Shown: piece after piece, positions 1 to 50,222 of the stretch
How positions within the stretch are numbered: the stretch's first letter is position 1
How the letters are laid out: every line of letters begins with the position of its first letter
Assembly: GCA_016791045.1 (NCBI GenBank)
Contig: JAEUNO010000040.1
Coordinates: 1-50,222 of the forward strand
Source: Methyloversatilis sp.
Lineage (GTDB): Bacteria; Pseudomonadota; Gammaproteobacteria; Burkholderiales; Rhodocyclaceae
Length of the DNA stretch: 50,222 nucleotides
Direction: 5' to 3'
The notes under the pieces: generated by a model
What the model was told of the DNA's origin: nothing
Seen by the model: only the letters and a program-made list of their open reading frames with translations
Databases searched by the model: none
Position numbers and translations under genes: made by a program

Positions 1-192
1 GAAGGAGGCGGGGGTGTCGGACTGGGCAATCTCGCGCATGGGCACGCGGATGTCCGGGCGCGAGCCTTCGATGTAGACCTTGCGCGAATTGGGCAGCGGC
101 GCGATGGCCGCCGAGTCGACGTGCGCCTGCGCGGCGAGGAAGGTGTCGCGGGAATCGCGGGCGGCGTGGGACAGCGGGTCTTTGGCGTTCAT
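1..192 (-). CDS. thiC: Phosphomethylpyrimidine synthase ThiC, N-terminal part (cut by window edge)
   Basis: ThiC makes the pyrimidine half of thiamine (HMP-P) from aminoimidazole ribotide by radical SAM chemistry in the cytoplasm. Reading leftwards from the ATG at 192-190, 64 codons are visible, including [20 protein letters not shown] followed by [13 protein letters not shown]. This is the typical N-terminal signature of ThiC. The catalytic core and the iron-sulphur cysteines lie outside the window. An AGGAG ribosome site sits about six bases upstream of the ATG, which fixes the start. The gene is divergent from the porin/alcohol dehydrogenase operon. It may matter to the neighbouring acetoin pathway because AcoAB needs thiamine diphosphate. 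Identity is very likely; completeness cannot be judged. Confidence 0.93.
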
Positions 193-416
193 GGAAGCTC
201 CTGTGGGATGCGGCTGCGGTGATGTCACCCCAGGCGCACGGTGTGCGTCCGTACGGTTCAGCAATTTCCAGTCCACGAAGCGGGCGCATGACGCGGCGGC
301 GGCGCGCGGACACGCGGCGCGGCCGTCATTCAATTTTGGCGCCGGAACGGCGTCTGCCGGCGCACCGGGCGAGTTGTCATCCGCCTGCGCAACGGTCATC
401 GGGCGCATGCCATGGC
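193..416. other. Leader/intergenic region between thiC and the divergent sigma54 regulatory region
   Basis: No credible gene is seen. A TPP riboswitch is often found ahead of thiC, but on the minus strand I find no CTGAGA followed by the GAACCTGAT-type core. Apart from the thiC ribosome site next to position 192, I can assign nothing here. Confidence 0.4.
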
Positions 417-506
417 GTCTCGCGAGACACCTGCGACGCCCTTCGTGCGCTCGATACAGATGTCGCAATTTCTCGGGCTTTGCCAAGACATCTGTCGCAT
501 GTCTCT
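417..506. promoter_or_regulatory. Putative upstream activator sites for the AcoR-like regulator (porin/ADH promoter)
   Basis: The stretch holds a perfect 12-base palindrome GTCTCGCGAGAC (417-428), TGCGACG (432-438), TGTCGCA (461-467), a second TGTCGCA (493-499) and TGTCTCT (500-506). The last pair lies inside the inverted repeat AGACAT/ATGTCT (487-505). The same half-sites recur ahead of the aco operon at 6416-6479. They lie about 85-170 bases upstream of the start predicted for the sigma54 promoter at 563-578, a normal distance for an enhancer-binding protein. That the regulator encoded at 4246-6297 binds here is inferred. Confidence 0.65.
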
Positions 507-562
507 CCGGGTGATTCTCAGGGTCCGGGAAAAATACCCAGTCAATTCAATGCCGTGAGCGT

Positions 563-578
563 TGGCATGGATTCTGCC
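563..578 (+). promoter_or_regulatory. Sigma54 (-24/-12) promoter of the porin-PQQ dehydrogenase-cytochrome operon
   Basis: TGGCATG-GATT-CTGCC matches the sigma54 consensus TGGCACG-N4-TTGCA with exact spacing between the -24 GG and -12 GC elements. Predicted transcription start is near 588, giving a leader of about 70 bases before the porin ATG at 661. Activator-type repeats lie upstream at 417-506. Confidence 0.75.
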
Positions 579-660
579 CTTGTGTTCCCCGACGAAGGCG
601 TCGCCGAAAGCGGTGCCGCGTCGAAGCTCGAAGTTTCGACATCAACAATCGGAGGGGAGT

Positions 661-1842
661 ATGAAAAAGAAGATCTCTGGCGCGTCGGCGCAGGGCGCAC
701 GCAACGCATGCACGCTGGCCGCCGCAGTCGCTGCGGCAATGATGATGGTTCCCGGTGCGGCGCAGGCCGACATCGTGATCGGTGAAGCGGCCGGTACCAA
801 GCTGTCGATGTTCGGCATCATCGACGTTGGCTTGCTGTACAACAGCAAGGCCAACGCCAGCGGCGACAGCAGGACTTCGATGGAAACCAGCGGCCTGCGT
901 CAGACCGTGATCGGTTTCAAGGGCGAACGCGAACTGCAGCCGAATCTCACTGCGTTCTTCAATCTCGAATCGCACTTCGACACCAACGACGGTTTCCTCC
1001 ACGGCACCGGCGATGCGCCGCGCGGCGGTACGAACAACACGCCGCTGTTCCGGCGTCAGGCGAATCTGGGTGTGCGTGGTGACTGGGGTAGCGTGACCGT
1101 CGGCCGTCAGTATGGCCCGGCACTGCTGGCGCACATCGGTACCGAACCGCGTGCCTTCAAGGAGCAGTTCTCCAACCTGTATGCCTGGGCCTACGGTCAG
1201 TTGTTCACGACCGCCAATGCGGCAGGCGGCGATCGCAACACCAACAACGATGTGGGTATTTTCTTCAGCAACGCTGTGCAGTACAGACATACTGTCGGCC
1301 CGGTGAATTTCGGCGTGCTGTACGCGTTCGGCGGTCAGCCGGGTTCGGCCAAGGACAACAGCTCGTATGCCCTGGGCGCAACCTACAACGGCCCGATCAC
1401 GCTGTCCGCGTCCTACCAGGCGATGAATGACGAACAGACCGGCAAGAGCAACATCGAGCACACGTCGCTCGGTTTCGCGATTCCGTTCGGCGACTTCATC
1501 TGGAAGAACAACTGGATGAATGCCAAGAACGACGCGCGCACCGGCGCCGAACTGGCCGACATCAACGGCTTCGGCACGGGCCTGGACTGGAAGTGGCACG
1601 CCAAGAATTCGGCCACGGTGGCGTACTACATCAACAAGGACGACAGGAACAAGACCGACGAAACGAAGTTTCTGGTCATCAGCAATGACTACCAGTGGCG
1701 GCCGGACACCACGCTGTACGTGCAGTTCGCGTACGCCGATGCCGATGCGGGCGCCACGCTGCGCACCAGCATCGTGGCGGCGGGCGTGACCGCCGGCGAG
1801 AAGAGCACGCTGCTCAACGTCGGCCTGAATTTCATGTTCTGA
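661..1842 (+). CDS. Gram-negative general porin
   Basis: The product is a 393-residue outer-membrane beta-barrel porin, probably trimeric, for diffusion of small solutes. It has an N-terminal signal peptide (basic start, then an Ala-rich core ending near AAQA at about residue 36). The mature part starts KLSMFGIIDVGLLY and has alternating amphipathic strands with GFKGERELQPNLTAFFNLE and LGVRGDWGSVTVGRQYGP, typical of beta-proteobacterial porins. It ends in Phe (LNFMF), the recognition signal for barrel assembly. GGAGGGGAG directly upstream supports the ATG at 661. It is the first gene after the sigma54 promoter and precedes a PQQ alcohol dehydrogenase, so it plausibly admits the alcohol substrate, PQQ or metal to the periplasm. 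Substrate specificity cannot be read from the sequence. Confidence 0.92.
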   Translation: MKKKISGASAQGARNACTLAAAVAAAMMMVPGAAQADIVIGEAAGTKLSMFGIIDVGLLYNSKANASGDSRTSMETSGLRQTVIGFKGERELQPNLTAFFNLESHFDTNDGFLHGTGDAPRGGTNNTPLFRRQANLGVRGDWGSVTVGRQYGPALLAHIGTEPRAFKEQFSNLYAWAYGQLFTTANAAGGDRNTNNDVGIFFSNAVQYRHTVGPVNFGVLYAFGGQPGSAKDNSSYALGATYNGPITLSASYQAMNDEQTGKSNIEHTSLGFAIPFGDFIWKNNWMNAKNDARTGAELADINGFGTGLDWKWHAKNSATVAYYINKDDRNKTDETKFLVISNDYQWRPDTTLYVQFAYADADAGATLRTSIVAAGVTAGEKSTLLNVGLNFMF

Positions 1843-1861
1843 AGCAACGCGACTGTCTGAA

Positions 1862-1883
1862 CACCCGGGGCTGAACCCGGGTG
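1862..1883 (+). promoter_or_regulatory. Intercistronic hairpin between porin and PQQ dehydrogenase
   Basis: CACCCGGG (1862-1869) and CCCGGGTG (1876-1883) pair perfectly around the loop GCTGAA. No T-run follows, so it is more likely an mRNA-stabilising or partial termination element that keeps porin expression above that of the enzyme than a full terminator. Confidence 0.5.
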
Positions 1884-1912
1884 ATTGAACCCAAGTGAAT
1901 GGAGATTGATAG

Positions 1913-3595
1913 ATGACCGCCTCACGCAAGATGTTCCGCCTGTCGGCTGCCCTTCTGGCAGGCTCGGCGCTGTCCTTCCTGACCGCGGCGCCTGCCATGG
2001 CGCAGGGCAAGGCAGGCTTTGAAGACCCGAACAACTGGCCCGAGTATCACCGCACCAGCAACGCCTGGCGCTTCAGCCCGCTGAACCAGGTCACGCGCGA
2101 AAACGTGAAGAAGCTGAAGGTGGCCTGGGTGCACCAGCCGGGTAACATCACGCACGGCCTGCAGGCGACGCCGATCGTGATCGACGGCGTGATGTACTCG
2201 ATCTCGGCCAACAACAATGTGTGGGCGATCGACGCCGCCACCGGCAAGACGCTGTGGAACTACGCGCCGAAGCTCGACAAGATCGTCGACCAGGTGTTCT
2301 ACGGTGCAGCCAGCCGCGGCGTGACCGTGGGCCGCGGCAAGGTGTTTCTGGGGACGCTGGACGGTCGCTTCATCGCGCTCGACCAGAAGACCGGCAAGGA
2401 ACTGTGGTCGACCCAGCTCACCGCGCCGAAGACGCAGTACGGCGCGTTGTTCTCGGCGCCGCCGCAACTGGCCGGCAACGTGCTGTTCGGTGGCACCACC
2501 GGCGGCGACCAGCCGATCGCGGGCAAGATCTACGCGGTGAATGCCGACACCGGCAAGCCGGCGTGGACCTTTGACGTCATCAAGAACGATCCGAAGAGCT
2601 GGCCGGGCGACAGCGGCAAGGTCGGCGGCGGCAGCGCCTGGATGCCGGGCACCTACGACGCGAAGACCGACACCATCTACATCGGCACGTCGAACGCAGC
2701 GCCGGATTACTACAACTACGACCGCAAGGGCGACAACCTCTATACGGCTTCGCTGCTCGCGATCGAAGGCAAGACCGGCAAGCTGAAGTGGCACCGTCAG
2801 GAAGTCCCGAACGACTCGTGGGACTACGACTCGGCGTACGAAGCGCTGGTCGTGCAGAAGGACGGCAAGGACGTCATCGTCCATCTGAACAAGGGCGGCT
2901 TCGTGTTCGTGATGGACAAGAAGGACGGCGCGCTCGAAAACGTGTGGCAATTCTCCGAGAACGTGAACTGGGTCAAGGGCATCGACCCGAAGACCGGTGC
3001 GCTGATCGATCCGATCTACCCGGAAGTCGACAAGGTCAAGACCTTCTGTCCGAACCTGCTGGGTGCGCGCAGCTGGAATCACGGCGCCTACAACCCGGGC
3101 ACCGGCCTGTGGTACTCGCACGCGATGGAAGTCTGCAACGAAGTGGTCGCCGGCAAGGACGATCCGGACAACCTGAAGGCGGTGTCGGCGCTGTCGCTGG
3201 GCATCGAGTCGATCAAGCTGGTGGCGCCGCCCAACAGCAAGCCGCATGGCCGTCTGGATGCACGTGATCCGCTGACCGGCAAGGTCAAATGGTCGATCAA
3301 GTACGACATGCCCCCGCTGTCGTCGGTGCTGACCACGGCCGGCGGGCTGGTGTTCACCGGCGACCTGGAAGGCAAGATCTTCGGCTACGACGCGGACACC
3401 GGCAAGGAACTGTGGTCCTTCAATTCGGGCTCAGGCCTGCGTGGCGGACCGGTCAGCTACTCGGTGAAGGGCAAGCAGTACATCGTGTTCCCGACCGGTC
3501 TGGGCTCGCATGCTCCGGGCTTCCTCGCAGGTGCATTCCCGCAGATCAAGGATCTGCCGGGCGGCGCTGCGCTCATCGCTTTCACGTTGGAGTAG
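1913..3595 (+). CDS. PQQ-dependent alcohol dehydrogenase (quinoprotein), atypical, with extra-Asp metal motif
   Basis: The product is a 560-residue periplasmic quinoprotein of the methanol/ethanol dehydrogenase family, which oxidises alcohols and passes electrons to a c-type cytochrome. The signal peptide ends near APAMAQ (about residue 31). Repeated DxxTGKxxW blades form the eight-bladed propeller. Asn261 (GTSNAAP), Asp304 (SWDYD) and Lys327 (NKGGF) match metal/PQQ and catalytic positions. Asp306, two residues after catalytic Asp304, is the residue associated with lanthanide use in XoxF/PedH. Oddities: where relatives have adjacent cysteines stacking on PQQ, this protein has Phe129-Tyr130 before GAASRG; and Asp199 appears to replace the usual metal-binding Glu. 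The start at 1913 has GGAG eight bases upstream. It is co-transcribed with the porin and the cytochrome at 3782. Substrate (ethanol, butanediol or other) is not determinable; the aco context suggests a C2-C4 alcohol. Confidence 0.88.
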   Translation: MTASRKMFRLSAALLAGSALSFLTAAPAMAQGKAGFEDPNNWPEYHRTSNAWRFSPLNQVTRENVKKLKVAWVHQPGNITHGLQATPIVIDGVMYSISANNNVWAIDAATGKTLWNYAPKLDKIVDQVFYGAASRGVTVGRGKVFLGTLDGRFIALDQKTGKELWSTQLTAPKTQYGALFSAPPQLAGNVLFGGTTGGDQPIAGKIYAVNADTGKPAWTFDVIKNDPKSWPGDSGKVGGGSAWMPGTYDAKTDTIYIGTSNAAPDYYNYDRKGDNLYTASLLAIEGKTGKLKWHRQEVPNDSWDYDSAYEALVVQKDGKDVIVHLNKGGFVFVMDKKDGALENVWQFSENVNWVKGIDPKTGALIDPIYPEVDKVKTFCPNLLGARSWNHGAYNPGTGLWYSHAMEVCNEVVAGKDDPDNLKAVSALSLGIESIKLVAPPNSKPHGRLDARDPLTGKVKWSIKYDMPPLSSVLTTAGGLVFTGDLEGKIFGYDADTGKELWSFNSGSGLRGGPVSYSVKGKQYIVFPTGLGSHAPGFLAGAFPQIKDLPGGAALIAFTLE

Positions 3596-3607
3596 CAACG
3601 CTGGAAC

Positions 3608-3633
3608 CCCCGGCGCGTGGCTCCGCGCCGGGG
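3608..3633 (+). promoter_or_regulatory. Strong GC hairpin between PQQ dehydrogenase and cytochrome
   Basis: CCCCGGCGCG (3608-3617) pairs over ten bases with CGCGCCGGGG (3624-3633), loop TGGCTC. It is not directly followed by a T-run; an eight-T run starts only about 40 bases later. It may be a partial terminator or mRNA 3'-end stabiliser that lowers expression of the cytochrome gene. Confidence 0.5.
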
Positions 3634-3781
3634 TGGCATGTCTCCTCATTCGCAGGCGGTCACTCATGTTGCTGCCTGTTTTTTTTCGTTCACACTGTTG
3701 CTGGGGTCTGCTGACATTCAATCTCGTCGTGATGGAATGTCACGAGACCCTGATTCGGAAACCCGACCAGGACTTCGAGCA

Positions 3782-4177
3782 ATGACTCAGGAAACTTCAC
3801 GCACCACCGTCGCAGGCAGACTGACCATCACCGCGCTGGTAATGGCCTTCGCCATGATCTCGGCGGCGCCGTCAACGGCCACAGCGACCGATACCCCCAT
3901 CGTTGCGCCGTCCTTCGATCTGACCGATCCGGCGCGGATCGCCGTCGGCAAGAAGCGCTTCAACAAGACCTGCGCAGGGTACTGCCATGGTTCGGATGGT
4001 GTCGGCGGACGCGCGCCCGATTTCAAGGGACGCACCGATCTGCCTGACGAAGAGGCCTACCGCACGATCTTTCACGGACGTCGCACGTCGGACATCATGC
4101 CGCCCTGGGGCGAGGCGTTCACGCCCGATCAGATCTGGGAACTGGTGGCCTACATCAAGTTTCTCGGCACGCAGTAG
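3782..4177 (+). CDS. Small periplasmic c-type cytochrome with a CX3CH haem motif
   Basis: The product is a 131-residue mono-haem cytochrome c, likely the electron acceptor of the PQQ dehydrogenase encoded just upstream. An N-terminal signal peptide ends near residue 36 (SAAPSTATA). The haem motif is Cys64-Ala-Gly-Tyr-Cys68-His69, i.e. three residues between the cysteines instead of two. A probable sixth ligand is Met106 in DIMPPWG, and the C-terminal helix reads ELVAYIKFLG. The ATG at 3782 has AGGA nine bases upstream and begins a normal signal peptide; longer in-frame starts would put extra sequence ahead of it. Class I fold is inferred. Whether the CX3CH site is matured by the standard Ccm system is unknown. 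Confidence 0.88.
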   Translation: MTQETSRTTVAGRLTITALVMAFAMISAAPSTATATDTPIVAPSFDLTDPARIAVGKKRFNKTCAGYCHGSDGVGGRAPDFKGRTDLPDEEAYRTIFHGRRTSDIMPPWGEAFTPDQIWELVAYIKFLGTQ

Positions 4178-4201
4178 GGCGTGGCCGGAAGGGCTGCCGT
4201 G

Positions 4202-4235
4202 TCCGTCCCGCAGCGTGAGGTTGCTGCGGGACGGA
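4202..4235. terminator. Hairpin between convergent cytochrome and regulator genes
   Basis: TCCGTCCCGCAGC (4202-4214) pairs perfectly over 13 bases with GCTGCGGGACGGA (4223-4235), loop GTGAGGTT. It lies between the stop codons of two convergent genes and could act in both directions, although no long T-run is present on either side. Confidence 0.6.
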
Positions 4236-4245
4236 TGCCAACGGG

Positions 4246-6297
4246 TCAGCCCTGCTGGGCGGTCCGTTCGGCGCTGTCGAGGTAGTTGGGCGCCACGATG
4301 CGCAGACGCGCCATCTTGCGGTAGAAGGTGGCGCGCGACATGCCGAGCTGGCGCGCCGTTTCGGTCACCTTCCAGTGATTGCGGCGCAGCGCCTCGAGCA
4401 TCTTCTGGCGCAGCTGCAGACACATTTCACTCAATGGCTCGCCGCTGTCGTCTTCGCAGGCGTCATACGCAATGGCGGCGACCACCGGCTGCTGCTCCGG
4501 CGGTGGCGGCAGGGCGACACGCGTCGGCTTGTTGCCGGCGCGCAGTTCGTGCGGGAAGTGCTCGAGCCTCACCTGCGGGCCTTCCGCTATGGCGCAGGCG
4601 TAGCGCACCGCGTGCCGCAGCTGGCGGATGTTGCCGGGCCAGCTGTAGGCCAGCAGCACGTCCATCGTCTGTGGCTCGATCGAGATGCCGGTGCGTTCCA
4701 TCGCGGTGCTTTCCTCCAGCATCACCTGTTCGACCAGCGCGCGCTTGTCCTCGCGCTCGCGCAGCGGCGGCAGCGTGAACGAGGCGCCGTTGAGGCGATA
4801 GAACAGGTCTTCGCGGAAGCGTCCTTCGCGCACCAGCTCCGGCAGGTCCTGGTGGGTCGCGCAGATCACGTGCAGGCGCACCGGCGTGGGCTGTTCTGCG
4901 CCGAGCGGTACCACCTCGCCTTCGGCCAGCACGCGCAATAGGCGGCTCTGCAGGGACAGCGGCATGTCGCCGATTTCGTCGAGGAAGAGGGTGCCGCCGT
5001 CGGACTGCAGGATCTTGCCTTTCGAGCCCTTGTTGCGCGCGCCGGTGAAGGCGCCGTCGCGGTAGCCGAACAGTTCGCTCTCGATCAGGCTTTCCGGAAT
5101 CGCGGCGCAGTTGAGCGCGACGAAAGGTTGTTTGGCACGGTCGCTGAAATCGTGGATGCCGCGTGCGAACGCCTCCTTGCCGGTACCGGTCTCGCCCAGC
5201 AGCATGACCGGAATGTCGCGGTTGGCCACGCGCACTGCGCACCCTACGTTGGCCTTCACGCGCGGGTCGCCCAGCGCCAGGTGACGGAAGCCGCGCGGTG
5301 CCGTCAGGTCTTCCGCCTCGGCGACCGGCTTGGCGGCGATCTGCGGCAATGTGCGGGCGTGCGGGGCGCGCAGCACGGCGAACAGCCGTTGTCCGGTGGC
5401 GAACATGCGCAGCGGGAACGGTGCGCCCGGGCTGGCGTGCGCGGCCGCCATGATGCCGTTGGCGGTGCATTCGAACAGGTCGTGCAGGTATTCGGCGCGG
5501 CGCCCGTTATGGTTGATCAGTTCGTGGCGCGCACGCCGGTTGCCGCCGACGATGCGACCGCTGTCGTCGAACGCGATCAGGTAGTCGGTCTCGACCGGCA
5601 GGAATTCGGCGATCGTGCCGAGCTGCAGTATCCAGTGGTTGCGCAGGCTGTAGTGGGCGTAGGCGTCCTCGATCAGGCGCGCCTTGTCGATCACCATGCG
5701 GTAGATCAGCAGCTGGCTTTCGCGCTGTTCGGGCGAGTAAAGGGCCGACGCATCGAGCACGGCGATCGGTTCGTCTTCAAGGCCGACGATGGGCACCGAA
5801 CTGCAGGTGAAGCTGATGTTGTGGGCGCGGAAGTGTTCGCCGCGATGGACCAGCGTGGGTTGGCAGTCGATCAGGCTGGTGCCGACGCCACAGGTGCCTT
5901 CGTGTTCTTCCGCCCAGCAGGTGCCGTTGCGGAAGCCTTCGTCTTTCAGTTCGCGTTCGAGGTGCGGCACGGTGCGGAAATCGACCGTCACACCCTGGGC
6001 GTCGGTCAGCAGCACGCAGTAGTCGGCCAGCAGCACCTGCTGGTGCAGGCGCTCGACGCCTTCGCGCGCAATGCGCATGAATGTTTCCAGCCGGTCGCGA
6101 TGCTCGCGCAGTTCGTAGGCCGTGACGACCTTCGGTGTCGTCGCCCGCCCGGGGTCGATCGAGTGCTTGTTCAGCGACCGGTGCCACGAGCGCTTGAGCC
6201 GGTCGTGTTCCGAATGCAGCGGCGCTGACCGGCTGGGTGCTTCGATGGCCTTGAGTACCCGGCCGACGTGATCCGAGATCGTGTGTCCGCGGTCCAT
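4246..6297 (-). CDS. acoR: Sigma54-dependent transcriptional activator, AcoR family
   Basis: The product is a 683-residue enhancer-binding protein. The N-terminal region includes a GAF-type sensor domain (about 80-215, with FTCSSVPIVG). Then comes an AAA+ domain with Walker A GETGTGKE (368-375), the sigma54-contact loop GAFTGA (415-420) and Walker B GGTLFLDEIGD. A Fis-type helix-turn-helix lies at the C-terminus (VTETARQLGMSRATFYRKM). This is the AcoR/acetoin-activator layout. AGGAGGAG precedes the ATG at 6297. It lies between two operons that both have sigma54 promoters and shared repeat motifs, so it probably controls both. The effector is not visible; in Ralstonia and Bacillus AcoR responds to acetoin or related compounds. 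The gene symbol is by family and context. Confidence 0.88.
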   Translation of the reverse strand: MDRGHTISDHVGRVLKAIEAPSRSAPLHSEHDRLKRSWHRSLNKHSIDPGRATTPKVVTAYELREHRDRLETFMRIAREGVERLHQQVLLADYCVLLTDAQGVTVDFRTVPHLERELKDEGFRNGTCWAEEHEGTCGVGTSLIDCQPTLVHRGEHFRAHNISFTCSSVPIVGLEDEPIAVLDASALYSPEQRESQLLIYRMVIDKARLIEDAYAHYSLRNHWILQLGTIAEFLPVETDYLIAFDDSGRIVGGNRRARHELINHNGRRAEYLHDLFECTANGIMAAAHASPGAPFPLRMFATGQRLFAVLRAPHARTLPQIAAKPVAEAEDLTAPRGFRHLALGDPRVKANVGCAVRVANRDIPVMLLGETGTGKEAFARGIHDFSDRAKQPFVALNCAAIPESLIESELFGYRDGAFTGARNKGSKGKILQSDGGTLFLDEIGDMPLSLQSRLLRVLAEGEVVPLGAEQPTPVRLHVICATHQDLPELVREGRFREDLFYRLNGASFTLPPLREREDKRALVEQVMLEESTAMERTGISIEPQTMDVLLAYSWPGNIRQLRHAVRYACAIAEGPQVRLEHFPHELRAGNKPTRVALPPPPEQQPVVAAIAYDACEDDSGEPLSEMCLQLRQKMLEALRRNHWKVTETARQLGMSRATFYRKMARLRIVAPNYLDSAERTAQQG

Positions 6298-6415
6298 GTC
6301 CTTCTCCTCCTGTTCATCTATATATCGAAACGCGGCGTGCGATGTTGTCTGCCGCAGCGTTTCACTTTTGTGACTTGAGGGTAAGCCCTGAACCGCCTGA
6401 AATCAACGCGACGAA

Positions 6416-6479
6416 TGTCTCCGAAAAGTGAGACAGGTGTCTCAATGGCTCGCTGTCGCAGTGGGCGCCGATGCGACAG
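6416..6479. promoter_or_regulatory. Putative AcoR upstream activator sites of the aco operon
   Basis: Two inverted-repeat blocks are present. TGTCTCC (6416-6422) faces TGAGACA (6429-6435), which also pairs with TGTCTCA (6438-6444) across two bases. CTGTCGCA (6453-6460) faces TGCGACAG (6472-6479) across 11 bases. The same half-sites occur at 417-506. They lie about 110-185 bases upstream of the predicted sigma54 start. Binding by the regulator encoded at 4246-6297 is inferred. Confidence 0.7.
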
Positions 6480-6532
6480 GTGGGCCGCTGCGCGTTGCGC
6501 CGATGCGCACGACGACCCGAAGAGCGCTTAAG

Positions 6533-6545
6533 AATCATCCGCTTG
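6533..6545 (+). promoter_or_regulatory. Possible IHF site between activator sites and sigma54 promoter
   Basis: AATCATCCGCTTG differs at one position from the IHF consensus WATCAANNNNTTR. It lies between the activator repeats and the -24/-12 promoter, where IHF bending is common in sigma54 systems. It is a short degenerate match, so only moderate weight. Confidence 0.4.
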
Positions 6546-6575
6546 ACGGCGCGGGCGAAGCCGTCGGGATGGCGC

Positions 6576-6591
6576 TGGCACGGCCGATGCA
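6576..6591 (+). promoter_or_regulatory. Sigma54 (-24/-12) promoter of the acoXABC operon
   Basis: TGGCACG-GCCG-ATGCA matches the sigma54 consensus nearly perfectly with exact spacing. Predicted transcription start is about 6601. The first possible ATG of acoX (6592) would lie upstream of this start, so the promoter decides the start codon of the next gene. Confidence 0.8.
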
Positions 6592-6627
6592 ATGACACAG
6601 GTAATCAACGCCTGGAGTCGCATCGCC

Positions 6628-7671
6628 GTGCTGTCCGTTCCACCTCGTCCCGCCCTCGTCGGCATCATCGCGAACCCCGCATCCGGCCGGGACATCCGCC
6701 GCCTGACTTCGCGTGCGTCGGTGTTTCCGAACGCCGAGAAGGCCAGCATGATGGTGCGGGCGATCGCCGGACTGGAAGCGGCCGGCGTCCGCGATGTGAT
6801 GATCATGCCGGACTCGGGCGGCATCTGCGGCCCGCTGTTCCGCGCGTTGTCGGTGACCACCGGTTCGCCGGTCACGGTGCAGCCGCGCTTCATCGACATG
6901 CCGGTGACCAGCTCCGCCGACGACACGCTGCGGGCGACCGAGCTGATGTGTCAGGCCGGTGCCGGCGCGATCATCGTGCTCGGCGGCGATGGCACGCATC
7001 GCGCCGTGGCGGCGCGCTGCGGCCAGGTGCCGCTGCTTGCGCTGTCCACCGGCACCAACAACGCCTTCCCCGAAATGCGCGAAGCCACGGTCGCCGGACT
7101 GGCGGCCGGCCTGCTGGCCACCGGTGCCGTGCCGGCGGAGGTCGCCGTGCGGCGCAACAAGCTGCTGCGCGTGCGCTGCGATGACCGCACCGACATCGCG
7201 CTGGTCGATCTGTGCGTCACGCGCCACAACTATGTCGGCTCGCGCGCCGTGTGGGACAGCGCGCTGCTGGAAGAACTGTTCGTCGCTTTCGCCGGGGCGG
7301 ATGCGATCGGCCTGTCGGCGATCGCCGGCCAGCTCGAACCGGTCACCCGCAGCGCGCCGCACGGCCTGCATGTGCGCTGCGCCGACACGACGCTTACGCC
7401 GCAGCAGGTGATTGTGCCGATTGCCCCGGGACTGATCAGTGCGGTCGGCATCCGCGAGTACGGTCGTCTGCTGCCCGGGCAGCCGGTCGTGCTCGCCCCG
7501 CAGAGCGGAACCATTGCGCTCGATGGCGAACGCGAAATCGAATTCGATCCGTCGAACCGCATCAGCGTCGAACTCGACCTGCACGGCCCGCTGACCATCG
7601 ATGTCGCTGCCGTACTCGAGAACGCAGCGCGCCGGCGCGTGCTGCGCCACTACGCAGGGCGCCCGGCATGA
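6628..7671 (+). CDS. acoX: AcoX, ATP-NAD kinase-like protein of the acetoin operon
   Basis: AcoX is a conserved companion of acetoin dehydrogenase genes with a fold related to NAD kinase/diacylglycerol kinase; its exact reaction is not established. The sequence shows VGIIANPASGRDIRRL near the start, the nucleotide-binding GGDGTHR motif and a STGTNNAFPEMREATVAG motif, all typical of AcoX. I chose the GTG at 6628, preceded by GGAG ten bases upstream. The in-frame ATG at 6592 overlaps the -12 element of the sigma54 promoter and would not be on the transcript. This gives 347 residues. It is the first gene of an operon with acoABC, separated from acoA by 142 bases. Confidence 0.87.
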   Translation: MLSVPPRPALVGIIANPASGRDIRRLTSRASVFPNAEKASMMVRAIAGLEAAGVRDVMIMPDSGGICGPLFRALSVTTGSPVTVQPRFIDMPVTSSADDTLRATELMCQAGAGAIIVLGGDGTHRAVAARCGQVPLLALSTGTNNAFPEMREATVAGLAAGLLATGAVPAEVAVRRNKLLRVRCDDRTDIALVDLCVTRHNYVGSRAVWDSALLEELFVAFAGADAIGLSAIAGQLEPVTRSAPHGLHVRCADTTLTPQQVIVPIAPGLISAVGIREYGRLLPGQPVVLAPQSGTIALDGEREIEFDPSNRISVELDLHGPLTIDVAAVLENAARRRVLRHYAGRPA

Positions 7672-7813
7672 GCCGCGTGCGCGCCCTGTCCCGTCTCTCC
7701 CCGGAGGTGCCGGCGCCTGCCGCCAGCGCCTTCGTGCCCGGTTCGTCCGGCCAACCGCCCGCAGCTGCCGGAGATCAGCGGGCTTGTCATTCCATCCACA
7801 AAGAGGAGCACCC

Positions 7814-8788
7814 ATGAGCAGTTCATTGACCAGGGAAGGCCTGCTGCAGGCCTACCGGACCATGCGCACGATCCGGGAATTCGAGGAACGCCTGCACGTC
7901 GATTTCGCCACCGGCGAAATTCCCGGCTTCGTTCATCTGTATGCCGGCGAAGAAGCTTCGGCGACGGGCATCTGCATGCACCTGAACCGCGACGACTACA
8001 TCGCCAGTACCCACCGCGGCCACGGCCACTGCATCGCCAAGGGCGTTGATCCGGTCGGCATGATGGCCGAAATCTGGGGCAAGGCCACCGGCACCTGCAA
8101 GGGCAAGGGCGGCTCGATGCACATCGCCGATCTTGATGTCGGCATGCTGGGTGCCAATGGCATCGTCGGCGGCGGTGGCCCGCTGATCTGCGGCACGGCG
8201 CTGGCTTCCAAGCTGCGCGGCAGCAACAACGTCGGCGTGTGCTTCTTCGGCGATGGCGCGTCCAACCAGGGCACGATTTTCGAGGCCATGAATCTGGCGG
8301 CCGTGTGGAAGCTGCCGGTCATCTTCGTCGGCGAGAACAACGGTTACGCCGAAGCCACTGCGAGCAACTTTTCGGTCGCCTGCGAAAACATCGCCGACCG
8401 TGCTTCAGCCTTCGGCATGCCGGGCGTGATCGCCGACGGCTTCGATTTCTTCGCTGTGCATGAAGCGGCCGGCGAAGCCATCAAGCGTGCCCGCGAAGGC
8501 GGCGGACCGACCCTGCTGGAAGTGAAGCTGTCGCGCTACTACGGCCACTTCGAAGGTGACCAGCAGACCTACCGCGCACCGGGCGAGGTGCAGAAGCTGC
8601 GCGAAACCAAGGACTGCCTGATGCAGTTCGCACGTCGCGTGACGTCGCGCGGCGAATTGACGATGGCCGAACTCGAAGCCATCGATGTCGAAGTGAAGAC
8701 CCTGATCGATGCATCGGTGGTGAAGGCCAAGGCAGATCCGCTGCCCAAGCCGGAAGACCTGATGGCTGACGTCTACGTCTCTTACTGA
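7814..8788 (+). CDS. acoA: Acetoin dehydrogenase E1 alpha subunit (TPP-dependent)
   Basis: AcoA with AcoB forms the thiamine-diphosphate E1 component that cleaves acetoin to acetaldehyde and an acetyl group bound for lipoyl-AcoC. The 324-residue protein has the E1-alpha family features: N-terminal YRTMRTIREFEERL, the HRGHGHCIAKG loop, KGKGGSMHI, and the TPP/Mg motif Gly146-Asp147-Gly148 running to Asn175-Asn176 (GDGASNQ to GENN). AGAGGAG six bases before the ATG at 7814 supports this start over upstream in-frame codons. Pyruvate dehydrogenase E1 alpha is the main alternative. The adjacent acoX, the short hydrolase-type acoC and the AcoR-like regulator favour acetoin. Confidence 0.92.
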   Translation: MSSSLTREGLLQAYRTMRTIREFEERLHVDFATGEIPGFVHLYAGEEASATGICMHLNRDDYIASTHRGHGHCIAKGVDPVGMMAEIWGKATGTCKGKGGSMHIADLDVGMLGANGIVGGGGPLICGTALASKLRGSNNVGVCFFGDGASNQGTIFEAMNLAAVWKLPVIFVGENNGYAEATASNFSVACENIADRASAFGMPGVIADGFDFFAVHEAAGEAIKRAREGGGPTLLEVKLSRYYGHFEGDQQTYRAPGEVQKLRETKDCLMQFARRVTSRGELTMAELEAIDVEVKTLIDASVVKAKADPLPKPEDLMADVYVSY

Positions 8789-8821
8789 ACCCACGCCACA
8801 CGCTGACAGGAGAAATATCAG

Positions 8822-9832
8822 ATGGCACGAAAGATCACATACCAGCAAGCCATCAACGAGGCGCTGGATCAGGAAATGGCGCGTGACCCGAGCGTCATCG
8901 TCATGGGCGAAGACGTGGCAGGCGGTGCCGGTGCACCCGGCGACGAAGATTCGTGGGGCGGTGTGCTCGGTGTGACCAAGGGCTTGTATGCGAAGCACCC
9001 GGGGCGCGTGCTCGACACACCGATTTCCGAATCCGGCTACATCGGTGCCGCGGTCGGCGCAGCCTGCAACGGCATGCGTCCGGTGGCCGAGCTGATGTTC
9101 ATCGACTTCATGGGTGTCTGTTTCGACCAGATATTCAATCAGGCGGCCAAGTTCCGCTACATGTTCGGCGGCAAGGCGAAGACGCCGGTGGTCATCCGCG
9201 CCATGTACGGCGCAGGTTTCCGCGCCGCTGCACAGCACTCGCAGTGCCTGTACAACATCTTCACCCACATCCCCGGGCTGAAGGTGGTGCTGCCGTCGAA
9301 TCCGTATGACGCGAAGGGCCTGCTGATCCAGTCCATCCGCGACAACGACCCGGTGATCTTCCTCGAACACAAGGCCCTCTACACGATGGAAGGCGATGTG
9401 CCGGAAGAGAGCTACATCGTGCCGTTCGGCGAAGCCGCCGTGGTGCAGGAAGGTGACGACGTGACCATCGTGGCCTTCGGCCGCATGGTCAATTACGCCA
9501 AGGATGCGGGTACCAGCCTGCGCAAGAAGGGCGTCCAGTGCGAAATCATCGATCCGCGCACGACCTCGCCGATGGACTTCGACACCATTCTCGAAAGCGT
9601 CGAGCGCACCGGCCGTCTGGTCATCGTCGATGAATCGCACCCGCGCTGCAGCATGGCGTCCGACGTGTCGGGCTTCATCGCGCAGGAAGCGTTCGGCGCC
9701 CTCAAGGCACCGATCCAGATGGTGACCGCACCGCACGTACCCGTGCCCTTCGCAGCGTCGCTCGAAGATCTCTACATTCCCAGTCCGGCGCGCATCGAAG
9801 AAGCCGTGATGCGCGTCAAGGAGTACCGCTGA
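8822..9832 (+). CDS. acoB: Acetoin dehydrogenase E1 beta subunit
   Basis: This is a 336-residue E1-beta subunit that pairs with AcoA and contributes the pyrimidine-binding side of the TPP site. Visible family segments are YQQAINEALDQEM, VIVMGEDVAGGAG, RVLDTPISESGYIGAAVGAA, GLKVVLPSNPYDAKGLL and VIDPRTTSPMD-like sequence (IIDPRTTSPMDFDTI). The ATG at 8822 follows GACAGGAGAAATATCAG with a clear AGGAG. There are 33 bases after acoA, and the stop overlaps the acoC start by one base (TGATG at 9830-9834), so translation is coupled. Length and order match known acoABC sets. Confidence 0.93.
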   Translation: MARKITYQQAINEALDQEMARDPSVIVMGEDVAGGAGAPGDEDSWGGVLGVTKGLYAKHPGRVLDTPISESGYIGAAVGAACNGMRPVAELMFIDFMGVCFDQIFNQAAKFRYMFGGKAKTPVVIRAMYGAGFRAAAQHSQCLYNIFTHIPGLKVVLPSNPYDAKGLLIQSIRDNDPVIFLEHKALYTMEGDVPEESYIVPFGEAAVVQEGDDVTIVAFGRMVNYAKDAGTSLRKKGVQCEIIDPRTTSPMDFDTILESVERTGRLVIVDESHPRCSMASDVSGFIAQEAFGALKAPIQMVTAPHVPVPFAASLEDLYIPSPARIEEAVMRVKEYR

Positions 9833-10941
9833 TGTCCTCGATTCTGACCGTCACCATGCCCAAGTGGGGCTTGTCCATGCAGGAGGGCAAGGTCAACCTG
9901 TGGCTGAAGGAAGTCGGTGACTCGATCGCTCCGGGCGAGGAAATCGTCGAAGTCGAGAGCGAGAAGATTTCCGGCGCCGTCGAGGCGGCCGTCACCGGCG
10001 TGCTGCGCCGGCAGGTCGCCCAGCCGGACGAGGTGCTGCCGGTTGGCGCCCTGCTCGGCGTGATTGCCGACGCCGACGTTTCGGATGATCTGATCGATGA
10101 TCTGATCGCCCGCTTCCAGGCGGAATTCGTGCCGCCGACCGACGACGAGGCCGATGCCGGACCGCAGACGCAGACGGTGCAGGTCAATGGCCGGCAGCTG
10201 CGCTATCTGAAGCGCGGTGACGGCGGCACGCCGCTGCTGCTGATCCACGGCTTCGGTGGCGATCTGAACAACTGGCTGTTCAACCATGAAGCGCTGGCCG
10301 CTTCGCGCGCCGTCTATGCGATCGACCTGCCGGGTCATGGCGCCTCGACCAAGGTCACCGGTGCGGCGTCGCTCGACGATCTGGCCGATGCGGTGAGCGG
10401 GTTCATGGAGGCGGTCGGCATTGCATCTGCCGACCTCGTCGGTCACTCGATGGGCGGCGGCGTGTGTCTGGCGCTGACGCGCCGCGCGCCGCAGAAGGTC
10501 AAGTCGCTGACGCTGATCGCGAGTGCCGCGCTGGGCAGCGACATCAACGGTGCCTACATCGACGGCTTCGTCGCCGGCAACACGCGCAACGCACTCAAGC
10601 CGCTGCTGGCGCAGCTCTTTTCGGACGCCGGTCTGGTCACGCGTCAGCTGATCGACGACATGCTCAAGTACAAGCGGCTCGAAGGAGTGGACGAGGCACT
10701 GGCGACGCTGGCCGGCGGACTGTTCCCCGCTGGCCGTCAGTCGGCGGTGCTGGCTGATGTCGCGGCAGCAAGCGGCAAGCCGGTGCTGGTGATCTGGGGC
10801 GAGAACGACCGGATCATTCCGGTCGCGCACGCTTCGGCCATTCCGTCGGCCAGGGTGGTGGTGCTGCCGGCACAGGGCCACATGGTGCAGATGGAATCGG
10901 CCGGTGAAGTGAACAAGCTGATCGGCGAGTTCACAAGCTGA
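9832..10941 (+). CDS. acoC: Acetoin dehydrogenase E2: lipoyl domain fused to alpha/beta hydrolase
   Basis: AcoC accepts the acetyl group on lipoate and transfers it to CoA. The 369-residue protein has an N-terminal biotinyl/lipoyl domain (1-80) with the lipoylated lysine in ESEKISG (Lys45). A hinge follows, then an alpha/beta-hydrolase domain (about 115-369) with nucleophile Ser206 in GHSMGG, acid Asp326 (GENDRIIP) and His350 (QGHMVQ). This architecture, rather than the normal catalytic E2 domain, is the hallmark of AcoC. The lipoyl lysine needs LipA, encoded next in the operon. No E3 (dihydrolipoamide dehydrogenase) gene is found in the window, so E3 is probably borrowed from elsewhere. Confidence 0.93.
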   Translation: MSSILTVTMPKWGLSMQEGKVNLWLKEVGDSIAPGEEIVEVESEKISGAVEAAVTGVLRRQVAQPDEVLPVGALLGVIADADVSDDLIDDLIARFQAEFVPPTDDEADAGPQTQTVQVNGRQLRYLKRGDGGTPLLLIHGFGGDLNNWLFNHEALAASRAVYAIDLPGHGASTKVTGAASLDDLADAVSGFMEAVGIASADLVGHSMGGGVCLALTRRAPQKVKSLTLIASAALGSDINGAYIDGFVAGNTRNALKPLLAQLFSDAGLVTRQLIDDMLKYKRLEGVDEALATLAGGLFPAGRQSAVLADVAAASGKPVLVIWGENDRIIPVAHASAIPSARVVVLPAQGHMVQMESAGEVNKLIGEFTS

Positions 10942-10950
10942 GTACGAACT

Positions 10951-10972
10951 GAGCACCAACGGAGCACCAACG
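10951..10972 (+). repeat. Two tandem 11-base repeats in the acoC-lipA gap
   Basis: GAGCACCAACG occurs twice head-to-tail (10951-10961 and 10962-10972), followed by a further GAGC. It is a short direct repeat of unknown meaning, possibly replication slippage. Confidence 0.5.
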
Positions 10973-11064
10973 GAGCCCGACCCGGGCCCCGATTGAGCAG
11001 TCAGACCGTCCGCCCCGAACAGGGGATGGACAGGGCGGAGCATCCGTTGCGGGTGTTCCGCCTC

Positions 11065-11084
11065 GCTGCGGCATGTGCCGCAGC
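11065..11084 (+). promoter_or_regulatory. Hairpin just upstream of lipA
   Basis: GCTGCGGCA (11065-11073) and TGCCGCAGC (11076-11084) form a perfect inverted repeat ending 20 bases before the lipA ATG and just ahead of its AAGGA site. It could influence translation or mark a processed mRNA end. No T-run follows, so it is not a classic terminator. Confidence 0.4.
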
Positions 11085-11104
11085 AACCCGATGAAGGACA
11101 AGAA

Positions 11105-12055
11105 ATGAATTCAGCAGTCGTGGGGGAAGGCCTGCGCGGACGCGACAAGCTGGCCCGCATTCCGGTCAAGGTCCGCGAAGACGTGGCGTCGCCGGCGAAA
11201 CCTGCCTGGCTGCGCGGCCGCGATCAGGACACGCCGGCGGTGCGCGCGCTGCAGGGCGTGCTGCGTGACCACGCACTGCATACCGTGTGCGAGGAAGCGG
11301 CCTGCCCGAACATCGGCGAGTGCTTCGGTCGCGGCACCGCAACCTTCATGATCCTCGGTGCCATCTGCACGCGCCGCTGCCCGTTCTGCGATGTGTCGCA
11401 CGGACGGCCGCTGGCGCCGGATGCCGACGAGCCGCAGCGCCTGGCCAGTACGGTGGCGGCGATGAAGCTGCGCTATGTCGTGATCACCTCGGTCGACCGC
11501 GACGACCTGCGCGATGGTGGCGCTGCGCACTTTGCGCAATGCATGGCCGACATCCGCGCGGCGTCGCCCGACATCACGATCGAGGTGCTGACACCGGATT
11601 TCCGCGGCCGCGAGGCGGCCGCACTCGACGCGCTGGCGGTGTCGCCGCCGGACGTGTTCAACCACAACATGGAAACCGTGCCGCGCCTGTACCGCGAGGT
11701 CAGGCCCGGCGCGAACTACGAAGGCTCGCTGAAGCTGATCCGCGATTTCGGCGCGCGCTTCCCCGGCGTGCCGACCAAGACCGGCCTGATGCTCGGTCTC
11801 GGCGAAACGGAAGACGAAGTGATCGAGGTGATGCGCGACCTGCGCGCGCATGGCTGCGACCTGCTGACGCTGGGGCAGTACCTGCGCCCGTCGCCGGCGC
11901 ACCTGCCGGTGATCGAGTACATCACGCCGGCACGCTTCGATGCGTTGCGCGAGAAGGCGCTCGAACTGGGTTTCAGCGAGGTGGCGGCCGGCCCGCTGGT
12001 GCGCTCGTCCTACCGCGCCGATGTGCTGCATCAGGCGCATGCCGATCATGACTGA
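11105..12055 (+). CDS. lipA: Lipoyl synthase, radical SAM
   Basis: LipA inserts two sulphurs into octanoyl chains on lipoyl domains. The 316-residue protein has both iron-sulphur sites: auxiliary cluster Cys62-x4-Cys67-x5-Cys73 ([12 protein letters not shown]) and radical-SAM Cys88-x3-Cys92-x2-Cys95 (CTRRCPFC). The C-terminal RSSYRAD carries the conserved Ser ligand. Length is normal. The ATG at 11105 follows GATGAAGGACAAGAA, giving a good AAGGA spacing. It overlaps thiS by eight bases and lies 163 bases after acoC. A lipA in an aco operon is known from Pelobacter (acoS), so this copy may be dedicated to AcoC. Whether another lipA exists elsewhere cannot be seen. Confidence 0.95.
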
Positions 12056-12266
12056 TCCGCGCCCTTCACTGGTCACCGTCAATGGACAGATCGAGCGGCT
12101 GGACGCCGTGATGTCCGTCGGCAGTCTGCTCGACGGCAAGGCCTTGCGCACCCGCCGCATCGCGGTCGAGCGCAATGGCGAAATCGTGCCGCGCAGCGCG
12201 TTTGACTGCACCTGGCTCAATCACGGCGATAGAGTGGAGATCGTCGTCGCAGTTGGAGGAGGTTGA
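12048..12266 (+). CDS. thiS: Sulfur carrier protein ThiS
   Basis: ThiS carries sulphur as a C-terminal thiocarboxylate for thiazole synthesis by ThiG. The 72-residue product starts [14 protein letters not shown], has the ubiquitin-like pattern with [14 protein letters not shown] and ends in Gly-Gly-Gly, giving the required terminal Gly-Gly. The ATG at 12048 lies within the end of lipA (eight-base overlap), and the stop is one base before the thiG start, so lipA-thiS-thiG are translationally coupled. No thiF, thiO or thiE is seen next to it. Confidence 0.9.
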
Positions 12267-12267
12267 A

Positions 12268-13089
12268 GTGAATCCACCCTTGAGCCCCTGTCTGAGCGAC
12301 TCGCTGGTCATCGGCGGCCAGACATTCGAATCGCGCCTGCTGGTGGGCACCGGCAAGTATCGCGACCTGGCGGAAACCGCACGCGCGCTCGATGCCAGCG
12401 CGGCCGAGATCGTCACCGTGGCGATCCGCCGCGTGCCGCTGACGGCGCGCGACGGCACGCCCGGCCTGCTCGACGCGCTGCCGGTCGGTCGCTACACACT
12501 GCTGCCCAATTCCGCCGGCTGCTACACCGCCGACGATGCCGTCCGCACGCTGCGTCTGGCGCGGGAGCTGCTCGACGGTCACGATCTGGTGAAGCTCGAG
12601 GTGCTGGGCGACTCGAAGACGCTGTTTCCCGACATGCCGGAAACGCTGCGCGCGGCCGAAGTGCTGATCCGCGACGGCTTTCGCGTGATGGTGTACTGCT
12701 CGGACGACCCGATACAGGCGCGCGTGCTCGAGAGCATGGGCTGCGTGGCGGTGATGCCGCTGGCCAGCCTGATCGGCTCGGGCATGGGCATCCTGAATCC
12801 GTGGAACCTGAAGATCATCATTGCCGAAGCCGGCGTGCCGGTCATCGTCGATGCCGGCATCGGCACCGCGTCGGACGCGGCCGTGGCGATGGAACTCGGG
12901 TGTGACGGCGTGCTGATGAATACCGCGATCGCGCATGCGCGTGATCCGGTGCTGATGGCCAGCGCCATGCGCCACGCCGTCGCGGCCGGTCGTCAGGCCT
13001 TTCTGGCTGGGCGGATGGACGCGGTGCCTTATCGCGCCGTGGCGTCGTCGCCGCAGGTCGGACTGATCACCCAGATGCAGGAGATGTAA
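12268..13089 (+). CDS. thiG: Thiazole synthase ThiG
   Basis: ThiG condenses deoxyxylulose 5-phosphate, dehydroglycine and ThiS-bound sulphur to make thiazole phosphate, a TPP precursor. The 273-residue TIM-barrel protein has [10 protein letters not shown], the Schiff-base lysine Lys109 in [45 protein letters not shown], and [20 protein letters not shown] in the phosphate-binding end. The GTG start at 12268 is set by GGAGGAGG five bases upstream. The segment [16 protein letters not shown] departs from the common RRTN-type sequence, so it may be a divergent or second copy. Its place after acoABC-lipA suggests a role in supplying cofactor for the E1 enzyme. Confidence 0.92.
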
Positions 13090-13132
13090 GTACAGCAGGA
13101 AGCACCCACCACAAGAACAGGGAGGAATCCAG

Positions 13133-13873
13133 ATGTCTTCAGCAGGAACACGCAAGGTTGCATTGATCACCGGCGCATCGCGCGGTATCGGGGCCGCAGT
13201 CGCCGGCCGGCTCGCACGCGACGGCTTTCATGTCGTCATCCACTACGGCCGCGGTGCGGACGAGGCGCGCGCGGTGGCCGAAGGCATACGGCAGGCGGGC
13301 GGCAGTGCGTCGGTCGTGCAGGCGGACCTGTCCGCGCGCGACGGCGCGGACCGGCTGCTCGCCGGCCTGGCCGAACAGCAGGTCGATGTGCTGGTGAACA
13401 ACGCCGGCATCGCGCCTTTCGCATCGATCAGCGACATGGATGTCGACAGCTTCGACGAGCTGTCGGCGGTCAACATGCGGTCGGTGTTCTTCGTCACGCA
13501 GAAGGTGTTGACGCGCATGGGCAGCGGCGGGCGCATCATCAACCTGTCGTCCGTGGTGGCGCGCACCGCCTTTCCCGGCATGCCGGCCTATTCGGCAACC
13601 AAGGGCTTCGTCGACGTGCTGACGCTGCACCTCGCGGCTGAACTGGGACCGCGCGGCATCACCGTCAATGCCGTGGCACCGGGTGTCATCGAAACGCGCC
13701 TCACCACCGGTCTGCTCGAAGGCGGTGGCGCCGATGCCGTGCAGTCCATCCAGGCGCTGGCGGGCATCGCCGGTCCGGATCGCGTGGCCGGCATCGTCGC
13801 CTTCCTCGCCGGTCCGGATGGCATCTGGACAACCGGTCAGGTGATCGACGTCAGCGGCGGCACCAAGCTCTGA
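13133..13873 (+). CDS. Short-chain dehydrogenase/reductase, candidate acetoin/diacetyl or butanediol reductase
   Basis: This is a 246-residue classical SDR using NAD(P)H. It shows the TGASRGIG cofactor motif near residue 13, NNAG, catalytic Ser140 (NLSS), Tyr153 and Lys157 (YSATK), and the C-terminal TGQVIDVSGG common to the 3-oxoacyl-ACP reductase (FabG-like) group. It follows thiG by 43 bases with a GGGAGGA ribosome site and ends the operon. From context the substrate may be acetoin, diacetyl or 2,3-butanediol, feeding AcoABC; this is inference, because SDR sequences do not fix the substrate and FabG-like activity is possible. Confidence 0.82.
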   Translation: MSSAGTRKVALITGASRGIGAAVAGRLARDGFHVVIHYGRGADEARAVAEGIRQAGGSASVVQADLSARDGADRLLAGLAEQQVDVLVNNAGIAPFASISDMDVDSFDELSAVNMRSVFFVTQKVLTRMGSGGRIINLSSVVARTAFPGMPAYSATKGFVDVLTLHLAAELGPRGITVNAVAPGVIETRLTTGLLEGGGADAVQSIQALAGIAGPDRVAGIVAFLAGPDGIWTTGQVIDVSGGTKL

Positions 13874-13893
13874 GCGCTGTGGCTGGCACCGGC

Positions 13894-14646
13894 TCACGCC
13901 ACGCGCAGGTTCATTGCGATCCAGCCCAGCCATTCGTGCAGCGCCACCCATGATTGCGACAGCGCGCGCATGCTCGGCACCAGATCGCCCGCCGACACGC
14001 CGCCATCGCGGCGGATCAGGGTGGGGGCGGCGAGTGGCGTCAGTCCGGCGCGGCGGAAGTTTTCCATCGCGCGCCGCATGTGGAAGGCGTGCGTCACCAG
14101 TGCCACGCGGGTAATGCCGTCGCGGCCGAGCGCGACAGCGGACAGTGCGGCGTTGTCGCCGGTATCGCGCGACGCCGATTCGATCCAGCGTACCGGAACG
14201 CCCTGTTCCTGCAGAACGGCCGCCATCATGTCTGCTTCCGGTTGGCCCTGCCACACCACGCCACCACTGACCAGCACCGGCAGACCGGTCTGGCGCGCCA
14301 GCCGGGCGCCGGCGCGCAGACGTTCAAGGGCGAAACCATTGACCGTCTGTCCGTCGTAATCCACCAGGTTGTCGGTGCTGCCGGCGCCGAGAATGACGAT
14401 GGCCTGTGCTGCCGACAGGTCGGCCACGCCATCGGTGGCATAGGTCGAACGCTCGAGCCAGCCCGATACGACCGGCGTGGCGAGCAGCCACAGCGCAATC
14501 AGACCGCCCCACGCCAGCACCGCGCCGGTGCGCGGATGACGCCGGCGCAGCAGCAGCCCGAGAGTGCTGGCCAGCAGCGGACTGACCGGCGGCAGCAACA
14601 AGGTGGACAGCAGCTTCTTCAGGGCGAACAGCAGCGAAGCCAGCAT
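13894..14646 (-). CDS. YdcF/ElyC/SanA family (DUF218) membrane protein
   Basis: The 250-residue protein has two N-terminal membrane segments (about residues 4-35 and 43-65) followed by a periplasmic DUF218 domain. Characteristic pieces are AIVILGAG at the domain start, ALERLRAGARLARQTGLPVLVSGG, SRDTGDNA, VALVTHAFHMRRA and the final ALHEWLGW. E. coli ElyC and SanA of this family affect envelope integrity and peptidoglycan precursor handling, but the reaction is unknown. It converges on the SDR gene with a 20-base gap and is divergent from the DUF2802 gene. Family assignment is firm; function is open. Confidence 0.85.
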   Translation of the reverse strand: MLASLLFALKKLLSTLLLPPVSPLLASTLGLLLRRRHPRTGAVLAWGGLIALWLLATPVVSGWLERSTYATDGVADLSAAQAIVILGAGSTDNLVDYDGQTVNGFALERLRAGARLARQTGLPVLVSGGVVWQGQPEADMMAAVLQEQGVPVRWIESASRDTGDNAALSAVALGRDGITRVALVTHAFHMRRAMENFRRAGLTPLAAPTLIRRDGGVSAGDLVPSMRALSQSWVALHEWLGWIAMNLRVA

Positions 14647-14756
14647 GGGCGCCTATCCGGGCAAAAAGACTTATTATCCGGGCCAATGCGCCTCATGGCG
14701 ACGGGAAGACCACGGCGCCCCTCTTGCCCGGAACGGCGCCTCAACGGAGCGTGCTC

Positions 14757-15242
14757 TTGATCGATGTATCGGCTATCGGCTGGAAGGAAGCGGCGCTCGT
14801 AGCGCTGGTCATCCTCGCCACATACATGGGTTATGCACTGATGCGCCTGTCCACCCTGAATGCCCGTCGCGAGCAACCCGCGCCGGAACCGCTTGCCGAC
14901 CCCGATCCGCCGACCATTGTGCCGGCTGCGCCTGCCCTGGGGCCTGACGACATCGAAGCGTTGCTGGACACCCTGCTGGACCGCCGGCTTGCGCCACTGA
15001 TGCAGCAGATGGAAATCCGTCTCGATCAGGCCGAATTGCGCATCGACGAGCTCGGTCGCCGGGTGGAAACGGTCAATCAACTGCCGCCGGTGGCGCCGCA
15101 ATACAGCGAGGCGCTGTCGCTCGCCGCACGCGGGTTGAGTGCGGAAGACATCGCCGACCAATGCGAAATGTCGGTCGGAGAAGCTGAACTGGTGCGGACG
15201 CTGGCCAAGAGCCGCGGCATGGGCGGGGGAGAGGAAACATGA
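14757..15242 (+). CDS. DUF2802-type membrane-anchored protein
   Basis: The product is about 161 residues: one N-terminal transmembrane segment (AALVALVILATYMGYALM), a proline/acid linker, a coiled-coil-like part (LMQQMEIRLDQAELRIDELGRRVETV), and a C-terminal YSEALSLAARGLSAEDIADQCEMSVGEAELV segment resembling a helix-turn-helix, as in DUF2802 proteins. I chose the TTG at 14757 because GGAG lies seven bases before it; a TTG at 14724 is in frame but lacks a ribosome site. Its stop overlaps the next gene by four bases. Function is unknown; the pairing with a SPOR protein suggests an envelope role. Confidence 0.7.
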   Translation: MIDVSAIGWKEAALVALVILATYMGYALMRLSTLNARREQPAPEPLADPDPPTIVPAAPALGPDDIEALLDTLLDRRLAPLMQQMEIRLDQAELRIDELGRRVETVNQLPPVAPQYSEALSLAARGLSAEDIADQCEMSVGEAELVRTLAKSRGMGGGEET

Positions 15243-16048
15243 GTGCGGCAGTGGCGCGGGCGCGTCTGGGTGTAAGAAGCGACGCCGACGAACAGGCGGC
15301 GGAACAGCGCAGTGCGCTGCTGCGCCGGGTGGTGGTGGCAGGCGGTCTGATCGCGCTGCTGATCGGCGGCCTGGCGTTGTTCGACGTGAGTCGAAAGCCG
15401 GCCGAGCCCTTGCCGCCCCCGATGGCCGGCGCGCAACCCGAGCCGTCCGTCGCCGAAGCCGAGCCGCCGGCCGAGGAGACTGCACTGCCACCGTTGCCGC
15501 CGGCTGATGAAGGCACAAGCGATCCGGGTGCGTCCGACGACGCTGCGGCGGAGGCAAGGACCGTCAATCTGCCTGATACCCCGCCACCGCTGCCCGAAGG
15601 CACGGCGCGTCCCGAGGCGCCCGCCGGAACCGCCGAAGCGGAGCCCGCTCCCGCTCCCGCCGCCGCCGCACCGGCCACGCCCGGTCGCCTGGTGATCGGT
15701 CATGGCGAACCGCGTCCATCGGCAGCGACGCAGCGGGCGCCGGCGCAGGCAGCGGCACGCGCGCCGGTCGCCCAGCCGATCACCCGCACGCCGCCGCCGG
15801 CGGCCGCCGGCCAGGGCGAAATCACCGGCTACCGGGTGCAGGTCGGCGTGTTCAGCAGCGTGGCCAACGCGGAAGACGTGCGTGCGAAACTGGCGCTCAA
15901 GGGCATCCCGTCGCAGATCGAGGCGCGCGTGCATGTCGGCCCGTTCAAGACGCGCGCAGAAGCCGATCAGGCGCGCGCGAAGCTGCGCGCACTGGGCATG
16001 GACAGTGGCGCGCCGGCGCCGGTGCGGGCCACGACGGGCCGCCCGTGA
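15239..16048 (+). CDS. SPOR-domain membrane protein
   Basis: The 269-residue protein has one N-terminal transmembrane segment (VVVAGGLIALLIGGLALF, about 37-54), a long Pro/Ala/Glu-rich periplasmic linker (60-200), and a C-terminal SPOR domain (about 198-258: YRVQVGVFSSVANAEDVRAKL and VHVGPFKTRAEADQARAKL). SPOR domains bind denuded glycan strands at the division septum, so it probably acts in the periplasm at cell division. It overlaps the preceding gene by ATGA, indicating an operon with the DUF2802 protein. It is FtsN- or DedD-like in layout but not assignable to either. Confidence 0.85.
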   Translation: MSAAVARARLGVRSDADEQAAEQRSALLRRVVVAGGLIALLIGGLALFDVSRKPAEPLPPPMAGAQPEPSVAEAEPPAEETALPPLPPADEGTSDPGASDDAAAEARTVNLPDTPPPLPEGTARPEAPAGTAEAEPAPAPAAAAPATPGRLVIGHGEPRPSAATQRAPAQAAARAPVAQPITRTPPPAAAGQGEITGYRVQVGVFSSVANAEDVRAKLALKGIPSQIEARVHVGPFKTRAEADQARAKLRALGMDSGAPAPVRATTGRP

Positions 16049-16108
16049 AAACTGCCGCGCCCTGAATCCCGACAGACTCTAAAGCCCGTGTTCGATCCGG
16101 ACGTAAAG

Positions 16109-16122
16109 CTGATCCTGATCAA
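16109..16122 (+). promoter_or_regulatory. Possible FNR/Anr-type site upstream of the chemoreceptor gene
   Basis: CTGATCCTGATCAA matches TTGAT-N4-ATCAA at nine of the ten conserved positions. It lies 20 bases upstream of the ATG at 16143, so it would act at or near the transcription start. A single imperfect 14-base match can occur by chance. Confidence 0.3.
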
Positions 16123-16142
16123 TAAAAACATGCGAGGCTGCG

Positions 16143-17258
16143 ATGGCGCTTCTGGGCTGGGTGAAAAGGACGGAGCTGGATGCTCTGGCGGATGAGGGAA
16201 AGCGTTTGCGCCAGGAGCTCGGCGCATTGCGGGCGGAAATCGAGCGCCTCGAAGGCGAACGGGCCGAACTGCAGCGAACCAACGAGGACATCCGCGCCCA
16301 GTGCGGCTTCAACGCCGGGCTGCTGTCGAATCTGACGGCTTACGCCGGCTCGTTCCAGCGTTTCCGGACCACTCTGGCCTCTCTGGCCGGCATCGTCACC
16401 GGCGAAGCCGATCGCGCGGCCGACACGGCAACCCGCATATCGCAGACGGCCGAAGGCAGCCGGGTCATCGCAGCCGGCCTGGAGGGCTATTCGGCGCGGC
16501 TGAAGGACACCGCTCTCAGCGTCGACACGCTGCGCGAGCGCGCCGAGCGGATCGGCGGCATCGTCGGGCTGATCCGCGAAATCGCCGACCAGACCAATCT
16601 GCTGGCGCTGAACGCCGCGATCGAAGCGGCGCGCGCCGGCGAACAGGGCCGCGGCTTCGCCGTCGTGGCCGACGAGGTGCGCAAGCTGGCCGAACGCACC
16701 GGTGCCGCGACGTCCGAAATCGTTGGCTTGGTCAATGGCATACAGCACGACACCGCGCAGGCGACCGAACGCATGCAGGCGAATTCAGCCGATGCCGACG
16801 CCTATTCGGCCCAGGGGCTGACCGCGAGTTCGCAGCTGGATGCACTCAGCAGCCAGGCCGGTGCCAATGGCGCGCAGATGGCGGCGACCTCGCTGCGGAC
16901 CTTTGCCGAACTGGCAAAGGTCGATCATCTGGCCTACAAGATGGACGTCTATCAGGCGGCGTCCGGCGAGTCGGGTCTCACGCCGGACAGTTTCGCCAGC
17001 CATAAGAATTGCCGGCTGGGCAAGTGGTACTACGAGGGCGAAGGTCGTCGTTGTCACAGCCACCTGGACGGGTTCCGCGAGCTCGAAGGTCCGCACGAGG
17101 CGTTCCACCGCGTCGGCATCGAGGCGCTCGAACATGCCCGGGCCGGGCGTTTCGATGCCGCGCTGAGCAGCATCGCACGCATGGAAAACCTGAGTATCGA
17201 CGTCATCAGCGAGCTCGACCGCATGAGCGAATCGATCAATCACCGGCATCCGCACTGA
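16143..17258 (+). CDS. Cytoplasmic methyl-accepting chemotaxis protein with CZB zinc domain
   Basis: The 371-residue chemoreceptor has no transmembrane segment. It starts with a coiled coil (residues 10-50, [13 protein letters not shown]), then a signalling domain whose tip reads [21 protein letters not shown] with [17 protein letters not shown]. The C-terminal CZB domain shows [25 protein letters not shown] and PHEAFH. In CZB domains one Cys and three His bind zinc and sense zinc or hypochlorite-type signals, as in TlpD. It therefore likely signals to a CheA/CheW complex from the cytosol. No che or flagellar genes are in the window. An FNR-like sequence lies just upstream. Confidence 0.9.
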
Positions 17259-17384
17259 GCGTTTTGCCTGACAGGCACGCGGCGCTGCGCCGTATGCCCG
17301 CGAATCCGCGATAATCCGGCATCGTACGGCGCACGACCGTCAGGTCGCCGCGCCGCATTCCCTTGCAGACTTCCGGAGATACGC

Positions 17385-17765
17385 ATGTCGCGCACCATCG
17401 TTTCCACCCCTGATGCACCCGCTGCCATCGGCACCTATTCGCAGGCCGTGAAGGTCGGCAACACGGTCTATCTGTCGGGCCAGATCGGTCTCGATCCGGT
17501 CAAGATGGACATGGTCGACGGCATCGACGCCCAGATCGCCCGCGTGTTCGACAATCTGAAGGCGGTCGCCGAAGCCGCCGGCGGATCGCTCGACGACGCG
17601 GTCAAGCTCAATGTCTATCTCACCGACCTCGGCAATTTCGTCAAGGTTAACGAAGCCATGGCGCGCTACCTGAAGCAGCCCTATCCGGCGCGCGCCGCGG
17701 TCGGTGTGTCGGCGCTGCCGCGCGGCGCCATGGTCGAGATCGACGGCGTGCTGGTGATCGACTGA
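17385..17765 (+). CDS. ridA: RidA family enamine/imine deaminase
   Basis: The 126-residue protein hydrolyses reactive 2-aminoacrylate-type enamines produced by PLP enzymes. It shows the family sequence [20 protein letters not shown] then SGQIGLDP, and the conserved substrate-binding Arg103 in [20 protein letters not shown] with a nearby acidic residue. Length is typical. CCGGAG precedes the ATG at 17385. It lies 28 bases upstream of recG and may be co-transcribed. The role in housekeeping protection of PLP enzymes is from family knowledge. Confidence 0.92.
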
Positions 17766-17793
17766 ACCCGCCCGGGTTGTTGCCGGTCGTGCG

Positions 17794-19818
17794 GTGAGCA
17801 CCCGGAGCGAAGCGCTCGCCGCGGCGCTGGACAAGCTCGGTCTCGGCGCAGACGCCGCGCTGGTGCTGCACTTTCCGCTGCGCTACGAAGATGAAACCCG
17901 CCTGACGCCGCTGGCGCAGGCGAGGGCCGGCGCGCCGGTGCAGATCGAGGTCGAGGTGAGCGCCAGCGAGGTGAAGTTCAAGCCGCGCCGCCAGCTCATC
18001 GTCAGCGCCTTCGACGACAGCGGCACGGTGACGCTGCGCTTCTTCAACTTCTATCCGTCGCAGCAGAAGCAGCTCGCCGTCGGGCGCAGGGTGCGCCTGT
18101 TCGGAGACATCACGCCCGGTTTCTTCGGTGCCGAAATGCTGCACCCCCGCGTGCGCAGCGTGGGTGAGGACACCCCGCTCCCGGACCGCCTGACGCCGGT
18201 CTATCCGACCACGGCCGGCCTGTCGCAGGCCAGCCTGCGCCGCGCCATCGACGAGGCGCTGGCGCGCGTCAGCCTCGACGACAGCCTGCCCGACGCCCTG
18301 CGCCGGCACTACCGATTGATGCCGTTCGCCGAGGCGGTGGACGCGCTGCACCGGCCGCGACCGGGCGAATCGCTGCGTGACATGGACGAACGGCTCGCCC
18401 CCGCCTGGCGGCGCATCAAGTTCGACGAACTGCTGGCACAGCAGATCAGCCTGAAGCGCGCGCACGACGCGCGGCGCAGTCGCGACGCCCCGCCACTGGC
18501 CGGCAAGGGTGCGCTCATCAAGCGCTTTCTCGCCGCACTGCCGTTCCGCCTGACCGGTGCGCAGGCACGGGCCTGGAAGGAAATTTCCGGTGATCTGGCG
18601 CAGCCCTTTCCGATGCAGCGGCTGCTGCAGGGCGACGTCGGCTCGGGCAAGACGGTGGTCGCCGCGCTCGCCTGCCTGCGCGCGGTCGAGGCCGGCTATC
18701 AGGCAGCCTTCATGGCGCCGACCGAAATCCTCGCCGAGCAGCACTACCGCAAGCTGGCTGGCTGGCTGGAGCCGCTCGGCATCCGCGTGGCCTGGCTGTC
18801 GGGCAGCCTGAAGGCGCGCGACAAGCGTGCGATGAAGGCGCTGATCGCCAGCGGCGAGGCGCCGGTGGCGGTCGGCACGCATGCGCTGATCGAGGACGCG
18901 GTCGATTTCGCCCGCCTCGGTGCGGCGGTGGTCGACGAACAGCACCGCTTCGGCGTGCGCCAGCGGCTTGCGCTGCGCGCCAAGGCCGGCGGCATCAGCC
19001 CGCACCAGCTGATGATGAGCGCCACGCCCATCCCGCGCACACTGGCCATGAGCTACTACGCCGATCTCGACGTGTCGGTCATCGACGAGCTGCCGCCGGG
19101 CCGCACGCCGGTGCTGACCAAACTCATTTCGGCCGCGCGGCGCGAACAGGTGATCGCCCGCGTGCGCGACGCCTGCGCGGTCGGCGCCCAGGCCTACTGG
19201 GTGTGTCCGCTGATCGAAGAGTCGGAAACCCTGCAACTGCAGACCGCGATCGACACCCATGAACAACTGGTTGCCGCCTGTGCCGATCTGAAGGTGGGTC
19301 TGGTGCATGGCCGCATGAAGCCGGACGAGAAGGCGGCGGTGATGGCCGCCTTCGTCGCCGGCGACATCGACCTGCTGGTGGCGACGACGGTGATCGAGGT
19401 CGGCGTCGACGTGCCCAACGCCAGCCTGATGGTGATCGAGCACGCGGAGCGCTTCGGCCTGTCGCAACTGCACCAGTTGCGCGGCCGGGTCGGGCGCGGC
19501 AGCCGCGAATCGGCCTGCGTGCTGCTGTACGAGGGGCCGCTGTCGCAGACCGCGCGGGAGCGGCTGCGTGTCATCCATGCCTACACCGACGGCTTCATGA
19601 TCGCTGCCGAAGATCTGAAGCTGCGCGGCCCGGGCGAGTTCATCGGCAGTCGCCAGTCCGGCCAGCCGCTGCTGCGCTTCGCCGACCTGCTGCTCGACGA
19701 GGCGCTGGTCGAACTGGCGCGCGAAGCGGCGGCAACCCTGCTGCACGACGATGTCGCGGCGGCCGAACGCCATCTGGCGCGCTGGCTGGCCGGGCGGGAA
19801 GACCTGCTGAAGGCGTGA
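17794..19818 (+). CDS. recG: ATP-dependent DNA helicase RecG
   Basis: RecG remodels stalled forks and Holliday junctions. The 674-residue protein has the N-terminal wedge OB-fold region (about 50-150), helicase motif I GDVGSGKT (280-287), the DEQH box (381-384), MSATPIPRTLAMSYYADLD, and the C-terminal helicase with VATTVIEVGVDVPNASLMVI, QLHQLRGRVGRG and a TRG-like region (FGLSQLHQLRGRVGRGS, LKLRGPGEFIGSRQSG). The GTG start at 17794 gives normal family length; the ribosome site is weak. It follows ridA closely and is convergent with the PhoX-like gene. Confidence 0.95.
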   Translation: MSTRSEALAAALDKLGLGADAALVLHFPLRYEDETRLTPLAQARAGAPVQIEVEVSASEVKFKPRRQLIVSAFDDSGTVTLRFFNFYPSQQKQLAVGRRVRLFGDITPGFFGAEMLHPRVRSVGEDTPLPDRLTPVYPTTAGLSQASLRRAIDEALARVSLDDSLPDALRRHYRLMPFAEAVDALHRPRPGESLRDMDERLAPAWRRIKFDELLAQQISLKRAHDARRSRDAPPLAGKGALIKRFLAALPFRLTGAQARAWKEISGDLAQPFPMQRLLQGDVGSGKTVVAALACLRAVEAGYQAAFMAPTEILAEQHYRKLAGWLEPLGIRVAWLSGSLKARDKRAMKALIASGEAPVAVGTHALIEDAVDFARLGAAVVDEQHRFGVRQRLALRAKAGGISPHQLMMSATPIPRTLAMSYYADLDVSVIDELPPGRTPVLTKLISAARREQVIARVRDACAVGAQAYWVCPLIEESETLQLQTAIDTHEQLVAACADLKVGLVHGRMKPDEKAAVMAAFVAGDIDLLVATTVIEVGVDVPNASLMVIEHAERFGLSQLHQLRGRVGRGSRESACVLLYEGPLSQTARERLRVIHAYTDGFMIAAEDLKLRGPGEFIGSRQSGQPLLRFADLLLDEALVELAREAAATLLHDDVAAAERHLARWLAGREDLLKA

Positions 19819-19850
19819 GCGCCGATCAACCGGGCTTTTACGGGCGTACG

Positions 19851-19873
19851 AAAAAGGGGGGCCGAAGCCCCCC
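19851..19873 (-). terminator. Rho-independent terminator of the PhoX-like gene
   Basis: On the minus strand GGGGGGC-TTCG-GCCCCCC (19873-19856) is followed by TTTTT (19855-19851), a classic tetraloop hairpin plus T-run just after the stop at 19898. On the plus strand the same hairpin may also limit read-through from recG, but without a T-run. Confidence 0.85.
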
Positions 19874-19897
19874 TCGTTACTGCGTGCTACCGAAGGA

Positions 19898-21283
19898 TCA
19901 GCCGACGCGGCGACGCGCCATCAGACCCATCAGGCCGAGGCCTGCCAGGAACATGACGTAGGTTTCAGGTTCCGGCACGGCCGTGATCTGCAGCAGCGTG
20001 TCGTTGCCGCTCGCTGGGTGCTGCACGTTCAGGTAGGCGACGTTCGGGTTGAACTTGTCGAAGTACAGACCCGTCGGCTCGGCGCCTTCGGTCGACAGCG
20101 ACGCCCAGCGGCTGACCGATTCAGCCACGCCGTCGCGGTCCGCATCCTGCGCAAACCAGATGTCGGCGCGACCGCCCGGCTGGTCTTCGATGATGTAGAT
20201 GTTGCCGTTGGCATCGATGGCCAGGTTGTCCGGGCTCGTGAATTCGCTGCCGACCGCTGCGCCGGTGACCGAATTGAAGGTGGACCGGTTGGCGAACACC
20301 TTCATTTCGCTGGTGGCGAGATTCAGCGAGTACACCTCGTTGGTCGTCGTAGTGGCGATGTACAGCACTTCGTCGCCGTTCGCGAGCACCTGCATCTCCA
20401 GATCTTCGGGGCGCTGGTAGTTCGTGCCGCCGACCATGTCGGCTGCGGCACGGCCATCCATCGAGAACGTGCCGCCGCCGACATTGACCATCGCGTTCGC
20501 GGTGCCGGCCAGCGGGGTGCCGGTGCCGGTCGTGATGGCTTCCCAGGTCGCAGCGCCCACGGCGTTCGAGTTACTGCCGCCATTGGTCTTCAGAACGAAG
20601 GTCTGGCCCTTGTCGAAGTAGCTGTTGCCGGTCGTGGCAGCCGGGGCGGCCGACACATACTTGTAGATCGAGCCGCCGTTGAATTCGTCAATGAAGTAGA
20701 AGCTGTTGTTCTTGTCGAACGCGCCACCTTCGTGCGATACGCGCGGAACGACGTTGCGATGCACGAAATCGGCGTTCGACGTATCGGCCAGCGGGTTGGT
20801 CACTTCGAACAGGCGACCCTTGGTGCTGTTGGTGCCCCACGACTCTTCAGCCGTCATGTAAGTGCCCCACGGGGTCCAGCGCGAGAAGTCGCCAGCCACG
20901 AAGCCCTGGGTACCCGATGCCACGATGGTCTTGGTGACGCCGGTCCACAGATCGGTGCGCTGCACGCCGCCGGCACCGGTTTCGAACGGTGCGTAGAGAT
21001 AACGGCCGGCATCGGTGCCGGTTTCGTTGGCGGTGATCATGTCCCAGTTGCCGCTGTTCGATTCGCCGAGACCGAGCTGGGTGTTGCGATCGGCCAGGAC
21101 CTTCTGCGAGAAGAACGGCGACGACAGTTGCAGCGGTGCGCTTTCCGGCAATGAGCCGGCCGCGACGTTTCCGGCCAGTGCCGTGAAATTGTCGAAGTAG
21201 GTGTTGTCGGCCGCGGAAACCTGGTGGGCGGAAGCGCCCATCAGGCCAATGGCGGCAGCTATGGCGAGTTTGCGGGACTGCAT
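19898..21283 (-). CDS. PhoX-like (DUF839) secreted protein with PEP-CTERM sorting signal
   Basis: The 461-residue protein has a signal peptide (to about VSAAD, residue 25), a beta-propeller-like DUF839 body, and a C-terminal PEP-CTERM tail: VPEPETYVMFLAGLGLMGLM then ARRRVG. Segments such as VPRVSHEGGAFDKNNSFYFID and EFTSPDNLAIDANGNIYIIED are typical of PhoX-family phosphatases, which use calcium/iron. The PEP-CTERM tail predicts processing by an exosortase and export to the surface or extracellular matrix. Phosphatase activity is not shown by recognisable catalytic residues here. It is monocistronic with its own terminator. It is convergent with recG. Confidence 0.85.
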   Translation of the reverse strand: MQSRKLAIAAAIGLMGASAHQVSAADNTYFDNFTALAGNVAAGSLPESAPLQLSSPFFSQKVLADRNTQLGLGESNSGNWDMITANETGTDAGRYLYAPFETGAGGVQRTDLWTGVTKTIVASGTQGFVAGDFSRWTPWGTYMTAEESWGTNSTKGRLFEVTNPLADTSNADFVHRNVVPRVSHEGGAFDKNNSFYFIDEFNGGSIYKYVSAAPAATTGNSYFDKGQTFVLKTNGGSNSNAVGAATWEAITTGTGTPLAGTANAMVNVGGGTFSMDGRAAADMVGGTNYQRPEDLEMQVLANGDEVLYIATTTTNEVYSLNLATSEMKVFANRSTFNSVTGAAVGSEFTSPDNLAIDANGNIYIIEDQPGGRADIWFAQDADRDGVAESVSRWASLSTEGAEPTGLYFDKFNPNVAYLNVQHPASGNDTLLQITAVPEPETYVMFLAGLGLMGLMARRRVG

Positions 21284-21626
21284 TGTTGGACTCCCTGATT
21301 GAATGCCTTGCAGACGACAAGGTGAAAGCAGGGTAGTCAGCGTGCGTGAACGGACCGTGATGCAGATCGATGGGGTCGCTGGTCCGATCGGCGCATCGTT
21401 TGTTAACCCTGCTTAATGTCCCGCAGCACGAGCTGTGGATCGAGCGCTTGCGGGGTCAATCCGGAGCGCAGGTGCACAGGGCCGCGTTCATGCCGGGCGC
21501 GTCGATCAGTGCAGAGGGTTCCGCTGCGGCCTGCGCCGGATCGATCGAATCAATGTGCCGGCCGGCATCGGCTCACGACCCCGCGGCTCCAGCCTGAAGC
21601 CGGCGGGGCTGCCGTTCGTCAGCTGG
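21284..21626. other. Intergenic region upstream of the PhoX-like gene
   Basis: No convincing gene, hairpin or known operator is recognised. It should hold the promoter of the PhoX-like gene (minus strand) near 21300-21350 and the end of the DUF2721 transcript. Translations in the stretch look like non-coding noise. Confidence 0.4.
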
Positions 21627-22067
21627 CTAGCGGTTGGCGTGGGTGGCGGTGAACACCGCCACGAACACTTCGCGCAGGAACAGGCTCAGCGACAGGATCA
21701 GCGACAGCATGGCCAGTACGAAGAAGCCGGCCAGCAGGTCGGACAGCACGACCGTGAACAGCACGCCGAAGAAGGCGCACGACACCACCAGACAGACCAT
21801 CAGCGCCGACAGCACGGCGAACAGCACCGCCAGATAGACCAGGCGTGCACGCTGCGACAGCAGCGCGAGTTCGGTCGCGTTGCTCATCGTTTCGTCTTCG
21901 CACTGCTTGCCGCCACGCGCCAGCACCACACGGCGACGGTCGATGATGCGACCGAGCCGGTTGTTCAGCGTACCGATCAGCGTGGCGATCGCGGTCAGCA
22001 GGAAAACCGGCGCCACGGCCAGACCGATGGCGTGCGTGATGGTGTCGATGGTGGTTTGCAGAACCAT
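21627..22067 (-). CDS. DUF2721 family membrane protein
   Basis: The 146-residue protein has about three transmembrane segments: an N-terminal one (AIGLAVAPVFLLTAIATLIG), then ARLVYLAVLFAVLSALMVCL, and DLLAGFFVLAMLSLILSLSLF. The conserved TLNNRLGRIIDRRR and LSQRARL segments fit DUF2721. Its function is unknown. It starts nine bases after rlmJ on the same strand and is probably co-transcribed with it. Confidence 0.8.
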   Translation of the reverse strand: MVLQTTIDTITHAIGLAVAPVFLLTAIATLIGTLNNRLGRIIDRRRVVLARGGKQCEDETMSNATELALLSQRARLVYLAVLFAVLSALMVCLVVSCAFFGVLFTVVLSDLLAGFFVLAMLSLILSLSLFLREVFVAVFTATHANR

Positions 22068-22076
22068 GGCCGTGCC

Positions 22077-22922
22077 TTAGGGAATCTTGAAATCCAGTTC
22101 GAACTTTGCACCGTCGTCGAGCGCCAGCGTGCGGGTGAGCCAGGGCATGACGGTCTTCAGGGTGGCCGGCAGCGTCCATGGCGGATTGACGATGAACAGG
22201 CCGCTGCCGTGCATGCCGAAGCCGTCCGGAGACGGCTTGCGCGTGGTCAGCGTCACGTGCAGCCAGGCCGGCACCGGCAGGCGCTTGAGCTTGGCCGGCA
22301 GGTCGCGCGATTCCATGCGGTGCAGCTGCGGGTACCACAGGCAGTAGGTGCCGCCCGGAAAGCGCGTGTTGGCGTCGCGCAGCGTTTCGAAGGCCAGCCG
22401 GTAATCTTCGCGGATTTCGTACGGTGGGTCGATCAGCACCAGCGCGCGGCGCGGCGGCGGTGGCAGCAAGGTGCGCAGGCCGGAAAAACCGTCCGCCTTC
22501 TCGACCTTCACGCTGCGGCCGGCTTCGGCGAAGGCGGCGTTCAACAGCTTGTTGTCGGCGGTGTGCAGCTCGAACAGGCGCATCCGGTCGTCGTCGCGCA
22601 GCAGTGCGCGCGCAATCATCGGTGAGCCCGGATAGGCGCGCAGCTTCGCTCCGCTGTTGAAGGCGCGCACCAGATCGACATAGGTCGCGAGCTGCGGCGG
22701 CAGGTCGGGCGCCGACCACAGCTTCGCGATACCGCCGGCGTACTCGGCGTTCTTGGCCGCGAAACCGCTGTCGAGCGCGTAGCCGCCCGCACCGGCGTGC
22801 GTGTCGATGTACCAGTAGGGTTTGTCCTTCTGGTTCAGGTGCTGAAGCAGTTCAACCAGTACGAAGTGCTTGAGCACGTCGGCCGGGTTGCCTGCATGGA
22901 AGGCGTGGCGGTAGCTGAGCAT
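22077..22922 (-). CDS. rlmJ: 23S rRNA (adenine-2030-N6)-methyltransferase RlmJ
   Basis: RlmJ methylates A2030 of 23S rRNA. The 281-residue protein begins MLSYRHAFHAGNPADVLKH, the family signature, has an SAM-binding stretch DTHAGAGGY, and the N6-methyltransferase catalytic motif Asp165-Pro-Pro-Tyr168 (DPPYE). The C-terminal GMHGSGLFIVNPPW also matches the family. Length is normal. The gene is divergent from the DUF1275 gene. Confidence 0.94.
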   Translation of the reverse strand: MLSYRHAFHAGNPADVLKHFVLVELLQHLNQKDKPYWYIDTHAGAGGYALDSGFAAKNAEYAGGIAKLWSAPDLPPQLATYVDLVRAFNSGAKLRAYPGSPMIARALLRDDDRMRLFELHTADNKLLNAAFAEAGRSVKVEKADGFSGLRTLLPPPPRRALVLIDPPYEIREDYRLAFETLRDANTRFPGGTYCLWYPQLHRMESRDLPAKLKRLPVPAWLHVTLTTRKPSPDGFGMHGSGLFIVNPPWTLPATLKTVMPWLTRTLALDDGAKFELDFKIP

Positions 22923-23047
22923 GGCGGGGCGGGCGTGGTGGAGCGCAAGTATACGTCGCCGCCCGGTGCGCCGGCCGGCGTTGTGGTGCGATGCGATACG
23001 ATCCGGACTTGGGCTGGTTGCCTTCCGTTCGGGAAAGAAGTGCGTCG

Positions 23048-23806
23048 ATGCCTATTCAGTACGTCCGGCAGCTGACGGGACGTGTCCGGACACCGGACGC
23101 CAACCGTCATCTCGGCTTTGCGCTCGCGTTTGTGGCGGGCGCCATCAACGCGGGCGGGTTTCTCGCTGTCGCGCAATACACGTCGCACATGACCGGCATC
23201 GTGTCTGCGATCGCCGACGATCTGGTGTTGCGCGAGTACGGACTGGTGCTCGCCGGGCTCGGTGGTCTTCTGTCCTTCCTGACCGGTGCGGCCTGCAGCG
23301 CCATCATGATCAACTACTCGCGTGGCCGGAAGCTGCACGGCGAGTATGCGCTGCCGCTGCTGCTGGAAGCCTGCCTGCTGCTGTGTTTCGGCTTGCTCGG
23401 GGCGCGGCTGTCGGAAATCCAGGGCCTGTTCGTGCCGCTGACCGTCATGCTCCTCTGTTTCATCATGGGCTTGCAGAACGCCATCATCACCAAGCTTTCG
23501 CACGGCGAGGTGCGCACGACGCACCTGACCGGCGTGATCACCGACATCGGCATCGAACTGGGCAAGCTGATCTACTGGAACCGCGGGCGCGCCGCCGACC
23601 AGCAGGTGAGCGCCGATCGCGATCGTCTGCGTGTCCTGCTGTCGCTGACGGGCTGCTTCTTTGGTGGGGGCGTTGCCGGGGCACTGGGCTTCAAGCACGT
23701 GGGCTATGTGTCCACGCTGCCTCTGGCAGCGCTGCTCGTCGCACTGGCGCTGATTCCCGCGCTCGATGACCTGACGCCGCTCTTCCGGAGGGCGCCGAGG
23801 CGCTGA
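23048..23806 (+). CDS. YoaK/DUF1275 family integral membrane protein
   Basis: The 252-residue protein has about six membrane spans and the DUF1275 features GAINAGGFLAVAQYTSHMTG, an AGLGGLLSFLTGAACSAIM segment, MGLQNAIITKLSHGEVRTTHLTG and TDIGIELGK. The family is of unknown function, possibly transport. The ATG at 23048 is preferred because GAAAGAAG precedes it and the protein then starts in the usual place; an upstream in-frame ATG at 22991 is possible. It is convergent with the following chemoreceptor gene. Confidence 0.85.
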   Translation: MPIQYVRQLTGRVRTPDANRHLGFALAFVAGAINAGGFLAVAQYTSHMTGIVSAIADDLVLREYGLVLAGLGGLLSFLTGAACSAIMINYSRGRKLHGEYALPLLLEACLLLCFGLLGARLSEIQGLFVPLTVMLLCFIMGLQNAIITKLSHGEVRTTHLTGVITDIGIELGKLIYWNRGRAADQQVSADRDRLRVLLSLTGCFFGGGVAGALGFKHVGYVSTLPLAALLVALALIPALDDLTPLFRRAPRR

Positions 23807-23865
23807 TCCGACGCGGCCGGCCGGGGGACGCGTCCGCAAACGCCCCCGACCGCGATACGCGAAAC

Positions 23866-25902
23866 TCAGACCACGAAGCGGCCGACGTTCTCCTGCAGCT
23901 GGCCGGCCAGCTTTTCCAGACCGAGTGTTTCGCCGTCGGCGCGCCGGGTGACGTCGGCATTCTGCTCTGCCATTCCGGCGATGCGTTCCACGCCCTGCGC
24001 CACGCTCTGGCTGGCGCTGCTCTGTTCGCGTGTGGCGGCGGCGATTTCCTTCATCGCCGCAGCGGTGCGCTCACTTTGCTCGCTGATCACACGCAGCACG
24101 GCACCGGCTTCGGTTGCCCGGCTCACGCCGGTGGCGACCTGGCCGCTGACTTCGGAGATGCGCGCTACGACCATGTCGGCGTCGGCCTGCACGCTGCTGA
24201 CCATGCTCGCGATCTCCTTCGTCGAGGCGGCCGTGCGTTCGGCCAGCTTGCGCACTTCGTCGGCCACCACGGCGAAACCGCGACCGGACTCGCCGGCGCG
24301 CGCAGCTTCGATGGCGGCGTTGAGCGCCAGCAGATTGGTCTGTTCGGCGATCTCCTGGATGATGCGGCCGACATTCGAGATTTCGCGTGTGCGGCCGGCC
24401 AGATCGGTCACGGCGGACGAGGCGTCGGTGATGTCGCGGGCGATGTGCTGCATGCCTTCGACCACCGCGTGCAATTGCCGCTCGCCGTCCATCGCGGCAC
24501 TGCGCGCTTCGCGGCTGACCGCATCGGCCACGCCAGCGCTGTCTGCCACATGGGTGATGCTGACCGACAGTTCCTCGATTGCGGCGGCGAGGCCTGCGGC
24601 GGCGCTGCTCTGTTCGGTCGAACCTTCGACCACTTCGCTCGAGCCGGCACGCAGCGAACGCGCCGCGTCGCCCACCGCACGGGCGGCGTCGGCCGTGGCG
24701 GTGATCAGGGCTGCGGTCTTGCGTGTCGCTTCATTGATCTGCACGGTGATCAGGTCAAGTTCATTGCGACTTTCGCCGGCCTGCACCGCAAGACGCTGAC
24801 TGAAATCGCCATTGCCCAGTCGGGTCATCGCCGCCGAAACGTCCTTCAGCCGCACGAGCCGGCTGTGAGCGAGCCACCATGTGAGCGCCGCCAGCAGCAG
24901 CGCTGCACCGACGCAGATCATGATCAACTGGTTGCGCAATTGCACGCCGGCAGCCGTGAACTCGGCAACATGCGCGCCGGATGACACGATCCAGCCCCAG
25001 GTATCGGAGGTGCGGAAGGTGGCGATCTTCGGTGCCAGATTGCCGTCGGCCTGCGGCCAGTCATACACCAGCTGGCCATTCTTCATCTCGAGCTGCCGTG
25101 CGATGACGCTGGTCAGCACCGGGTTGCCGATGTCGGCCATCGATTTGCCGGTATGTTCGGGGTGCAGGATCATTTCGCTCGCGTCCGCCGTTTCACCCGG
25201 CTTCAGAATGTGCAGGTAGCCGGTGTCGCCGATGCGCAGGTTTTTGAGCGACGCGAACAGCTGATCGATGCCCTGTTGCACGTCGACCCGCGCCGACAGC
25301 GCACCCACGACGGTGCCTGAGGCGTCCTTGATCGGTTCCAGCGAGGAAATATAGAAGCGGCCGTTGCGCATGACGACCCCGGAATACGGCTTGCCGGCAA
25401 GCAGGATTTCGGTTTCCTTGCTCTTGCTGATGGCCTTGCCGGCCATCGACTTGCCGTCCTTGTCCTTGAGCAGTGTCGCAACTCGTACGAAATCATCGCC
25501 GACCCGCACCATCACGGCCGGATCGGCGCCGATCAGGTCGCGCAGTGCGGTGACCCGCCCGACGTCGCCGTTGATGGTCGCGCCATTGACGCGTGCGATG
25601 CGTACAGCACCGTACTCACCCATGGGCATCGTGTCCTCGCCGACCACGATCTCGCCGCCCAGCCCGCGTTTCAGCGCGCTCATGCCTTTCTCGGCACTGG
25701 CCATTGCGTTGTGATAGCTCAGGTCGAGCAACTGCACCGTGGAATCGGCCTGCTCGCCAAGATGGGCTTCAGTCTGCTGCAGTGTCGAGCGTTGGGTGGA
25801 TATCGATACGATGAGGATCAGCGACGCGAAGATGACTGCGCAGAGCAGACCGATCGAAATCGAAAGCTGATGTACCACCGAAAGGCGGTTGAATGCGTTC
25901 AT
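23866..25902 (-). CDS. Transmembrane methyl-accepting chemotaxis protein with Cache sensor
   Basis: The 678-residue chemoreceptor starts with a transmembrane helix ([20 protein letters not shown]). A long periplasmic Cache-type sensor (about 45-310) follows, with [20 protein letters not shown] and [17 protein letters not shown]. Then come a second helix ([20 protein letters not shown]), a HAMP domain ([20 protein letters not shown]) and a signalling domain whose tip reads [21 protein letters not shown]. The C-terminus lacks an NWETF-type CheR tether. I chose the ATG at 25902 because GGAGA lies about eight bases upstream and it begins at the first helix; an in-frame upstream codon would add a poor extension. 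Ligand unknown; Cache sensors usually bind small organic acids or amino acids. Confidence 0.92.
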
Positions 25903-25993
25903 GAGAGGTCTCCGGTAGATGCCCGCAATGGCTTGACGAGCTATGCGAAGCAACGTGCCCTGCAATTCACGGCACAGGCGCGAAAAACTGGAG

Positions 25994-26887
25994 TCAGGCG
26001 ACCCTGTCGGTGGTGCAGCCCGCCTTCAGCAGGCGCGCGAGCACGCCGTCCGGTCCGGTCAGGTGGGCGGCGCCGAAAGCGGCAAATACGCCCCCTTCGC
26101 GGATCTGCGGCAGCAGGCGTTCCACGAATCGCGCATTGCGCTGGCCGAGCAGCGACTGCAGGAACAGGTCGGCATGGCGCCGCAGCGCCGGGTCATCGCC
26201 GATCAACCGGCTGTTGATGTGCGCCAGTTCCCCGGTGTCGCCAGCGAGCCAGGCGTCGGTCATCGGTGCCACGCCGGCCTGGATCGCGTCATGCCGGCGC
26301 GCGCTGTCGATCAGCAGTGCCATGGCCGTCGCGTCGGGCAGGCGCGCGATCGCATCGATCTGTTCCTGGACGTTTTCGATCGGCAGGATCTTCCGGCCGG
26401 CGGTACGTGCGCGGCGCACCAGCACCTCGTCGAGCGTCGGCTGTGCACCGCCGACAGGCTGCAGCAGCGTCACCAGCGCCGCCCAGGGCCGCAGACGCGT
26501 CTGCACGCGTTCGTCGACGCCGTGCAGCGCCAGCCTCTGCGACACCTGCGGCCAGTGTTTTCTGCCCACCTTTTTCGGCAGGTCGTCGGTGTCCGAGGTG
26601 CTGGCAGCCATGAAGGCGTTCACGGCATCGGCATCGGCCACCAGTTCAGGCATGAACACGCGTGCCGCATCTATATAGGTATACAGCGACGCCGCACGCT
26701 CGAGCACGCGCGGCTCACCGCTGTGCAGCGTGCCGAACAGGTGGCTGACCGGCGCGTCACCGAGCGTGATCTTCCACAGCAGGCCGTGCTCGTACGGGCC
26801 GGTCGGCGCTGCGTGCAGTGCCGTCGGCAGTGTGCTGGCCAGGGCCACGGCGCCGCACTGACGAAGAAAAAGGCGGCGCGCAGTCAT
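25994..26887 (-). CDS. TraB/GumN family protein, exported
   Basis: The 297-residue protein has a Tat-like N-terminus ([20 protein letters not shown]) and the TraB/GumN markers [18 protein letters not shown] near the start and [18 protein letters not shown] near the end. Relatives resemble TIKI-type metalloproteases, but activity is not established for bacterial ones. Its ATG overlaps the stop of the upstream Nudix/ThiE gene by four bases, so they are translationally coupled. It is likely periplasmic. Confidence 0.85.
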
Positions 26888-27834
26888 GTCGTCCAGGCGC
26901 CGCGGATCGCGGCGATGCCGTGCGCACCGCAGGCGTGCGCGGCCTGCCTGTGCGATGTATCGAGTCCGCCGATGGCAAACACCGGAATGCCGCATGTCGC
27001 AACCAGTGATGTCAGCGTGGCCCAGCCCATGCCCGCTGCGTCGGGATGGGTGGCGGTCGGCAGCACCGGGCCGACCACCGCGTAGTCGAGGCCGAGCCGC
27101 GCAGCGCGCGCCAATTCGTCGGCCGTATGGCAGGACGCGCCCACCCATTCGAAGTCGGGGCGGGCCGTCAGCGCGGCAAGCTGCGACGACTTCAGATGCA
27201 CGCCGTCGGCCCCGAGCGTGCGCGCGAGCGCCGGCTCGCCATTGAGCACGGCCGGCGATCCGCCGGCGTGCGCCAGCCGGACTGCCTCGGCGACGAAGGC
27301 CTGCGTTGCGTCATCCATGACCGGTTCGCGGATCTGCAGCATCAGCCGCTGCCGCGCGCAGGCACGGCGGATGGCATCGAGCTGCGCCGCATGACCGATC
27401 CGCCAGGCATGGGTGACAGCCATGAAACCGGGCAGGCGCAGCGATTTGAGTACCGGACCGTTGGCCGGCAGCATCGGTCCGACGGTCAGCACCTCGGCCT
27501 GCTGCCAGCTCAGCGCGCTGTGTACATGGTCCTGCAGCGCGCCCTGCCAGGCTTCGACCCGGAAGAAATGCAGCCGCACGAAGGCGTGCTCGTAGTCGTG
27601 CGACAGCGTCAGCCAGGGCGAACAGGCCGTTACGGTGATGCCCAGTTCCTCGTCCAGTTCGCGTTTGAGCGCATCGACCGGCGCTTCGCCCGGTTCGACC
27701 TTGCCACCGGGAAACTCCCAGTAGCCGGGATAGAAGGTGCCCGGGGCGCGCTGGCCGAGCAGGAATTCGCGCCCGCGTGCGCTGTCCCGGAAAATGACGG
27801 CCGCCGCGACGGCGACCTGCTTGCGTTCGGTCAT
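26884..27834 (-). CDS. Nudix hydrolase fused to a ThiE-like domain
   Basis: The 316-residue two-domain protein has an N-terminal MutT-type Nudix domain with the Nudix box GGKVEPGEAPVDALKRELDE followed by ELGI (residues 42-65). A C-terminal thiamine-phosphate-synthase-like half (about 130-316) shows VHLKSSQLAAL, VGASCHTADELARAARLGLDY, VVGPVLPTATHP and VFAIGGLDTSH. MutT enzymes clean 8-oxo-GTP. The ThiE-like part resembles TenI-type proteins and may not be catalytic. This fusion is widespread in beta- and gamma-proteobacteria. It is in an operon with the DUF815 ATPase upstream (19-base gap) and TraB/GumN downstream. Confidence 0.9.
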   Translation of the reverse strand: MTERKQVAVAAAVIFRDSARGREFLLGQRAPGTFYPGYWEFPGGKVEPGEAPVDALKRELDEELGITVTACSPWLTLSHDYEHAFVRLHFFRVEAWQGALQDHVHSALSWQQAEVLTVGPMLPANGPVLKSLRLPGFMAVTHAWRIGHAAQLDAIRRACARQRLMLQIREPVMDDATQAFVAEAVRLAHAGGSPAVLNGEPALARTLGADGVHLKSSQLAALTARPDFEWVGASCHTADELARAARLGLDYAVVGPVLPTATHPDAAGMGWATLTSLVATCGIPVFAIGGLDTSHRQAAHACGAHGIAAIRGAWTT

Positions 27835-27853
27835 GCGTCAGCCCTTCAGGCGT

Positions 27854-28732
27854 TCACTTTGCCGCATGCTGCCCCGCCCAATCGCGTGCGAACTGCCAGG
27901 CCACGCGGCCGCTGCGCGAGCCGCGTTCCAGCGTCCAGCGCAGCGCATCGGCGCGGCAGGCTTCGATCTGTTCCGGCGGCACGCCGAGCTTCTTCAGCCA
28001 GTGGCGCACGATGTCCAGATAAGCTTCCTGATCGAAGGGGTAGAAGGACAGCCAGAGGCCGAAGCGCTCGGACAGCGAAATCTTCTCCTCCGTCGCTTCG
28101 CCCGGATGCACTTCGCCGTCGACGTGCTTGGCTTCGCTGTTCTCGGAGAAGTATTCGGGCATCAGGTGGCGCCGGTTCGACGTGGCGTAGATCAGCACGT
28201 TGTCGAGCACCGCCGACACCGAGCCGTCGAGAATGCTCTTCAGCGCCTTGTAGCCGGGTTCGCCGGATTCGAACGACAGGTCGTCGCAGTAGATGATGAA
28301 ACGCTCGGGCCGGTTGGCGATCAGGTCGGTGATGTCGGGCAGGTCGACCAGATCGTCGCGGTCGACCTCGATCAGGCGCAGGCCCTTCTTCGAGAAATCA
28401 TTCAGCAGCGCCTTCACCAGCGAACTCTTGCCGGTGCCACGCGCTCCGGTCAGCAGCACATTGTTGGCCGGCTTGCCTTCGACGAACTGCCGGGTGTTGG
28501 CGGTGATGCGCGCCTTCTGCACGTCGATGTCCTTGAGGTCGGACAGGCGCAGCTTGTGCGGGTGGGCAACCGGTTCCAGCCGGCCGCGACCGTTGCTGCG
28601 TCGCCAGCGGTAGGCGGTCGCCTTCCAGTCGGGTGGCGCCGGCGGCGCCGGGATCATGTGTTCGAGGCGATCGAACAGCGCATGCGCGCGGGCGATCAGG
28701 CTTTCGAAACCGTCACGGTCTGTCATGGTCAT
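27854..28732 (-). CDS. DUF815 AAA-type ATPase
   Basis: The 292-residue cytoplasmic ATPase has Walker A GARGTGKSS (96-104) and Walker B-like FIIYCDDLSFESGE. A YATSNRRHLMPEY sensor-1-type segment follows, then ERFGLWLSFYPFDQEAYL. All are typical of DUF815. The biological role is unknown. It heads, or is second in, a minus-strand operon with the Nudix/ThiE gene, which is a common arrangement in betaproteobacteria. The ATG at 28732 overlaps by 20 bases a small membrane-protein frame upstream (28713-28862); an internal ATG at 28726 is also possible. Confidence 0.88.
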   Translation of the reverse strand: MTMTDRDGFESLIARAHALFDRLEHMIPAPPAPPDWKATAYRWRRSNGRGRLEPVAHPHKLRLSDLKDIDVQKARITANTRQFVEGKPANNVLLTGARGTGKSSLVKALLNDFSKKGLRLIEVDRDDLVDLPDITDLIANRPERFIIYCDDLSFESGEPGYKALKSILDGSVSAVLDNVLIYATSNRRHLMPEYFSENSEAKHVDGEVHPGEATEEKISLSERFGLWLSFYPFDQEAYLDIVRHWLKKLGVPPEQIEACRADALRWTLERGSRSGRVAWQFARDWAGQHAAK

Positions 28733-28862
28733 CCTTCTTGTCGGTGAGCGCCTTCGGCGGCTCGGTGTCGGAGGCGTCCTTTTCCTTGCGCGGCAGCGTC
28801 CACCACAGGATGAACAGCAGCAGGGCCAGCGCGACGCCGGCTTCGAGGAGGAATATCCACAT
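28713..28862 (-). CDS. Putative 49-residue single-span membrane protein
   Basis: The frame reads MWIFLLEAGVALALLLFILW then WTLPRKEKDASDTEPPKALT, ending DKKDDHDRP. It has a clear N-terminal transmembrane helix and a charged C-terminal tail. It overlaps the DUF815 start by 20 bases, suggesting coupling. No clear Shine-Dalgarno sequence precedes the ATG, so it may be a chance frame. The hydrophobic-then-charged pattern and position at the operon head favour a real gene. It is too short for family recognition. Confidence 0.45.
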   Translation of the reverse strand: MWIFLLEAGVALALLLFILWWTLPRKEKDASDTEPPKALTDKKDDHDRP

Positions 28863-28974
28863 GGGTGAAGTGTCTGCGATACGTCCGTCTTGAATGCAGC
28901 GGTCCGGCAGGACCGCTGCTCGTTATCATTGCACCCTCAGCGTCTGCGGGCGCGCCAATCTAAAGCACATCACG

Positions 28975-30270
28975 ATGTTCCAGCAAATCCGCCGCGGCGT
29001 CCGGCTTGCCCTGCTCGCTTCGGCCAGCGCATTGTTCGCCGCCTGCGCCTCGGCCCCGAAGCCCGGGCCGGCGAGTCCGGTCGCTGCACAGTCCTGCCCG
29101 GATGTGCCGCCTGCCGCCGTGGCACCGCAGGTCTGCCCGACCTGCCCGACATGCGCTGCCTGCCCCGTCTGCCCGCCGGCGGCACCGGTGCCCGAGGCAA
29201 AGCTGCCGCCGCGTCTGGTCGCTGCCGAGTGGTCCACGCTGGACGGCTGGCCCGATGACGATCTGCGCGAGGCCTTGCCGGCGCTGCGCGCCAGCTGCAG
29301 CGCGCTGGCCAGTCGTGCCGAGTGGCGCTCACCGTGCGCTGCGCTTGAATCACTCGCCCGGGAAGACAGCGTTGCGGTGCGGGCGTTCTTCGAATCCGCT
29401 TTCCGCCCGTGGCAACTCCTCAACGGCGACGGCACCGATCAGGGGCTGGTGACCGGCTATTACGAACCGCTGCTGCGGGCGAGCCGCACGCGCGGCGGCA
29501 TCTACATGCACCCGATACATGGCGTGCCGGACGATCTGCTGGTGATCGACGTCGCCAGCCTGCATCCGGATCTGAAGCATCTGCGGCTGCGCGGGCGTGT
29601 CGAGGGGCGCAAGGTGGTGCCTTACTGGTCGCGCAGCGAACTGGATGCACGCGCAGCCGAACTCGACCGCAAGGCGCTGTTCTGGGCGGCCGACGCGCTG
29701 GATGTGTTCTTCCTGCAGGTTCAGGGTTCCGGCCAGGTGGAACTGCCCGACGGCAGCCGGGTGCGCGTGGGCTATGCCGACCAGAACGGCCACAGTTATC
29801 AGTCGATCGGCCGCTGGCTCGTCGATCAGGGCGAGTTGAAGCTCGAGCAGGCGTCGATGCAGGGCATCCGGCAGTGGGCGCGCGCCAATCCGTCGCGTGT
29901 CGTGACGATGATGGCGGCCAATCCGAGCTATGTGTTCTTTCGCGAACTGCCGATCGGCAAGCAGGCCCCGGGACTGCCCGAAGGACCGCTTGGCGCGCTC
30001 GGCGTGCCGATCGCCGGCGAGCGGGTGATCGCGGTCGATCCGCGCAGCGTGCCGCTGGGCGCGCCGGTCTGGCTGGACACCACGCGTCCGAACAGCGCCG
30101 ACCCGCTGCGTCGCCTGATGATGGCGCAGGACACCGGTGGTGCGATCAAGGGCGGCGTGCGCGCCGATTTCTTCTGGGGCTTCGGTCCGGAGGCCGGCGC
30201 GCTGGCGGGCCGCATGCGCCAGCAGGGCCGCATGTGGGTGCTGCTGCCGGTTGGCGTCGCGCCCCCCTGA
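28975..30270 (+). CDS. mltA: Membrane-bound lytic murein transglycosylase A, lipoprotein
   Basis: MltA cleaves peptidoglycan glycan strands to 1,6-anhydro products at the outer membrane. The 431-residue precursor has a lipoprotein signal with lipobox FAAC (Cys24). A Cys/Pro-rich linker follows with Cys54, 57, 60, 63 and 66 in successive CxxC steps. The MltA domain shows LVTGYYEPLLRASRTRGG, FFLQVQGSGQVELPDG and GYADQNGHSYQSIG. A 3D domain carries AVDPRSVPLGAPVWLDT and MAQDTGGAIKGGVRADFFWG. The start at 28975 gives a proper signal peptide. The cysteine-rich linker is unusual. It precedes the enoyl-CoA hydratase gene by 26 bases. Confidence 0.93.
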   Translation: MFQQIRRGVRLALLASASALFAACASAPKPGPASPVAAQSCPDVPPAAVAPQVCPTCPTCAACPVCPPAAPVPEAKLPPRLVAAEWSTLDGWPDDDLREALPALRASCSALASRAEWRSPCAALESLAREDSVAVRAFFESAFRPWQLLNGDGTDQGLVTGYYEPLLRASRTRGGIYMHPIHGVPDDLLVIDVASLHPDLKHLRLRGRVEGRKVVPYWSRSELDARAAELDRKALFWAADALDVFFLQVQGSGQVELPDGSRVRVGYADQNGHSYQSIGRWLVDQGELKLEQASMQGIRQWARANPSRVVTMMAANPSYVFFRELPIGKQAPGLPEGPLGALGVPIAGERVIAVDPRSVPLGAPVWLDTTRPNSADPLRRLMMAQDTGGAIKGGVRADFFWGFGPEAGALAGRMRQQGRMWVLLPVGVAPP

Positions 30271-30296
30271 GCGGGCGGGATGACAGGGAGGGTGGG

Positions 30297-31106
30297 ATGA
30301 ACGATCAGGCAGACGGCCACATACTCAGCGCGTGCGAACACGGTGTCGCGACGATCACCATTTCGAACCCGGCGCGGCGCAATGCGTTTTCGGTGGCCAT
30401 GCTGCAGGCCATGCGCAAGGCGGTCGAGACGCGTCTGGCCGATCCGGACTGCCGCGTGCTGGTGCTGCGTGGCGCCGGTGGCAGCTTCAGCGCCGGCGGC
30501 GACATCAACGACTTTCGCGCCACCCTTTACCTGGAGGCGCCGGCGCGGCTTGATGCCTTCAGGGCGCTGATCGAAAACTGGGTCAATCCGGTCATTCTCG
30601 CGCTGCGCCGTGCCCACCAGCCGGTGCTGTCGGTGGTGCAGGGCGCCTGCGCCGGCTACGGGCTGTCGCTCGCGCTGGCATCCGACTGCGTGATTGCCGC
30701 TGATGATGCGGTGTTCAGTACCGCCTACACCGGGCTGGCACTGCCCTGCGACGGCGGTCAGTCAATGTTCCTGATGCAGGCGCTGGGCGAGCGGCGGGCG
30801 CGCGAACTGATGTGGTCGGCGCGACGCGTCGCGGCGCCGGAGGCGCTGGCGCTCGGGCTGGTCGAACAGGTGGTGCCGGTCGCCGGACTGGAGGGCGCCG
30901 CGCAGGCACGCATTGCACACCTCGCGCACGGACCGCGTCACGCACTGGCGGAGATCAAACGCCTGCTGGTGGCGGCGGGTCCGCCACTCGAGGCGCAGCT
31001 CGCGGCCGAGGCGCTGGCTTTCGCACGCTGCGCCGCGACGATGGATTTCGTCGAAGGCGTGACGGCGTTTGCCGAAAAGCGCACGCCGGCGTTTCGCGGG
31101 CGCTGA
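30297..31106 (+). CDS. Enoyl-CoA hydratase/isomerase family protein
   Basis: The 269-residue crotonase-fold protein has ITISNPARRNAFSVAMLQAM at the start, oxyanion-hole segments GAGGSFSAGGDINDF and VQGACAGYGLSLALASDCVI, and ALGLVEQVVP. A catalytic Glu pair typical of true hydratases is not clear: the second region reads STAYTGLALPCDGGQ, so isomerase or other chemistry is possible. GGGAGGG precedes the ATG at 30297. It is downstream of mltA and convergent with the truncated haemoglobin gene four bases away. Substrate unknown. Confidence 0.85.
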   Translation: MNDQADGHILSACEHGVATITISNPARRNAFSVAMLQAMRKAVETRLADPDCRVLVLRGAGGSFSAGGDINDFRATLYLEAPARLDAFRALIENWVNPVILALRRAHQPVLSVVQGACAGYGLSLALASDCVIAADDAVFSTAYTGLALPCDGGQSMFLMQALGERRARELMWSARRVAAPEALALGLVEQVVPVAGLEGAAQARIAHLAHGPRHALAEIKRLLVAAGPPLEAQLAAEALAFARCAATMDFVEGVTAFAEKRTPAFRGR

Positions 31107-31110
31107 GCGT

Positions 31111-31542
31111 TCAGTAGTTCGCCACGATGTCGCGCTTCATCGATGCAAGGCGGCGCAGCAGTTCGTTCTTCTCGGTTGTGGACACATGGTTGTCCAGCGC
31201 GCCGCGCATCATCTCCACCACCGAATCGAACTGCGCCTCGGTCACCGGCGCATCTTCGTGTGTCTTCTTCATGTCGAGGCCTTCGTAGTCATTCGGTCCG
31301 TCCGCCACCAGGCAGATGAACTGCGTGATGCTGTGCTTCAGATGCTTGATCCGTATGCCTTCGAACGCGTCGCGGGTGCGCGGGTCGGTGGTCGCCCGGT
31401 CGATGAAATCGCTGACGATGCGCTCGATGCCCGGCTCGCCGCCCAGCCGCTGGTAGAGCGTGCGTTCGGGTCCGGTATGGGCGCAACCGGACAGCAGCAG
31501 AGTCAGGCAGAACCCGATCGGCAGGAGGCGAAGGCTTTTCAT
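31111..31542 (-). CDS. Lipoprotein group 1 truncated haemoglobin
   Basis: The 143-residue protein starts with a lipoprotein signal peptide ending in the lipobox LSGC (Cys20). A truncated globin fold follows: LYQRLGGEPGIERIVSDFID, DPRTRDAFEGI, HLKHSITQFICLVADGPNDY and GLDMKKTHEDAPVTEAQFD, where His95 is the likely proximal haem ligand. The family binds O2 or NO. A lipid-anchored, hence periplasmic, globin is unusual compared with the normal cytosolic ones. It is divergent from the DUF3034 gene, 99 bases away, and convergent with the hydratase. Confidence 0.87.
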   Translation of the reverse strand: MKSLRLLPIGFCLTLLLSGCAHTGPERTLYQRLGGEPGIERIVSDFIDRATTDPRTRDAFEGIRIKHLKHSITQFICLVADGPNDYEGLDMKKTHEDAPVTEAQFDSVVEMMRGALDNHVSTTEKNELLRRLASMKRDIVANY

Positions 31543-31641
31543 GGCGACATCCGTTGTTCAGTCTTGTCCTGTATCGGATTCAAGCTCGCCCGGCTTGAGT
31601 CGATATCGGTTGCATGCCTTGATGGATGTCGCTGCTTGATC

Positions 31642-32673
31642 ATGACGCTTTCACGTTTTCCGATGCCCGCGCTGGCGATGCTCGCGCTCCTGTCCGGCAG
31701 TTCGCCCGCACTGTCAGCGGACGATGACACGCCCTGGCTCAAACTGTCTCCACGCATTGCCGGTCTCGATTCCGAATCGGCGCCCGCGCCGCCGGGCATC
31801 GAGCTGCCGCCTACGGCGTCGGGTGATGAGGTCGCCGCTTCGGCGGTGAAGCCCGTGGCGTCTGCCACCCTGCGTATCGGCGACCGCCTGATCGCGACCG
31901 GCGGCGTGTCGCAGATCGAAGGCGCTGCCGGTGGCGGGCTGAACCCATGGGCGGTCATCGCGGGCTATGGGACGCGCGAGCAGATCGGCGCCACGGCTTT
32001 CCGTACCCGCGTGCGCATGCGGGGCGACTTCGAACTCGAGTCGACCGGCGTTGCGGTGGGCCTGTACAACCGGGTCGAACTGTCGGCGGCGGCGCAGCGC
32101 TTCGATCTGTCCGATACCGTGCCCGGCGAATCGATCAACGTCGATGTGATCGGCGCCAAGGTGCGCCTGTTCGGCGACGCCGTGTATGACCAGGATCGAT
32201 GGTGGCCGCAGGTGTCGGTCGGCCTGAGCTGGAAGCACAACAGCGATTTCGGTCTGGTGCCCGGTCTGCTGGGTGCGAAGCGCCGATCGGACATCGAGGG
32301 CTATGTGGCCGCGACCAAGGTGTATCTGGGGCTGGCAGCCGGCTTCAATGTACTGACCAACATCACGCTGCAGGCGACCCGGGCCAACCAGTTCGGCATT
32401 CTGGGTTTCGGCGGCGACCGGTCCGATTCCTACAAGCTGATGCCCGGCGCATCCGTGGCGGTGCTGCTGCGCGACAACCTGGCGTTCGGCGCCGAGTATC
32501 GCGACAAGCCGAACAACCTGTCCGCCTTCCGAGAGGATGCCGCGACGGATGTGTTTCTGGCCTGGTTTCCTTTCAAGCGCTTTTCTGTGACCGCGGCACG
32601 GGTCGATCTGGGCAATATCGCAAACAAGCCGAACCAGCGCGGCTGGTACCTGTCCGGACAACTTGCATTCTGA
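31642..32673 (+). CDS. DUF3034 family outer-membrane-like protein
   Basis: The 343-residue protein has a signal peptide (to about ALSAD, residue 25), a Pro-rich segment (40-60) and a beta-rich body with alternating hydrophobic residues. It ends in LSGQLAF, as expected of an outer-membrane barrel. GGVSQIEGAAGGGLNPWAVI and SFVTRVRM-like strands (FRTRVRMRGDFELES) match DUF3034. Function unknown. The ATG at 31642 has only a weak ribosome site, but earlier in-frame codons would precede the signal peptide poorly. Confidence 0.82.
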   Translation: MTLSRFPMPALAMLALLSGSSPALSADDDTPWLKLSPRIAGLDSESAPAPPGIELPPTASGDEVAASAVKPVASATLRIGDRLIATGGVSQIEGAAGGGLNPWAVIAGYGTREQIGATAFRTRVRMRGDFELESTGVAVGLYNRVELSAAAQRFDLSDTVPGESINVDVIGAKVRLFGDAVYDQDRWWPQVSVGLSWKHNSDFGLVPGLLGAKRRSDIEGYVAATKVYLGLAAGFNVLTNITLQATRANQFGILGFGGDRSDSYKLMPGASVAVLLRDNLAFGAEYRDKPNNLSAFREDAATDVFLAWFPFKRFSVTAARVDLGNIANKPNQRGWYLSGQLAF

Positions 32674-32858
32674 GGAACAGTTCCCGCAAGAAATTCGAAT
32701 TCGAACCGTTACTGAATCTGGATCGGGGTGAATGTGTGCGCAATCGAATGTGATTGACGCGCAGCTTCCGACCTGTATGGGCGGGTACGGCAAAAGGCCG
32801 TGCCCGGGTCACGAGCCGTCGGTGCCGTACCGCATCGACCACTGATGCCGATGAGACA

Positions 32859-33578
32859 ATGAACAACAGCGAAGCGGGCATGATCGAGGCGGTGGCGCAG
32901 GGCGTCAATGCGCCCGGTGTCGTCAAGGACGTGCTGTTCAAGGACATCGGTCTCAAGATCGGGGACCGGCTCATTCTCGAACCGCCGCCGAAGCTCGGCG
33001 AACAGCTTGGCATGGTCAAGCTGATCGGCTACGTCAATGATGTGAGTGTGCTGGTGACGATGCCCGACACGCGCGCGTGGGCGGGCCCGCCGATCGAGGG
33101 CGACGAATTTGCGGTGCGCGCGTTTTCGGGCCGCCATGCCTACGGCTTCTCGACCACGGTGGGCAAGCGCTCGGTCAATCCCTTTGAATACCTGCACCTG
33201 CAGTTTCCCCGGCGCATCACGATGCGCCAGATACGCAATGCGGAGCGGATTGCCACCACCATCAGCGCGCGCGTGCTCGACGGCGCCCAGCCGGTGTCGA
33301 CTACGGTGACCAACCTCAGCGCCACCGGTGCCGAAGTGCTTGCCTGGGATCCGCCGCGTGTCATCGGGGAAACGATCTCCCTGGAATTGATTCTCGACAT
33401 CCACAAGGTGCGGACGCGTGTGGTGGTGAGCGCAACCATCCGCAACACGCACGACATCGTCGACACGGGTGAGGCGGCTTACGGCGTCGAGTTTTCCGAC
33501 GTCAACGCCCAGACCAATATCTTCCTGAAGAGCTTCGTTTACCAGAATCTCGTGGAGCAGCCGCATAAGCGCCTGTAA
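32859..33578 (+). CDS. PilZ/YcgR-type c-di-GMP-binding protein, copy 1
   Basis: The 239-residue protein has an N-terminal YcgR-like (PilZN) domain with KDIGLKIGDRLILEPPPKLG. A C-terminal PilZ domain shows RQIRNAERIATTISARV followed by NLSATGAEV, fitting the c-di-GMP motif RxxxR...D/NxSxxG. Such proteins couple c-di-GMP to motility or surface behaviour. It is 32 residues into its longest frame; the ATG at 32859 was chosen because homology to copy 2 begins just after it. A nearly parallel second copy follows at 33699. A terminator separates them. Confidence 0.85.
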   Translation: MNNSEAGMIEAVAQGVNAPGVVKDVLFKDIGLKIGDRLILEPPPKLGEQLGMVKLIGYVNDVSVLVTMPDTRAWAGPPIEGDEFAVRAFSGRHAYGFSTTVGKRSVNPFEYLHLQFPRRITMRQIRNAERIATTISARVLDGAQPVSTTVTNLSATGAEVLAWDPPRVIGETISLELILDIHKVRTRVVVSATIRNTHDIVDTGEAAYGVEFSDVNAQTNIFLKSFVYQNLVEQPHKRL

Positions 33579-33635
33579 GTCGATTGACGCCTCGATCTGG
33601 ACCTGGTCCAGGATGTATTACACTGCTGTTTCAGG

Positions 33636-33670
33636 AAAATGCCACGCAGGAGTGCTGTGGCATTTTTTTT
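33636..33670 (+). terminator. Rho-independent terminator between the two PilZ-type genes
   Basis: AAAATGCCAC (33636-33645) pairs with GTGGCATTTT (33657-33666) and runs into eight T (33663-33670). It is the clearest terminator on the plus strand in this window and suggests the second copy has its own promoter, unless read-through occurs. Confidence 0.9.
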
Positions 33671-33698
33671 GTCACGCAAGAACTGCCATGGCGAAATC

Positions 33699-34418
33699 AT
33701 GAATCGAGCGGGTCAGACAGCTGCACTTCCGTTTGCTGCGGAGGCAGCCGTCGAGAATGCGGATAAAGGCATACCCTTCAAGGATATCGGCATGAAGGTG
33801 GGTGACCGCCTGATCGTCGAGCCACCCCCGAAGCTGGGCGAGCAGGCGGCGGTCGTCAGGCTGATCGGCTATGTTAACGATCTCAGCCTGCTGGTGACCA
33901 TGCCGGATACGCGCAACTGGTCGGGCGCGCCGATCGAGGGCGATGCCTTTTCGGTACGCGCGTTCTCGGGCCGTCACGCCTATGGTTTCCTGACGGCCGT
34001 CGAAAAGCGCATCGTCACTCCGTTCGAATACCTGCACCTGCGTTTCCCGCGCCAGATCACGATGCGGCAGATCCGCAACGCGGAACGGATAGCCACCCGG
34101 CTGAACGCGCGGATTCTCGAAAGCACGCAGCCGGTGCCGGCGGTGGTGACCAATCTGAGTGCCAGTGGCGCCGAACTGCGTATCGCCGGCGCGACCCGCC
34201 GCGTGACCGATGCGCTGGCCATCGAATTGATCCTCGAAGTGCACGAAGTGCGCACCCCGGTGCTGGTGAATGCCGTGATCCGCAACGTCAGCGAGGTCGC
34301 GGACGCCGACGGATTCAACTACGGTGTGCAGTTCGTCGATGTGAATCCGCAGGTCAATATTTTCCTGAAGAGCTTCGTCTACCAGAATCTGGTGGAACAG
34401 CCGCACAAGCGGCTGTGA
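33699..34418 (+). CDS. PilZ/YcgR-type c-di-GMP-binding protein, copy 2
   Basis: The 239-residue paralogue is the same length as copy 1. KDIGMKVGDRLIVEPPPKLG, SVRAFSGRHAYGF, ITMRQIRNAERIATR and NLSASGAEL are shared, and the final NIFLKSFVYQNLVEQPHKRL is identical in both copies. The PilZ residues RNAER and NLSASG are intact, so c-di-GMP binding is plausible. The N-terminal 25 residues differ. The ATG at 33699 lies only 28 bases after the terminator T-run, so its promoter would overlap the terminator or lie inside copy 1. Confidence 0.85.
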   Translation: MNRAGQTAALPFAAEAAVENADKGIPFKDIGMKVGDRLIVEPPPKLGEQAAVVRLIGYVNDLSLLVTMPDTRNWSGAPIEGDAFSVRAFSGRHAYGFLTAVEKRIVTPFEYLHLRFPRQITMRQIRNAERIATRLNARILESTQPVPAVVTNLSASGAELRIAGATRRVTDALAIELILEVHEVRTPVLVNAVIRNVSEVADADGFNYGVQFVDVNPQVNIFLKSFVYQNLVEQPHKRL

Positions 34419-34530
34419 CGAGCGGGTCCGCTGCCCGGCGCAGATCGGCCGGCGTCAGCGGGCGCCGATAGGCGAGAACCGCGCTTGCGTTGTACTGTCA
34501 TGTCTGTCGAGGACAACAGGAACCGCAGTC

Positions 34531-34875
34531 ATGGAACGTCAAAGGCACACCACCCACATGCAAGCCGCGCCAGCCGGGCCTTTTGCAAAGCTGTTCGCAG
34601 CGCTGGCCGGTGTGGTCCTGCTGGTGCTCGGACTGATGTTTTCCGTGGTGATCATTGCGGTCGCAATCGCCTTCGGTCTGGTGATATGGGGCTGGATGTG
34701 GTGGAAGACACGTGCGCTGCGCCAGCAGATGCGCGAACAGATGGAAGCCCGCATGGCGGCCGGAGAGGGCGCGCCGGCGATGTATTCCGACGATGACGGA
34801 TCGCAGTCCAGCGGGCGCGTGATCGAAGGTGAGGTCATCCGCACCGACGATCCACCTCGACCGCCCGAGCGCTGA
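34531..34875 (+). CDS. Small inner-membrane protein of unknown function
   Basis: The 114-residue protein has two close hydrophobic stretches (AALAGVVLLVLGLMFSVVII and AVAIAFGLVIWGWMWW, about 24-58) and a charged cytoplasmic tail with RALRQQMREQMEARM and an acidic end. No domain is recognised. AGGA lies upstream of the ATG at 34531 at a long distance, so the start could be the Met at residue 10. It lies 72 bases before the mscS-type gene and could share its transcript. Confidence 0.65.
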   Translation: MERQRHTTHMQAAPAGPFAKLFAALAGVVLLVLGLMFSVVIIAVAIAFGLVIWGWMWWKTRALRQQMREQMEARMAAGEGAPAMYSDDDGSQSSGRVIEGEVIRTDDPPRPPER

Positions 34876-34947
34876 TCGCGCGCCTTGCTGCGCCGGGCTG
34901 CCTGCCCTGAGGTCCGCCTTCACTTCAACGTCTTTCCGGAACAGTCC

Positions 34948-36051
34948 ATGACAGAGTTCGTCCATCGCGTCGGCCTGGGTTTTCTTGCCGAGCCCTGGAT
35001 CACCCGCATCGTCATCATCCTGGCGGTCACGGCAGCAGCCAGCCTGCTGGCCGAATTCCTGCTGCGCCACGTCCGTCGTGTCACGGTACGTACGGTCAAT
35101 GTCTGGGATGACGCGCTGGTGGGCTGTGCGAGCCGGCCCACGCTGGTCGTGATCTGGCTCATCGGGCTGTCGCTGGCCGTTGACATCCTGCGACGCCACG
35201 TCGATGAACCCTTCCTCGAATACGTGGTGCCGTTGCGCAACATCGGCATCGTTCTCTGCCTTGGCTGGTTTCTGCTGCGCTTCATCGGGCGGGTCAGCGA
35301 GAACATCGTCGCCTCGCGACTGGTACGCGGCGACGAGATCGATCGCACCACGGTCGACGCGCTGAGCAAGCTGGGACGGCTGGTCGTGGTGGTGTCGGCG
35401 CTGCTGCTGTGCCTGCAGACGCTCGGAGTCAGCATCGCCGGTGTGCTGACGCTGGGTGGCATCGGCGGCATCGCGGTGGGCTTCGCCGCCAAGGACCTGC
35501 TGGCCAATTTCTTCGGCGGACTCACCATCTATCTCGATCGGCCCTTCAGCGTCGGCGAATGGATACGTTCGCCCGACAAGGCGATCGAAGGCACCGTGGA
35601 GTACATCAGCTGGCGCCACACGCGCGTGCGCGCCTTCAACAAGAACCCGATCTACGTGCCGAACGCGCTGTTCACCACCATCGTGGTGGAAAACCCCTCG
35701 CGCATGACCAACCGGCGCATCCGCGAAGTGGTCGGCGTCCGTTACGACGACCTGCCGAAGATGGCCGCCATCGTGAACGACATCCGGGCCATGCTGCAGA
35801 CGCACCCCGACATCGATGCCACGCAGACGCTGATCGTCAATTTCAACGCCTTCGCCGCATCGTCGCTCGACATCCTGATCTACACCTTCACCCGGACCAC
35901 CGTGTGGGTCGAGTACCACATGGTCAAGCAGGATGTGCTGCTGAAGATCGCCGACATCATTGCCGCACACGGCGCACAGATCGCCTTTCCGACGCAGACG
36001 CTGCATGTCGACCTTGAGCCATTGCCGCCGGACGCTGCAGCACCCGCTTGA
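34948..36051 (+). CDS. Mechanosensitive channel of the MscS family
   Basis: The 367-residue protein protects against osmotic downshock by forming a heptameric channel. Four transmembrane segments precede the pore-lining helix GVLTLGGIGGIAVGFAAKDL then LANFFGGLTI (about 165-195). The MscS beta domain then shows LDRPFSVGEWIRSPDKAIEG and NKNPIYVPNALFTTIVVENP, and a C-terminal alpha-beta part follows. The extended N-terminus (about five helices) makes it longer than E. coli MscS. CCGGA precedes the ATG at 34948. Its stop codon lies inside the palindrome that precedes nnrS. Confidence 0.9.
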   Translation: MTEFVHRVGLGFLAEPWITRIVIILAVTAAASLLAEFLLRHVRRVTVRTVNVWDDALVGCASRPTLVVIWLIGLSLAVDILRRHVDEPFLEYVVPLRNIGIVLCLGWFLLRFIGRVSENIVASRLVRGDEIDRTTVDALSKLGRLVVVVSALLLCLQTLGVSIAGVLTLGGIGGIAVGFAAKDLLANFFGGLTIYLDRPFSVGEWIRSPDKAIEGTVEYISWRHTRVRAFNKNPIYVPNALFTTIVVENPSRMTNRRIREVVGVRYDDLPKMAAIVNDIRAMLQTHPDIDATQTLIVNFNAFAASSLDILIYTFTRTTVWVEYHMVKQDVLLKIADIIAAHGAQIAFPTQTLHVDLEPLPPDAAAPA

Positions 36052-36061
36052 TCCGGATCAA
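36048..36061 (+). promoter_or_regulatory. Perfect FNR/Anr/Dnr-type box ahead of nnrS
   Basis: TTGATCCGGATCAA is a perfect match to TTGAT-N4-ATCAA and overlaps the stop codon of the mscS-type gene. It is the core of a longer perfect palindrome spanning 36043-36066, followed by TTTT, which could also act as a terminator for mscS. Its centre is 41.5 bases upstream of a start near 36096, the classic class II activator position. Confidence 0.7.
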
Positions 36062-36083
36062 GCGGGTTTTGAAGACGGGGTTT

Positions 36084-36106
36084 AAGATATACATAAAATG
36101 TATGTT
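36084..36106 (+). promoter_or_regulatory. NsrR-type operator ahead of nnrS
   Basis: The minus strand reads AACATACATTT-T-ATGTATATCTT, matching 18 of 23 positions (N counted) of the 11-1-11 NsrR consensus. It has a perfect inner inverted repeat ATACAT/ATGTAT. It covers the probable -10 element (TAAGAT at 36083-36088) and start, as a repressor site would. nsrR itself is the second gene downstream, so autoregulation is likely. Binding is inferred. Confidence 0.65.
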
Positions 36107-36144
36107 CAACCCGGTCTTCAACATCCAACCTCCGGAGCCCGATC

Positions 36145-37392
36145 ATGGCCACCCTGCTGTCCATACAGGAAGCGGAACAGCCCCTGCCGCATGCGCCTTC
36201 GTGGTCGTCCTTTCTTGAACTCGGTTTTCGCCCGGTCTATCTGGCCGGCGCGCTGTGGGCGCTGATCGCGGTCGGGTTGTGGATCTTCGCGCCGCACTGG
36301 CTGAACGGCCCGCTCGCCGGCGTGGCCTGGCACGCACATGAAATGCTGTGGGGCTTCGTGGCCACCATCGCGGTCGGTTTCCTGATGACGGCCGGCGCCG
36401 CCTGGACCGGCATCAATCCGGTGCAGGGCCGCGCGCTGGCGATCCTGTGCGCACTGTGGCTGGTGGCGCGGCTGGGCTTTCTCGCCGGAGACGGGACACC
36501 GTTCCTGATCGCCACCCTGGCCGAACTGCTGTTCTTCGCGCTTGCCGCGGCGGCACTGCTGCGCGCCGTCGTCGTGTCGCGCAATGCCCGCAACTATGGC
36601 GTCCCGCTGCTGCTGCTTGCCCTCGGCGTGTCCGATGCCCTGTTCCTGCTGGCCGCGCATGACGGCGATCCTGCGCTGCTGATGCGCCCGTTCAATGCGG
36701 GCCTGCTCATCATGACGCTGATCGCGCTGCTGGTGGCACGCCGGGTCATTCCGTTCTTCGCCATGCGCGCCGTCCCGGGTCTGCAGATTCCGATGCAGCT
36801 GCGCAGCGGCCACCTCCAGCTCGGCGCCAGCGGCATCGCCGTGGTGTGCCTGCTGGCCGATCTGCCGATCGTGCAGGCACTGGCGCTGGCGGTCGCCGGT
36901 GCGCTGTCGCTGCAGCACTGGCTCAGCTGGAAACCGCAGGCCGTGCTGCGCAAGCCGCTGCTGTGGATCCTGTATCTGGGCTACCTGTCGCTCGGCGTCG
37001 GCCTGCTGCTTGCCGCGGCATCCGTCGCGGGCTTCGGTGCGCGTCCGGCGCTGCACATTCACGTGATCGCGATGGGCGGCTTTTCGCTGCTCATCATCGG
37101 CATGATCACGCGCACCGCACTCGGACACCTCGGGCGTCCGCTGGAAACCGATCGCAGCATGGTCGCCAGCTACGGGCTGGTGATCGCGGCCACCGTGCTC
37201 AGGCTGCTCGCGCTGCAGCCATCCGCCGCCGCCCTCCACCTGCTGCATGTTGCCGCGCTGCTCTGGGTGGCGGCATTCGCGCTCTATCTGTGGCGCTTCG
37301 TGCCGATGATGATCCGGCCGCGTGCCGATCGTCCGGCGCCGGCCGCCGCTCCGCTGGCCGCGCCTGTGACCATCGTCCGCCCGGGGCGCTGA
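36145..37392 (+). CDS. nnrS: NnrS family haem/copper membrane protein
   Basis: The 415-residue polytopic protein (about 12 membrane spans) is from the NnrS family, which protects against nitric oxide under denitrifying conditions. Family features are FRPVYLAGALWALIAVG, HAHEMLWGFVATIAVGFLMT, AAWTGINPVQGRALA, VIPFFAMRAVPG and HIHVIAMGGFSLLIIGMITR then TALGHLGRPL, with conserved histidines as likely metal/haem ligands. The ATG at 36145 follows CCTCCGGAG. It starts an operon with nsrR and is preceded by FNR- and NsrR-type sites. Confidence 0.92.
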   Translation: MATLLSIQEAEQPLPHAPSWSSFLELGFRPVYLAGALWALIAVGLWIFAPHWLNGPLAGVAWHAHEMLWGFVATIAVGFLMTAGAAWTGINPVQGRALAILCALWLVARLGFLAGDGTPFLIATLAELLFFALAAAALLRAVVVSRNARNYGVPLLLLALGVSDALFLLAAHDGDPALLMRPFNAGLLIMTLIALLVARRVIPFFAMRAVPGLQIPMQLRSGHLQLGASGIAVVCLLADLPIVQALALAVAGALSLQHWLSWKPQAVLRKPLLWILYLGYLSLGVGLLLAAASVAGFGARPALHIHVIAMGGFSLLIIGMITRTALGHLGRPLETDRSMVASYGLVIAATVLRLLALQPSAAALHLLHVAALLWVAAFALYLWRFVPMMIRPRADRPAPAAAPLAAPVTIVRPGR

Positions 37393-37395
37393 ATC

Positions 37396-37836
37396 ATGCG
37401 TCTGACGACCATGACCGATTACGCGCTGCGCCTGTTGATGTACGTGGGCCAGCATCCGGGCCGGCTGTGCACGATTGCCGAAGTCGCGCACGCGCATCAG
37501 GTGTCGGTGGCGCACCTGATGAAGGTGACCCATCAGCTCGGGCTGGCCGGCTGGATCGAAACCGTCCGCGGCAAGGGCGGCGGCATGCGGCTCGCGCACG
37601 CGCCCGAAGCGATCGGTCTCGGTGCGGTGGTGCGCAGCGTGGAACCCGACTTCAGACTGGTTGAATGCCTCGATGGCGGTGGTCACTGCCTGCTGCAGGG
37701 CGGTTGCCGGCTGGCCGGGATATTCGATGACGCCCTGCAGGATTTCCTGGCCCGCCTGGACCGCCACACGCTGGCCGACATCCTGCCGCCGGGCGTCCCC
37801 GGGATTGCCCTGCCAACCTTGCAGAGAGTGTCGTGA
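37396..37836 (+). CDS. nsrR: NO-sensing Rrf2-family repressor NsrR
   Basis: The 146-residue Rrf2 regulator has an N-terminal winged helix (MRLTTMTDYALRLLMYVGQH, VSVAHLMKVTHQLGLAGWIE, TVRGKGGGMRLA) and cluster cysteines Cys91, Cys98 and Cys104 (ECLDGGGHCLLQGGC). Their spacing is close to that of E. coli NsrR (91, 96, 102), which holds the NO-sensitive iron-sulphur cluster. The HLMKV and VRGKGGG segments separate it from IscR. It lies three bases after nnrS and is coupled by one base to the next gene. It probably represses the operon from the site at 36084-36106. Confidence 0.9.
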   Translation: MRLTTMTDYALRLLMYVGQHPGRLCTIAEVAHAHQVSVAHLMKVTHQLGLAGWIETVRGKGGGMRLAHAPEAIGLGAVVRSVEPDFRLVECLDGGGHCLLQGGCRLAGIFDDALQDFLARLDRHTLADILPPGVPGIALPTLQRVS

Positions 37837-38135
37837 TGCCGACCGAAGACACGCTGCGGGCCGCGCTGCACACGGTGGCAGACCCGGAACTCGTCGAAAG
37901 CATCGTCGAACTGGGCCTCGTCAAGTCGATGGCCATCGGTGAGGCCGGCGTCGATGTGGTGCTGATTCCGACCAGCGCGACCTGCCCGATGGGCGAGCTG
38001 ATCATCGAAGACGCGACGTCGGCATTGCGCGCCGTCTGCCCGCCGGGCTGGATCGTTCAGGTCGAATTCGACTGGGATTGCGCGTGGCACCCCGGCCGCA
38101 TGAGCCCGGCCCTGCGGGAGCGATTCGGATGGTGA
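37836..38135 (+). CDS. DUF59/MIP18-type metal-sulfur cluster assembly protein
   Basis: The 99-residue protein has the DUF59 pattern: a DPEL motif near residue 16 (VADPELVESIVELGLVKSM), IPTSATCPMGELIIEDA with the conserved Cys, and a C-terminal VEFDWDCAWHPGRMS like PaaD/SufT. Relatives help assemble or repair iron-sulphur clusters. Being in an NsrR operon, it may repair clusters damaged by NO; this is inferred. The ATG at 37836 overlaps the nsrR stop by one base, and its own stop overlaps the next gene. Confidence 0.85.
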   Translation: MPTEDTLRAALHTVADPELVESIVELGLVKSMAIGEAGVDVVLIPTSATCPMGELIIEDATSALRAVCPPGWIVQVEFDWDCAWHPGRMSPALRERFGW

Positions 38136-39205
38136 GTGCGACAATGCCAGCGATCTGGCGCTCCGGCATCGCGCTCTGTGCGCTGCTGGCGCTGTCCGGC
38201 ATGCTGGCCGGCATCGCCGCCGGTCTGGCGCGTTTCGGCGTGTCGATCCCGTCGGCGCCGGTCGCGCTGCACGGGGCGGTGATGATCTGCGCCGTCTTCG
38301 GCACCGTCATTTCGCTCGAGCGCGCGGTGGCGCTGCAGCGTCTGCCCGGCCTGCTGTCGCCCCTGGCGGCGGGACTCGGCGGGCTGGCCGCGTGGGCGCT
38401 CGGCTCGGTGGTCGCGGCACAGGTGCTCTGGGCCATCGCCGCTGCAGGACTGGTGCTGCTCTACATCCATGCCGGACTTAGCCGCGCGTGGTCGCTGCAC
38501 CTCGGGGTTGAAATGGCGGGTGCTGCGTGCTGGCTGATCGGTGTGCTCGTCTGGGCGGCCGGTGACCTGTCGGCGGCCGTCATGAGCTGGGTCGCCTTTC
38601 TCGTGCTGACCATCGCCGGCGAACGCCGCGAGCTGATGCAGATGATCCGCCTGCCGCGCATCGCCCGCGTGCTGTTCGTGCTGGTGGTGGTCATGGTGCT
38701 GCTGTCGGTCGTCCTGTCACCGGTGCGGGCGGGCCTCGCATCGCTGCTGCTATGGCTGGCCTGCGCGCTGCTCGCGCTGTGGCTGCTGCGCTGGGACATG
38801 GCGCCGCGCAAGTGGTCGGCACCCGGCTGGCCCGGCCATGTCGCGCAGTGCCTGACGGTCGGCTATGTGTGGCTGCTGGTCGGTGCGCTGCTCGGGCTGT
38901 ACGGCGTGCTGTCACCGGGCCCGTTGCCCGCGGCCGGATTGCACGCCGTGCTGCTCGGCTTCGTGCTGGCCATGGTGTTCGGCCACGCGCCCATCATGCT
39001 GCCGGCACTGCTGCGCCTGCGACCGGTGTATTCGGCCTGGGCGCGGGTACCGCTGTGGCTGCTGGCAGCCAGCCTGCTGCTGCGCCTCGGTGCCAGCCCG
39101 TCCGGCGACCTGTCTGCGCTGGCACTGGCCGGCATCGGACATGCGCTGGCCATCGTGCTGTTCGGCGCCGTGATGGTCGCAGCGGTCCGGCGCAAACTGT
39201 CATGA
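38129..39205 (+). CDS. Polytopic membrane protein of the nnrS operon
   Basis: The 358-residue protein has about eleven membrane spans. Recognisable pieces are PSAPVALHGAVMICAVFGTV then ISLERAVAL, LVLTIAGERRELMQMIRLPR and LHAVLLGFVLAMVFGHAPIM then LPALLRLRP. Conserved-looking His (LHGAVM, FGHAPIM) could bind metal or haem, reminiscent of NnrS. I do not recognise a named family. The ATG at 38129 overlaps the DUF59 gene by seven bases, so it belongs to the NO-response operon. Function unknown. Confidence 0.78.
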   Translation: MVSATMPAIWRSGIALCALLALSGMLAGIAAGLARFGVSIPSAPVALHGAVMICAVFGTVISLERAVALQRLPGLLSPLAAGLGGLAAWALGSVVAAQVLWAIAAAGLVLLYIHAGLSRAWSLHLGVEMAGAACWLIGVLVWAAGDLSAAVMSWVAFLVLTIAGERRELMQMIRLPRIARVLFVLVVVMVLLSVVLSPVRAGLASLLLWLACALLALWLLRWDMAPRKWSAPGWPGHVAQCLTVGYVWLLVGALLGLYGVLSPGPLPAAGLHAVLLGFVLAMVFGHAPIMLPALLRLRPVYSAWARVPLWLLAASLLLRLGASPSGDLSALALAGIGHALAIVLFGAVMVAAVRRKLS

Positions 39206-39275
39206 TGCAGTCCGGGCGTATCCCCTTCGTTCCCCTTGTTGTTCCCATGCTCACTCCACCTTGCGGAGACCTCCC

Positions 39276-39677
39276 TTGACAGCGACTTTCGACGGCCTGA
39301 TCGCGGCCATGCGCGAAGAACCCGAACCGCAGCGACTGCTGATGGTATTCACCGTGGCCGAACTGCCCGACGACGCCTCGGCCGAGGAGCGCGCGCGCTT
39401 CGAAGCCGGACAGGGCGGCGCACTGGTGCCCTACGTCTGCGTGGACAAGACGCTCGACGAGTTGTCGGGTTTCGCGGCCCTGCTCGAGGAATCTGCCGCC
39501 TTCGATACGCCGTGGGCCATCGTGTTCGTGGCCGCGCTGGCCGGGCGCGACGGCCGGGCGCCCGCCAGCGCGGATGCCGACGCGCCGCTGGAAAGCATGA
39601 TCACCGCGATCCGCACCGGCCGCCTCGACAAGCTGATCGCCTTCGACCGCACGGGTGAAGCCGTCGATGTCGGCTGA
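39276..39677 (+). CDS. Conserved small protein of nnrS operons
   Basis: The 133-residue soluble acidic protein includes FDGLIAAMREEPEPQRLLMV, FTVAELPDDASAEERARFEA then GQGGALVPYVCVDKTLDEL, and AIVFVAALAGRDGRAP. Homologues often carry the label ribonucleotide reductase subunit alpha, which the sequence does not support: it is far too short and has no RNR motifs. I chose the TTG at 39276 because GGAG lies eight bases upstream; another TTG at 39261 is in frame. It lies 70 bases after the membrane protein gene. Function unknown. Confidence 0.72.
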   Translation: MTATFDGLIAAMREEPEPQRLLMVFTVAELPDDASAEERARFEAGQGGALVPYVCVDKTLDELSGFAALLEESAAFDTPWAIVFVAALAGRDGRAPASADADAPLESMITAIRTGRLDKLIAFDRTGEAVDVG

Positions 39678-39701
39678 GCGACATGGCGACACGCGTGCCG
39701 C

Positions 39702-40106
39702 ATGGACCTGATCGACCTGTATCCGCTGGCGCGACAGGTCCACATCGGACTGGTCGTTGCGAGTGGATCGCTGTTCGCGCTGCGCGGCATCGGCGTGCTG
39801 TCGGGCGCGCGCTGGAGCATGCAGCGCAGCGTGCGCATCGCGAGCCAGATCATCGATGCCGGCCTGCTGATGGCCGCGCTGTCGCTGCTTGCCATGCTGC
39901 AGCTGAATCCGTTCGCCGTACCCTGGCTGGCGACCAAGCTGGCATTGCTGGCGGTCTATATCGTGCTGGGCAGCCTTGCGCTGAAACGCGCGCGCAGCGC
40001 GCGGGCGCGCCTCGTGTGCTTCATCGCCGCACTGCTGACCTTCGCCTTCATGCTGGGTGTGGCGCACGCGCATCATCCGCTCGGGCTGTTGCACGGGCTG
40101 GCGTGA
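39702..40106 (+). CDS. SirB2 family membrane protein
   Basis: The 134-residue protein has four transmembrane segments: VHIGLVVASGSLFALRGIGV, IASQIIDAGLLMAALSLLAM, ATKLALLAVYIVLGSLALKR and CFIAALLTFAFMLGVAHAHH. This matches SirB2, whose function is unknown. A histidine-rich end (HAHHPLG) may bind metal. It lies 24 bases after the preceding small gene and probably ends the nnrS-nsrR transcript. Confidence 0.8.
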   Translation: MDLIDLYPLARQVHIGLVVASGSLFALRGIGVLSGARWSMQRSVRIASQIIDAGLLMAALSLLAMLQLNPFAVPWLATKLALLAVYIVLGSLALKRARSARARLVCFIAALLTFAFMLGVAHAHHPLGLLHGLA

Positions 40107-40131
40107 GACCGGATCTGCCCGGGCGTTGAAC

Positions 40132-40791
40132 ATGGATGCGCATACCGATCTGCCGGACTGGCGGCGCACCGAACGGCAGCGACTGATCGCCGCGCGCGAG
40201 GGCGTGCCGGCCGGGCAGCGTGCCGCCCGCAACGGGGTGATCACCGCCTTGCTGGACCAGGGCTTTCCGGCGTTGCGCCGGCTGATCGTCGGTTTCTGCT
40301 GGCCCTACCGCGGCGAATTCGATGCGCGCTTCCTGATCCGTACCTTGCGCAGCACCGGTGCACGCGCCGCGCTGCCCGATGTGGCAGCGCGCGCGACGCC
40401 GCTGGTGTTCCGCGAATGGTGGCCCGGCGTGGCTATGACGAAGCGGGTGTTCGACCTTCCGGTGCCGGACGGCACGGCGGTCGTGCAGCCGCAGGCGCTG
40501 CTGATTCCGCTGGTCGGGTTCGATGAGCGCGGCTTCAGGCTGGGCTATGGCGGCGGCTATTTCGACCGTACGCTGGCCGCGCAGGCCGTCCAGCCACTCC
40601 GGATCGGCATCGGCTTCGAACTGTCGCGCATGCCCACCATCCATCCGCAGCCGCACGATGTGGCCATGGATTTCATCGTCACCGAAGCCGGGATCCACAG
40701 CGTCGGCACCGGTGGACTCGAACGCATCGATGCCGGTGCATGTGCGCACCGTGCGCAGGTCCTCTTCGACGAACGTTTCTCTGCTGAATAG
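40132..40791 (+). CDS. 5-formyltetrahydrofolate cyclo-ligase
   Basis: The 219-residue enzyme converts 5-formyl-THF to 5,10-methenyl-THF with ATP. It shows the family motif Gly138-Tyr-Gly-Gly-Gly-Tyr-Phe-Asp-Arg146 (GYGGGYFDR), RRTERQRLIAAREGVP at the start and PQALLIPLVGFDERG ahead of the motif. Length is normal. Named ygfA/fau/fthC in different organisms. It lies 25 bases after the SirB2 gene and 12 bases before the ravA-type gene. Confidence 0.93.
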   Translation: MDAHTDLPDWRRTERQRLIAAREGVPAGQRAARNGVITALLDQGFPALRRLIVGFCWPYRGEFDARFLIRTLRSTGARAALPDVAARATPLVFREWWPGVAMTKRVFDLPVPDGTAVVQPQALLIPLVGFDERGFRLGYGGGYFDRTLAAQAVQPLRIGIGFELSRMPTIHPQPHDVAMDFIVTEAGIHSVGTGGLERIDAGACAHRAQVLFDERFSAE

Positions 40792-40803
40792 CGATTGGCT
40801 GTC

Positions 40804-42261
40804 ATGAACACTTTCGAATCTGTGGCTTTGCCCGACCGTCTGCGCGGGCTGGCCGTGCAACTGGAACGCGGGCTGGTCGAGCGCCGTGTGGTCGTTCGCC
40901 GCTGCCTGCTGACCGCGCTGGCGGGCGAGCACACATTGCTGATCGGTCCGCCCGGCACGGCCAAGAGTGAACTGGCGCGACGGCTGCGTGCGGCGTTTCG
41001 CGATGCACGCTATTTCGAACGCCTGCTGACCCGCTTCACCGTGCCGGAAGAACTGTTCGGCCCGCTGTCGATCCGCGCGCTGGAACAGGATCGCTACGAG
41101 CGGCACACCGCCGGCTTCCTGCCCGATGCGTCGATCGCCTTCATCGACGAGGTGTTCAAGGCGAACAGCGCCATCCTGAATGCCTTGCTGACGCTGCTCA
41201 ACGAACGCGAATTCGACAACGGCGGCGGCCGCCAGCGCTGCCCGCTGGTCAGCGTCATCGGCGCGACCAACGACGTGCCGGAAGACGAGGTGGGCGAGGC
41301 CTTTTTCGACCGCTTCCTGACCCGCCTGCCGGTCGTGCCGGTCAGTACCGAGGGCTTCGCCGCGCTGCTCGACACCGGTTGCACCGATGCGTGGTCGCTG
41401 GCGGATGACGCGCTGGCGCTGGCCGACGCAGACCTTGCCGCGCTGGCGGACGCGGCGCGCCAGGTGGCGTTGCCGACCGGCGTCGTGGCGGTGCTGTCTG
41501 CGCTGCGCACGCATCTGGCGGCGGACGGCGGCTACGTGTCGGACCGGCGCTGGGTGAAGACGCTGTGGTTGCTTCGTGTGGCCGCTGCAAGTGAAGGCCG
41601 CAGCGCGCTGCGCGTGTGGGACCTGCTGCTGCTGCCTGCCTGCGTCGCCCCGGACGCGACGCGCCAGGGTGCCGTCGCCGACTGGCTGACCCACCACCTC
41701 GGCGTGCGCGAGGCCTATGCACCGGCTCGCCTCACGCGCGTCGTGCAGGCGTTCGAGGCGCAACTGGAAGCCGAACGCAAAGCCAACGATCTCGACTACG
41801 ACGATGCTGGCCGGCTGCGCTTTTCGGCGTCGGACCTGTCGGCCGGCTCGGGCACCGAGCTGGCCATCGAGCTCGCGGAGCAGATCGGCGACGCCAAGGG
41901 GGGCGCCGGCGCGCTGCGCATGAGTTACAGCCGGCAACGCCGCTACGGACCGGCCCACATCGGTGCGCGTACAGCGCAGATCGATGACCTGCTCGCGCGC
42001 ATCACCGGCTATCGGACAGAGCTGGAGGCCGAACGTGCCAGCCTGGCGGACTGCCGGCGTACCACGCTGTGGCTGGACGACGCGGAACTGGCACAGGTCG
42101 AGCGCCATCTCGCAGCGACCGCGTCCGCGCTCGCCGATCTCGTCGCCTGCGCCCGCGATGCGCGGCGCGGCTTCGAGAATCTGCCGCGCCTGCCGGCTGA
42201 GGCCGCGATGGCTGCCGGCGACGCGGTACCTGAGCCGGTGCTGCACGAGCCGCTGACATGA
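40804..42261 (+). CDS. ravA: MoxR-family AAA+ ATPase, RavA-type
   Basis: The 485-residue AAA+ ATPase has Walker A GPPGTAKS (48-55), a RFTVPEELFGPLSI segment, Walker B IAFIDEVFKANSAILNALLT, sensor 1 VSVIGATNDVP and an arginine-finger region AFFDRFLTRLPV. The C-terminal part resembles the LARA-containing arm of RavA. RavA with ViaA modulates respiratory complexes (Nuo, fumarate reductase) in E. coli. The ATG at 40804 was chosen over an upstream TTG. It overlaps the next VWA gene by ATGA, the diagnostic RavA-ViaA pairing. Confidence 0.88.
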   Translation: MNTFESVALPDRLRGLAVQLERGLVERRVVVRRCLLTALAGEHTLLIGPPGTAKSELARRLRAAFRDARYFERLLTRFTVPEELFGPLSIRALEQDRYERHTAGFLPDASIAFIDEVFKANSAILNALLTLLNEREFDNGGGRQRCPLVSVIGATNDVPEDEVGEAFFDRFLTRLPVVPVSTEGFAALLDTGCTDAWSLADDALALADADLAALADAARQVALPTGVVAVLSALRTHLAADGGYVSDRRWVKTLWLLRVAAASEGRSALRVWDLLLLPACVAPDATRQGAVADWLTHHLGVREAYAPARLTRVVQAFEAQLEAERKANDLDYDDAGRLRFSASDLSAGSGTELAIELAEQIGDAKGGAGALRMSYSRQRRYGPAHIGARTAQIDDLLARITGYRTELEAERASLADCRRTTLWLDDAELAQVERHLAATASALADLVACARDARRGFENLPRLPAEAAMAAGDAVPEPVLHEPLT

Positions 42262-43874
42262 ATGAACAGCCATGGCGCCTGTTCGCAGCGCGCGAGGCGC
42301 GTCTGGCTGCGCTCGACGCGCTGCCGCGCACGCTGTGGCTGTCAGGCCTGACGCATGCGCAGGGCACGCTCGAGCCGCGACTGGCCGCGCTGGTCGCGCT
42401 GCGCGACGCACTGTTCGACGGCCGTGTGCCGCCGGCCGATGCCTGGGGCTGGCCGTCACCCGACATCGTCGCCGCACTGTGCGACACGTTCTGCACGCTG
42501 GAACTTGCGGCGTACTGCAGCGCGCGCCGGGAGCTGACCGACACCGTCGTGCTGAGCCTGCTGTTCCATCTCGATTTCATCGACGACTATCGCGACCGCG
42601 GCGCCACGGCGGCGCGCGCCATCCGCATGGCCGTCGAGGCTTTCGAATCCGACTGGCAGGACCGGCGCGGTCAGATGGACGAACTGATCGACGTCTTCGG
42701 CAAGTTGCCGGACGATGGCAAGAACGCGCGCTGGGACCTGATTCCCGGTCTGCTGCGCAGCGAGGGCTGGCGCGAGGTGGTGCGCATCCGCCGCCTGCTG
42801 GAACGGCTGCCTGAACTGGCGCGCTGCATCCGCCGGCTCGGTCGGGCCCGTCCGGCGGACGAGACCGACGCCGCGCAGCGTGACCCGGTGACGGTGCTCG
42901 AGGACGCCGTCGCACGTCGCACCGAATCACGCAGCGTGCGGGTGCCCGACATGCCGGGCGAAACACGCGGCATTCATCGCGCCGATCGCATCGCCCGCAT
43001 GCTGCCGGCCGAAGCCGTGCTGCTCGGTCACCCGGTGCTGCGCCTCGTGTGGCACGCGCGTCGCGCCGAGCGCACGCTGCTCTGTTACGAAGACGACGAC
43101 CGGCTGCACGAGGTGCGCCCGCTCGATGCGCCGGCACTGCAGCCGCGCCCTGACCTGCAATCCGATCGCCGGCTGGAAATGGGCCCGCTGCTGGTGTGCG
43201 TCGATACATCCGGTTCGATGCAGGGCGGCGCCGGTCAGGTTGCCAAGGCGGTGGTGCTCGAAGCCGTGCGTACCGCGCATGATCAGGATCGCGCCTGCCA
43301 CGTGTTCGCCTTCGGCGGTCCGGACGAGGTGGTGGAACTGGACGTCGCCGTCGATGCTTCGGGCATCGAGCGGCTGATCCGGTTTCTCGGACAGGGCTTT
43401 CGCGGTGGCACGGATATCTGCGGGCCGCTCGAGCGCGCGATCGCCCGGCTGGAACAGCAGACCTGGCAGCGCGCCGACCTGCTGATCGCGTCCGACGGCG
43501 AGTTCGGCGCCACGCCCGAACTGGTCGCCCGGCTCGATGCAATGAAGGCGGCGCTCGGCCTGCGCGCGCAGGGCGTGCTGATCGGCGACCGCGAAACCAT
43601 CGGCTTTCTCGAAGTGGCCGACGACATCCATCCGGTGCGCGATTGGCGCCGCTACGGCGACGATGCCCACGCCCACGCCCACGGCAGCGGCGACTCGCCG
43701 CTGCACACCCACCGCCTCACCGCACTGTATTTTCCGGGCGCCTTGCGCACGCCGGAAAACCGTGACGCCACGGTCAGCGGCGAAGCGGCGTCGGCTGCGG
43801 TGCGCGCCGGACTGCGCCGCGATCAGGTGCAGCCCGGCTCCTTCCTGAAACCCGACCCGGCCGACACACCATGA
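42258..43874 (+). CDS. viaA: VWA-domain protein, ViaA-type partner of RavA
   Basis: The 538-residue protein has a helical N-terminal region (1-300) and a C-terminal von Willebrand A domain with the MIDAS motif Asp316-Thr-Ser-Gly-Ser (DTSGSM), the second metal-site Thr in FRGGTDICGPLE and LLIASDGEFG. A histidine-rich segment (DDAHAHAHGSGDSPLHTHR) near residues 472-490 may bind metal. ViaA stimulates RavA ATPase. It overlaps ravA and the following DUF364 gene by ATGA at both ends, so the three are tightly coupled. Confidence 0.87.
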   Translation: MNEQPWRLFAAREARLAALDALPRTLWLSGLTHAQGTLEPRLAALVALRDALFDGRVPPADAWGWPSPDIVAALCDTFCTLELAAYCSARRELTDTVVLSLLFHLDFIDDYRDRGATAARAIRMAVEAFESDWQDRRGQMDELIDVFGKLPDDGKNARWDLIPGLLRSEGWREVVRIRRLLERLPELARCIRRLGRARPADETDAAQRDPVTVLEDAVARRTESRSVRVPDMPGETRGIHRADRIARMLPAEAVLLGHPVLRLVWHARRAERTLLCYEDDDRLHEVRPLDAPALQPRPDLQSDRRLEMGPLLVCVDTSGSMQGGAGQVAKAVVLEAVRTAHDQDRACHVFAFGGPDEVVELDVAVDASGIERLIRFLGQGFRGGTDICGPLERAIARLEQQTWQRADLLIASDGEFGATPELVARLDAMKAALGLRAQGVLIGDRETIGFLEVADDIHPVRDWRRYGDDAHAHAHGSGDSPLHTHRLTALYFPGALRTPENRDATVSGEAASAAVRAGLRRDQVQPGSFLKPDPADTP

Positions 43875-44746
43875 GCTTCGCCACCGACTACCTCGCACAG
43901 ATCGAAACCATCGCCGCACGCATGCGACTGCCGCGCGTGCGCGCGCTGCACCTGCCGCCGGCGCGTCCCGAGGAACCGTGCCGCGATGGCGCAAGCGGTC
44001 ATGCCCGCGGCGAATTCTGTGCGCTCGAACTGGACGACGGCAGCATCGGCCTGTCGTATGTACTGCTGGACGACACGCTGGAACGCCTGCGCAACGGCCC
44101 CGGCCTGGCCGATCTGCAGGGCGCCGACGCGCTCGAACTCGCCCGCCGCTATGTGAGCGGGCAGGGCGTTGACCGCACGCTGGGCTTCGTCTGCGCCAAT
44201 GCCATCACGCGCTGCCTGTACGACCGCGCCGGCTTCCGGCCGGATGGCAGCGCGGATTCCATCGGGCAGATGGACCCGCGAGCGGGCGAAGCCATCGGCA
44301 TGATCGGCCTGTTCGGCCCGCTGGTGGAACGCATCGTCGCCGCCGGCGCCCGGCTCACCGTGATCGAGCTGGACGAGAGCGCCGTCGGCGAGCGTGAAGG
44401 CTGGCGCGTCACCACCGACGCCACAGCGCTGGAATCCTGCGGCAAGGTGCTGTCCACCAGCACGCTGCTGCTCAACGACACGCTGGACCGCATGCTCGCC
44501 CACTGCCGCGCCGCCCGCTGGTTCGCCATGGTCGGCCCCAGCGCCGGCTGCCTGCCCGACGCCCTGTTCGTGCGCGGCGTGACCCTGCTCGGCGGCAGCT
44601 GGGTCGAGGATAGTGCGGCCTTCATCGAAGGGCTCACATCGGGTGACAAGGACAACCGGAAGGGGCGCAAGTCGACCCGCAAGTTCGCACTCACGGCGGA
44701 GGGATATCCCGGCTTCGATACGCTGCTCGACCGCGCAGCCGGCTGA
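43871..44746 (+). CDS. DUF364 family protein (putative metal-chelation domain)
   Basis: The 291-residue protein has DUF364-like features: CANAITRCLYDRAG near residue 115, GMIGLFGPLVERIVAAGARL then TVIELDE, ALESCGKVLSTSTLLLNDTL and FAMVGPSAGCLPDALFVRGV. The domain is described as possibly heavy-metal binding; experimental roles are scarce. Its ATG lies inside the viaA stop region (four-base overlap), making it a translationally coupled third member of the RavA-ViaA set. Function is unknown. Confidence 0.8.
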   Translation: MSFATDYLAQIETIAARMRLPRVRALHLPPARPEEPCRDGASGHARGEFCALELDDGSIGLSYVLLDDTLERLRNGPGLADLQGADALELARRYVSGQGVDRTLGFVCANAITRCLYDRAGFRPDGSADSIGQMDPRAGEAIGMIGLFGPLVERIVAAGARLTVIELDESAVGEREGWRVTTDATALESCGKVLSTSTLLLNDTLDRMLAHCRAARWFAMVGPSAGCLPDALFVRGVTLLGGSWVEDSAAFIEGLTSGDKDNRKGRKSTRKFALTAEGYPGFDTLLDRAAG

Positions 44747-44763
44747 ATGATCAGCCGTCGGTT

Positions 44764-45309
44764 TCAGCGTGTGCTGCCAGCACCCTGCGACAGGCCCGGC
44801 AGACTGAGCCGGCCTTCCTCGCTGAAACGCACGGTGCCGAACGCGCCGCCGGCGAGTTTGCCGCGCAGCGCGAAGGGCAGGTTTTCCAGCGTGCTGCCTT
44901 CGGTCATGCCGAGTGCCTGGCGCAGGGCCGACAGGGCCGATACGGTGACCGGCACGCTGATGACCGTTTCGCCGAAACGCGGCACGCTGCCTTTGGCGTC
45001 ACTGACGCCGGTTGCGAATGCGCGGTTGTTCACATCGAGTTCGAGTGCGAGGCCGTCGTAGTCGATCACGCTGTCGTTCGGGTTCTGCACCCGCAGTTTG
45101 ACGGCAAAGCGCAATTCGAACCCTTCGCCCTGCAGCGGCTCGACGCCGACCAGATTTACGCGGACCGGATCGCGTGCGGCCAGGCCGGCGCAGCCGGTCA
45201 GCCCGCACAGCAGCGCGACGCCGAACGTGACGACGAACAGGCGCAGCGCGGGGCCGGGAGCAAGGCGGGGCAACGTGAATGGGGAAAGGAAGGCGGGCAC
45301 GCGGGTCAC
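44764..45309 (-). CDS. LEA type 2/WHy-domain lipoprotein
   Basis: The 181-residue protein has a long N-terminal signal with lipobox LTGC near residue 40 and a WHy/LEA14-type domain: VRVNLVGVEPLQGEGFELRF, AVKLRVQNPNDSVIDYDGLA and LELDVNNRAFATGVSD. Such proteins are thought to protect against desiccation or stress. It is convergent with the DUF364 gene (17-base gap). An internal start would shorten the N-terminus, since the first 20 residues precede the hydrophobic core. Confidence 0.8.
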   Translation of the reverse strand: MTRVPAFLSPFTLPRLAPGPALRLFVVTFGVALLCGLTGCAGLAARDPVRVNLVGVEPLQGEGFELRFAVKLRVQNPNDSVIDYDGLALELDVNNRAFATGVSDAKGSVPRFGETVISVPVTVSALSALRQALGMTEGSTLENLPFALRGKLAGGAFGTVRFSEEGRLSLPGLSQGAGSTR

Positions 45310-45430
45310 CTCTGCGTTGATCGATGGGCGTGGGGCGTGAACGGATCAGGGCCTGTCGACATTCAATCACGGTCCGCACGATCGAGCATCAACAGGCCCT
45401 GGGCGACCATGTGGTCGCTCCGTTCAAGCC

Positions 45431-45467
45431 AACGTTGCAGGCGGGCCGGCAACCCGCCTGCAACGTT
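45431..45467 (-). terminator. Long hairpin at the end of the OmpA-type gene
   Basis: AACGTTGCAGGCGGG (45431-45445) pairs perfectly over 15 bases with CCCGCCTGCAACGTT (45453-45467), loop CCGGCAA. It touches the stop codon of the OmpA-type gene (minus strand). The sequence beyond on that strand is not T-rich, so it may stabilise the mRNA as well as terminate. Confidence 0.65.
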
Positions 45468-46117
45468 CAGGTGCGCGGTTCGGCGACGAAGATTTCGACC
45501 CGGCGGTTCTGCGCGCGGCCCTGTTCGCTGCCGTTGTCGGCCACCGGTTCGCGCGCACCGCGACCATCGATGATGATGCGGTTCGGCGCGACGCCGCGGT
45601 CGGTCAGGTACTGGCGGGTACTGGCGGCGCGGTTCACCGACAGCGGATTGTTCACCGCGTCGCTGCCGGTGCTGTCAGTGTGGCCGATGATGCGGATTTC
45701 GGTATTCGGATTGGCGTTCAGCGTCTGTGCAAAGCGCTCGAGCACCGGGCGGAAGTTCGATTTGATGTCGGCACGACCGACGTCGAATGAAATATCGCTC
45801 GGGATTTCGAGCTTGAGCTGGTTGTCGGCGGTCTGCACGACGCCGACGCCGGTGCCGGCCGTGGCCTGTTCCATCGTCCGCTTCTGTTCTTCCATCCGGT
45901 TCGACCAGATGTAGGTGCCGATGCCGCCGACCGCTGCGCCGAGCAATGCGCCCGTGCGGGTCGCGCCGCCGCTTCCGCCGAGTGAGCTGCCCAGTGCTGC
46001 GCCGGCGGCTGCGCCGACACCGGTGCCGATGGCGGTGCGTTGCTGCGTTTCCGACAGGTTGGCGCAACCGGTGGCCACAAGGGCACCGATCGAAATGAGT
46101 GCGAGGGTTTTCTTCAT
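45467..46117 (-). CDS. OmpA-family lipoprotein with glycine-zipper segment
   Basis: The 216-residue protein has a lipobox VATGC (Cys18), then glycine-rich helices (GTGVGAAAGAALGSSLGGSG and GALLGAAVGGIGTYIW) like a glycine zipper. A C-terminal OmpA domain follows with peptidoglycan-binding NTEIRIIGHTDSTGSDAVNN, LSVNRAASTRQYLTDRGV and GSEQGRAQNRRVEIFV. It resembles E. coli YiaD and probably links the outer membrane to the cell wall. The start at 46117 begins a typical lipoprotein signal. Confidence 0.9.
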   Translation of the reverse strand: MKKTLALISIGALVATGCANLSETQQRTAIGTGVGAAAGAALGSSLGGSGGATRTGALLGAAVGGIGTYIWSNRMEEQKRTMEQATAGTGVGVVQTADNQLKLEIPSDISFDVGRADIKSNFRPVLERFAQTLNANPNTEIRIIGHTDSTGSDAVNNPLSVNRAASTRQYLTDRGVAPNRIIIDGRGAREPVADNGSEQGRAQNRRVEIFVAEPRT

Positions 46118-46547
46118 GATGTTGTTTCCGGGTGAACCGCCGTGTTCTCAAGGTCGTCGGGGTGACAACCATTCAGACACTTGCCTGATGCGTTCAGGAT
46201 CGACCTCGGCTGCATGTCTCCAGCCGCGTGCGACAAGTCAGTGTGGCAGACGCGCCGCGCCGCGACGGTGCGCCAGCACACGCAGTAACAAATGAGGCAC
46301 CGTGCGTTCTCGTGGATGAAGGGCTCACCCGCACGGCAGATGCCGCACCGCGGGCCAGCGTCGTGACCGGGACTCGGTGCGCTGCTGGCCGCGAGTGTGC
46401 CGGCCGTCCGCCTGACCTTCGTCTGCTGCCGGCTGGCTTGGCGACTGTCGGGCAGCACGCGGCTTCATTGATCCGTGTCATGTATCCGGATGCGTCGATG
46501 CATCAACATGAGACGGAGCATCGTGCGGCGGGCACCGGCGGGCGTAC
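46118..46547. other. Intergenic region between OmpA-type gene and arsA
   Basis: No recognisable gene. Several open frames on both strands give basic, low-complexity translations without motifs. I looked for arsR, arsD or a GATC/ANB-like remnant linked to arsA and found none. The promoter of the OmpA-type gene should lie close to 46120-46200. Confidence 0.4.
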
Positions 46548-46742
46548 ATGGACTTCAGGCACTACGACCGGACACCGGGCTGGACATCCGCTTCGGGTCA
46601 GACGCCCGCTGGCGCGTTGAACGCCAGGGCGCATCGGGAGCGTGCGCTGCAGTTGCACACGATGGACGGCGACGTCGATGCCGATCCGGAACGGACCGCC
46701 CGGGTGGTGGGCCGTATCGAAGCGGTGAAGGTGATGCAATGA
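46548..46742 (+). CDS. Possible 64-residue protein upstream of arsA
   Basis: This frame begins MDFRHYDRTPGWTSASG and ends RVVGRIEAVKVMQ. It is hydrophilic, has no cysteine and is not ArsD-like. Its stop overlaps the arsA ATG in an ATGA arrangement, which suggests coupling. No ribosome site is seen before its ATG, and the protein resembles nothing I recognise. It may be a chance frame. Confidence 0.35.
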   Translation: MDFRHYDRTPGWTSASGQTPAGALNARAHRERALQLHTMDGDVDADPERTARVVGRIEAVKVMQ

Positions 46743-48532
46743 CGATGACACTGCTGTCCGGCGCGACGCGCTACCTGTTCTTCACCGGCAAGGGCGGCGT
46801 GGGGAAGACCTCGCTGTCTACCGCGACCGCGATCGCACTGGCCGACGCCGGCCGGCGCGTGCTGCTGGTCAGCACCGACGCGGCGTCCAATCTCGATGAA
46901 ATGCTCGGCGTGCCGCTGAGCAACCAGGCCACGCCGGTGCCCGGCGTACCCGGACTGTCGGTGCTCAACATCGATCCGGACGCTGCGGCCGAGTCGTATC
47001 GGCAGCGGGTGCACGCGCGGATGGCGCCCGACACGACCGATGCCGAACGCGCCACCGTGCGCGAACAGTTGTCCGGTGCATGCACGACGGAAATCGCCGC
47101 ATTCGACGAGTTCTCCGGCCTGCTCGCCGGTGCCGCCGACGGCTTCGATCATGTGGTGTTCGATACCGCGCCCACCGGCCACACCTTGCGCCTGCTGAGC
47201 CTGCCGAAGGCGTGGAGCGGTTTCCTGCGCGGCAACGACCGGGGGGCATCGTGCCTCGGTCCGCATTCCGGACTGAAGATGCAGGAAGCGCGCTTCAACA
47301 CCGCCCTGAGCACGCTGGGCGATCCCGGACAGACCACGGTGGTACTGGTGACGCGGCCCGACCACGGCGCCATCGGCGAGGCGGCGCGCACGTCGGACGA
47401 ATTGCGCACGCTCGGCCTGGGCAACCAGCGACTGGTGATCAACGGCCTGTTCCGGGCGACCGATCCGGGTGACAAGGTGGCGGCCGCCATCGAAGCGCTG
47501 GGGCGGCAGGCGCTGCGCGACATGCCGGACAGCCTGCGCGCGCTGGCGCAAGACATCGTGCCCCTGCGGGCATTCGACACCGTCGGCCTGCCGGCACTGC
47601 GCGCACTGATGTCCGCCGCGCCGGCACTTCCGGTGCAGCCGCCGCGGTCGGGGGCCGATTCGGTGGCCGAGCGGGCGCCGCCCGCCGACTGCCTGGCAAG
47701 GTTGGTCGACGAGCTGGCCGCCGGCGATCGCGGACTGATCATGGTGATGGGCAAGGGCGGCGTCGGCAAGACCACGATTGCCGCGGCGCTGGCGCTGGGT
47801 CTGGTGCAGCGCGGCAAGTCGGTGCATCTGAGCACGACCGATCCGGCCGCCCATCTCACCGCAACGCTGGGCACCGAAGTGCCGGGGCTGAAGGTGGATC
47901 GCATCGACCCCGCGGCGGAGACGCGGCGCTATGTCGACAAGATCATGGCGGCGCGCTCACCCGGACTGGATGAACAGGAACGCGCGCTGCTGCTTGAAGA
48001 CCTGCGTTCCCCATGCACCGAGGAAGTGGCCGTGTTTCATGCGTTTTCGCGCATCGTCGGCGAGGCGCGCAGCGCCTTCGTGGTACTGGACACCGCGCCG
48101 ACCGGGCACTCGCTGCTGCTGATGGATGCCACCGGTGCCTACCATCGGCAGACCCTGCGTGAATACGAAGGCCGCTCCGGCATGCACTTCGTGACGCCAC
48201 TGATGCGCCTGCAGGACGCGGCCTACACCCGCATCATCCTGGTCACGCTGCCCGAGGTGACGCCGGTATCGCAGGCCGCCGCGCTGCAGGACGACCTGCG
48301 CCGCGCGCAGATCGAACCGCATGCGTGGGTGGTCAACAAGTCGATTGTCGCCGCGGGCACCCGTGACCCGCTGCTGTCCGCCCGTCTGGACGGAGAACGC
48401 GCGCAGATGGCGCGCATCGCCGCCGGTCTGGCACGGCGCACATATGTCGTGCCATGGGTGACCGAAGCGCCGGTCGGGGTGGCCGCACTGTCCGCGCTGC
48501 TCGGCGCACCGACCCGGCCTACTGCGGCGTGA
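46739..48532 (+). CDS. arsA: Two-domain arsenite-transporting ATPase ArsA
   Basis: ArsA powers ArsB arsenite efflux. The 597-residue protein has two ATPase halves, each with a deviant Walker A: GKGGVGKT at 17-24 and 338-345. The three metalloid cysteines of E. coli ArsA are all present: Cys115 (LSGACTTEIAAFDEF), Cys172 (ASCLGP) and Cys426 (RSPCTEEVAVF). DTAPTGH signature sequences occur in both halves. It is therefore a full ArsA and not a Get3 homologue. However, no arsB, arsC, arsD or arsR is present in the window, which is odd. The ATG at 46739 lies in an ATGA overlap with a small frame. It overlaps the convergent lipocalin gene by 14 bases. Confidence 0.93.
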   Translation: MTMTLLSGATRYLFFTGKGGVGKTSLSTATAIALADAGRRVLLVSTDAASNLDEMLGVPLSNQATPVPGVPGLSVLNIDPDAAAESYRQRVHARMAPDTTDAERATVREQLSGACTTEIAAFDEFSGLLAGAADGFDHVVFDTAPTGHTLRLLSLPKAWSGFLRGNDRGASCLGPHSGLKMQEARFNTALSTLGDPGQTTVVLVTRPDHGAIGEAARTSDELRTLGLGNQRLVINGLFRATDPGDKVAAAIEALGRQALRDMPDSLRALAQDIVPLRAFDTVGLPALRALMSAAPALPVQPPRSGADSVAERAPPADCLARLVDELAAGDRGLIMVMGKGGVGKTTIAAALALGLVQRGKSVHLSTTDPAAHLTATLGTEVPGLKVDRIDPAAETRRYVDKIMAARSPGLDEQERALLLEDLRSPCTEEVAVFHAFSRIVGEARSAFVVLDTAPTGHSLLLMDATGAYHRQTLREYEGRSGMHFVTPLMRLQDAAYTRIILVTLPEVTPVSQAAALQDDLRRAQIEPHAWVVNKSIVAAGTRDPLLSARLDGERAQMARIAAGLARRTYVVPWVTEAPVGVAALSALLGAPTRPTAA

Positions 48533-49106
48533 GTTCGATCTTCGGAATATCGAAGCCCTTTGCAGCCAGCCGCTCGAGCAGCGCCTGATAGCGTGCCGGA
48601 TCGACGCGCGGCGTTTTCGACAGCACCCACAGGTAGTCGCGGCCGGGTTCGCTGACCGCGGCGAGCTGATAGTCAGCGTCGATGTCGATGACCCAGTAGT
48701 CGCCCCACAGGAAGGGAATGAAGGAGAGCCAGGCCGGCGCGAAGCTCACCTTGAGCCGGGCCGAGGTGGTACCGCCCTGTTGCAGCGCGGTGCCCTTCGC
48801 TTCGTCGAAGTCGTCGTTGGCCAGTCGGCAGCGGTTCAGTACCTTCAGACTGCCGTCGCTGTCGAGCGCATAGTCGGCCGTCACCTGGCCGACGCACTTG
48901 CGCTGGAACCAGTTGGGATAACGCGCGATTTCGTGCCAGGTGCCGAGGTAACGCTGTACGTCCAGCGCGTCGACGGCGGTCAGCGGGGCGGTGGGTGCTG
49001 CGCGGTTCTGTGACTCCGGACCGGCGGACGGGCGATCCTGCGCGCCGGCCCCGCCGCATGCGAGACAGGCGGACACGGCGAGCGCGGACAGCAGGCGCGC
49101 ATGCAT
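48519..49106 (-). CDS. Bacterial lipocalin (Blc-type), probable lipoprotein
   Basis: The 195-residue protein has a signal peptide with possible lipobox VSAC near residue 14 and the lipocalin fold: LDVQRYLGTWHEIARYPNWF (GxW motif), QVTADYALDSDGSLKVLNRC, DYWVIDIDADYQLAAVSEPG and RDYLWVLSKTPRVDPARYQA. Outer-membrane Blc proteins bind fatty acids or lysophospholipids. I chose the ATG at 49106, which starts directly at the signal peptide and has GGAAG about nine bases upstream. Its end overlaps arsA by 14 bases on the opposite strand. Confidence 0.88.
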   Translation of the reverse strand: MHARLLSALAVSACLACGGAGAQDRPSAGPESQNRAAPTAPLTAVDALDVQRYLGTWHEIARYPNWFQRKCVGQVTADYALDSDGSLKVLNRCRLANDDFDEAKGTALQQGGTTSARLKVSFAPAWLSFIPFLWGDYWVIDIDADYQLAAVSEPGRDYLWVLSKTPRVDPARYQALLERLAAKGFDIPKIELTPQ

Positions 49107-49171
49107 GAGGCGGCTTCCGGCTGTCCGCACGGCGACCGCCATCGTCCTGCGAGGCGGCCGCGTCGGCTGCA

Positions 49172-49534
49172 TCAGCGGCGGATGCCGCCTTCTTCCAGCA
49201 CGAAGTACTGCGGCTTCATGGCCGTCAGCGGATCGCGCAGCTTCGCGATTTCCGCTGCCGGTGCATGGACTTCGAGCTTGATCAGGTAGGCGATCGCGAG
49301 CGCTTCCTGCAGCAGCGCGCCGACGTTGTCGAGGTGATGCAGGATGGCCTCTGCATTGTCGTAGCCTTCGCGGCAATGCGCCGTGCAGCCGCTGAACGAA
49401 AAGGCGTAATGCACGCAACCCGGTTCGCTGCGCGTGCGCTCGACGAAGCGTTTGCCGAGGGCCTTGAATTCATCGACCTTGTCGGCCGGCACGTCGAAAT
49501 ACGGAACGAGGGTGCATACGGTGTCTTGATTCAT
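49172..49534 (-). CDS. Antibiotic biosynthesis monooxygenase (ABM)-domain protein
   Basis: The 120-residue protein has the dimeric ferredoxin-like ABM pattern: VCTLVPYFDVPADKVDEFKA, ERTRSEPGCVHYAFSFSG, REGYDNAEAILHHLDNVGAL and KPQYFVLEEG. Members include small monooxygenases and quinol-modifying enzymes; substrate unknown. AGGAGG lies eight bases before the ATG at 49534, firmly fixing the start. It is upstream of the lipocalin gene (65-base gap), which may be co-transcribed. Confidence 0.85.
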   Translation of the reverse strand: MNQDTVCTLVPYFDVPADKVDEFKALGKRFVERTRSEPGCVHYAFSFSGCTAHCREGYDNAEAILHHLDNVGALLQEALAIAYLIKLEVHAPAAEIAKLRDPLTAMKPQYFVLEEGGIRR

Positions 49535-49818
49535 GTCTGTTGCCTCCTTGGGTTCGAAATCTGCACGATATGGCTCATGCTCGCTGCCGCAATCCGGCTG
49601 CCGGGATGCGGAGTGGCCGGAGTATGCCTCAGCCGGACGGTCGCGGCATTCAGCCGCGCTTGCGCGACGACCGCTGAGGCCGGTAAAGCCTGTCGGGATT
49701 TTTGACACCGCCGCTGCGCCTGCGTGTCATTTCCAAGGAAAAACAAGGATATGTTCGGATGGTCCCGATTTTGCTGCCAGTCACTCACCGAGTGACCGAT
49801 CTCCGAAAGGCTGATGCA

Positions 49819-50222
49819 ATGAAACTGCTTGCCCTGACAGTGGCTTCCGCGATGATGAGTGCGGCGTCGCTGGCGCACGCCGCCGCGCCGACTGCCGTCG
49901 CGACCTGGAATCTCAACAACACGCTGGCCGCAGACGAAGCCGGCAAGCCGGCGCTTTCGGCCCTTGACCCGCTTTCGGCCAGTGGTTTCATGATGGACAC
50001 GGTGTTCGGCGAATCGCGCTGGGTCTACCGCTTTGACGGCAATGCCACGCCCAGCCAGCAGGCGGGCCTGTTCATTGACACCAGCGGGCTGCTCGATGCC
50101 GACGACGCCTATTCCGTCGACATCGTGTTCCAGTTCGAAGCCGACACGGCGAGCTGGGAGAACATTTTCGGCGTGTCCAACCGGCAGAGCGACAACGCGC
50201 TCTACATCGATCCGGGCCAGCG
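49819..50222 (+). CDS. Secreted protein, start only (window edge); LamG-like body
   Basis: About 134 residues are visible. A signal peptide MKLLALTVASAMMSAASLAH ends near AHAAAP, followed by TAVATWNLNNTLAADEAGKP, SGFMMDTVFGESRWVYRFDG and DAYSVDIVFQFEADTASWEN. This suggests a concanavalin/LamG-type beta-sandwich. AAAGG lies eight bases upstream of the ATG. The C-terminus is outside the window, so a PEP-CTERM tail like that at 19898-21283 can neither be confirmed nor excluded. Confidence 0.75.
   Translation, partial: MKLLALTVASAMMSAASLAHAAAPTAVATWNLNNTLAADEAGKPALSALDPLSASGFMMDTVFGESRWVYRFDGNATPSQQAGLFIDTSGLLDADDAYSVDIVFQFEADTASWENIFGVSNRQSDNALYIDPGQ

Follow-up and report, generated by a model that had tools for sequence, protein, structure and literature searches.

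Can a single acetoin-type activator couple periplasmic alcohol oxidation to acetoin cleavage? This question is raised by a stretch of Methyloversatilis sp. DNA (the window; 50,222 bases, contig 13 of a 3.54-Mb assembly) in which forward-strand genes for a porin, a quinoprotein dehydrogenase (denoted PQQDH1), and a cytochrome c are followed by a reverse-strand gene for an AcoR-type regulator and then, again on the forward strand, by acoX-acoA-acoB-acoC, lipA-, thiS-, and thiG-like genes, and a short-chain dehydrogenase gene (Table 1). The initial annotation proposed that this one regulator controls both flanking operons. Support for such coupling, so far as it can be read from DNA sequence, comes from synteny, from columns conserved in the putative operators and promoters, from the genes being missing together in one genome of the genus, and from genome-wide motif scans. 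We consider it likely that one AcoR-type protein switches on both operons, together with a third one, linking periplasmic alcohol or diol oxidation to acetoin cleavage.

The acoC product scores above the acetoin-type E2 cut-off. The same genome carries rpoN (TIGR02395, 447 bits, over the cut-off) and pqqE. Within positions 1-15000, there was no Rfam match at or above the gathering score.

Table 1. Genes and predicted regulatory features of the locus, with positions in the window
Feature	Position	Strand	Evidence or remarks
Predicted operator (UAS), porin operon	417..506	+	GAGACA 424-429, TGTCGCA 461-467, TGTCGCA 493-499, TGTCTC 500-505
Sigma54 -24/-12 promoter TGGCATGGATTCTGCC, porin-quinoprotein operon	563..578	+	GG-N10-GC; invariant columns 11/16 (12 genomes)
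Outer-membrane porin	661..1842	+	Pfam PF13609, 5.8e-40
Quinoprotein dehydrogenase PQQDH1, presumably periplasmic	1913..3595	+	PF01011, 7.1e-81 (passes cut-off)
Cytochrome c, approximate start	3782..4177	+	PF13442, 3.6e-15
AcoR-type sigma54 activator (bEBP), GAFTGA loop, Fis-type HTH	4246..6297	-	PF00158, PF25601, PF02954 (4.8e-09)
Predicted core operator module, acoX	6416..6444	+	TGTCTC-N8-GAGACA-N2-TGTCTCA; invariant 24/29
Second inverted pair, TGTCGCA/TGCGACA	6454..6479	+	Intact in near relatives L141-L144; invariant 1/26 over 12 genomes
Weak IHF-like site AATCATCCGCTTG	6533..6545	+	One mismatch to WATCARNNNNTTR; 6533-6551 invariant 11/19
Sigma54 -24/-12 promoter TGGCACGGCCGATGCA, acoX operon	6576..6591	+	GG-N10-GC; 6576-6594 invariant 16/19 (12 genomes)
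acoX, probable GTG start	6628..7671	+	PF01513; start from similarity of relatives and ATG comparison
acoA, acetoin dehydrogenase E1 alpha	7814..8788	+	PF00676, synteny
acoB, acetoin dehydrogenase E1 beta	8822..9832	+	PF02779/PF02780
acoC, acetoin dehydrogenase E2	9832..10941	+	NF011457, 491 bits, cut-off 307
lipA-like lipoyl synthase, approximate start	11075..12055	+	Named by reading translation; position conserved in relatives
thiS-like	12063..12266	+	Named by reading; synteny
thiG-like thiazole synthase, approximate start	12268..13089	+	Named by reading; synteny
Short-chain dehydrogenase, last gene of genus-conserved block	13133..13873	+	Named by reading; synteny

Promoters and operator half-sites in the window

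Both sigma54 elements conform to TGGCAY...TGC with GG-N10-GC spacing, in agreement with the exact -24/-12 spacing initially described, and a search of both strands of the window, at the score threshold used, yields no other sigma54 site. Sigma54 dependence is known for exaA in Azospirillum. The IHF-like site is present at acoX alone, with none found upstream of the porin gene or of a second quinoprotein operon described below (PQQ2). The ATG at 6592 abuts the -12 element of the acoX promoter and, in 3 of the 12 genus genomes, its equivalent runs into a stop codon or another frame; this codon is therefore less likely as the acoX start than GTG 6628. Taken together with the protein similarity of relatives, which begins downstream of ATG 6592, and a GGAG upstream of GTG 6628, this comparison points to a transcript start near 6602 and, probably, to translation from GTG 6628.

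Putative operator half-sites were counted with the pattern TGTCKC/GMGACA and compared with 5000 dinucleotide-preserving shuffles. Four are found upstream of the porin gene (424, 461, 493, and 500; shuffle mean 0.58, count reached in 13/5000 shuffles) and five upstream of acoX (6416, 6430, 6438, 6454, and 6473; shuffle mean 0.58, reached in 4/5000). Across the whole window, 120-bp intervals with at least four half-sites occur exclusively upstream of the two sigma54 promoters; a third cluster, with three half-sites (39617-39798), lies inside open frames, the longest of 436 codons. The half-sites had been described as inverted pairs upstream of both promoters; the enriched clusters are there, but the porin side does not present a clean series of inverted pairs.

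In the alignment of the 12 genus genomes having the regulator, invariant columns concentrate on the putative operators and promoters. On the acoX side, the spacers downstream of the operators are almost devoid of such columns (2/53 and 1/24), the stretch around the IHF-like site excepted. Conservation extends beyond the core module, given that 25/86 columns are invariant in the upstream stretch 6330-6415. On the porin side, the half-site at 461-467 is invariant in 7/7 columns and 477-499 in 10/23, compared with 1/56 in the spacer between operator and promoter, 0/82 in 330-411, and 10/62 in 579-640. Among the half-sites originally listed, those in 6416-6444, at 461-467, and in part of 477-499 are thus conserved, but those in 6454-6479 and 412-436 (0/25) are not, although half-sites of other genomes occur near both of the latter.

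Distribution of the motif and a second quinoprotein operon

A motif built from the half-sites, as had been suggested, was scanned in this genome and its relatives. The composite GMGACANNTGTCKC occurs at a single place in the source genome, at acoX (inside 6416-6444); upstream of the porin gene and PQQ2, the strict composite is absent from this genome and the sites are degenerate. Across the 12 regulator-bearing genus genomes, it was found at 29 places, compared with 8 for the reversed pattern, and 24 of the 29 lie at acoX (12), the porin gene (5), PQQ2 (6), or a lipoprotein gene (1). Because the composite was derived from the acoX and porin sites, only the seven PQQ2 and lipoprotein places are independent. 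The five places elsewhere (three near a shared 805-codon frame in L228-L230, one each in G006:C24 and G009:C47) were dismissed as background since no sigma54 element at threshold accompanies them, save for a weak one scoring 8.5 near the G009 place. A combined genome scan for half-sites and sigma54 elements proved, among the matches listed, too noisy to be a source of new targets.

The PQQ2 operon encodes a second quinoprotein together with substrate-binding-like, cytochrome c, heme-binding-like, and lipoprotein genes (names from reading). It lies outside the window, was detected in 11 of the 12 genomes searched (not in G007), and in several of them is on another contig or far away. Its promoter region in G001, G004, G005, G006, and G010 contains the composite motif, followed after about 135 bp by a sigma54 element; in G000, G003, G008, G011, and G012, it contains TGAGACA and TGAGACG-TT-CGTCTCA with TGGCATGGATGATGC, and the G009 set is similar. 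For G007, the composite motif and a sigma54 element were found at a lipoprotein-gene homologue. The regulon thus seems, from these promoter comparisons, to be larger than the two operons of the window and to include this second-quinoprotein operon. The distance from PQQ2 to the porin gene downstream of it is some 5-7 kb in G012; the source genome has PQQ2 close to one end of contig C28, possibly next to the contig of the window (L257, L221).

For 28 hand-picked promoters, the half-site count was reached by at most 20/2000 shuffles in 23; the five above this level are the acoX/acoA promoters of L150, L155, and L008, the porin promoter of L155, and the lipoprotein promoter of L231. This set, which takes two promoters from L155, left out the near-identical genus loci L141-L144, L146, and L147, the PQQ2 loci L222, L224, L240, L253, L254, and L257, the acoX promoter of L158, loci L152, L153, L156, L159, and L160, and the PQQDH promoters of L008 and L154. 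In L152, L153, L154, and L156, PQQDH has another gene in front of it and its promoter was not located. The genome scan of G055 revealed the composite motif at no place. In G002, the thirteenth genus genome, which jointly lacks orthologues of PQQDH1, the AcoR regulator, and acoX, there are four composite places compared with one for the control, in stretches that were scanned for open frames only.

The shared half-sites and synteny could also reflect history, that is, operators inherited without joint regulation of any physiological weight. The porin-side operators are indeed more diverged than those on the acoX side. However, the half-site and promoter columns form conserved islands in otherwise diverged spacers, and the third operon retains half-sites and a promoter even where it is distant or on another contig, so we regard this explanation as very unlikely.

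The regulator, its paralogues, and gene order

The product of the regulator gene contains Walker A (residue 368), GAFTGA (415), and Walker B (438) motifs and, as indicated by PF02954 and alignment, a C-terminal Fis-type HTH, and the gene adjoins acoXABC. The assignment of an AcoR-type activator with an intact GAFTGA loop between the two operons accordingly stands; no AcoR-specific family model was among the best 25 of 27 NCBIfam matches listed.

The order porin-quinoprotein-cytochrome, AcoR, acoXABC is conserved in 12 of the 13 genus genomes, the source genome included; G006 has the same order except that thiS was not detected. Outside the genus, all five loci with a regulator 61-65% identical (L154, L155, L157, L001 from Zoogloea oleivorans, and L008 from an Azoarcus MAG; the first three come from the genomes G055, G041, and G071) have aco genes on one side and a quinoprotein on the other, at a distance of about 7 kb in L001; acoX was not detected in the L154 and L008 loci. 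PQQDH1 homologues with at least 64% identity were found at 22 loci, and acetoin dehydrogenase E1 homologues are present within the fetched stretch in 20 of the 21 examined with flanks (G028 was excluded because its match is at a contig start). The exception, L160 (G147), combines PQQDH1 with an AcoR-like gene, motif clusters, and numerous TGTCGC half-sites, with no acetoin E1 homologue found in 18 kb. The 20 include G037, G060, and G078, whose E1 genes (44-49%) and regulator (about 42%) are more distantly related and where composite motifs lie between the quinoprotein and E1 genes. The joint arrangement was initially presented as a departure from loci with acoXABC only; a quinoprotein operon has joined, but this is no single oddity, being usual in this bacterial group.

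The classical acoR-aco loci show the same adjacency of regulator and aco genes and have GTCTCA half-sites upstream of the aco operon. They differ in that no quinoprotein match was found in the fetched stretches and in that the half-sites are mostly CGTCTCA/TGAGACG, rather than TGTCKCA as in the window. Promoters with such palindromes occur in Pseudomonas (L005, L006, and L048) and Paraburkholderia (L002 and L004), whereas the classical aco promoters of L015 and L199 contain zero half-sites. An earlier control restricted to TGTCKCA, which detected no clusters in classical acoXABC loci, was rejected as too narrow because of these five promoters. Three of the seven classical promoters (L005, L006, and L048) are at or below 20/2000 shuffles; L002 is at 30/2000 and L004 at 674/2000, its palindrome having fallen outside the 220-base test interval, and the L006 anchor is one base too long between GG and GC. 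The comparison left out L003, which also has aco genes. From the palindromes in the five promoters, YGTCKCA looks like an operator half-site for part of the AcoR family, and we offer it as a candidate. The BmoR-Pbmo system of Thauera butanivorans, in the available text of PMC8899819, is similar in having an alcohol-responsive sigma54 activator and a distant upstream operator, but it drives a butane monooxygenase. A TGTCGCA pair also precedes a distant quinoprotein gene of Pseudomonas pisciculturae (L016, 14689), and a cluster of four sites lies ahead of a regulator with 35% identity in a Comamonadaceae MAG (L019, 8757).

Paralogues of the regulator introduce another possibility, namely, that the local protein drives acoXABC alone and a different sigma54 activator with similar half-sites drives the porin-quinoprotein operon. 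The source genome encodes two AcoR-like paralogues with 40% identity (L190 in G000:C45 and L191 in G000:C17), and that on C45 adjoins another quinoprotein gene. A closer paralogue in G005 (L192, about 49%) also adjoins another quinoprotein and is preceded by a TGTCTCA/TGAGACG pair, so more than one regulator may use the half-site. In the C45 stretch, 120-bp intervals with two half-sites occur at three places, and TGTCGC/GAGACA forms an inverted pair at C45:8070-8086. However, within 19 kb around this paralogue, there are no three half-sites within 120 bp, and none of the pairs has a correctly placed sigma54 element scoring at least 8.5; the sole triple in the C17 stretch (L191, 11855-11930) is at the end of the regulator-like match. 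No promoter arrangement comparable to that of the window was found in the stretches around either paralogue. Given also the joint absence in G002 and the position of the local gene between the two operons, control by another activator appears improbable, and we retain control of both operons by the local regulator as the preferred reading.

The quinoprotein branch and the proposed route

PQQDH1 passes PF01011 and falls below the curated cut-off of TIGR03075, the model for PQQ-dependent alcohol dehydrogenases (435.5 versus 480.05 bits). The adjacent cysteine pair of 1kv9, 1kb0, and PedH is replaced by YGAASRG in the window and is absent from all 24 aligned PQQDH1 sequences, which represent 23 loci, L238 and L239 being one Zoogloea locus. 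All 24 (window included) have Asp in place of a PedH Glu, at what we take to be a metal-binding position. In 23 of the 24, another Asp is found two residues after the presumed catalytic Asp, as in PedH, the lanthanide-type position. Lanthanide dependence has been tied to this residue (PMC5487730, in the part of the article available).

In the accessible portions of the respective sources, Pseudomonas putida requires the PQQ-dependent alcohol dehydrogenases PedE and PedH for (2S,3S)-2,3-butanediol (PMC8427195), and the AcoR iModulon of strain KT2440 comprises acoX, acoABC, and bdhA (PMC10943186). The locus described here resembles this iModulon in its AcoR-type regulator, acoX-acoABC genes, and acetoin cleavage; in P. 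putida, the fifth gene encodes 2,3-butanediol dehydrogenase and, so far as that text describes, no quinoprotein is included, whereas here a porin-quinoprotein-cytochrome operon joins. With PedE and PedH, PQQDH1 would share the use of PQQ and the conversion of (2S,3S)-2,3-butanediol to acetoin (PMC8427195, PMC5487730). Unlike PQQDH1, which lacks the Cys pair and has Asp for the presumed metal Glu, these enzymes are, in the same partial texts, regulated by a lanthanide switch outside the AcoR iModulon. Our best reading is that PQQDH1 would substitute for the butanediol dehydrogenase of the P. putida iModulon. Nothing here points to ethanol as the key substrate; a better guess would be 2,3-butanediol or some other precursor of acetoin.

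Even with the joint regulon accepted, the quinoprotein might mainly serve another alcohol or the removal of acetaldehyde after acetoin cleavage. The sequence of PQQDH1, which belongs to a divergent branch, does not reveal the substrate, and in vitro acetaldehyde is a good substrate of PedE and PedH and 2,3-butanediol a poor one, as given in the available part of PMC5487730. On the other hand, the PQQ enzymes are needed for growth of P. putida on (2S,3S)-2,3-butanediol (PMC8427195), and the butanediol dehydrogenase in its AcoR iModulon (PMC10943186) has the very role that the quinoprotein would fill, in both cases going by the accessible text. A different main substrate therefore seems to us a real possibility, if rather a doubtful one.

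Under the preferred reading, joint activation by the local AcoR-type protein, the regulator would sense acetoin or a related C4 compound, bind YGTCKCA half-sites some 60-160 bp upstream of the -24 elements, and co-activate the putative porin-quinoprotein-cytochrome and acoXABC-lipA-thiSG transcripts. It would also control the second-quinoprotein operon in relatives, with a degenerate form of this control in the source genome. A diol or alcohol, at best guess 2,3-butanediol, would enter via the porin; the PQQ enzyme would then oxidize it in the periplasm and pass the electrons to cytochrome c. After uptake, AcoABC would split the resulting acetoin into acetaldehyde and acetyl-CoA. In this testable joint regulon, an acetoin regulator would have taken over periplasmic quinoproteins and so placed the acetoin-making and acetoin-using steps under one switch. 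More tentatively, and as something possible but short of probable, the three-operon AcoR regulon (two quinoprotein systems plus acoXABC and cofactor genes) might constitute a periplasm-to-cytosol route for 2,3-butanediol in Zoogloea/Azoarcus relatives, by way of an apparently undescribed quinoprotein branch (no Cys pair, Glu-to-Asp replacement, lanthanide-type Asp) dedicated to feeding acetoin dehydrogenase. This divergent branch is flagged here for attention. No joint AcoR-quinoprotein regulon was found, by title and abstract opening, among the papers listed in the literature searched, a body of text with subscription journals mostly outside its coverage.

Cofactors for AcoABC would be supplied by the lipoate and thiamine genes of the same block. 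At the edge of the window, the start of a reverse-strand gene (1-192) adjoins this acetoin block with its thiamine and lipoate genes; its apparent homologue in L231 (9169-11100) resembles thiC by eye.
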